Of a DNA stretch of 33,873 bases, positions 1 through 33,873 are shown piece by piece. A program made the translations under genes and the position numbers. The notes under the pieces are model-generated. The model was not told the origin of the DNA and ran no database searches. It was given only the letters and a program-made list of their open reading frames with translations. Origin of the DNA: Anaerolineae bacterium (GTDB taxonomy: Bacteria > Chloroflexota > Anaerolineae > Aggregatilineales > Phototrophicaceae). The stretch lies in contig JABWBO010000059.1 in the NCBI GenBank assembly GCA_013360465.1, positions 1 to 33,873 of the forward strand, in the 5' to 3' direction. Position 1 is the first letter of the stretch, and every line of letters starts with the position of its first letter.

Positions 1-169
1 GTTTCCACTGCCCATCCCCGACATTCCCCCACCAATGCCAGCGTCAGCAGTTCGCTGTCACTGCACTCCGGGGCGGGGCCCGGTCGCTTGAACATGGGGC
101 GATTTCGCGCCACACGTCATCCACTACCACATACATCCACAGGCAAAAATCGTCAAAGTCTTCTATCAT
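1..169 (-). pseudogene. IS982-like transposase, N-terminal fragment with frameshift, cut by window edge
   Basis: The minus strand from an ATG at 167-169 reads MIEDFDDFCLWMYVVVDD and continues VWREIAP. The similarity then jumps one frame at about 95-99, in a run of four G, and goes on as MFKRPGPAPECSDSELLTL, then ALVGECRGWAVE, to the window edge. Both halves together resemble the start of IS982-type DDE transposases (FCLWMYVxVDDxW, then KRPGPxPECSDSELL, then GECRGW). The family assignment is from memory of these motifs. The break behaves like loss of one base in the G run, so the copy is probably inactive. The rest of the element lies outside the window. Confidence 0.6.
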
Positions 170-176
170 GGGGAGG

Positions 177-232
177 GTCTCTCTGTGCGGTTTCGGTTGG
201 TTTGACGACTTAACCTTACCGCACCGAGAGAC
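177..232. repeat. Imperfect inverted repeat upstream of the transposase fragment
   Basis: Arms 177-191 (GTCTCTCTGTGCGGT) and 218-232 (ACCGCACCGAGAGAC) pair at 14 of 15 positions around a 26-nt loop, and the right arm is followed by TTTT. It lies just outside the transposase start, so it may be part of the insertion sequence end or an outward-facing terminator. The role is not determined. Confidence 0.5.
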
Positions 233-311
233 TTTTCGTTACTTCAATCGATCTAGCATAACGCCCTATTAGTAAAGACATCCGCCTCAACGACTGCACC
301 TTGGAATCTTA

Positions 312-434
312 GGCTGTTCCAGACAAAAGACGCGCCAGCGGTTGCAGGGGCGAACCCACGTGTTCGCCCCTGCAACCGCTGGCGGAGACACAGCTCCGCC
401 CCTACAACTGCTCGATTATTTTCTTGGAACAGCC
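312..434. mobile_element. MITE-like element inserted at the glyA-gcvT stop codon
   Basis: The ends are perfect 10-bp terminal inverted repeats, GGCTGTTCCA at 312-321 and TGGAACAGCC at 425-434. They are flanked by a 3-bp direct repeat TTA at 309-311 and 435-437, which fits a target-site duplication. The right-hand TTA is the TAA stop codon of the neighbouring minus-strand gene. Inside are two perfect hairpins, 333-384 (23-bp arms, 6-nt loop) and 381-400 (7-bp arms). No coding capacity is visible, so it would depend on a transposase elsewhere. Confidence 0.6.
333..384. repeat. Perfect 23-bp inverted repeat
   Basis: Arms 333-355 and 362-384 are exact reverse complements (each containing GGTTGCAGGGGCG or its complement) around the loop CCACGT. 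The core resembles the widespread dispersed palindromes of the GCAGGGGCGAA type. Read on the minus strand it lies just downstream of glyA-gcvT and could act as a 3' stabilising or terminating structure. No long T-run follows. Confidence 0.75.
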
Positions 435-3400
435 TTAGCCCTTCTTTTTCACCGGGAAGCGGGTCAGCACCACCGCCGGCTCGGCATTCGGCGTGCGTCC
501 GGCAGCCCGCGCCCGCGCCGCGCCGCACAGCACAGCAATCGCCGTCTCCGGCTCCAGATAATCATCCTGGAGCAGCGCCTGCCCGGACTGGTAGCCCTCG
601 CTGTCGATGCTGCACGACGTGACCACGCCGATATCCGCGCCCTCGCGGGTCGTCACCGGGTCGCCGGGGTGCGGCGGGCGCGCCCCTTTGGTCTCCAGCC
701 GGAAGCGAACGATCTCGCGGTCGCGTCGGGCTTCGCGCGCCGCATACGCCGCCTTGCCGACGAAGAACGGCTTCCACAGCTTGACGTACGTTCCGAACCC
801 GGCTTCGCTGGGGATCATATCCCGGTCGCCGCCCAGTTCGTGTCCATAGAGGGGCAGACCGGCTTCGGTGCGCAGGCTGTCGCGCGCCGCCAGCCCGCAG
901 GGGACCGCGCCCAGTCCGATCAGCTTGCTGAACAGCTCGGCGGCGTGTTCAGGATGCACGAAGATCTCGTAGGCGGTGCGCTCGCCGGTGTAGCCGGTGC
1001 GCGAGACGATCAGGTCGAAACCGCCGAGGGTGGCGCGCGTCACGCCCGCCCATACCAGCCCGCCCACCCGCTTGAGGTCGGCATCGCCGCCGCCGAGCGC
1101 CTGCAGGATCGCCTTGCTCTGCGGACCCTGAAGGGCGATATCCACGCGCTGGTCTGCGCCGTGCGCCGGGTCGCGCAGATCACGCAGGCGCAGATGATCC
1201 GCCAGCCCGAAAGCGGCGTGCGGCTGCGCCGGGTTCAGGGCGACCTCGCCGCGCAGGACGGCGTTCAGCCATGCCCAGTTTTTGTCGTTATTGGAGGCGT
1301 TGACCACCACCAGATAGTGATCTTCCGCCAGGCGGTAGATCATCAGATCGTCGAGCGGCACACCGTTCACGTCGAGGAAGTAGGTGTAGTGCGATTCGCC
1401 AACGCCCAATGTCGCCACGTCGTTGGTGGTGACGGTTTCCAGGAAGGCTGCCGCCGCCGTGCCGCTGACATCGAACACGCCCATGTGCGCCACGTCGAAG
1501 ATGCCGGCTTTTGACCGCACGGCGAGATGTTCGCTGGTCACCGAGTCGTACCAGAGCGGCATATCGTAGCCGGCGAAGGGGGCGGTCTTCGCGCCCAACT
1601 GCCTGTGCAGCGCGGTGAGCGGCGTAGACTTGAGGGTCTCGCTTTCAACGTCGGTCCAGGCGAAGACCGGGCGGGGAGCCGGCGTCGGGGCGTCTTTGAA
1701 TGCGCCGATGCCGACGCAATAGGGTTTGACGGCGAATGCCGCCGTCCCGGAGAAATCCGCGAAGCGCTGCGCTTCGACCGCCAGCGGGTGCGCCGTCACT
1801 TCCACCGGTCCGGGCAGCTTGGCGTAGGGATCGGCGGGGTCGAGGAGGACGAAGCCGTCGCTCAGCGCCCGCAGCCAGTCGGCGGCGCGGTCGGCGTGCG
1901 ATTCCAGGTGCAGCCAAAACTGCTCGCCACGCCGTTCGACGAAGCCGCGCGCCAGCGCCGCGCCGTCGTGGGTGAGGATATAGGTCGGGCGCTGCTCGCC
2001 TTCGGGCAGGGTGACCACGTCGGCGGTCAGCGCATAGCTGAGGAACTGCCCCGCTATGCCCGGTTCGCCGCCGCGCACGCGCAGCGAACGTCCGTCGGCG
2101 GTCTGCGCGTCCTGGTAGGTGACGTGCGGGTAGCCGGTCGCGCCGGCGTCGGTGTCGATGCCGACGGAGTCCGCCAGTTCGCGCACCGCCACACGCACCC
2201 GTTCCAACGTCGCGTAATCGACCTTGGCGCGCAGCTCCGGGCGCTTCTTGCCGGCATAGCTGAAGGGTATACAGGCGAACAGCAGATCGGCGATCAGCTC
2301 CGCCAGTCGGTCGATCTCCTCGAAGCCGAAGCCGCGCTGGGTGATCCAGGGCGTGCCCAGGCGGATGCCGCTGGCGCGCAGCGCCGACGGATCGCCGGGC
2401 ACGGTGTTGCGGTTGAGGACGATGCCGGCGAGGTCGAGGATGCGTGCCGCCATATCGCCGCTCAGCGGAGTCCCGTCCTCGCCGACGATGTTCTTGCAGT
2501 CCACCAACAGCATGTGGGTGTCGGTCCCGCCGTAGGCGACGCGCAGCCCGCGCGCGCTCAGCGCTTCGCCGAGTCGTCTGGCATTGGCGACCGTTTGACG
2601 CTGAAGCGCTCTGAACGGCTCGGTCGCGGCGATCTTAAGGGCGACCGCCAGCGCCGCCATCTGATTGACGTGAGGACCGCCCTGTTCGCCGGGGAAGACG
2701 GCGCGGTCCACCTTGCCGGCGATGTCGGCGCGGTGGGTGATGATGACCGCCCCGCGCGGACCGTTCAGCGTTTTGTGAGTGGTGAAGCTGACCACATCGG
2801 CGATGCCCACCGGCGACGGATAAACCCCGGCGGCGATCAGCCCGGCGACATGCGAGACATCCGCTATCAGCAGCGCCCCGCTGGCGTCGCAGATGGCACG
2901 GAACTTCGCCCAGTCTGGCGTCCAGGGGTAGCTGGTATAGCCGGCGATGATCAGCCTGGGGCGGATCTCCATCGCCTGTTCCATGATGACTTCGTAATCC
3001 AGCAGCTCGGTGTGCGAATCGACGGTGTAGCCGACGGCTTTGTACTGTTTGCCGCTGCGCGCCACCGGGCTGCCGTGCGTCAGATGCCCGCCGACCAGCA
3101 GATCCATGCCCATGAAGGTATCACCGACGTTCATCAAGCCGCTGAAGATGGCGCTGTTGGCGGGCGCGCCGCTCAACGGCTGCACGTTGACGTACAGTTT
3201 GTCGGCGGGATATTTCGGCGTGGCGAAGACTTCCGCCGCGCGCCGCCGCGCCAGCGATTCGATCACGTCGGCGTATTCGGTGCCCTTGTAGTAGCGTTTA
3301 TCGGCTTTGCGGCGGTATTCCGGCAGGCGCAGCCCGTAATCCAGGATGTCTTCCTGCGTCATCGTCCGCGTTTCGTCGAGCGGGTAGCCTTCGGCATAGA

Positions 3401-3575
3401 GGTTGTGGAAGGGCGACATCAGCGCTTCGCGCACGGCGAAAGGCACGGTGCTTTCGGAAGGGATGAGGATCAGGCAGCGTTCCTGACGGGCGGTCTCCTG
3501 GCGGATCAACTCTGCGACGTCGGCGTCGATCTCGGCGAGACCCCCGCGCACCAAATAATCCTGTCTAGCTGACAT
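435..3575 (-). CDS. Fused serine hydroxymethyltransferase / glycine cleavage T protein
   Basis: A 1046-residue fusion of two one-carbon enzymes. Residues 1-475 are a PLP-dependent serine hydroxymethyltransferase: YAEGYP at 60-65, RYYKGTEY at 94-101, HLTHGSP at 164-170, and the PLP lysine in TTHKTLNGPRG (Lys268). Residues about 649-1046 are the folate-binding aminomethyltransferase GcvT (FAGYDMPLWY, HMGVFDVSG, LDDLMIYR). The middle, about 480-645, belongs to neither core and was not recognised. SHMT makes glycine and 5,10-methylene-THF from serine; GcvT releases ammonia and methylene-THF from aminomethylated H protein. No gcvH or gcvP is nearby. About 25 extra residues (66-93) separate YAEGYP from RYY compared with ordinary SHMT. 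The ATG is preceded by AAGGA at good spacing. The TAA stop lies in the duplicated target of the adjoining element. Confidence 0.93.
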   Translation of the reverse strand: MSARQDYLVRGGLAEIDADVAELIRQETARQERCLILIPSESTVPFAVREALMSPFHNLYAEGYPLDETRTMTQEDILDYGLRLPEYRRKADKRYYKGTEYADVIESLARRRAAEVFATPKYPADKLYVNVQPLSGAPANSAIFSGLMNVGDTFMGMDLLVGGHLTHGSPVARSGKQYKAVGYTVDSHTELLDYEVIMEQAMEIRPRLIIAGYTSYPWTPDWAKFRAICDASGALLIADVSHVAGLIAAGVYPSPVGIADVVSFTTHKTLNGPRGAVIITHRADIAGKVDRAVFPGEQGGPHVNQMAALAVALKIAATEPFRALQRQTVANARRLGEALSARGLRVAYGGTDTHMLLVDCKNIVGEDGTPLSGDMAARILDLAGIVLNRNTVPGDPSALRASGIRLGTPWITQRGFGFEEIDRLAELIADLLFACIPFSYAGKKRPELRAKVDYATLERVRVAVRELADSVGIDTDAGATGYPHVTYQDAQTADGRSLRVRGGEPGIAGQFLSYALTADVVTLPEGEQRPTYILTHDGAALARGFVERRGEQFWLHLESHADRAADWLRALSDGFVLLDPADPYAKLPGPVEVTAHPLAVEAQRFADFSGTAAFAVKPYCVGIGAFKDAPTPAPRPVFAWTDVESETLKSTPLTALHRQLGAKTAPFAGYDMPLWYDSVTSEHLAVRSKAGIFDVAHMGVFDVSGTAAAAFLETVTTNDVATLGVGESHYTYFLDVNGVPLDDLMIYRLAEDHYLVVVNASNNDKNWAWLNAVLRGEVALNPAQPHAAFGLADHLRLRDLRDPAHGADQRVDIALQGPQSKAILQALGGGDADLKRVGGLVWAGVTRATLGGFDLIVSRTGYTGERTAYEIFVHPEHAAELFSKLIGLGAVPCGLAARDSLRTEAGLPLYGHELGGDRDMIPSEAGFGTYVKLWKPFFVGKAAYAAREARRDREIVRFRLETKGARPPHPGDPVTTREGADIGVVTSCSIDSEGYQSGQALLQDDYLEPETAIAVLCGAARARAAGRTPNAEPAVVLTRFPVKKKG

Positions 3576-3649
3576 TGAGGGATTCCTTATTCGACTGCAT
3601 GACGAAAGAGGAAGATTTTAGCGCAGGGCGCGAGGATACGACAGGCGGG

Positions 3650-5944
3650 TCATGCGCCCTGGGCACGGGGGAGATGCAGGACGAAAGTGCTGCCGACGCC
3701 GACGGCGCTGCTGAAGGTGATCGTGCCGCCGTGCATCTCGATGACTTCTTTGGTCACCGACAGCCCCAGACCTGCCCCGGCTTTACCGCCGACGTTCTCG
3801 CCGCGATGGAACGGCTCGAACAGGCGCGCCTGGTCGGCTTCCGGGATGCCGATGCCGGTATCCTGGACGGCGATGCGAAATTCCCGTTCGTCGCATTCCA
3901 GGCTGACAGCGACCGGTTGATCTGCGACGGAATACTGGATGGCGTTGGCGATCAGGTTAAGGACGGCGATGCGCAGCAGCCCTTGATCCATCGATGCAGT
4001 GGGATCGGTGCAGGAGCAGGAATACTCGATTGGCTGGCTTCCGCGCGTCATCCTGATCGCGTCGATCCAGGTCCGGCAGGCGGCATCCAGATCGAGCCTC
4101 AGCGGCTTGAAGTCCACCCTGCCAGACCCCATCCTGGACAGTTGGAGCATGTTGTCCATGATGGTGGTGAGGTAGTTCACCTGATCAATGATCTTGTGCA
4201 GACGGTCGTCGATCTTCTTCTCGTCCATGCGCTGGCGGTAGCTGGCGATCATTTCGGCGGAACTGAGGATGACCGCCAGCGGCGTGCGGAATTCGTGCGA
4301 TGCCATCGCTACGAAGCGCGACTTGAGATCGTTGAGTTCGCGTTCGCGCTCCAGGGCGCTGCGCAGCACCGCCTCTGCTTGTTTGCGTTCGCTGATGTCG
4401 CGCGCCGAAAAGATGACCTCTTCGACCTCGCCGGTCTCTGGCGACTGGCGCGCCTTCCCGTTCAGCTCCAGCCAGATGTAATGACCGTCGTGATGTCGAT
4501 AGCGGACGGTCGCCTGCAGGGTAGGTTGGAGAGGGTTGGGATATTCGACGAAGGCGGTGATGCGCTCGCGCAGCAGCGCCCTGTCTTCGGGATGAACGCG
4601 GCTGTAGCTCACATACGCCAGAAACGCCTCTGGCGCTTCGCCCAGCAGCGTCGCGCTGCTGGGGGATACCCACGACACCTGCCCGGCGGCGGTAAACCTG
4701 AAGACCAGATCGTTGATATTCTCCGCCAACATGCGGTACGCCCACTCAGAGCGGTGGAGTTCGAGCTGCACCCGCTTCTGGGCGAGCAGCGCGCCGATGG
4801 TGCGGCTGTAGAGGGCGAGCGTTTCCAGCATCGGCGGCGTCGCCGGTTGTGAACTCGACCCGCTGTCCACCAGAATCCAGCCCAGGCGCTCCGACCCGTT
4901 AAGCAGCACCGCCGCCGCATTCCAGGCGATCCCTGCCGACTCAGGACCGGCAGGCACATCGAGAGTCGCCGAGTAGCTGAACCGCTCGGCGCTGTTGAAC
5001 GCCTGATCCAGGATGCTGTCTGGCGGCACTCTGAAGGCGGCGGCGCGCTTATCTGCAAGCTGTCCCGAAGCATCGGCACTGTAAGTGCCAAGGCACTGGT
5101 CGCTTTCCGGGTCATACAGGAAGAGCGCGGCGCGCGCGAAACCGAGGCGCTGATGCCCCAGTTCGACGGTGCGCCGGAAGAAGGTATCGAGATCGCCGAT
5201 CGCCGTCAGCTCGATGGTGATCTCATGCAGCGCCGTCAGATTTCGATGGAATTCCAGTTCGTCCTTCATCTTGGCGCGCAGAGTACGTGCGGCATTCATC
5301 TGCTCGGCGGTGCGTTCCATCACCTTGTGTTCGAGATCGCTCACCTGGTAATGATTTTCCAGCGCCAGCGCGGCGCAGCGGGCGATATCCTGGAGCAGGG
5401 GTAGATCTGAAGGCGCGAAGTGCCCGATCTGCCGGCTGTCCACCGTCATCACGCCCAATACCTGATCGCGCGATTGAATGAGAATGCCGACGGCTGAGCG
5501 AATTGACGCGGTGTCTTCGGTGATCACCCATTCCGGCTCCTGTGCCGTGTCATGGACCAGGAAAGGGTAATGCGCCCGGGCAAGCTGCTTGAACGAATAG
5601 AACCCCCGGGGGATGATCTGCGCCTTAATCTCCTCTTTGCGGTCAGGCGAGAAACCCGTCAAGTGGACTGCGCGTCCTGCCTGTTCCTCCAGCAGCATGA
5701 TCGTCGCTGAGTCGGCGGCGCAGACGTACAGCGCAGCATCAAGGATCTGCTGCATCACCTGATCAATATCCAGCGAAGCGGTCAGCGCCACCAGCAGCGC
5801 GCGGACGGTTTCAGCAGCGCGCTGCTGCTTTTCATCGGCTGTAGGCGGCGCAGGTGACGTGGTCTGCGCCGCTGCATCGTCGTCGGCGCGATCTGGAACG
5901 AAGGGAGGGGATGACGCTATCTTGGGCATATCTTCATCTATCAT
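3650..5944 (-). CDS. Soluble GAF-GAF-PAS sensor histidine kinase
   Basis: This 764-residue protein has no obvious membrane helix or signal peptide, so it probably senses a cytoplasmic signal. Domains in order: first GAF about 45-200, coiled coil about 200-235, second GAF about 237-392, PAS with PAC motif about 400-525 (DISERKQAE), HisKA with phospho-accepting His550 (SHEFRTPL), and HATPase with N box around Asn663 and Asn667, G1 box at 695-700 (DTGIGI) and G2 box near 723-728 (GAGLGLS). All key kinase residues are present. No response regulator lies beside it, so it is an orphan kinase. The nearest genes, the fusion gene downstream and the ABC exporter upstream, give no functional hint. The start is not well fixed: no clear ribosome site precedes the first ATG, and an in-frame ATG lies 15 bases later. 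Confidence 0.9.
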   Translation of the reverse strand: MIDEDMPKIASSPPFVPDRADDDAAAQTTSPAPPTADEKQQRAAETVRALLVALTASLDIDQVMQQILDAALYVCAADSATIMLLEEQAGRAVHLTGFSPDRKEEIKAQIIPRGFYSFKQLARAHYPFLVHDTAQEPEWVITEDTASIRSAVGILIQSRDQVLGVMTVDSRQIGHFAPSDLPLLQDIARCAALALENHYQVSDLEHKVMERTAEQMNAARTLRAKMKDELEFHRNLTALHEITIELTAIGDLDTFFRRTVELGHQRLGFARAALFLYDPESDQCLGTYSADASGQLADKRAAAFRVPPDSILDQAFNSAERFSYSATLDVPAGPESAGIAWNAAAVLLNGSERLGWILVDSGSSSQPATPPMLETLALYSRTIGALLAQKRVQLELHRSEWAYRMLAENINDLVFRFTAAGQVSWVSPSSATLLGEAPEAFLAYVSYSRVHPEDRALLRERITAFVEYPNPLQPTLQATVRYRHHDGHYIWLELNGKARQSPETGEVEEVIFSARDISERKQAEAVLRSALERERELNDLKSRFVAMASHEFRTPLAVILSSAEMIASYRQRMDEKKIDDRLHKIIDQVNYLTTIMDNMLQLSRMGSGRVDFKPLRLDLDAACRTWIDAIRMTRGSQPIEYSCSCTDPTASMDQGLLRIAVLNLIANAIQYSVADQPVAVSLECDEREFRIAVQDTGIGIPEADQARLFEPFHRGENVGGKAGAGLGLSVTKEVIEMHGGTITFSSAVGVGSTFVLHLPRAQGA

Positions 5945-6024
5945 CGTGACGGTCTGATCTTATTATGCGACAGGTATTGGCAAAGAATCATTTACGCTGT
6001 CCGACAGTTAGGATTGATTCACAA

Positions 6025-7824
6025 TCACAGGTCTGTCCACAGGTCGCGCATCTCCTGGCTGCTCTTCAACAGGTCTGCCAGAGTCCCGACGCCGGCGACC
6101 TCGCCCTGTTGCAGCACGATGATCTGGTCGGCGCGGCGCAGCGCCGCCGGGCGGTGCGACACCACCAGGCAGGTCGTCGCCGGCTGCTGCGCCAGGCGCT
6201 CCCACAGGGCTGCCTCGGTCGCCACGTCGAGCGCACTGGACAGATCGTCGAAGACCAGCAACTGCGGTTGGCGGATGAACATGCGCGCCGCTGCCGTCCG
6301 CTGAACCTGTCCACCGGAAAGGCGCACCCCACGCGCGCCGATTGGCGTCTCCAGCCCCTCCGGCAGATCGGCAAGCATATCGTCCATCACGGCGGCGTGC
6401 AGGGCGCGCTCCAGCGGCGCGGAGTCGTCTGAGCGCAGACCGAGCAGGATGTTGTCACGCAGGCTGGCGCTGAACAGGCGTGGGACCTGCGGCGTGTAGG
6501 CGGCGCGGGGCGGGATGAAGAAATCTGCCGGCGAGTCGACCGCCTCACCGCGCCAGCGAATCACGCCCGTGTCGCGCGGCAGCAGCCCCAGCAGCGCCCG
6601 CAGCAGCGTCGTCTTGCCCGCGCCGACGCGCCCGGTGATCACCGTGAAACCGCCTTCGTGGAGGATCAGCGAGACATTCCGGATTCCCGCCGTCGTCCCT
6701 GGATACAGACAGGTCAGCCGGGAAACTTCCAGCAGTGGACGGAGAGATTTATCCTGCGAACTCGCCGGTGTTTCCAGGTCCGGCGGCAGCGGCAGATCGC
6801 GCGGCACGAACAGATCTTCCGTCGGCTCGTCGGGGGTCAGCGCTTCCAGTCGTTCCAGCGCGACGCCGACGCCGCGATAACCGGTCACCATGCCGCTGAC
6901 CGCGCCGACGATGAAGGTGAGCTGATCGAGGTAGTAGATGAACAGCGCGAAGTCGCCAACGGTGAATTCGCCGGCGCGAATCAGCCGTCCGCCGACCAGC
7001 AGGATCAGCCCGGTGGACAGGCTGATCGAGTTGTAGGAGACGGCGTTCAGCACCTCGCTGAATACCCTGTCGCGAATGGCGGCGCGCGCGCGATCGCGGT
7101 TGAGCGCGCCGAAGCGCCCGACGATGGAGTCTTCCGCGCCCGCTACCTGGATCGCCTGGACGATGCCGAACATCTCGCCCATGAAACCGGTGATCCTGCC
7201 GACCTGGCGGCGGGTCTCACGTCGGTTCTGCTGCACCCGGCGCGCCGCCGTCGTCGCGATCGCGCCGATGATCAGCAGCGGGAGCAAGCCGATCAGCGCG
7301 ACCGGCGCGTTGATCAGCAGCATCGAGACGATGGCGATCCCAGCAAAGACGACCTGGCCAAGAACCCATTTGGTGTTGATCAGATAGTTCGGCGGCTCGG
7401 CGGCGTCGTTGTGCAGCCGGGTCATCGCCTCGCCGGGGGACCCGACGAAGGCGCGTGCGCCGGGCTGGCGGAAGAGGCGCAGGAACAGGCTGCGGCGGAT
7501 GAAGTGCTGCCCGGATGCGCCGAACCATGCCCCGGTCACCTGGGCGGCGTAGCCGGCGAGGTTGCGGGCGATGCGCGCCGCGAAAAGCAGTGCGACGATG
7601 CTCCAGACGTTCAGTCCTGCTGCCATGCCGCCGCTGATCCAGTCGAAAAAGGCGCGTATCAGCAGCGCCTGCGCCTGTACGAAGAGCATGAACAGGATAT
7701 CGAGGCTGATGCTGACCGTCCAAAGCGGCAGACGGCGTTGGATCAACATCCAGAGCGCGTGTCGGGTGCGCGTCCGAGCGCGGGGGCTGGCGGCGGATGT
7801 TCCGGCGGGACCTGGCGCGCTCAT
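6025..7824 (-). CDS. ABC exporter half-transporter with degenerate catalytic site
   Basis: A 599-residue fused permease and ATPase of the MsbA/LmrA type: N-terminal membrane domain with about six helices (residues 30-325), then an ATPase with Walker A GRVGAGKT at 398-405, Q loop near 445, signature LSGGQ at 502-506, Walker B ending at Asp526, and switch His557. The residue after Walker B is Asp527 instead of the usual catalytic glutamate. Its ATG overlaps the stop of the upstream exporter gene by ATGA, so the two are translated together and should form a heterodimer. The substrate (drug, lipid or peptide) cannot be told from sequence. Confidence 0.9.
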   Translation of the reverse strand: MSAPGPAGTSAASPRARTRTRHALWMLIQRRLPLWTVSISLDILFMLFVQAQALLIRAFFDWISGGMAAGLNVWSIVALLFAARIARNLAGYAAQVTGAWFGASGQHFIRRSLFLRLFRQPGARAFVGSPGEAMTRLHNDAAEPPNYLINTKWVLGQVVFAGIAIVSMLLINAPVALIGLLPLLIIGAIATTAARRVQQNRRETRRQVGRITGFMGEMFGIVQAIQVAGAEDSIVGRFGALNRDRARAAIRDRVFSEVLNAVSYNSISLSTGLILLVGGRLIRAGEFTVGDFALFIYYLDQLTFIVGAVSGMVTGYRGVGVALERLEALTPDEPTEDLFVPRDLPLPPDLETPASSQDKSLRPLLEVSRLTCLYPGTTAGIRNVSLILHEGGFTVITGRVGAGKTTLLRALLGLLPRDTGVIRWRGEAVDSPADFFIPPRAAYTPQVPRLFSASLRDNILLGLRSDDSAPLERALHAAVMDDMLADLPEGLETPIGARGVRLSGGQVQRTAAARMFIRQPQLLVFDDLSSALDVATEAALWERLAQQPATTCLVVSHRPAALRRADQIIVLQQGEVAGVGTLADLLKSSQEMRDLWTDL

Positions 7825-9605
7825 GACAGCGCTCCGTCGCCCAGGCGCAGCAGATGGGCGAAGTGCGAAGCCGGGTCGGCTGCCAGCGCCGCACGGCTGC
7901 CCGCTTCAACGGCGCTGCCACCTTCCAGGACCAGGATGTGGTCGACTCGGTTGAGCGTCGCCAGCCGGTGGGCGATCACGATCCCGGTGCGCCCATGAAG
8001 CAGACGATCCACTGCCCGCTCGATGCGCGCTTCGGTCAGTGGATCAAGGCGCGACGAAGCCTCGTCCAGGATGACCAGATCAGGCTGGCGGAGCATCGCC
8101 CGGGCGAAGGCGAGGAGCTGCGCCTGTCCGGCGGAGAGACCCTGTCCGCCGCTGCCGATGCGCGTCTCCAAGCCGTCGGGCAGTTCGCGCAGCCAGGATT
8201 CCAGTTCCAGGCTGCTCAGCGCGGCGGTGATCCGCTCGTCACTGATAGTCGGGTCGAAGAAAGTCAGGTTGTCGCGCACCGCGCCCTCAAAAAGCTGCAC
8301 CTCCTGGGTCACCACCGCGACACGGCGGCGCAGATCGCCCAGGTGGACGGCGGTCAGTGGCGCGCCGCTGACCATCACCCGCCCTTCCTGCGGGTCGTAG
8401 AGCCGGAATATCAGCCGCGCCAGCGTCGATTTTCCGCTGCCGGTGCGCCCGACCACGCCCAACGTCTCGCCCGGTGACAGGCGAAACGAGACCTGCCGCA
8501 GGACCGGCTGATCCGGCGCGTAACCAAAGGTCACCGAGTCGAACGCCACAGCGAGCGCGCCGGGCGGGATGATCTGCGCGACGATGTCGGCGACCTGGGG
8601 CAGGGCGCTGCGCGTCTCCAGCAGATCGTTCACCCGCGCGATGCTGGCGCTGATCGTCTGGAGGCGCTCCACCTGATTGGATAGATCGGTCAGCGGGCGG
8701 TTGAGCAGGACGACGTAGTTCATCAGCAGGTAGACGCCGCCCAGCGTCATTGCGCTCCGCTCGTAGAGGAGCGCGCCGGTGATGAAGGCGACGCTGAAAC
8801 CGGCAGTTAAAATCACGCCGTTGGTCGATTGAAAGAGGGCGTTATAGAACACGGCGCGCGACCATCGTCGGCGGATTTCCTGGTGAATGTCCGCCAGTCG
8901 GTCGATGACGTAGCCGCCCGCCCCGTTGGCGCGCAGGTCTTCCATGCCGCCGAGATGTTCCTCGATGAAGCCGGAGAGCTGGGCGAAGATCTCGCGCAGC
9001 GCCCTGGCGGGTTCGATGGCGACGCCGCGCAGCCGATAGAGGACGAACAGCGCCGCGCCGGCGAACAGCGCATAGATCAGCCCGGCGCGCGAGTCTTCCA
9101 GGAAGAGCGCGACCAGGATTCCGCCCGTCAGCAGCAGGCTGCCGACGATGCGGATGAAGAACTGTGAGAAGAATTCGGCAAGCTGCGAAATGTCGCCGTC
9201 CACCCGCTCGATCAGCGCGCCGGCGTTCGTCGCCTGATGAAAGGGCATGTCCAGCCGCAGGACATGCGCCAGCACATCGGACCGCAGGGTGTTGGTCGCC
9301 ATCCATGCCACCCGTTCGCCCAGGGCGGTAGCGCCGAGGCTGATGATCTGCTGCACCAGCGCCAGCCCGATGAACGCGAGCGCCTGCATCGTCAGCCGGT
9401 CGGCAGCGGGGTCCGACTGAGCGCCGGCGATCACCGGCGGCGCGTCGGTCGCCAGGTCGATCACCTCTCGGCTGACCTGGGGGATGATCACCTGCAGGAT
9501 GATGCTGGTGAGCAGGCAGACCGCCAGCAGGGCGAAGCGCCCACGCTGGGGACGCAGATAGCGCGCCAGCAGAGCGAAATAGCGGGAAACCGGGATCAGG
9601 GACAT
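7821..9605 (-). CDS. ABC exporter half-transporter, partner subunit
   Basis: A 594-residue fused permease and ATPase. In this numbering it has Walker A GRTGSGKS at 386-393, signature LSAGQ at 490-494 (second glycine replaced by alanine), Walker B Asp514 with catalytic Glu515, and switch His546. It complements its partner: this subunit supplies the intact Walker B glutamate and the altered signature, the partner the intact LSGGQ and the altered glutamate. That is the pattern of heterodimeric exporters with one consensus and one degenerate ATP site, such as TM287/288. The ATG at 9605 is chosen because AAGG stands 8 bases before it. A TTG at 9635 would add ten residues that are not typical of the family. 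Confidence 0.88.
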   Translation of the reverse strand: MSLIPVSRYFALLARYLRPQRGRFALLAVCLLTSIILQVIIPQVSREVIDLATDAPPVIAGAQSDPAADRLTMQALAFIGLALVQQIISLGATALGERVAWMATNTLRSDVLAHVLRLDMPFHQATNAGALIERVDGDISQLAEFFSQFFIRIVGSLLLTGGILVALFLEDSRAGLIYALFAGAALFVLYRLRGVAIEPARALREIFAQLSGFIEEHLGGMEDLRANGAGGYVIDRLADIHQEIRRRWSRAVFYNALFQSTNGVILTAGFSVAFITGALLYERSAMTLGGVYLLMNYVVLLNRPLTDLSNQVERLQTISASIARVNDLLETRSALPQVADIVAQIIPPGALAVAFDSVTFGYAPDQPVLRQVSFRLSPGETLGVVGRTGSGKSTLARLIFRLYDPQEGRVMVSGAPLTAVHLGDLRRRVAVVTQEVQLFEGAVRDNLTFFDPTISDERITAALSSLELESWLRELPDGLETRIGSGGQGLSAGQAQLLAFARAMLRQPDLVILDEASSRLDPLTEARIERAVDRLLHGRTGIVIAHRLATLNRVDHILVLEGGSAVEAGSRAALAADPASHFAHLLRLGDGALS

Positions 9606-9658
9606 AAACGCTGCCTTGTGAGGAGATGTTACCAACTATACCTCACGAGGCATCATAA

Positions 9659-9690
9659 ACGAAAACGGATGCCGAAGCATCCGTTTTCGT
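9659..9690. terminator. Perfect 14-bp hairpin between the S1 gene and the exporter operon
   Basis: Arms 9659-9672 (ACGAAAACGGATGC) and 9677-9690 pair perfectly around the tetraloop CGAA. The A-rich and T-rich ends of the arms mean either strand gives a short T-run inside the stem. It lies downstream of the S1 gene and about 50 bases before the exporter start, so it may end transcription of the former. Confidence 0.55.
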
Positions 9691-9745
9691 CGGTATCACC
9701 GCGTGGAGAGGCTTAGAGCGTGTCTGCAAAGCCGGTTTTCACACA

Positions 9746-9809
9746 ACCTCACCCCCTGCCCCTCTCCAATTGGAGAGGGGCGGTTGAGCGCAGCGAAACG
9801 GGGTGAGGT
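9746..9809. repeat. Nested palindromic element
   Basis: The outer arms ACCTCACCCC (9746-9755) and GGGGTGAGGT (9800-9809) enclose a perfect 22-bp palindrome at 9759-9780 centred on CCAATTGG. The sequence between the inner palindrome and the right outer arm (GAGCGCAGCGAAACGGGGTG) recurs in reverse orientation, degraded, at 20928-20954. It is therefore a dispersed repeat. It lies directly after the S1 gene. Confidence 0.7.
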
Positions 9810-9825
9810 GAGCAGTGACAGCCGC

Positions 9826-11097
9826 TTAGTTTTCCGCCGCAGGTTCGGCAGGAGCCTCTGGCTCGACGGGCGCTGCCTCGCCGGCAGGAGCCTCTGGCTC
9901 GACGGGCGCTGCCTCATCGACAGGAGATTCCGTCTCGACGGGCGCTGCTGCGCCTGCCGGAGTGCCGCCATCACCTTCAGGAGGCAGGTCTGTCCCCCAG
10001 CGCTGCGTGAAACCGACCCGCCGCTTTTCCGGTTCCAGGTGGCTGATGCGCAGGCTGAGACGGTCGCCCTTCTTCACGTAGCTGTACGGTTCCTTCAGCG
10101 AACCATCGCCCATTTCGCTGAGGTGCAGCAGTCCTTCCAGTCCGTCGTCGAGCGCCACGAATGCGCCGAAATCCACCACGTTGGTGACCGTGCCGTCCAC
10201 CAACTGCCCCTCGTGATAGCGCGACTGCGCCACCTCCCATGGATCGGGGAGCAGGCGCTTGCGGCTCAGGGCGATGCGGTTGGTGTCCTTGTCCAGGCTC
10301 AGGACGTAGACTTCGATATTGTCGCCGACCTTCAGCACGTCGCGCGGATGATCGACGCGATGCCACGCCAGTTCGCTGACATGGATCAAGCCGTCCGCGC
10401 CGCCGAGATTGACGAATGCGCCGAAATCGCGCAGACCGGTCACGGTCCCGCGCACGATGTCGCTTTCCTTGAGTTCCGCAAGCAGGCGAGCCTTCTGCTG
10501 TGCGCGCCATTCGCGCTGCGCTTCGCGCTCGCTGAAGATCAGCCGTCGACGGCTTTGATCGACCTCGATCACCTTGACGACCAATCCCGTTCCAACGAGA
10601 TCGTCCCAGGTGTCGCGGCTGCCCGACGACCCCGTCGTGATCAGGTGGGAGCTGGGGATGAACCCTTCCAGTCGGTTCCAGTTGACCAGGATACCGCCTC
10701 GGTTATGTCCCTTGACCGTGACCTCGACCACCTCTTCGGATGTCAGCAGCGCGCGGGCTTTTTCCCAGTCGTACTGCTGTAAGCCCATGTTGATCGACAC
10801 GATCAGGTTGTCGTCCTGATCGCGCGGATTCATCACGTAGACCGGAATCTCCGCGCCGACCCTGAGGCTGTCTCGAAACTTCGGTTCTAGCCGCTCCAAA
10901 TCGCTGACGGGCACGATGCCGTCGCGCTTCGCACCGAGATCGACGATGATCTCGCGGCGATCGATTTGCAGGATGACCGCGCTGCGAATTTCACCACGCT
11001 GTGGGGGGAGATACTCGAACGTCGACTCTAGCAGCTCACGAAATTCGTCACCGTAGGACTGACGATCCTGCTCGTTACCGTTTTGTTCACTCGCCAT
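9826..11097 (-). CDS. rpsA: S1-domain RNA-binding protein, ribosomal protein S1-like
   Basis: A 423-residue protein with four S1 RNA-binding repeats at about 34-104, 120-190, 211-281 and 296-366. The third and fourth carry the typical DFGAFV core (224-229 and 309-314) with DGLIHVSE and EGLLHLSE. Family members bind mRNA on the 30S subunit and help initiation. Four repeats instead of the six of E. coli S1 is common outside proteobacteria. The tail from about 370 is a low-complexity acidic Pro/Ala/Glu stretch encoded by three 36-bp tandem repeats. AAGGTGAG eight bases before the ATG is a strong ribosome site. An extended -10 box lies about 130 bases upstream. The rpsA name is by similarity; it could be a second S1-like protein. 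Confidence 0.85.
   Translation of the reverse strand: MASEQNGNEQDRQSYGDEFRELLESTFEYLPPQRGEIRSAVILQIDRREIIVDLGAKRDGIVPVSDLERLEPKFRDSLRVGAEIPVYVMNPRDQDDNLIVSINMGLQQYDWEKARALLTSEEVVEVTVKGHNRGGILVNWNRLEGFIPSSHLITTGSSGSRDTWDDLVGTGLVVKVIEVDQSRRRLIFSEREAQREWRAQQKARLLAELKESDIVRGTVTGLRDFGAFVNLGGADGLIHVSELAWHRVDHPRDVLKVGDNIEVYVLSLDKDTNRIALSRKRLLPDPWEVAQSRYHEGQLVDGTVTNVVDFGAFVALDDGLEGLLHLSEMGDGSLKEPYSYVKKGDRLSLRISHLEPEKRRVGFTQRWGTDLPPEGDGGTPAGAAAPVETESPVDEAAPVEPEAPAGEAAPVEPEAPAEPAAEN
9847..9954 (-). repeat. Three 36-bp in-frame tandem repeats in the S1 gene tail
   Basis: Units start at 9847, 9883 and 9919; the first two are nearly identical and the third has diverged. Each encodes twelve residues of the type AAPVEPEAPAGE. 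The period is a multiple of three, so copy-number change keeps the frame and only changes tail length. Confidence 0.8.
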
Positions 11098-11229
11098 CTA
11101 ATCACTCACCTTACGAGAAGAGGTACAAGACCCGCCATCCCTGAAGGCGTCGGGTTTGCTCGCGCTTCGCAGCGTCGCAGAGAAGTCCGCTATCGACTAC
11201 CATTGGGAATTATGCTGATCCTATCCATC

Positions 11230-11238
11230 ATTATAGCA
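11230..11238 (-). promoter_or_regulatory. Extended -10 promoter for the S1 gene
   Basis: On the minus strand TGCTATAAT gives a perfect TATAAT at 11230-11235 with the TGn extension. No good -35 box is seen, as often happens with extended -10 promoters. Transcription would start near 11223, leaving a leader of about 125 bases before the S1 ATG. Confidence 0.5.
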
Positions 11239-11298
11239 GGGATGGATTGGAAGTAGATTAATGCTCGGTTATTTTGCCCAACTGTGCGCGGGGGGGGC

Positions 11299-11823
11299 TT
11301 AGTTCGCCATCGGCATAGAGACATCCATATCACGCATCCCCCGGTCGATTTCCCAGGGATAGACGATGTAGGCGTCGGTGATGTCGCCATAGAAGTCGGG
11401 TTTTTCGTTTTCGAACAGCGACCGGTACGGATTGTAGTGAAGGACGCAGTTGTAGGGAGTGGCGCTCGCCGCCAGCAGGCGTTCGCGCACGGCGACGCTG
11501 GTGCGTCCCGTGCCCCAGACGTCATCGATGACCAGCACGCGCCGGGTCGTCACCAGCGCATTGTCGGGAAACTGCAAAAACTGAGGCCACGCCATCAGAC
11601 CCGCCGCTTTGGAGGGGAAATCGACGGCGGCGGTGAGGACATTGCGGATGTCGAGCGCCTCGGCGAGCAGCCCGCCAGGGATGACCCCGCCGCGCGTGAT
11701 CATGATCATCGTCGAAAACGTCGCCACCGCCCGGATGCGCGGCGCCAGCTTGTCGATGACGCGATCCACGTCGCTCCAGGTGAGGACTTCCGTACGGTTG
11801 GGGTTGGCGGGACGGTCGATCAT
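11299..11823 (-). CDS. Phosphoribosyltransferase family protein
   Basis: A 174-residue type I phosphoribosyltransferase. The PRPP-binding loop is VLVIDDVWGTGRTS at 96-109, with the acidic pair Asp100-Asp101, and an upstream ITRGGVIPGGLLA segment at 42-54 fits the purine salvage branch. The C-terminal YPWE motif (near 155) resembles xanthine-guanine phosphoribosyltransferase-like proteins. These join a base to PRPP to give the nucleotide in the cytoplasm. Substrate is uncertain. AGGAA seven bases before the ATG supports the start. The gene stands alone between the S1 gene and the GH114 operon, all on the minus strand. Confidence 0.82.
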   Translation of the reverse strand: MIDRPANPNRTEVLTWSDVDRVIDKLAPRIRAVATFSTMIMITRGGVIPGGLLAEALDIRNVLTAAVDFPSKAAGLMAWPQFLQFPDNALVTTRRVLVIDDVWGTGRTSVAVRERLLAASATPYNCVLHYNPYRSLFENEKPDFYGDITDAYIVYPWEIDRGMRDMDVSMPMAN

Positions 11824-11855
11824 GGCGTGTTCCTGAGATCAAGCATAAAAAAATT

Positions 11856-11861
11856 ATTATA
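11856..11861 (-). promoter_or_regulatory. -10 box upstream of the phosphoribosyltransferase gene
   Basis: A perfect TATAAT on the minus strand, 33 bases before the ATG. No convincing -35 box is found at 16-18 bp. It lies in the first bases of the VOC gene remnant, where the sequence turns AT-rich. Confidence 0.4.
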
Positions 11862-11955
11862 CCCGATCCCCGGCTATGACCGCTTTGAGCGCCGCGATCC
11901 CTTCGGCAACCGCCTGGAGATGATCCAACCGCTGGATTTCTCCTCAGGCGGCTGA
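11857..11955 (+). pseudogene. C-terminal remnant of a VOC (glyoxalase/bleomycin resistance) protein
   Basis: The plus strand reads PIPGYDRFERRDPFGNRLEM, then IQPLDFSSGG and a TGA at 11953-11955. The block GYDRFxxRDPFGNRLE is the typical last strand of VOC-family proteins. The sequence upstream is AT-rich and unrelated, so only the last 30 or so codons survive. It lies between two minus-strand genes, which fits a deletion scar. Confidence 0.6.
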
Positions 11956-11962
11956 AAAAGGG

Positions 11963-12901
11963 TCAATCCGGCTCCAAGCCCTCGAAGATGAACAGGCGGC
12001 TCAAGCCGCGATCCGACACGTAGGGAACGTAACCGGCGGCGCGGGAACGCGCGTACGAATCGGCGATGTGGTCCGGCTGGCGGCTGTAATTGACGGTCAG
12101 CACCAGCTTGCCGGCATTGACCCAGCGGGCGAGATCGGCTTCGCGGAGACGAGTCCAGTCCGCCGGCGAAGGCTGGTGATCGAGCGGATAGCCGTAGTAC
12201 AGGCTTTCGACCAGGATGCCGGTGACCGCCTCCAGATAGCCGGGCGCGGGATCGCGGAAGGGGATGTCTTCGCCGTTGATGGTGAAGACGCCGAAGCCCG
12301 GCGACCGCCGCCGGGCATGGTCGGCAATCGCCATGACGACCGCCGACATCTCGGCATAGGCGGACGTTCGCCCCTGTTCCGCATAATACGTCGCCGCATC
12401 CACCCGGTCGAGCAGCACGCCGTCGAAACCCATGTCGATGATCCGGTCCAGGTAGGACTCTGCGCCGGTGATGAGGATCGCCTGCCAGCGGGGATCCCAG
12501 TAATGCACCCAGATGTCGCCCGCCCAGGTCCCGTCCGGCGAATCAGCCCAGTCGGGGCGCGCGCCGGTCATGCTCCATTCCGGCTGCCAGTAGTACTGGA
12601 AGGTCGCCGCCTGTCCGACGCTCATGTAGGCGACGACCAGTTTTTCGCCGCCGGCGCTGTGGCGCAGACGTTCGATGTTGGCGGCGCTGCCGCCCGCCAG
12701 GGCGATGTCGGCGATCACCAGATCGTAGGCGGTCGGGGCGAGACGGTCAACGCGCGCCCGCTGAAGCTGGATGATGTAGTCGTTCACCGCCGACCATCTG
12801 CGCGGCGGTGCATCCTGAGCTGTCGTGACCGACGCGCTGAACAACAGCGCAGCGAGCGCGATGGATGTCCCCAGGATGAACTGTCGGCAGAGACGCTTCA
12901 C
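11963..12901 (-). CDS. Secreted GH114-type (TM1410/MJ1477-like) glycoside hydrolase
   Basis: A 312-residue protein with an N-terminal signal peptide (MKRLCRQ, hydrophobic core, cleavage near TTA-QD at 28-29). The rest matches the PF03537 TIM-barrel family: LVVAYMSVGQA, WVHYWDPRWQ, then MGFDGVLLDRVDA with candidate catalytic Asp165 and Asp168, and INGED around 208-212. CAZy GH114 in this clan contains endo-alpha-1,4-polygalactosaminidase; many relatives are uncharacterised. The chosen start is a GTG at 12901, with AAAGG nine bases upstream and the signal peptide right after it. A GTG at 12934 overlapping the permease stop (GTGA) is an alternative. It is the last gene of the importer operon, suggesting it cuts the polymer outside the cell for that importer. 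Confidence 0.85.
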   Translation of the reverse strand: MKRLCRQFILGTSIALAALLFSASVTTAQDAPPRRWSAVNDYIIQLQRARVDRLAPTAYDLVIADIALAGGSAANIERLRHSAGGEKLVVAYMSVGQAATFQYYWQPEWSMTGARPDWADSPDGTWAGDIWVHYWDPRWQAILITGAESYLDRIIDMGFDGVLLDRVDAATYYAEQGRTSAYAEMSAVVMAIADHARRRSPGFGVFTINGEDIPFRDPAPGYLEAVTGILVESLYYGYPLDHQPSPADWTRLREADLARWVNAGKLVLTVNYSRQPDHIADSYARSRAAGYVPYVSDRGLSRLFIFEGLEPD

Positions 12902-12930
12902 GAGGTTCAGCCTTTCGATCAGGGTTTCAC

Positions 12931-13773
12931 TCACCCCTTCAACCCGCTGAGCGAGAAGCCGCGCACCACCCAGCGGTTCATGACGATGTACAGGATCAGG
13001 ATCGGCATGACGATCAGCACCGATGCCGCCATCTGCAAGCCGATATCGCTGGTGTGCCGGTCGTTGTACCAGGTCAGGATGATCGGCAGGGTGCGCACAT
13101 CGACATCGCGCAGCACGATCAGGGGCCACAGGTAGGCGTTCCAGTTGGAGATGAAGACCAGCACGCCGAAGGTCGCCAGCGGCGCGAGCATCTGCGGCAG
13201 GACGATGCGCAGGAAGATCTGCCATTCGTTCGCCCCGTCGACGCGCCCGGCGTCGAGCAGTTCATCCGGCACGGAGATCATGAATTGGCGCATCAGAAAG
13301 ATGCCGAAGGCGTTGACCCAGCTCAGCGCGACCATGCCGAGCAGATTGTTGGTCAGGTCGAACTTGAGGAGGACCAGATACGACGGGATCATCGTCAGCT
13401 GGAAGGGGATCATCATGGTGATCAGGATGTAGGAAAACAGGGCGCGCTTGAAGCGGAAATTGAACTTGGCGAAGACGTAGCCGAAGAGCGCGCTGGTGAA
13501 GGTGTTGGTGATCACGTTGATGATGGCGATCAGGCTGCTGTTCAGGTAGAAACGCTCCAGCGGCAGGCTGTCGTCGTTGAAGATGGTGGCGTAGTTGTCG
13601 GTGGTGAATTCGCGCGGGAAGAAGGTCTGCGCCGCCGGGTTGATGATCTCGGCGTGGGTCTTGAAGGATGCCAGGATCGTCCAGGCGAAGGGCAGCAGGG
13701 TCAGCAGCCCGCCCAGCGTCAGGAGGACGTACACCAGCAGCTTGCCGGAGATGCGCCGCTTCTGCTGTGCCAT
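12931..13773 (-). CDS. Sugar ABC transporter permease, MalG type
   Basis: A 280-residue inner-membrane permease with six predicted helices, starting with a hydrophobic segment at about 12-33. The EAA-like coupling loop (DAGRVDGANEWQIFLRIVLP) lies in the last third. It pairs with the permease whose stop is three bases before its ATG, forming the membrane channel of a carbohydrate importer of the MalFGK type. No ATPase is encoded nearby, so a shared MsiK/UgpC-type ATPase elsewhere is inferred. Confidence 0.93.
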   Translation of the reverse strand: MAQQKRRISGKLLVYVLLTLGGLLTLLPFAWTILASFKTHAEIINPAAQTFFPREFTTDNYATIFNDDSLPLERFYLNSSLIAIINVITNTFTSALFGYVFAKFNFRFKRALFSYILITMMIPFQLTMIPSYLVLLKFDLTNNLLGMVALSWVNAFGIFLMRQFMISVPDELLDAGRVDGANEWQIFLRIVLPQMLAPLATFGVLVFISNWNAYLWPLIVLRDVDVRTLPIILTWYNDRHTSDIGLQMAASVLIVMPILILYIVMNRWVVRGFSLSGLKG

Positions 13774-13776
13774 CGC

Positions 13777-15000
13777 TCAATACTCCCAGTTGGTGCGCAG
13801 GACGCGCGTCTGAATGAGGGTCAGCACGGCAACGAACAGGAACATGACGACGGCAATCGCCGCCGCCCAGCCCATGCGCTCGAAGCGGAAGGCGTTTTCG
13901 TAGATATCCAGCACCAGCACCCGCGTCAACCCGATCCGCCCCGGTCCCCCCTGAGTCATCACCTGGATGATGTCGAAGACCTGAAACGAGGAGATCACTG
14001 TCAGCACGGAAGCCACCATGATCGTCGGACGCAGCAGCGGTAGGGTGACGAAGCGGAAGACATCCCAGTGCGTGCCGCCGTCCACCCGCGCGGCGTCCTT
14101 CAGGCTGTCGGGGATTCCCTGCAAGGCGGCGATGAAGATGACCAGGTTATAGCCGAAGTCCTGCCAGAGATAGGCGATGACCACCGCCGCCATCGCCGCC
14201 GGCACGCCCAGGATGGTGGCGGTCGGGTCTTGCAGCCAGGCGACGGGAGTCGCGCCGATGGTGCGCAAGCCGTTGTTGAGCAGCCCGTATTGGGCATTGA
14301 AGATGTAGCCCCACATGACGGCGACGCCGACGGACGAGGTGACCACCGGCAGGAAATAGAGGGTGCGGAAGAGCGAGCGGAAGAGGCTGTTGGTCGATTC
14401 GATCAGCACCGCCAGCGGGATGGTGATCAGCATGTTCAGCGGCAGGACCAGCAGCGTGAAGCTGAGTGTGTTCGTCAGGCTGCTCTGGAAGATGCGGGCG
14501 TCGCGCCCCGCGCCGCTGAGCATCTGCTGGAAGTACTCCAGCCCGACGAAGGGGTTGTCGCCGCCCAGCCCCAGCAAAGGACCGCCAAGGCGGCGCGGGC
14601 TGTAGTCGAAGAACGCCAGGGCGAACGCCCACAGCAGCGGGAACACGCTCAGCGTCGCCAGGTAGAAGACCAGCGGTGTGACGGTCCCCGCCGCCATGCC
14701 CTGCCGGCGCAGCTTCGGCGAGGCGGATACCGGCGCAAGCGCCCACAGCGCGCCCAGACCGACCAGCCCGCCGAGCAGGCTGATCCAGGGGGCAATTCCG
14801 GGCAGGATGCCGCCGAGCAGGGACAGCGCCAGGCGTCCGCCGATCTGCGCGGAGATCACGCCGACGATCAAGCCGAGCAGCGCGCCGCGCCAGGGGTTCA
14901 GCCCCTGGCGGTCGAAGATCAGCGGCGTGACCGAGGTCCCGATGAACGCTCCGATCATCAGCCAGTACAGCGTGAAGGCATCATAGTTGTAGGTTGGCAT
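13777..15000 (-). CDS. Sugar ABC transporter permease, MalF type, with extra N-terminal membrane region
   Basis: A 407-residue permease. Residues from about 104 on form a normal MalF-type permease with the EAA loop at 298-320 (DSLKDAARVDGGTHWDVFRF). Residues 1-95 are an added hydrophobic region with about three membrane segments (11-29, 38-64, 70-92), giving a protein some 100 residues longer than usual. The extension was not recognised as a known domain. The gene is separated from the binding protein gene by a block of palindromes and runs straight into the second permease. Confidence 0.9.
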   Translation of the reverse strand: MPTYNYDAFTLYWLMIGAFIGTSVTPLIFDRQGLNPWRGALLGLIVGVISAQIGGRLALSLLGGILPGIAPWISLLGGLVGLGALWALAPVSASPKLRRQGMAAGTVTPLVFYLATLSVFPLLWAFALAFFDYSPRRLGGPLLGLGGDNPFVGLEYFQQMLSGAGRDARIFQSSLTNTLSFTLLVLPLNMLITIPLAVLIESTNSLFRSLFRTLYFLPVVTSSVGVAVMWGYIFNAQYGLLNNGLRTIGATPVAWLQDPTATILGVPAAMAAVVIAYLWQDFGYNLVIFIAALQGIPDSLKDAARVDGGTHWDVFRFVTLPLLRPTIMVASVLTVISSFQVFDIIQVMTQGGPGRIGLTRVLVLDIYENAFRFERMGWAAAIAVVMFLFVAVLTLIQTRVLRTNWEY

Positions 15001-15048
15001 GGTGCTGGTTCCGCTCCATCCCGCAGGCTGTGAGAAAACGGGGCGTCA

Positions 15049-15173
15049 AGGAGGCGACCCGCCGGGTCGCTCCTACGAGCAATCAGGCGTAGGGGTGAGC
15101 CGGCGGCTCACCCGTCCGGATGGTGCATCTGACAATGCGACCGCATTGTCGGCGGACGCGCTTCTGCGTGTCC
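15049..15173. repeat. Block of four hairpins between binding-protein and permease genes
   Basis: Four stem-loops follow each other: 15049-15074 (one bulge), 15093-15113 (GGGTGAGCC-GGC-GGCTCACCC), 15131-15150 (GACAATGCG paired with CGCATTGTC), and 15154-15173 (with a G-U pair). Parts recur at 25629-25696, including CGCCGGGTCGC and CGGATG followed by CATCTG. The place fits the known habit of REP-like hairpins that protect binding-protein mRNA and lower permease expression. Confidence 0.75.
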
Positions 15174-15177
15174 CTAC

Positions 15178-16446
15178 CTAAAACGTCGCGTTAGCGTCTT
15201 CCTCGATAAACATCAGCGCCTCATCGACGGACATCAAGCCCTGAAGGGTGTCCAGGATGTACGGATAGAGGATGTCGTAGAAGACCAGATCGCGGTCGGG
15301 CATACGTCCGATGTAGCGCCCATACTGAAGCAGGGGCAGGTTCGCTTCCAGCCAGGGCAGCGCAGCGAGCAGCTCAGCGCGCGCCGCATCGGTCTCGACG
15401 ATCTCGCGCAGCGCCGGTATCGTGCCGGAGGTGATGTTCCAACCGAGCGCGTTTTCGGCACCGGCGGTCGCGAACTGGACGAAATCCCAGGCGATATCGG
15501 CATGTGGGCTGTTGCCGGCGACCGCCAGACCCCAGCCGGAATCCGCCGCGAACAGCGGGTCGGAGCTGCCGAACGAGGGCAGGGCGACGTAGCCGAATTC
15601 GCCAAAATCGGGGAAGTCGGAGAGACCGAAGGCGACCGCCCAGGGACCGATCAGCGTGATCGCCGCCTGGCTGGTGAAGAAGGCGTTGCCGCCCCAGTTG
15701 GCGGAGTCGTTGAACAGCACCGGGTCCACCGCGCCGGACTCCACCAGGCTGAGCATCTGTTCCAGCGTGTGACGGGCGGCGTCGGTGTTGAAGGTGAAGG
15801 CGGATCGATCTGCGTTCCAGTAATCGCCGCCGTTCTGCAGGATGCCGGCGAGGAAGCCGAAGGCGATGGCGTCGGCGTTGGTGAAGTGGTAGCCGGCGAC
15901 AGTCATCAGCCCGTCGCTGCCGGTCTGCGCCAGCGCGACTGCGTTGTTGTTGAGTTCATCCAGCGATGCCCAGGCGGGCGGATAGGTCAGTCCGGCGGCT
16001 TCGAACATCGCCTTGTTGACCAGCACCGTCCCGTATTCCATATTGAATTCCTGCGGCAGTCCGTAGACCTGATCATCGCAGAGGTAGCCGCCGACGGCTG
16101 CATCGAAGAACCGGCTGGTGTCCACCAGCCCGGCGGGCATCGCCGCCAGACGATCGGCGTAGCTGCACGTCCAGGAGCCGAACAGCCCCAGGATATCGGC
16201 ATTGTCGCCGGCGGGCAGGGCGGTTTGCAGCGTTTGAATGAACAGGTCATATTCAAACGTTTCCATGTCGATGGTTACGTTGGGGTGCAGCGCGGTGTAG
16301 GCGTCGATGAGCGCCTGCGTGCCGGTGTTGAAATTGGCTTCCTGATGTACCCACAGCCGCAGTGTGACGGGGGCATCCTGGGCGGTGGCGCTGAAAAGGG
16401 GAAGAGCGAGCGTCAGGACAGCGAGGATAAAAACGATCCGTTTCAT
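15178..16446 (-). CDS. Sugar-binding protein of an ABC importer
   Basis: A 422-residue extracellular solute-binding protein, family 1. It starts with a signal peptide (MKRIVFILAVLTLALPLFSA, then TAQ), without a lipobox cysteine, so it may be anchored another way or released. The mature part starts VTLRLWVHQEANFNTGTQ and shows the usual ALPAGDNADILG segment and later ligand-lobe motifs. The ATG at 16446 has AGGAGA eight bases upstream; an open frame continues 36 codons further but lacks these signs. It is the first gene of the leftward operon with two permeases and the GH114-type hydrolase. Confidence 0.92.
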   Translation of the reverse strand: MKRIVFILAVLTLALPLFSATAQDAPVTLRLWVHQEANFNTGTQALIDAYTALHPNVTIDMETFEYDLFIQTLQTALPAGDNADILGLFGSWTCSYADRLAAMPAGLVDTSRFFDAAVGGYLCDDQVYGLPQEFNMEYGTVLVNKAMFEAAGLTYPPAWASLDELNNNAVALAQTGSDGLMTVAGYHFTNADAIAFGFLAGILQNGGDYWNADRSAFTFNTDAARHTLEQMLSLVESGAVDPVLFNDSANWGGNAFFTSQAAITLIGPWAVAFGLSDFPDFGEFGYVALPSFGSSDPLFAADSGWGLAVAGNSPHADIAWDFVQFATAGAENALGWNITSGTIPALREIVETDAARAELLAALPWLEANLPLLQYGRYIGRMPDRDLVFYDILYPYILDTLQGLMSVDEALMFIEEDANATF

Positions 16447-16559
16447 TGCCCAAATCTCCTGTATCAATAGCGAACGGGGATTCTCATCCAGCGGCGTGGT
16501 GCGCGAATATTCGGGAGTAGTGGACCGGTCTGCCGAGCCGCCGGTGCTGCGCATTTATG

Positions 16560-16604
16560 CGCGATATTGATTGGATAAAGTGCAATATATCGCGATTTTG
16601 ATTG
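16560..16604. promoter_or_regulatory. Direct-repeat operator in the divergent control region
   Basis: CGCGATATTGATTG (16560-16573) and CGCGATTTTGATTG (16591-16604) match at 13 of 14 positions and start 31 bp apart, close to three helical turns. One copy lies at the start region of the leftward promoter; the other overlaps the rightward -35 box and the leftward spacer. The likely ligand is the DeoR-type regulator encoded at 20071-20853. This is inference. Confidence 0.55.
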
Positions 16605-16612
16605 ACATGCAA
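16584..16612 (-). promoter_or_regulatory. Leftward promoter for the importer/GH114 operon
   Basis: On the minus strand TTGCAT (16607-16612), a 17-bp spacer and TATATT (16584-16589). It overlaps the rightward promoter at its -35 end. The leader to the binding protein ATG would be about 130 bases. Confidence 0.55.
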
Positions 16613-16630
16613 GAGGTTCAGGGCTAGTAT
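16602..16630 (+). promoter_or_regulatory. Rightward promoter for the GH4/DeoR operon
   Basis: TTGACA at 16602-16607, a 17-bp spacer and TAGTAT at 16625-16630, a near-consensus sigma70 promoter. Transcription would start near 16637, about 70 bases before the GH4 ATG. Confidence 0.65.
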
Positions 16631-16704
16631 TAGGCGAAAGAGCGTACCTTAGGACGCCGAAATGCGCAGTTATGATCAGGAAATGATGCCGGGAATCGTG
16701 CAAA

Positions 16705-18015
16705 ATGACTAAAGTTGCCATCATCGGCGCGGGCAGCGCCGTATTCGCTTACGAGATCATGCGGGATGTGCTGGTCACGCCAGGCTTGGACGCCGGTACG
16801 TTCGCCCTGGTGGATATCGACGCCGAGCGGCTGGAACTGGCGCACCAGATCGCCGAGAAGCTGATCGCCGCGACCGGGCGGAGCTGGTCGGTGGAAGCTT
16901 CGACCGAGCGGGCGCAGGTGATCGCCGGGACGGATTATCTGATCAACACCATCGAGGTCGCCGGCATGGCAAATGTCCGCCACGACTTCGACATCCCGAT
17001 GAAATACGGTGTCGATCAATGCATCGGCGATACGATCGGACCCGGCGGCATCTTCAAGGCGCTGCGCACCCTGCCCGCCTGGCTCGACATCCTGCGCGAT
17101 ACCGAACGCCTGGCTCCGGGCGCGCTGGTCATGAACTACACCAACCCGATGTCGCTGACCTGCCTGACCGGCGTGCGGGCGTCGTCTCTGCCAATCGTCG
17201 GGCTGTGCCACTCGATTCAGAACACGCAGGAGCAGGTGGCGGGTTATCTCGGCGTGCCGCCGCGCGATCTCAAGTTCCGCTCCGCCGGCATCAATCATCT
17301 CGCCTGGCTGCTCGATCTGACCTACCAGGGCGAACCGATGACCCCGCGTCTGCGCGAAGCCGCCAAAGACCCGGCGATCTACGAACAGGACCCGATCCGC
17401 TTCGAGATGATGCTGCACCTCGGCGCGTTCGTCACCGAAAGCAGCGGGCATTTCTCGGAGTATGTGCCGTATTTCCGCAAACGCCCTGATCTGGTGGCGA
17501 AGTACACCCGTCCCGAATACCTGGGCGAGACCGGCTTCTATGCCAACAACTGGCCCATCTGGCGGGCGGAAGCCGACGAGTGGATTCGCCAGATGATCGC
17601 CGGGACGACGGAACTCGAACTGGAACGCGGACCCGAATATGCCTCGGCGATCATGGCGGCGGTCGAGACCGACACGCCGACGGTCATCTACGGCAATGTC
17701 CTCAACACCGGCTTGATCACCAACCTGCCGCAGGATGGCGTGGTGGAAGTCGCCTGTCTGGTCGATGAAAAGGGCATCCAGCCGACCTATTTCGGCGCGC
17801 TGCCCACGCAGCTGGCAGCGCTGGATCAGGCGCATATGGCGGTACACGATCTGGTCGCGACGGCGATCCTGGAGCAGAATCGGGACGCGGCATTCTACGC
17901 GCTGATGCTCGACCCGCTCACGGCGGCGGTCTGCTCGCCGGCGGAGATTCGGGCGATGTTCGACGAGATGGCGGCGACCGAAGCCGCCTATCTGCCGGGC
18001 TGGATGCGGCGCTAG
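16705..18015 (+). CDS. melA: GH4 alpha-galactosidase, MelA-like
   Basis: A 436-residue NAD- and metal-dependent glycosidase of family GH4, matching E. coli MelA along its whole length. The Rossmann start is VAIIGAGSAVFA at 4-15. The motif IGDTIGPGGIF lies at 107-117, MNYTNPM at 143-149, and the alpha-galactosidase-type CHSIQ at 168-172, with Cys168 as metal ligand. GINHLAW at 195-201 supplies the second metal ligand His198. GH4 enzymes cleave by oxidation at C3 and elimination. CHSxQ argues for alpha-galactosidase or alpha-glucuronidase rather than the phospho-glycosidases. No signal peptide, so it works on imported sugar. First gene of the rightward operon. Confidence 0.9.
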   Translation: MTKVAIIGAGSAVFAYEIMRDVLVTPGLDAGTFALVDIDAERLELAHQIAEKLIAATGRSWSVEASTERAQVIAGTDYLINTIEVAGMANVRHDFDIPMKYGVDQCIGDTIGPGGIFKALRTLPAWLDILRDTERLAPGALVMNYTNPMSLTCLTGVRASSLPIVGLCHSIQNTQEQVAGYLGVPPRDLKFRSAGINHLAWLLDLTYQGEPMTPRLREAAKDPAIYEQDPIRFEMMLHLGAFVTESSGHFSEYVPYFRKRPDLVAKYTRPEYLGETGFYANNWPIWRAEADEWIRQMIAGTTELELERGPEYASAIMAAVETDTPTVIYGNVLNTGLITNLPQDGVVEVACLVDEKGIQPTYFGALPTQLAALDQAHMAVHDLVATAILEQNRDAAFYALMLDPLTAAVCSPAEIRAMFDEMAATEAAYLPGWMRR

Positions 18016-18062
18016 CCCGCCGCCTTCGGACTGTATCGCACCGTCAACAGAGATGCAGGCAC

Positions 18063-19106
18063 ATGAACGATATTCCGCTGAGCGCATTTCGACCGATCCC
18101 CAGGCTGGTCGTCAAGTCAACGACGGTGACCCAGGCGAGATTCCCGGTTATCGACGCCCATAACCACCTCGCTGAGCCTTTCGGCGGCGGTTGGGATCAG
18201 CGCCCGATAACGGCGCTGCTCGACCGGCTGGATGAAGCCGGAGTGCGGCTGTACGTCGATCTCGACGGCGGCTGGGGGGAAGACCTGCTGCACCGTCATC
18301 TCGACGGCATCAAGGCGCACGCCCCGGAGCGCTTCCGGGTCTTCGGCGGTGTCGATTGGTCGAAGTGGGCAGAACAGGGGGACGACTTCGGGCAGTGGGC
18401 TGCCGAGCGTTTTCGTCAACAGGCGGCGCGCGGCGCGGACGGCTTGAAGATCTGGAAGCCCTTCGGGCTGCACATCCGCGATCAGCATGATGTGCTGGTC
18501 GCCATCGACGATCCTCGTCTCGACCCGCTGTGGGCGACCGCCGGTGAACTGAATCTGCCCGTCCTGATCCATGTCGCCGATCCAGTCGCTTTTTTCGATC
18601 CGCTGGATGCGACCAACGAGCGCTTCGAGGAGCTGAACGCGCATCCGGACTGGCAGTTCCCCAGCCCGCCGTACCCGCCGTTCATGACGATCATGACCGA
18701 TTTTCACAATCTTGTGGCGCGCCACTCGCGGACCACCTTCATCGGCGCGCACGTCGGCTGTTACAGCGAAAACCTGGGCTGGGTAGGGCAGATGCTCGAC
18801 GACTGCCCGAACTTCTACGTGGACATCAGCGCCCGCATCAGCGAGCTGGGACGGCAGCCCTACACGGCGCGCCGCTTCTTTCTGCACTACGCCGATCGTA
18901 TCCTCTTCGGCATCGACGCCGGCGCTGATCTGGATACGTACCGCATCTACTACCGTTTTCTGGAGACGGACGACGAGTATTTCAACTACGGCGCGGGAGC
19001 AATCCCCGGTCAGGGGCGCTGGCAGATCTGCGGGCTGTCCCTGCCGGATGACGTGCTGGAAAAGGTCTACTTTCGCAACGCAGAAAGGCTGCTGACGCGC
19101 TCATGA
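18063..19106 (+). CDS. Metal-dependent amidohydrolase family protein
   Basis: A 347-residue protein of the amidohydrolase-2 family (PF04909). Expected metal ligands are visible: HNH at 33-35 (DAHNHL), His170 (VLIHVAD), His230 (GAHVG) and Asp285 (FGIDAG). Members hydrolyse or decarboxylate small ring compounds and lactones. The exact reaction is not readable from sequence, and it is not the AGE/NagA-type deacetylase family. The gene lies 47 bases after the GH4 gene and overlaps the next gene by ATGA, so it is firmly part of the sugar operon. A role in opening a sugar-derived lactone or processing an acyl group is only a suggestion. Confidence 0.85.
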   Translation: MNDIPLSAFRPIPRLVVKSTTVTQARFPVIDAHNHLAEPFGGGWDQRPITALLDRLDEAGVRLYVDLDGGWGEDLLHRHLDGIKAHAPERFRVFGGVDWSKWAEQGDDFGQWAAERFRQQAARGADGLKIWKPFGLHIRDQHDVLVAIDDPRLDPLWATAGELNLPVLIHVADPVAFFDPLDATNERFEELNAHPDWQFPSPPYPPFMTIMTDFHNLVARHSRTTFIGAHVGCYSENLGWVGQMLDDCPNFYVDISARISELGRQPYTARRFFLHYADRILFGIDAGADLDTYRIYYRFLETDDEYFNYGAGAIPGQGRWQICGLSLPDDVLEKVYFRNAERLLTRS

Positions 19107-20053
19107 CCCCGCCGATCCTTATCGACTGCGTGACCCCCAACGCCGCGCTCGACCGCACCCTGGTTGTGCCCGGCTACCAGCAGGGCGGGGTGTTCCGCCC
19201 GCAAAAGGCGATCCTCGCCGCCGGCGGCAAAGGGATCAACGTGGCGCGCGCCGCCGACGTCCTGGGCGGGAGGGCGCGCTGTTTCGGATTCGTCGCCGGG
19301 CATTCGGGCAGGCTGCTGACCGATCTGGCAAGCCGCGAAGGGTTGGTCTGCCGCTTCACGCCGCTGGAGGCGGGCGAGACGCGCACGTGTACCGTCCTTG
19401 CCGACCCAGACCTGGGGGTGACCACGCTGGTCAACGAGGCGGGGGCGGCGACTGCGGCAGCGGACTGGGCGCGGCTGCGCGCCGACCTGCTCGCCGACGC
19501 CGAACCGCGCACGATCTGTTTTTGCGGCAGCCTGCCGCCCGGTTCGCCTCTCGACTCTTTTGCGCAGCTGCTCGGCGACTGCGCAGCGGCGGGGCACAGC
19601 GTCTGGGTCGATACCAGCGGCGCGGCGCTGATGGCGGCGTCGAAGGTACGGGGGGTGAATCTCAAGGTCAACGATGAAGAGGCTTCAGTCCTGACCAGCG
19701 TGCTGATCCCCTCGCCAGAGATCGCCACGGCGACCGCCGCTCTTCTGGCAGACGTTTCCGGCGCGTTCGCGGTGATCACGATGGGCAAGGCGGGCGCGAT
19801 TCTGGCGGCAGGCGGGCGCACCTGGCTGGCGAAGCCGCCGCACATCGCCGTCAAGAGCGCCGTTGGCAGCGGCGATTCGTTCCTCGCCGGGCTGCTGGTC
19901 GCGCTTGGCGCGGGCGAACCGCCAGATGCGGCGCTGCGCAGGGCGGCGGCGGCGGGCGCAGCGAATGCCCAATCCTATGGCGGTGGGCAGTTCAGCCTGG
20001 AATCATTCCGCGCGGCATTCGAAGCGACGACCCTTGCGTCTGTGGTCGGTTAG
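19103..20053 (+). CDS. PfkB-family sugar kinase (1-phosphofructokinase / tagatose-6-phosphate kinase type)
   Basis: A 316-residue PfkB kinase of the FruK/LacC branch. Visible motifs are TPNAALDRTL at 11-20, the substrate loop AGGKGINVA at 40-48, CGSLPPG at 141-147, NLKVNDEE at 186-193, and the anion hole with catalytic base GSGDS (Asp258). The enzymes phosphorylate fructose-1-phosphate, tagatose-6-phosphate or related sugar phosphates with ATP. With a GH4 alpha-galactosidase and a DeoR-type repressor beside it, a tagatose or galactosamine route is attractive, but FruK-type activity cannot be excluded. Its ATG overlaps the amidohydrolase stop. Confidence 0.87.
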   Translation: MTPPILIDCVTPNAALDRTLVVPGYQQGGVFRPQKAILAAGGKGINVARAADVLGGRARCFGFVAGHSGRLLTDLASREGLVCRFTPLEAGETRTCTVLADPDLGVTTLVNEAGAATAAADWARLRADLLADAEPRTICFCGSLPPGSPLDSFAQLLGDCAAAGHSVWVDTSGAALMAASKVRGVNLKVNDEEASVLTSVLIPSPEIATATAALLADVSGAFAVITMGKAGAILAAGGRTWLAKPPHIAVKSAVGSGDSFLAGLLVALGAGEPPDAALRRAAAAGAANAQSYGGGQFSLESFRAAFEATTLASVVG

Positions 20054-20070
20054 ACGCTGGAGATCAAACG

Positions 20071-20853
20071 ATGGCAAACTCTGACCTGTTGGGACTGGAA
20101 CGTCAGGAAAAGATTACGCAGGCGCTGGAGCAGCGCGGCACGCTGACCGTCGCCCAGATCAGCGCGATGTTCGAAGTGAGCGAGGCGACGGTGCGGCGCG
20201 ACCTGACGGCGCTGGCGGCGCGCGATGTGATCCGCCGTGTGCATGGCGGAGCGATGGTACACCACGCCGTCGCCACCAGCGAAGCGCCCATCGTACACCG
20301 CCAGAAGCAGAATGCCGAGATCAAGCGGCGCATCGGCAGGGCGGCGGTGCAGCTCATCCACAGCGGCGAAACGGTCCTGCTGATCGGCGGCAGTACCGGG
20401 CTTGCCGTCGCCCGCGAGCTGGCGCATCATGCCAGCCTGACGATTGTCACGGATTCGCTGCTGGTGGCGAACGAACTCATGCGCCAGGGAATTCACCGCG
20501 TGATCATGCTCGGCGGCATGATTGACGCTGACGAATTCGCCGTGCGAGGCACACTGTCGCGGCTGATCCTCGCCGAACTTCAGGTCGATAAGGTGATCGT
20601 CGGCACCAAGGCGATCTCGGCAGAACGCGGGTTAAGCGCGGAAAGCGCCGAAGAAGCCGAGCTGTTCCGCAGCTACCTCAAAGCCGGACACAGCGTCATC
20701 GTGGTGACCGACAGCAGCAAATTCCGACAGTCGGCGCTGGCGCGCATCGCGCCGGTGGAATCCATCGATATCCTGGTGACGGACAGTCACCTGCCGGAAG
20801 AAGTCGCCGATAAACTGCGCGAAGCAGGGGTGATCATCCAGATCGCCGAGTGA
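20071..20853 (+). CDS. DeoR/GlpR-family transcriptional regulator
   Basis: A 260-residue regulator. The N-terminal winged helix contains the family signature (RQEKITQALEQRG at 11-23, then VSEATVRRDLTAL and the VHGGA turn near 60). The C-terminal DeoRC sugar-phosphate sensing domain follows (LIGGSTGLAVARELA, VTDSLLVANEL, AERGLSAESAEEAE). These repressors usually respond to phosphorylated sugars such as the product of the neighbouring PfkB kinase. GGAG eight bases before the ATG supports the start. The best operator candidate is the direct repeat at 16560-16604. It is the last gene of the operon. Confidence 0.92.
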   Translation: MANSDLLGLERQEKITQALEQRGTLTVAQISAMFEVSEATVRRDLTALAARDVIRRVHGGAMVHHAVATSEAPIVHRQKQNAEIKRRIGRAAVQLIHSGETVLLIGGSTGLAVARELAHHASLTIVTDSLLVANELMRQGIHRVIMLGGMIDADEFAVRGTLSRLILAELQVDKVIVGTKAISAERGLSAESAEEAELFRSYLKAGHSVIVVTDSSKFRQSALARIAPVESIDILVTDSHLPEEVADKLREAGVIIQIAE

Positions 20854-20872
20854 GCGAGGCGGCGCACCTTCA

Positions 20873-20894
20873 AGGCGGGTCTCGCCTCTTTTCT
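20873..20894 (+). terminator. Weak intrinsic terminator after the DeoR-type gene
   Basis: AGGCG (20873-20877) pairs with CGCCT (20883-20887) around GGTCT, followed by CTTTTCT. The stem is only five base pairs, so efficiency is doubtful. Confidence 0.45.
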
Positions 20895-20927
20895 CGTTCT
20901 AACGTTTTTGGCGGTTGCTCCCTCAAG

Positions 20928-20954
20928 CCTCACCCTGTTTCGCTGCACTCACCC
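20928..20954. repeat. Degraded copy of the 9746-9809 repeat
   Basis: CCTCACCCTGTTTCGCTGCA and the following CTCACCC match the reverse complement of 9782-9808 with few changes. The inner palindrome is absent. Confidence 0.55.
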
Positions 20955-21006
20955 GCTCCATGTGCAGAGCATCTGACGCGCCATGCCCGACATAGGACGG
21001 ACTTTC

Positions 21007-21020
21007 CGCAAACGTATGCA
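21007..21020. promoter_or_regulatory. Second LacI-type operator candidate
   Basis: CGCAAACGTATGCA agrees with the main site TGCAAACGCTTGCA at 11 of 14 positions. It lies about 141 bp upstream of the main site, a distance that could allow looping. Confidence 0.4.
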
Positions 21021-21113
21021 TAAACTTGCACCTGTTCGTTTTCCCCGAATTTGACGGTTTTGCACAAATATTCCGCTCAATCTACCTGCATCTTGATGGA
21101 TTTCGCCAATTTG

Positions 21114-21142
21114 TTGACAAGTTCTGGCACTCATGTTATTTT
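21114..21142 (+). promoter_or_regulatory. Promoter of the LacI/xylo-oligosaccharide operon
   Basis: TTGACA at 21114-21119, a 17-bp spacer and TATTTT at 21137-21142. Transcription would start near 21149, inside the operator that follows. Confidence 0.65.
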
Positions 21143-21147
21143 AATTG

Positions 21148-21161
21148 TGCAAACGCTTGCA
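21148..21161. promoter_or_regulatory. LacI-family operator over the transcription start
   Basis: TGCAAACGCTTGCA has symmetrical TGCAA/TTGCA half-sites around a central CG, the typical LacI-family form. It begins five bases after the -10 box, where bound repressor blocks initiation. The gene just downstream encodes a LacI-type protein, so autoregulation is likely. Confidence 0.75.
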
Positions 21162-21252
21162 AGTCCGACGCAGCGAATACGGAAAGCCTGTACAAGACGC
21201 TCACGCTACAATTGCATTCATTGACTGAATGAACTCTTGGGAATGTGTGCAG

Positions 21253-22308
21253 ATGGACAGCAGCCGAAAGAAGAGTACGCGGGTCACTATCCTTGATGTC
21301 GCCAGAGAATCTGGCGTCTCGTACTCGACCGTATCGCGGGCGTTGAACGGCTTCGACTTTGTCAAGGGGGCGACGCGCGACAAGGTGCTGGCGGCAGCCG
21401 AGAAACTGGGCTATGTCGCCAACATCCAGGCGCGCAGTCTTGCCGGGGGCAGGACCCGAATTATCGGGCTGCTCGTCCCTGGGCTGGACAACGGCTATAT
21501 CGGCGAGATCGTGCGCGGTATCGACGAGGAGATCGCCAAGTCGAATTACGACCTGATGCTCTACACGACGCGGCGGAGAGTCGGGCGGGAAGCGATGTAT
21601 ATCGACGCCATCAGCAATGGACCCTCCGACGGGATCATCCTGATCGTGCCGCTGCTGGAACGGGAATATCTGACGGCGCTGAGAGAACACCACTTTGCGT
21701 ACGTGCTGGTGGACCAGATCGACCCCCAGATGCACAGCCCGATGGTCGATGCCACCAACTGGCAGGGCGCCTACGACGCGACCAAGTACCTGATCGACCT
21801 CGGACACCGGCGCATCGGCTTTATCACCGGGCTGCGCGCTATCCAGAGCGCCCTGGATCGGCTGGATGGCTATAAGGCGGCGCTTGCTGATCACGGCGTG
21901 CGCTTCGATGAGGGGCTGATCGCCGAAGGGGATTTCTTCACGCCAAGCGGGTATGCGGCGGCGCAGAAGCTGCTCAAACACAAGCCGCGTCCGACCGCCG
22001 TTTTCGCGTCAAACGATTTGATGGCGATGGGGGCGATGCAGGCGATTCGCGACCAGGGGCTGGAAATCCCCGCCGATATTTCCGTCATGGGCTTTGACGA
22101 CATCCCGCAGGCATCGATGGTTCACCCGCAGCTGACGACAGTGCGCCAGCCGCTCGAACAGATGGGACGGGTAGCGGTGAGCCTCCTGATTGAGCAAATT
22201 GAGAGACCTGAAAATCCTGAACGCGCCGCGCGGCGAGTCACACTCGCGACGCGCCTGATAGAGCGCGAGTCCTGCGCAGCAGTGCCGACCTCGGACAAGA
22301 AGAGCTAA
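21253..22308 (+). CDS. LacI-family transcriptional regulator
   Basis: A 351-residue repressor. The N-terminal helix-turn-helix and hinge helix (VTILDVARESGVSYSTVSRA, then LNG; later ARSLAGGRT) bind DNA; the rest is the periplasmic-binding-protein-like sensor (IIGLLVPGLDNGYIGEIVRG, VFASNDLMAMGAMQAI, ISVMGFDDIPQASMVHPQLT). The ATG at 21253 is preferred because GGGA stands upstream, though 12 bases away; an in-frame ATG at 21229 has no ribosome site. It stands 84 bases before the sugar-binding protein gene on the same strand, so one transcript is likely. The inducer is probably a xylo-oligosaccharide, by context only. Confidence 0.92.
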   Translation: MDSSRKKSTRVTILDVARESGVSYSTVSRALNGFDFVKGATRDKVLAAAEKLGYVANIQARSLAGGRTRIIGLLVPGLDNGYIGEIVRGIDEEIAKSNYDLMLYTTRRRVGREAMYIDAISNGPSDGIILIVPLLEREYLTALREHHFAYVLVDQIDPQMHSPMVDATNWQGAYDATKYLIDLGHRRIGFITGLRAIQSALDRLDGYKAALADHGVRFDEGLIAEGDFFTPSGYAAAQKLLKHKPRPTAVFASNDLMAMGAMQAIRDQGLEIPADISVMGFDDIPQASMVHPQLTTVRQPLEQMGRVAVSLLIEQIERPENPERAARRVTLATRLIERESCAAVPTSDKKS

Positions 22309-22392
22309 CCGAACAGGAGGCGTTATTGAACTGAACTCCATTCAACCGGCATACGACAACTCTCTTGACATGAAACTCATTAGGAGGATTCC

Positions 22393-23682
22393 ATGCGTAC
22401 CCAGCGTTTGATGGTGTTGATGGCGGCAGTTCTGCTGCTGGCTCTGTCGGTGGGCGCGGTCGGCGCACTAGACCCCGTGACGGTTGAATGGTGGACGATC
22501 TACACGACCCCGCCGGAGCTGCCCGCCCTGGCAGAGACGCTCGCCGCCGAATTCATGGCAATGCACCCGGAAGTGACCATCGAAATCACCCACCTGGAGA
22601 ATGAAGCTTTTAAGGAACGTCTGGCGACCCTGATGCAGTCGGGCGATGCGCCGGACCTGTTCCAGAGCTGGGGCGGCGGCGTGCTGTGGAACTACGCCGA
22701 AGCCGGTTTGCTGCGCGACATCACGCCGGAACTCACCGCCGATGGCGGAGCCTGGCAGAACAGCTTCAGCGCTCAGGCGGCGCTCGACCTGTACAGCCAC
22801 AACGGCGTCTATTACGGCGTGCCGATGACCTTTGGCGCGGTCGGTTTCTGGTACAACCGCCGCCTGTTCGAAGAAGCAGGTATTGAGGGCGTTCCGGCGA
22901 CCTGGGCTGAATTCCTGGCGGACGTGCAGCTGCTCAAGGACGCCGGCATCACCCCGATCGCTCTGGGCGAGAAGGACAAATGGCCCGGTCACTTCTGGTG
23001 GGTCTATCTGGCGATCCGCGAGGGCGGTCAGGCGGCGTTCGAAGCGGCGTACACCCGTGAAGGAACCTTCGCCGACGCGCCTTTCGTGGCGGCGGGCGAA
23101 CGGCTTCAGGAACTGATCGCGCTGGAACCCTTCCAGACCGACTTCCTGGCGATGGGTTACGGACAGCACGCCGGCTTGGTCGGCAACGGCGAGGCGGCGA
23201 TGGAGCTGATGGGGCAGTGGGCGCCTGGCGTGCAGAAGGGCAACAGCGAGAGCGGTGAAGGTCTGCCGGAAGGCGAGCTGGGCTGGTTCCCATTCCCGAT
23301 GATTGAAGGCGGCGCGGGTGGCGCGACGGACGTCCTGGGCGGCGGTGACGGCATCGCGGTCGGCAAGAATGCGCCCGACGCGGCGGTTGAATTCCTGCGC
23401 TACCTGACGACCCCGGAAGTCCAGATTCGCTACTCTGATCTGAACATCGGCTTCATCCCGACGGTTGTCGGTGCAGAGTCGGCGGTCACCGACTCGCTGC
23501 TGCAAACCGTGTCGGCGGCGCGCAACGACGCCGAATACTATCAGCTGTACTACGACCAGTTCCTGCCGCCGGCTGTCGCCCAGGCAGTGCTGGATGCGGT
23601 GGAAGGATTGTTCGTGGGGACGCTGAGCGCGGCGGACGCTGCCCAGTCGATTGAAGACACGGCATCCTTTGAGCTTGAATAG
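22393..23682 (+). CDS. Sugar-binding protein of the second ABC importer
   Basis: A 429-residue solute-binding protein, family 1. It has a signal peptide (MRTQRLMVLMAAVLLLALSV, cleavage near 23-26) without lipobox cysteine, then VTVEWWTIYTTPPELPALAE and the typical APDLFQSWGGGVL. Aromatic residues are frequent in the mature part, as expected for oligosaccharide binding. AGGAGG five bases before the ATG is a strong ribosome site, fitting a protein made in excess. Followed by a strong stem-loop and then by two permeases. Confidence 0.93.
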   Translation: MRTQRLMVLMAAVLLLALSVGAVGALDPVTVEWWTIYTTPPELPALAETLAAEFMAMHPEVTIEITHLENEAFKERLATLMQSGDAPDLFQSWGGGVLWNYAEAGLLRDITPELTADGGAWQNSFSAQAALDLYSHNGVYYGVPMTFGAVGFWYNRRLFEEAGIEGVPATWAEFLADVQLLKDAGITPIALGEKDKWPGHFWWVYLAIREGGQAAFEAAYTREGTFADAPFVAAGERLQELIALEPFQTDFLAMGYGQHAGLVGNGEAAMELMGQWAPGVQKGNSESGEGLPEGELGWFPFPMIEGGAGGATDVLGGGDGIAVGKNAPDAAVEFLRYLTTPEVQIRYSDLNIGFIPTVVGAESAVTDSLLQTVSAARNDAEYYQLYYDQFLPPAVAQAVLDAVEGLFVGTLSAADAAQSIEDTASFELE

Positions 23683-23699
23683 CCTGGCTTGACCGGCGG

Positions 23700-23735
23700 G
23701 GCGGGGATGTCCATCACAGGATATCCCCGCCTTTT
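23700..23735 (+). terminator. Stem-loop with T-run between binding protein and permeases
   Basis: GGCGGGGATGTCC (23700-23712) pairs with GGATATCCCCGCC (23719-23731), with one G-U pair, around ATCACA; TTTT follows. It looks like a leaky intrinsic terminator or mRNA-stabilising structure that keeps binding protein levels above permease levels. Confidence 0.75.
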
Positions 23736-23769
23736 ATGTAAAAAGACCTGTTTGCGAGAGGACCCTCCT

Positions 23770-24726
23770 ATGGCGAGCCGTTCGACCCCTCGATTTCGTT
23801 TCACCCAGCGCGAGCGCCCAGCAGCCAACGAGCGCCCACGAACCCGGACCGAACAGCTCCTGACCATTGGATTGTTCGTCCTGCCCGGAGCCGCCATCTA
23901 CACCCTGTTTCTGGTCTTTCCCATCGTCCAGGCGAGCTACTTCAGTCTGCACGACTGGAACGGGCTGGGACCGGTCACCGATTTCATAGGGCTGGGCAAC
24001 TTCGAGCGCGCCTTCCAACACGATGTCTTCGTCAATTCCGTCATCCACAGCCTGACGATCATGTCGCTGTCGCTGGCGATCCAGCTGCCGCTGGCGATCA
24101 TGCTGGCGCTGATGGTGGGGCGTAAACTGCCGGGGCGCATGATCTACCGCAGCATCTTCTTCATGCCCTACGTCTTTTCAGAAGTCGTCACCGCCATCAT
24201 CTGGTTGTTCGTCTATAACCCTGGCGGCGGTATGCTGAACACTGTGCTGTCGTCGATCTTCCCCGGCTACGTGCCGCAGGGCTGGCTCGCCAACCGCGAT
24301 ATCGCCCTGCTGGCGGTGTTCTTCGTCATCACCTGGAAATACTTCGGCTTGCATATGATCCTGTACATGGCAGGGTTGCAGTCGATCAACAGCGAGGTCG
24401 AAGAATCGGCGCGCATCGACGGCGCGAACGAACTGCAGGTGCTGCGCTACATCACCCTTCCCCTGCTCGCGCCGACCATCCGCCTCAGCGTTTATCTTTC
24501 GGTGCTGGGATCGCTCAATCAATTCGTGCTGGTCTGGGTGTTGACCACCGGCGGGCCCGCTAATGCGACTCAGGTCATGGCGTCCTACATGTACCGCTTC
24601 GGGGTCAAGAGCTTCAACCTGGGCTACGGCAGCGCCGTCGCGGTGATCATCTTCGTGATTTCACTCATCTTCTCGATCGGTTACCAGCGTACGATCATGC
24701 GCCGCGATTACGCGGGGTCAGTCTAG
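23770..24726 (+). CDS. Sugar ABC transporter permease, MalF type
   Basis: A 318-residue inner-membrane permease. A basic N-terminus of about 35 residues is followed by six predicted helices; the EAA coupling loop (EVEESARIDGANELQVLRYI) lies in the second half. The ATG at 23770 is chosen because AGAGG stands eight bases before it. An open frame continues upstream to 23689 through the stem-loop and is not credible. It pairs with the permease encoded 19 bases downstream. No ATPase gene is present in the locus. Confidence 0.93.
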   Translation: MASRSTPRFRFTQRERPAANERPRTRTEQLLTIGLFVLPGAAIYTLFLVFPIVQASYFSLHDWNGLGPVTDFIGLGNFERAFQHDVFVNSVIHSLTIMSLSLAIQLPLAIMLALMVGRKLPGRMIYRSIFFMPYVFSEVVTAIIWLFVYNPGGGMLNTVLSSIFPGYVPQGWLANRDIALLAVFFVITWKYFGLHMILYMAGLQSINSEVEESARIDGANELQVLRYITLPLLAPTIRLSVYLSVLGSLNQFVLVWVLTTGGPANATQVMASYMYRFGVKSFNLGYGSAVAVIIFVISLIFSIGYQRTIMRRDYAGSV

Positions 24727-24745
24727 GTCAGGGGGCAACTTTCCA

Positions 24746-25615
24746 ATGGCAGAGGCACTTGCAGCAATCACTTCCAGCCCACGCGCCCCGTATCGCCGCT
24801 GGCTTTCGCGCGGTTTTCAGTATCTCGTCCTGACCGCGCTGGCGTTCCTGGTCCTGGGTCCCATCCTGACGGCGGTGTTGGGCGGGCTGAAGACGACCGG
24901 CGAGCTGTTCGCCGAGCCGTTCGGCTTGCCGACGATCCCGCGATGGGAGAACTATACCGACATCATCACCGGCGAATTGTTCTGGAGACAGCTGTTGAAC
25001 AGCGCGATCATCGTCACCGGAACGGTCAGCCTGACGCTGATGACTTCGGCGCTGCTGGCGTTCGTCTTCAGCCGTCTGGTCTTCACCGGACGGGAACTGC
25101 TCTTCAACTTCTTCACGCTGGGGCTGCTCTTTCCGGTCACTATCGCTTTCCTGCCGGTGTTCATCCAGGTGCGTCAGCTCGGCTTGATCGACAGCTATTT
25201 CGGCGTCATCCTGCCGCTGGTCGCCTTCGGCATCCCCGGCAGCACGCTCATCCTGCGCGGATTCTTCCGGGCGATTCCGTCGGAACTGGAAGATGCGGCG
25301 TACATCGACGGGTGCAGCACGCTGGGCTTCTTCTGGTATGTGCTGCTGCCGCTGGCGCGCCCGGCGCTGGGGGCAATCGTCGTCCTGCAGACCATTGTCT
25401 CGTGGAACGAATACTTCCTGCCGCTGCTGATCCTGACGGATGACTCCAAATGGCCCCTCACCCTGGGGATCATGCAGTTTCAAGGGCAGTACGGGACCGA
25501 CTGGGGCAGGGTGATGGCGTTCGTATCGCTCCTGCTCGTCCCGGCGGTGCTGTTCTACATCCTGACCCAGAAATACATCGTGACCGGGCTGACGGGCGGT
25601 GAGCTGAAGGGGTAG
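24746..25615 (+). CDS. Sugar ABC transporter permease, MalG type
   Basis: A 289-residue inner-membrane permease with six predicted helices. The EAA loop (SELEDAAYIDGCSTLGFFWY) and the C-terminal YIVTGLTGGELKG are typical of MalG-type subunits. It completes the importer for the presumed xylo-oligosaccharides. A palindromic repeat follows before the GH8 gene. Confidence 0.93.
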   Translation: MAEALAAITSSPRAPYRRWLSRGFQYLVLTALAFLVLGPILTAVLGGLKTTGELFAEPFGLPTIPRWENYTDIITGELFWRQLLNSAIIVTGTVSLTLMTSALLAFVFSRLVFTGRELLFNFFTLGLLFPVTIAFLPVFIQVRQLGLIDSYFGVILPLVAFGIPGSTLILRGFFRAIPSELEDAAYIDGCSTLGFFWYVLLPLARPALGAIVVLQTIVSWNEYFLPLLILTDDSKWPLTLGIMQFQGQYGTDWGRVMAFVSLLLVPAVLFYILTQKYIVTGLTGGELKG

Positions 25616-25628
25616 CGCCTGTGAACGG

Positions 25629-25696
25629 TGGCGGTCGAGCCGCCGGGTCGCCCGCTCGACCATCCGCCATGACCTCGGATGTGCCATCTGGCGGGG
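25629..25696. repeat. Palindromic repeat between permease and GH8 genes
   Basis: TGGCGGTCGAGC (25629-25640) faces GCTCGACC-ATCCGCCA (25654-25669), pairing with a small bulge. CGCCGGGTCGC and the CGGATG/CATCTG stretch are shared with the hairpin block at 15049-15173. It is the second copy of that repeat family, again inside a sugar-import operon. Confidence 0.65.
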
Positions 25697-25731
25697 TTCA
25701 TGACTTCTCGATTTCATAGAAAGGCGAGGCT

Positions 25732-26943
25732 ATGCGATCCTTATTCGCGCTCCTCATCATCCCGGCGCTCTTCACCGGCGTGGTCGCCCAGTCGGGGGGC
25801 GGCGCGGTGGAAACCGGGCAGTATCCCAACGTACTCGCCGAAATCGGCTTGAGCGACGACGATATTCAGGCACGGCTGGAAGCTGTCTGGCAGACGCTGT
25901 TCTACGGCGATGACGACTCCGAGCGGGTGTACTACCCGGTCGGCGACGACATGGCGTATATGCTGGATGTCAACAACCAGGATATCCGTTCCGAAGGCAT
26001 GTCGTACGGCATGATGATCGCCGTACAGATGGATCGACAGGAAGAGTTCGACCGCCTATGGACCTGGGCGAAGACTTATATGTATCAGTCGCGCGGTCAG
26101 TACCAGGGCTATTTCTCGTGGCACAATCGCACCGACGGCACGCCTATCGACCGCAACCCTGCCTCTGATGGTGAAATCTGGTTCACCACCGCGCTGTTCT
26201 TCGCCGCCGGGCGCTGGGGGAACGGCGAGGGCATCTACAACTACCAGGCGGAGGCGAACGCCATCCTCAATGCCATGCTGCACACCGCAAGCGCAACATC
26301 CGGCGCGACCAACATGTTCGACGCCGAGACGGCGATGGTGGTCTTCGTGCCGCAGTTCGGCAGGGTGAGCGAATTCACCGACCCGTCGTATCATGTGCCG
26401 TTTTTCTACGAACTGTGGGCGCGCTGGGCGGACCAGGACCGGGAATTCTGGGCGCAGGCTGCTGCCGCCAGCCGGGCGTTCTGGCGCACGACGGCGCATC
26501 CTGAGACCGGGCTGATGCCGAACTATGCCGAATTCACGGGCGAGCCGGTGGTCTGGGGCGATTACGGCGAATTCTTCTATGCCGACGCCTGGCGGACCGC
26601 CATGAACGTCGCGGTCGATCATGCCTGGTTCGCCGCCGACCCCTGGCAGGTCGAACAAAGCAACCGCCTGCTGCGCTTCTTCTATGATCTGGGAATCAAC
26701 CGCTACAATACCAAGTTCAGGATTGACGGCACGCCGGCGCAGCCGCAGCACCGCTCGCTTGGCTTGATCGCCATGAATGCGGTCGCGGCGCTGGGAGCCG
26801 ATGACCCCATCCGTCTGGAATTCGTGCAGGCGTTCTGGGATACCGAACTGACCCGAGGGCAGTACCGCTACTACGACAACCTGCTCACCATGCTGGCGCT
26901 GCTGCATCTGAGCGGACAGTTCCGCGTCTATTCTCCGGTCTGA
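25732..26943 (+). CDS. Secreted GH8 reducing-end xylose-releasing exo-oligoxylanase-like enzyme
   Basis: A 403-residue GH8 enzyme. After a signal peptide (MRSLFALLIIPALFTGVVAQ) it follows the Rex enzyme of Bacillus halodurans along its length: YYPVGDDMAYMLDVNNQDIR, then SEGMSYGMMIAVQMDRQEEF, FTDPSYHVPFFYELWARWAD, and the C-terminal YRYYDN segment. The likely general acid is Glu88 (RSEGMSYG), the general base Asp285 (FFYADAWR). Rex removes xylose from the reducing end of xylo-oligosaccharides. The Bacillus enzyme is intracellular, so export here is unusual. Endo-xylanase or other GH8 activity is the alternative. In one operon with an oligosaccharide importer and a GH43 enzyme. Confidence 0.88.
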   Translation: MRSLFALLIIPALFTGVVAQSGGGAVETGQYPNVLAEIGLSDDDIQARLEAVWQTLFYGDDDSERVYYPVGDDMAYMLDVNNQDIRSEGMSYGMMIAVQMDRQEEFDRLWTWAKTYMYQSRGQYQGYFSWHNRTDGTPIDRNPASDGEIWFTTALFFAAGRWGNGEGIYNYQAEANAILNAMLHTASATSGATNMFDAETAMVVFVPQFGRVSEFTDPSYHVPFFYELWARWADQDREFWAQAAAASRAFWRTTAHPETGLMPNYAEFTGEPVVWGDYGEFFYADAWRTAMNVAVDHAWFAADPWQVEQSNRLLRFFYDLGINRYNTKFRIDGTPAQPQHRSLGLIAMNAVAALGADDPIRLEFVQAFWDTELTRGQYRYYDNLLTMLALLHLSGQFRVYSPV

Positions 26944-26969
26944 GTCCAGGGGATCATTGGGGGAAAGAC

Positions 26970-27845
26970 ATGCTGAAATCCGGCGATATTCATATCCGCG
27001 ATCCGTTTGTGCTGCCCGTCGCGGGGGAGCAGTGCTACTACCTCTACGGGACGACCGGCGAGGAGGCGTGGACCAGCGCCGCGACGAGGCTGGATTACTA
27101 TACCAGTGCCGATCTGCGGACCTGGGCGGGACCTTTTCCCGCCTTCAGTCCGCCGGCAGGCTTTTGGGCAGATCGCAACTTCTGGGCGCCGGAAGTTCAC
27201 GAATATCGCGGGCGGTACTATATGTTCGCCAGCTTCAAAGCCGAGGGAGTCTGCCGGGGGACGCAGATCCTTGCGGCAGATCGCCCGGAGGGTCCGTTTC
27301 TGCCGCACAGCCAGGGACCGCTCACTCCCCGCGCCTGGGAATGCCTGGACGGAACACTCTTTGTTGATATTGATAACCAGCCCTGGATGGTCTTCTGCCA
27401 CGAGTGGGTGCAGGTGCGGGATGGGGAACTCTGCGCGCTGCCCCTGAGCGACGATCTGACGATGGCAGTGGGTCAGCCGCGCCTGCTCTTCACGGCGTCC
27501 GAAGCGCCCTGGGCGAAAGAGATCAACTCGAAGGACCGGCGGGGCTATGTCACCGACGGTCCCTGGCTGCATCGCCTGGCGAGCGGCGTGCTGATCATGC
27601 TGTGGTCCAGCTTCAGCGAGGGCGGCTATACCATCGGGGTAGCGCGCTCCGCCTGTGGCGACATCCTGGGTCCCTGGCGGCAGCAGCCGGAAGCGCTGTA
27701 CGCTGGTGACGGCGGGCACTGCATGACTTTCCGCGCCTTTGACGGACGGCTCTTCCTGGCGCTGCATCGTCCCAACCCGTCGCCCTGTGAGCGTCCGCAG
27801 TTCATCCCCCTGCGCGAGACCGATTCGACGGTGGAGATCGGCTGA
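26970..27845 (+). CDS. GH43-family glycosidase, cytoplasmic
   Basis: A 291-residue five-bladed propeller glycosidase of family GH43 without signal peptide. The catalytic base is Asp11 in HIRDPFV, WAPEV follows at 72-76, and the pKa-modulating Asp127 lies in ECLDGTLF. At the general-acid position the protein has TDGPWL (Asp196) where most GH43 enzymes have Glu-Gly-Pro; this variant occurs in some little-studied subfamilies. Activity is therefore open: beta-xylosidase or alpha-arabinofuranosidase on imported oligosaccharides fits the context. GGGGGAAAG just before the ATG is the ribosome site. Last gene of the LacI-headed operon; it converges with the oxidoreductase gene. Confidence 0.85.
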   Translation: MLKSGDIHIRDPFVLPVAGEQCYYLYGTTGEEAWTSAATRLDYYTSADLRTWAGPFPAFSPPAGFWADRNFWAPEVHEYRGRYYMFASFKAEGVCRGTQILAADRPEGPFLPHSQGPLTPRAWECLDGTLFVDIDNQPWMVFCHEWVQVRDGELCALPLSDDLTMAVGQPRLLFTASEAPWAKEINSKDRRGYVTDGPWLHRLASGVLIMLWSSFSEGGYTIGVARSACGDILGPWRQQPEALYAGDGGHCMTFRAFDGRLFLALHRPNPSPCERPQFIPLRETDSTVEIG

Positions 27846-27872
27846 TCCCACCGTCTGCGCTGCCCTGATGCC

Positions 27873-28862
27873 CTAATCGCCGCTGTGGATCGTGATCACC
27901 AGCTTGCCCCGCGCGTGACCCGCCTCTAAAGCGCGCAGAGCCTCCGCCAGCTCCGCCAGCGGGTAGCAGCGCTCGATGATCGGCTTGACCGCGCCGCGCT
28001 CGACCAGCGCCGCCACCTCGCGCAGATCGGCGGTGGTGGTCCTGGCATACAGATAACCCAGCGTCCTGCCATCCCGTTTGCGCATCAGCGGCGCACGCAG
28101 CATCGCCTCGAAGATCTGCGCGTCGCTCCCGCCGACCATCACATATCTGCCGCCCGACTTCAGCGCCCGCGCATAATGCGCCAGCGGATGATAGCCGTTG
28201 ACGCCGAGGATCACGTCGTACTGATCGGCGCGCGTCGTGAAATCCTCGGCGGCGTAGTCGATACCCTGGGCGGCGCCCAGTGCGCGGAGCATCTCTAGCT
28301 TGCTTGCCCCGGCGATGGCGGTCACTTCCGCCCCCAGCGCGTAGGCGATCTGCACGGCGAATGTGCCCACGCCTCCCGACGCGCCGTTGATCGCCACGCG
28401 CTCGCCCGCCCGCACCGCCGCCTTATCACGCAGCGCTTGCAGCGCGGTGACCGCCGCCAGCGGCAGCGCCGCCGCCTCCTCAAAGCTGAGGCGCGCAGGC
28501 ATCGGAGCCAGCACCTCCTGGGGTGCGGCGGTATATTCCGCGAAGCCGCCCATACCCCGGTCGGAGAGGTCGCCATAGACGGCGTCGCCCGGCTTGAATG
28601 CCATGACGCCGCTGCCGACCGCTTCCACGCGCCCGGCGATGTCGCCGCCCAGGATGGGGCGCTTCGGCTTGAGCAGCCCGCTGCCGGCAAGCCGCATGAT
28701 GAACGGCTGCCCGCGCAGCGTACGGATGTCTGAGCTGTTGGCGGCGGCGGCGTGGACCTTCACCAGCACTTCGCCCGCCTTGGGGGTGGGTTTCGGCACG
28801 TCCACCAGGCGCAGTTGATCCGGTGACCCGTACTGTGTGTAAACCATCGCTTTCATCGTCAT
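27873..28862 (-). CDS. NAD(P)-dependent medium-chain oxidoreductase, quinone-reductase type
   Basis: A 329-residue medium-chain dehydrogenase/reductase of the quinone oxidoreductase branch. The GroES-like N-terminal half includes PILGGDIAGRVEAVGSGV at 69-86. The nucleotide-binding motif is NGASGGVGTFAVQIA at 159-173. The cysteine and histidine residues of zinc alcohol dehydrogenases are absent, so it should be zinc-free and reduce quinones or enones with NADPH. Two in-frame ATGs lie six bases apart; MKAMVYTQYG is equally plausible as start. It stands just downstream of the DUF6326-like gene on the same strand. Confidence 0.88.
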   Translation of the reverse strand: MTMKAMVYTQYGSPDQLRLVDVPKPTPKAGEVLVKVHAAAANSSDIRTLRGQPFIMRLAGSGLLKPKRPILGGDIAGRVEAVGSGVMAFKPGDAVYGDLSDRGMGGFAEYTAAPQEVLAPMPARLSFEEAAALPLAAVTALQALRDKAAVRAGERVAINGASGGVGTFAVQIAYALGAEVTAIAGASKLEMLRALGAAQGIDYAAEDFTTRADQYDVILGVNGYHPLAHYARALKSGGRYVMVGGSDAQIFEAMLRAPLMRKRDGRTLGYLYARTTTADLREVAALVERGAVKPIIERCYPLAELAEALRALEAGHARGKLVITIHSGD

Positions 28863-28887
28863 GACCTTTCTGCTTCTCGACCCCGCC

Positions 28888-29250
28888 CTAGGACCAGTTC
28901 CAGGCGTACCAGACTGTCACACTGTTGAAGATCAGGCTGATGACGAATAGGAGCCTGTCATAAGCGGAGGGATAGCTGCGCATATCGGCGAGGATGAAAA
29001 GGAAGAACCCGACGGAGACGATGATATTCGCCCAACGGCTGATCGGCTGCGGAAGCACCAGCGACAGGAACACCATCAGGATCGGGATGAGCATGATGAT
29101 GGCGGCGAACAGCCATTTTGTGGTTCCAGACGAATCCGCATCCGCCATGCGAGCCATGTCGCCGCTGTAGATGCGCAGCACGTCGCCCAGCAGATAGATC
29201 AGCATGACGGTGATCCAGATGCCAGCCAGGATGATGCGTGTATCGAGCAT
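28888..29250 (-). CDS. Small four-helix membrane protein, DUF6326-like
   Basis: A 120-residue protein with four predicted membrane helices: LDTRIILAGIWITVMLIYLL near the start, then KWLFAAIIMLIPILMVFLSL, a third with WANIIVSVGFFLFILAD, and a last with LLFVISLIFNSVTVWY. The pattern resembles DUF6326 proteins; function unknown. The ATG at 29250 has GAAAGG upstream; longer starts lack one. The close spacing to the oxidoreductase gene suggests co-transcription. Confidence 0.75.
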   Translation of the reverse strand: MLDTRIILAGIWITVMLIYLLGDVLRIYSGDMARMADADSSGTTKWLFAAIIMLIPILMVFLSLVLPQPISRWANIIVSVGFFLFILADMRSYPSAYDRLLFVISLIFNSVTVWYAWNWS

Positions 29251-29399
29251 GATAGAAATCCCTTTCTCAGGGCGCGCAGATGCGCTGAGGGTTGAAACTG
29301 AGTGATGGGAGGACATTCACAGACCTTTCATTGCATTGGGCGAGTCATCAGGTACGGGGCGAGGCGTCGTCTCGTCCGCCGATCAGCTTGCTGACGCTT

Positions 29400-30365
29400 T
29401 CAGTTTTTCGTGCGCTCTCCTTGCGCCTGCCACAGGCGGATGAGCTTGCCGCCGTTGCCCAGCACCAGGATCGCGATTGTGACCAGGGTGATGATCCAGG
29501 GAAGCTGATCCAGCGGCAGCCAGGTCGGGTTCGGCACGGTCGCCTTGATGCGCTCGGCGACGGGCGTGAACAGCGCGAAGTAAAGACCTACCGCGCCGAG
29601 AAGCTCCAACGCCGTTTCCAGCAGCCACGTCCAGAACGTCCAACGGCGGCGAAAGAGGAGCGCCCACAGGTTGAGGAAGATGCTGGCGAAGGTCGTGAAC
29701 AGCAGCACCACCAGCCAGAGCGTCGGCACAGGCAGCACCTCACCCGGATCGCTCAGGTTGAAGCGCAGCGTCAGCCCGCCCACCTGGATATAATAGAGGA
29801 TGGCGATACCGAACAGCATACCGATGGCGATGCCCACGCCCGATTCCAGGCGATCCACCGCGCCGGGGTCTTCCACCGCCGGCAGTTCCAGCGGGTTGAA
29901 CTCCGTCTGCGAGGCGCGCAGCACCTCGTCGGAGTGCTGAAGGATGGCGAAGAAGATCACCACCACCGCCAGGAAAAGGAGCGCTGCCTGCACTCCGGTG
30001 ATGACCGAACCGATGAGCAGACCGATCCAGTTCGCGCCTTCCGGCGAAAGCGCCGCGCCGATGATGTTGGCGATGACGACCAGCGCCGGGACCAGCGGCA
30101 GCCCGAAGCGCAGCACCGTCATCATGTACGGATACAGTTCAGGTCCGACGAGGTACTGTTCGCCGCTGTACGACACCGCCATCGTCCGCGGGGAGCCAAA
30201 CTGCTTCAGCACCGCCGCGACATCCGCCGGGGTGGGCGCGCTGCCGTAACGGTCATCCAACTGATCCTGAATCTGTGAGCGCAGCTCGGCTTCGATTTCC
30301 GCGCGTTCCTTGGGACGCACGTACAGCCCCACCTGATGCACGTAGCGGTCGATCAAATCATTCAT
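29400..30365 (-). CDS. HAAS-like multi-pass membrane protein
   Basis: A 321-residue protein. The soluble N-terminal 65 residues (DRYVHQVGLYVRPKERAEIE, then ELRSQIQDQLDD and LKQFGSP) resemble the HAAS sensing domain that accompanies PadR regulators. About eight membrane segments follow. It overlaps the PadR gene by eight bases. By family habit the pair controls or adjusts a membrane response. The actual signal is unknown. Confidence 0.75.
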   Translation of the reverse strand: MNDLIDRYVHQVGLYVRPKERAEIEAELRSQIQDQLDDRYGSAPTPADVAAVLKQFGSPRTMAVSYSGEQYLVGPELYPYMMTVLRFGLPLVPALVVIANIIGAALSPEGANWIGLLIGSVITGVQAALLFLAVVVIFFAILQHSDEVLRASQTEFNPLELPAVEDPGAVDRLESGVGIAIGMLFGIAILYYIQVGGLTLRFNLSDPGEVLPVPTLWLVVLLFTTFASIFLNLWALLFRRRWTFWTWLLETALELLGAVGLYFALFTPVAERIKATVPNPTWLPLDQLPWIITLVTIAILVLGNGGKLIRLWQAQGERTKN

Positions 30366-30705
30366 GACGGTCTCGTTCCAGTATGTTCTGCATCACCGTG
30401 ACGGTTTCCTGCCACTCCGCCCGCAGCGCCGTCAGCACCTCGCGCCCGTCGGCGCTGATGCGGTAGTACTTGCGGGGGCGCGACTCTGTGGTATCCCATT
30501 CGCTTTGCAGCAGCCCCTGTTTTTCCAGCCGCCGCAGCAGGGGATACAGCGTGCCTTCCTCGACCGCCAGCCCCAGCCCCGCAAGCCGCTGGATGAGGTT
30601 GTAGCCATAGCTGGCGCTGTCCATCAGGCTCAGCACCGCCAGGACGACGATGCCCCGCCGAAGCTCTAGACGAAGCTGCTCAACATGTTCCCCTGGTGCT
30701 GTCAT
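30358..30705 (-). CDS. PadR-family transcriptional regulator
   Basis: A 115-residue winged-helix regulator. It has the family layout: RRGIVVLAVLSLMDSASYGY, then the recognition part with EEGTLYPLLRRLEKQGLLQS, the wing with RPRKYYRISADGREVL and a short C-terminal dimerisation helix. It heads an operon with the HAAS-like membrane protein. Its own promoter contains a clear palindrome between -35 and -10, so autorepression is very likely. Confidence 0.92.
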   Translation of the reverse strand: MTAPGEHVEQLRLELRRGIVVLAVLSLMDSASYGYNLIQRLAGLGLAVEEGTLYPLLRRLEKQGLLQSEWDTTESRPRKYYRISADGREVLTALRAEWQETVTVMQNILERDRHE

Positions 30706-30742
30706 ACCCTGTGTGCCTTACAATACTGTTTGATATGTGGTG

Positions 30743-30791
30743 CTGTGTGACGCACAGTATAAATATACTGTATCACGCACAGTATTGTCAA
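30743..30791 (-). promoter_or_regulatory. PadR promoter with embedded operators
   Basis: On the minus strand TTGACA (30786-30791), 18-bp spacer, TATATT (30762-30767). The spacer holds the inverted repeat ATACTGT-N7-ACAGTAT at 30765-30785. A second, less perfect palindrome CTGTGTG-A-CGCACAG lies at 30743-30757. ACGCACAGTAT occurs as an exact direct repeat at 30750-30760 and 30775-30785. Confidence 0.75.
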
Positions 30792-30903
30792 GAGGGCAGC
30801 ACCCTTTTCTGATCTGCCCTGGAGTTGCCGTTGCATACTGCGGGTAAATGACGCATAGTCAACGGGAATCACTCACCACCGCGCCGACGGGAGAGAACAG
30901 AAC

Positions 30904-31686
30904 ATGCCAGCGCCACTTCTGGAAAACAAGCACTATGAAGCACCTACCATCTTTTCAGTGGAAAACATGCTGCGCGAGGCGCGGCGGCAGAAGTCGATCC
31001 CAGAAGGCGACATCCCAGCGATCTGTATCCTTGACCCGGATGGGGATATTGCCGCCTATTTGATCGCGACAGGGCAGGCGGTCATTCATCCGCACTGGGC
31101 GTGTTATCACACGAAACTGTATGCCTTCACTTATGATGGCGTGGAATATGGCATCGTCCCTCATGTGGTGGGGGCATCCTTTGCCGTGCTGGTGGCGGAA
31201 GAGCTGTTCGTTTCGGGCTGCCAACTGCTGATCAGCATGACTTCCGCCGGACAAATTGTGCCGATGGGACAGCCGCCCTACTTTGTGCTGATCGAGAAGG
31301 CGCTGCGCGATGAGGGTACAAGCTACCACTATCTGCCGCCCGCGCCCTACAGCACGATGGATTCGATGCTGCTTGCCTGTTTTGAGGATGCCTTCGCCAA
31401 TGCCTCTGTTCGGGTACTGCGCGGCGCAACCTGGACGACCGATGCCCCGTTTCGCGAGACCGAACACGCTGTTGGCTATGCTCAGTCAGAGGGGATATTG
31501 GGAGTCGAAATGGAGGCTGCTGCGCTCTATGCCTTCGCTCAGGTGAAGAAAAAAGCAGTGGTCTGCTTCGCGCACATCACTAACCAGATGGCACAGATTG
31601 AGGGAGACTTTGAAAAAGGGCGTGACCAGGGCAGCCATGATGCGCTCGAGGTCATCGGGATGGCGGCGCGGCGGTGGTTCAGGTGA
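30904..31686 (+). CDS. Nucleoside phosphorylase, uridine phosphorylase-like
   Basis: A 260-residue member of the PNP/UDP phosphorylase family. Visible are the segment SMTSAGQIVPMGQPPYFVLI at 111-130, TTDAPFRET at 178-186, and the family signature GVEMEAAALYAFA at 200-212, whose Glu binds the ribose hydroxyl. Such enzymes split nucleosides with phosphate into base and ribose-1-phosphate. The usual N-terminal phosphate-binding glycine loop is not obvious, so substrate and even activity are uncertain. GGAGAG about eight bases before the ATG supports the start. It stands alone, followed directly by a transposase remnant. Confidence 0.85.
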   Translation: MPAPLLENKHYEAPTIFSVENMLREARRQKSIPEGDIPAICILDPDGDIAAYLIATGQAVIHPHWACYHTKLYAFTYDGVEYGIVPHVVGASFAVLVAEELFVSGCQLLISMTSAGQIVPMGQPPYFVLIEKALRDEGTSYHYLPPAPYSTMDSMLLACFEDAFANASVRVLRGATWTTDAPFRETEHAVGYAQSEGILGVEMEAAALYAFAQVKKKAVVCFAHITNQMAQIEGDFEKGRDQGSHDALEVIGMAARRWFR

Positions 31687-31930
31687 TGCGAAGCGGCGGA
31701 ACGGCTGGGTTATGTCCAGGACAAAAGGTCGTCGTGTTGGGAGGCGGAACGGATCGACCCGATGAGCAAGTTCGTCCTGGCGCACCAGCAGGACGCGCGT
31801 GACAGCGCCCTGACTGAGCGCACCCCGGCGATGGCGGTCGGTCTGACCGACCGCATTTACTCCCTCAGCGACCTGCTGCTCACTCCCTTGTATCCGACCC
31901 CCTTGCGGAGATAGTCTTACTGAACTACCC
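31687..31930 (+). pseudogene. Internally deleted transposase with its right end
   Basis: From the stop-free point at 31687 the plus strand reads AAERLGYVQDKRSSCWEAER, then IDPMSKFVLAHQQDARD, then jumps to ERTPAMAVGLTDRIYSLSDL and ends at TAG 31912-31914. The first block resembles the central DDE region (ERxGYxxxK, WEAExIDPxSKFVLA), the second the extreme C-terminus (RTPAMAxGLTD) of one IS family whose N-terminal part is seen at 33470-33625. The middle, with other catalytic acids, is missing. GTCTTACTGAACTACCC (31914-31930) looks like the right terminal repeat. Confidence 0.6.
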
Positions 31931-32017
31931 ATACAGGAAAGCGACAAGAAAATAGGGATTGAACACGTGGTAACTCCTATGATGAGGATCTCACACTGGT
32001 TGATTTAAACCATCGGA

Positions 32018-32263
32018 TCAGCGGGATTGGCGTTCCCGCGCTAGTTGTTCCCGGGCAGCGGCTCCGCGAAAGGGATACCCAAGGACTGCGCCGATGACGC
32101 AGAAATCGAGTACGCCGCCCGCGATTGGGATCAGCGCCACCACGGCCATTACCGTCCCCAGCGTATCCTTGACGACCACCAGTCCAATCGTCATGAGGAC
32201 GATTCCGACGATGACCCGCAGCAGACGTCCAGTGTTTCCAGTCATAAATGTCACGAATACCAT
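32018..32263 (-). CDS. YgaP-like (DUF2892) small membrane protein
   Basis: An 81-residue protein with two predicted membrane helices around RLLRVIVGIVLMTIGLVVV and AVVALIPIAGGVLDFCVIGA. The order TGNTGRLLRVIVG, helix, short loop, helix with FC matches the DUF2892/YgaP transmembrane domain. Function is unclear; relatives are often fused to rhodanese. Two ATGs lie close together; the one at 32263 has AAGGAG seven bases upstream and is preferred. It follows the cupin gene on the same strand. Confidence 0.8.
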   Translation of the reverse strand: MVFVTFMTGNTGRLLRVIVGIVLMTIGLVVVKDTLGTVMAVVALIPIAGGVLDFCVIGAVLGYPFRGAAAREQLARERQSR

Positions 32264-32308
32264 GAGCATACTCCTTCTTGTCAGGCTCAGTACGAATCGA
32301 GAAATCGG

Positions 32309-32617
32309 TTATGCGATGCGAGCGGCAAGGAAAACCAGGCGGGTCTCGGCTTCGACGCCGCGCGCCGCTCCTCCTGGCGTGATGATGATGGTGCCGCTGA
32401 GTACGGGATAACGCTGGTCATCAACAGTCATCCAGCCCGAACCTTCCAGAAAGAGATAGACAGCCAGCGCCTCCGGATGTGGCGGGATCACCTGCCCAGC
32501 CTCAAGACTGCCAATGATGGCTTTGAGTTTGTCAGTTTGCGCCAGCACCTGCGGATGCGGACCATCGGGTGAAAAGACAGCCTGGTCGCGCCAGTCTACT
32601 ACAAATACGGTTTGCAT
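32309..32617 (-). CDS. Cupin-domain protein
   Basis: A 102-residue single-domain cupin: LEAGQVIPPHPEALAVYLFL, then GSGWMTVDD and GTIIITPGGAARGVEA. The first motif keeps one histidine (PPHPE) and a glutamate, the second motif lacks the usual histidine, so metal binding is doubtful. The ATG at 32617 has AAGGAG nine bases upstream. The reading frame stays open into the ferredoxin remnant upstream, but the internal ribosome site argues for a separate protein. It seems intact although its neighbours are broken. Confidence 0.78.
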   Translation of the reverse strand: MQTVFVVDWRDQAVFSPDGPHPQVLAQTDKLKAIIGSLEAGQVIPPHPEALAVYLFLEGSGWMTVDDQRYPVLSGTIIITPGGAARGVEAETRLVFLAARIA

Positions 32618-32850
32618 CAACTTCTTCTCCTTGGCTAAATACACGATCTGAAACCGGCGATTGATTGCCTGCGTCGGGCAGATGCGTTCACAATGCCCGG
32701 CATAGGTATATGCGGACGGGTCAATGACCACTGCACAACCTGCGATTAGCCCCAGTGTAGAATTTGGGCACACGGATGCATAATCCGCACCCGGTACAGC
32801 GCTCAAAATCGATGATCAGAACTGGAAGGGATTTGCCAGGTCTGTGATGT
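32618..32850 (-). pseudogene. Frameshifted ferredoxin (two [4Fe-4S] motifs)
   Basis: The minus strand reads LPVLIIDFERCTGCGLCIRV; at about 32769-32773 it must shift frame to continue CPNSTLGLIAGCAVVIDPSA, then YTYAGHCERICPTQAI. The break lies in a GTGTG stretch and fits loss of two bases. In the second cluster motif two expected cysteines are Tyr and Ala (AYTYAGHCERICP, expected ACTYCGHCERICP). Both defects indicate a dead gene. The start is uncertain. It lies directly before the cupin gene, with which it probably once formed an operon. Confidence 0.65.
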
Positions 32851-33094
32851 CCCCTCCTTCCCGCACTTCGCGCCACAGGATGTGAACCAGCGTTCATGTC
32901 GGTAGGATCAGCGCGTCGTTAGCAGCGCTGATTGAGTTGAGTTTTGCGACGTTTGCAGCCATTCAACACACTCCTGAACGGTGATATTGTTGTCAGTATG
33001 CGCCAGAACCAACCGCACGTCTTTGACTTTTGTCGTACTTCGTGGGACAGTCAGATGACTTTCTCGCACTGCAAGCTGATTTGAGGTTTCCACG
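32851..33094. other. Intergenic stretch with a possible gene tail
   Basis: No convincing gene. The minus strand has a short stop-bounded frame ending at 32816 (LVHILWREVREGGDITDLAN, then PFQF) that looks like a protein C-terminus but was not recognised; a TGA interrupts it upstream. A 61-codon minus-strand frame at 32908-33093 has no recognisable features. Confidence 0.35.
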
Positions 33095-33430
33095 ATGCTC
33101 GATGAGGGTTCGCTTGGGAAGGCAAAAGCAGCACTGGCACAGGTTTCCTATTTCACCAAACTCGATGCTGACCTTGCCGAAGTGATCAGCTAACAGATGC
33201 AGTATCGCGAGTATGCTGCCGGGCAGATTGTCTTCCTCGAAGGGGAAGAAGATGTCGTGCTGTACATCGTTGATACGGGTTAGCTGAAGGCAGTGAAGAC
33301 CTCGCCCGATGGACGCGAACAGGTGCTGCACTTCATCGGGTCAGGCGAAGTCTTCACTGCGACTGGTGTGTTTGTCGCAGACTCTAACCCAGCCACGGTG
33401 ATTGCCCTGGAAGCCTCGTCCGTTTGTCCT
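33095..33430 (+). pseudogene. Crp/Fnr-family regulator with two stops and no DNA-binding domain
   Basis: The plus strand from ATG 33095 reads a cyclic-nucleotide-binding domain: VSYFTKLDADLAEVIS, a TAA at 33191-33193, QMQYREYAAGQIVFLEGEED, VVLYIVDTG, a TAG at 33281-33283, then LKAVKTSPDGREQVLHFIGS and GEVFTATGVFVADSNPATVI. Similarity ends near 33430, where transposase sequence on the other strand begins. The helix-turn-helix is missing. Two stops plus the truncation make it a pseudogene. It once may have controlled the ferredoxin and cupin genes, which read away from it. Confidence 0.75.
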
Positions 33431-33469
33431 GGGCATAGCCGTGCCGTTCATCCGCTTCCAATGCCTCGA

Positions 33470-33682
33470 CCTACGGCAGCGCAGATACCGAATCTGGTCG
33501 TGTCCATATGTCTTGCGCACCATCAGGTTGTTCAGCCCTGGCTGTGCATAGTCCCTGCACTCTGCGTTCACGCACGCCAAAGTGTCCAGTGAGGGTCGGG
33601 TGAGGGAAAGTGTTTTCTTTTGCATGAATCACATTCTATCCGCCCGTCCCTCCTGTGTGGCGATAATCTCACTGAACCACCC
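33470..33682 (-). mobile_element. N-terminal transposase fragment with left end
   Basis: From ATG 33625 the minus strand reads MQKKTLSLTRPSLDTLACVN, then AECRDYAQPGLNNLMVRKTY and GHDQIRYLRCRR, a zinc-ribbon start (CVNAEC, RCR) typical of a transposase family with C-terminal RTPAMAxGLTD. Similarity stops near 33470, beside the broken Crp gene. Beyond the ATG, ATCTCACTGAACCACCC (33666-33682) matches the end at 31914-31930 at 14 of 17 positions and is the probable left terminal repeat. Confidence 0.6.
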
Positions 33683-33873
33683 CGGCATCAATCAGCGGCT
33701 CAATCGCGTCGGCAATCCGGTCAAGGTGAAACAGCGTGATCAGCGCGCTCAACTGCACCGCTGTATCCGACTGCGCTGGATCGAGCGCCTTCACATGAAT
33801 GAGCGCCTCCTCGACCTGTCCGGCGATGCAGAACGTAACCATCTCGTGCAGCCACGCTTCCGAAAGCTGCGCT
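33669..33873 (-). CDS. Partial uncharacterised protein, C-terminal part
   Basis: The minus strand is open from the window edge to TGA at 33669-33671, 67 codons: AQLSEAWLHEMVTFCIAGQV, then EEALIHVKALDPAQSDTAVQ, LSALITLFHLDRIADAIEPL and IDAGVVQ. The alternating helical pattern and codon use fit a real, helix-rich (TPR-like) protein, but it was not identified. Its last codons, GTG GTT CAG TGA, lie inside the putative insertion-sequence terminus, so the original C-terminus may have been replaced. Confidence 0.55.
   Translation of the reverse strand, partial: AQLSEAWLHEMVTFCIAGQVEEALIHVKALDPAQSDTAVQLSALITLFHLDRIADAIEPLIDAGVVQ

Follow-up and report, generated by a model that had tools for sequence, protein, structure and literature searches.

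Organization of the locus

The window, the whole stretch of 33,873 nucleotides analyzed here, comes from an Anaerolineae genome assembly of 5.9 Mb in 256 contigs, and it carries two divergent gene sets separated by an intergenic region (Table 1). The leftward set encodes a sugar ABC importer and a GH114-type protein; the rightward set comprises genes for a GH4 family glycosidase, an amidohydrolase, a hexose kinase, and a DeoR-family regulator. The gaps between these four rightward genes are 47, -4, and 17 bases, and they are therefore probably one operon. To the right of it stands a LacI regulator with its own ABC importer (21229-24726).

Table 1. Coordinates of genes, promoters, and putative operator elements in the window
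Feature	Position	Strand	Remarks
GH114-type (polygalactosaminidase family) protein	11963-12900	-	start codon approximate
ABC permease	12931-13773	-	
ABC permease	13777-15000	-	
Sugar ABC transporter substrate-binding protein	15178-16446	-	
O1, strongest operator candidate	16548-16565	+	TGCGCATTTA, TGCGCGAT, a pair of 10-bp units; roughly +13 to +30 from the predicted leftward start
Repeat copy 1 of the preliminary description	16560-16573	+	CGCGATATTGATTG; parts of units 2 and 3
Third 10-bp unit	16568-16577	+	TGATTGGATA; directly 3' of O1; 16558-16575 ranks fifth among placements in the window
Leftward promoter (predicted)	16584-16612	-	-35 TTGCAT (16612-16607), 17-bp spacer, -10 TATATT (16589-16584); into the substrate-binding protein gene
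Unit pair	16589-16608	+	ATCGCGATTT, TGATTGACAT; rightward -35 falls in the second of the pair; three turns (31 bp) from units 2 and 3
Repeat copy 2 of the preliminary description	16591-16604	+	CGCGATTTTGATTG; parts of units 4 and 5
Rightward promoter (predicted)	16602-16630	+	TTGACA (16602-16607), 17-bp spacer, TAGTAT (16625-16630); into the GH4 gene
O2, second operator candidate	16661-16678	-	TGATCATAACTGCGCATT on the - strand, inverted relative to O1; roughly +25 to +42 from the predicted rightward start
GH4 family glycosidase	16705-18015	+	alpha-galactosidase subfamily model, score above cut-off
Amidohydrolase_2 protein (AMH)	18063-19106	+	family by domain model
PfkB-family hexose kinase	19103-20053	+	
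DeoR-family regulator, proposed binder	20071-20853	+	HTH_DeoR and DeoRC above cut-off
LacI-family protein	21229-22308		

For comparison we turned to the order to which the genome belongs, where GH4 homologs at E ≤ 1e-60 occur in 106 of 151 genomes. Twenty other near-full-length GH4 loci, at 65-97% identity, were taken; partial matches in genomes G130 (78%, over part of the protein) and G013 (in two pieces) were not included. In 12 of the 20 the substrate-binding protein is encoded divergently, and in one more (L050) the contig ends past a divergent SIS gene, while in the remaining 7 no other window gene was found above 80 bits within the fetched stretch. The 14 loci compared below are thus the window and 13 relatives, the 12 with the divergent substrate-binding protein plus L050. 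Among the 13 is L043, a 97% sister of the window, and since all of these loci are related, counts across them are not independent.

The gene set of 11963-20853 and of loci L045-L049, L053, and L054 includes the GH114-type protein, the ABC importer, and GH4, joined in several relatives by SIS (AgaS-like), PfkB, and aldolase genes. Together these genes suggest a pathway for a polymer containing galactosamine, perhaps a Pel-like polysaccharide. In the window's locus we found neither the SIS gene nor the aldolase that the arms of several relatives carry, and its kinase is of a different PfkB type from the one in those relatives; for the window and L043, a pathway variant or gene loss may lie behind these differences. 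The Amidohydrolase_2 protein is encoded near DeoR or SIS genes in many of the loci examined and has a 68% paralog at a second locus of the source genome, C202, described below.

Overlapping divergent promoters

A preliminary description of this DNA had placed two promoters, pointing apart, between the arms. Both stand where it put them, and they overlap over 16602-16612, or 11 bases. The rightward promoter matches consensus at 10 of 12 positions; the leftward one matches at 8 of 12, with only 3 of 6 in its -35, and our consensus scan listed the first and missed the second. A rightward promoter with a 17-bp spacer is present in 14 of 14 loci, at 8-11 of 12 positions, though this is the best match within 230 bp upstream and so not a blind test. 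The leftward promoter recurs in the identical register in 12 of the 14 (7-11 of 12 positions), where the two -35 hexamers share one base, and it is absent in L054 and L055 (3 and 4 of 12). Scored by itself, its -10 is better than expected from mononucleotide shuffling in 8 of 14 loci (p < 0.03). Given the common register in 12 loci, we regard the overlap as genuine and kept among the orthologous loci. By consensus, then, the core promoters overlap as in a switch of the pLS20 type, and because they do, two polymerases should be unable to occupy the pair at once.

The pattern TGMTTGAC-18-TANNNT has 12 matches in the source genome, 2 of them at loci treated in this work, versus 1 for a reversed control. 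This suggests that a TGC or TGA ahead of TTGAC belongs to the ordinary promoters of this lineage, and the operator unit that coincides with the rightward -35 may be no more than a promoter element.

A 10-bp array beneath the 31-bp repeat

The preliminary description had also reported a direct repeat of three helical turns lying across both promoters, and linked it to control by one repressor. The copies are indeed 31 bp apart and identical at 13 of 14 positions, and a 14-mer direct repeat with at most one mismatch arises in only 5 of 1,000 dinucleotide shuffles of the intergenic region (16447-16704). What did not stand is its presence in front of orthologous loci: the exact repeat is found in the window and L043, 2 of 14 loci, with 1-7 of 14 positions matching in the other 12. 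Non-conservation in relatives was a refuting condition set in the preliminary description, and on that ground we rejected the repeat itself as the operator. Its use as a genome-wide probe was likewise abandoned: with up to two mismatches allowed, the 14-mer matches 59 times and its reversed control 18 times, which is not specific enough to delimit a regulon.

What is kept before the orthologous genes, and withstands that condition, is an array of 10-bp period with a unit of approximately TGMKYR. In the window the units are TGCGCATTTA, TGCGCGATAT, and TGATTGGATA from 16548, followed by ATCGCGATTT and TGATTGACAT from 16589. The 31-bp pair is a piece of the array that chances to be repeated in this species.

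The array emerges from two kinds of analysis. In an expectation-maximization search, two equal (tied) units were allowed on both strands and anywhere between about -75 and +85 relative to the rightward -35, with training on 13 loci (L043 omitted as near-identical to the window). At period 10 the log-likelihood ratio is 102.6, whereas the remaining periods in the range 8-23 give 31.9-69.2. With gaps of 2 and 3 taken together the ratio is 94.7, whereas 100 shuffled sets reach 40.3 at most and average 31.8; these had fewer restarts and had lost the relatedness of the loci, two defects of which the period-versus-period comparison is free. Autocorrelation over 13 loci, which needs no motif model, is highest at lag 10 (z 6.6), followed by lags 20 (z 3.6), 41 (z 3.5), and 30/31 (z 2.1/1.8), with lags 4 (z 3.2) and 14 (z 2.6) also raised. 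Imperfect direct repeats of 10-11 bp periodicity, the mark of a tandem-repeat operator of the DeoR family, are therefore present, with the qualification that an inverted reading does nearly as well: a 16-bp tied inverted-repeat model of O1 reaches 99.4 versus 102.6 for the direct one. The core site admits two readings, a direct repeat of 10 bp or an imperfect palindrome, and its direct symmetry is provisional.

Two candidate operators enclosing the promoters

When a model trained on 12 loci, with neither the window nor L043 among them, was run over the window, the first and second of 135,424 placements were O1 (21.1) and O2 (17.7), the third (13.5) falling in coding sequence. O1 partly overlaps repeat copy 1, whereas O2 lies outside 16560-16630, the region of the preliminary description. 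The two are in opposite orientation, each shortly past one of the predicted starts (taken as 7 bases beyond each -10, near 16577 leftward and 16637 rightward), and enclose both promoters. By leave-one-out scoring, 6 of 13 loci have a strong O2, 2 have a weak one, and in 5 none is clear; a strong O2 is inverse to O1 in 5 of 6 cases, the exception being L045, with both sites on the same strand.

The idea that the same control might extend to the LacI/second-ABC module at the right found no support, in that none of the ten best placements falls within 16679-30924. The LacI regulator and its importer are probably under separate control, judging from this distribution of sites.

The motif at other loci

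The closest match to the SIS protein in the source genome, at 42% identity, led us to a second divergent sugar locus, C202 (L095:5513-5752), where an amidohydrolase gene is divergent from a SIS gene and the 10-bp array recurs. Its intergenic region contains TGCGCATTTT, TGCACAAAAC, followed by TGATTGAC, part of a promoter whose spacer is 17 bp; facing the other way are TGATTATTTC, TGATTGTCTT, and TGACA, so that the leftward-side -35 is itself on the 10-bp grid. The two promoters at C202 do not overlap. A similar pattern is found in three orthologs at 70-75%.

Scored with the model from the GH4 loci, all 6 held-out regions (C202, L110, L111-L113, and G142) fall between 13.7 and 19.8; C202 and L110 are 98% sisters by their SIS protein, and in G142 a 58% DeoR gene is divergent from an amidohydrolase-SIS-ABC-GH4 gene row. 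The 39 negatives, upstream regions of 7 order-level GH4 genes, 9 class-level GH4 genes, and 23 SIS2 homologs, have a median of 3.6, with one (L130) at 13.7, equal to the weakest held-out region, and all others at or below 8.9. Left out of the negatives were L132, L138 (which comes from G142, a held-out region), and two SIS2-homolog matches without a locus. Thirty more distant GH4 loci, of which 4 repeat earlier negatives, give a maximum of 14.8 (L194), above the weakest held-out region, and next 10.7 (three Ktedonobacter loci); a fragment, L195, went unscored. Beside these, 11 high scorers (15.4-21.8) appear to be copies of loci already used and add no new evidence.

These scores bear on a skeptical view, that the promoters alone are functional and the repeat is chance sequence in an AT-rich promoter region. 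Such a view draws on the absence of the exact 31-bp repeat from all but 2 of 14 loci and on the likeness of the -35-linked unit to a common promoter element. It does not account for O1 and O2, which lie outside the hexamers and were recovered by a model trained elsewhere, nor for the prediction of separate loci by the motif, and we consider it very improbable.

The candidate regulator

A DeoR ortholog at least 53% identical occurs in 14 of 14 genomes with the motif, within the fetched locus in 10 and elsewhere in the genome in 4. Where the GH4 locus is without the motif (7 genomes), a DeoR search at E ≤ 1e-40 comes up empty in 5 and yields nothing closer than 41-42% homologs in the other 2. 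In two further genomes, G108 and G146, SIS2 and a DeoR gene (42%) point away from each other, with the same motif between them. Overall, the motif is kept before orthologous and co-regulated genes and absent where the regulator is absent, and the DeoR-family regulator is encoded with the target genes, as befits an operator of this class.

The best NCBIfam model for the regulator is AgaR (NF040755), at 185.5 bits versus a cut-off of 260; the score being below the cut-off, we do not name the protein AgaR. We also asked whether the recognition helix identifies the binder. In most of the window group it is SEATxRRDL, with SETTIRRDL in L054 and L078; G108 and G146 have SPATARRDL, and the three DeoR paralogs in the window's genome have SSVTVRGDL, SEGTIRNDL, and SAVTIRQDL. 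The homologs from motif-less loci L081 and L090 also have SEATIRRDL, and the helix, which does not separate motif-bearing from motif-less loci, was set aside as weakly informative.

The sites might instead belong to another regulator, for example the LacI-family protein reading O1 as a palindrome. The inverted form of O1 (TGAGC-N6-GCTCA) does fit almost as well as the direct one, the LacI gene is in the window, and the G054 locus has a 58% ortholog. Against this, LacI matches above 50% are present in only 2 of the 13 fetched motif loci (L043 and L049), with a 33% match on the opposite strand in L047, several loci ending at contig ends and the LacI search covering the fetched stretches; a DeoR ortholog accompanies the motif in 14 of 14 genomes, and a DeoR gene diverges across it in G108 and G146. 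On this distribution the LacI-type protein appears the poorer candidate, and ownership of the sites by another regulator is improbable. A single DeoR-type regulator, which the preliminary description had proposed as a switch for the whole bipartite locus, remains the best reading for the two arms, in view of the co-occurrence of motif and regulator and the position of the DeoR gene in the rightward operon; the part of that proposal which does not carry over is the LacI/ABC module at the right.

Possible helical phasing of the sites

Under the inverted model, O1 starts at -54 from the rightward -35 in 5 loci, and at -43, -33, and -23 in 2 loci each, with 2 off the grid (-52 in L049 and -55 in L045). 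Phasing with the promoter as good as this, with the O1 sites collapsed to 8 positions (a choice of our own), was matched by 13 of 20,000 and 31 of 50,000 random sets. The direct model moves some O1 sites (L045 to -57, L054 to -34, and L055 to -25), and 1,874 of 50,000 random sets then match the collapsed positions, with 9 of 50,000 matching all 13 uncollapsed. It is likely but not firm that O1 shifts by whole helical turns among the relatives, the pattern being clear in one motif model and weak in the other.

One might go further and suppose a modular operator that gains and loses one-turn units, in which the promoter pair is fixed to the base, the main site steps through -54, -43, -33, and -23 on the same face, and the -35 word is itself a unit. 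Because the phasing is weak under the direct-repeat model, we think this doubtful. If true, it would provide a natural series of phase-preserving shifts for the operator of one repressor; and if the whole-turn shifts are real, the natural loci would constitute a ready-made experiment on how a DeoR-type oligomer faces a promoter.

A related question is whether a DeoR oligomer bridges O1 and O2 and closes a small repression loop round both promoters, as at Pc/Pr of pLS20. That plasmid offers a precedent of overlapping divergent promoters with a 75-bp loop (PMC4207663). Here O1 and O2 are opposed around the promoters in 5 of 6 strong-O2 loci, and O2 is phased with the promoter, in that random sets matching numbered 1,258 (six strong sites), 384 (six collapsed), and 123 (eight sites) of 50,000. 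With bridging, the spacing of the sites might follow the helix; the O1-O2 distances, 69-113 bp, are not significantly phased (15,326 for six, 7,288 for six collapsed, and 3,518 for eight, of 50,000); moreover, 5 of 13 loci have no clear O2. We regard the loop as a tentative possibility.

Proposed mechanism

The promoters, the 10-bp array, their conservation, and the co-occurrence of the motif with the regulator can be read directly from the DNA, and the mechanism that we infer from them is one of shared control. We think it likely that the intergenic region is a hub at which one DeoR-type repressor shuts both promoters, with O1 and O2 as candidate sites. Two sigma-70-type promoters with overlapping -35 regions would serve, to the left, the sugar ABC importer and the GH114 protein and, to the right, the GH4-amidohydrolase-kinase-DeoR genes. 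The DeoR-family protein would bind 10-bp tandem units on one helix face, most strongly at O1 and O2, which are opposed in the early transcribed regions and enclose both promoters, and more weakly at the units across the promoters. When no sugar (or sugar-phosphate) signal is present, a DeoR oligomer would close both promoters, its own operon included; when the signal appears, DeoR would leave, and in the open state the promoter pair would admit one polymerase at a time. In this scheme, co-repression, oligomerization, and the inducer are taken by analogy from the DeoR family, while mutual exclusion is what the overlap leads us to expect, and binding is likewise a prediction.

In this scheme an unannotated intergenic region becomes a regulon that can be tested: its motif is defined, a regulator is proposed for it, one genome holds two target loci, and the promoter pair would share polymerase. 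The named relatives of the lineage found here are for the most part metagenome assemblies. Among the matches listed in a search of the open-licence literature, judged by titles and opening lines of abstracts, none concerned either this locus or a DeoR operator from Aggregatilineales.

Comparison with known systems

The nearest parallel in the operator is RhaR, a DeoR-family regulator whose operators in four groups, Chloroflexus among them, are described as two imperfect direct repeats with a period of 10-11 bp (PMC3870299). In Chloroflexus aurantiacus, four tandem RhaR sites within 38 bp were tested by EMSA, and L-rhamnulose abolishes binding (PMC3870299). Shared with our locus are the DeoR family, a sugar catabolic setting, the 10-11 bp repeats, and the phylum; the RhaR unit is TCGAAA, as against approximately TGMKYR here, the pathways differ, and the overlapping divergent promoters with flanking inverse operators seen here have no counterpart in the passages on RhaR available to us (PMC3870299). 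Another local DeoR-family regulator beside a sugar operon, AxgR of Caldicellulosiruptor, has a tandem-repeat site conserved in eight genomes; that site is a prediction only, and the passages on it that we consulted describe no overlapping promoters (PMC8579813).

In gene content, the likeness is to AgaR and the aga-gam genes of Escherichia coli, in that AgaR is the best NCBIfam model for our regulator and that relatives of the locus have an AgaS-like SIS protein, a kinase, and an aldolase. Sugar uptake in the E. coli aga-gam system is by PTS, whereas here it is by an ABC importer. AgaR is a DeoR-family repressor of several galactosamine-pathway promoters (PMC3668189, PMC4694137), and its sites in E. 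coli are called palindromes (PMC4694137).

The parallel in promoter architecture is with pLS20. Its regulator, RcoLS20, is not known to belong to the DeoR family, and its subject is plasmid conjugation. At Pc/Pr, as here, divergent promoters overlap, with several short motifs overlapping and flanking them; in pLS20, polymerase can bind only one of the two promoters (PMC4207663). The second operator of pLS20 has its motifs on the lower strand, while those on the promoter side are, but for one, on the upper; only one of the two operators overlaps the promoters, and the tetramer and loop come from experiment (PMC4207663). From the RhaR and pLS20 precedents it follows that the type of switch is already known, and this locus is a conserved further example of it. 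Tandem 10-11-bp DeoR operators are themselves familiar; what is less usual here is the combination, together with the apparent one-turn shifts of the operator.
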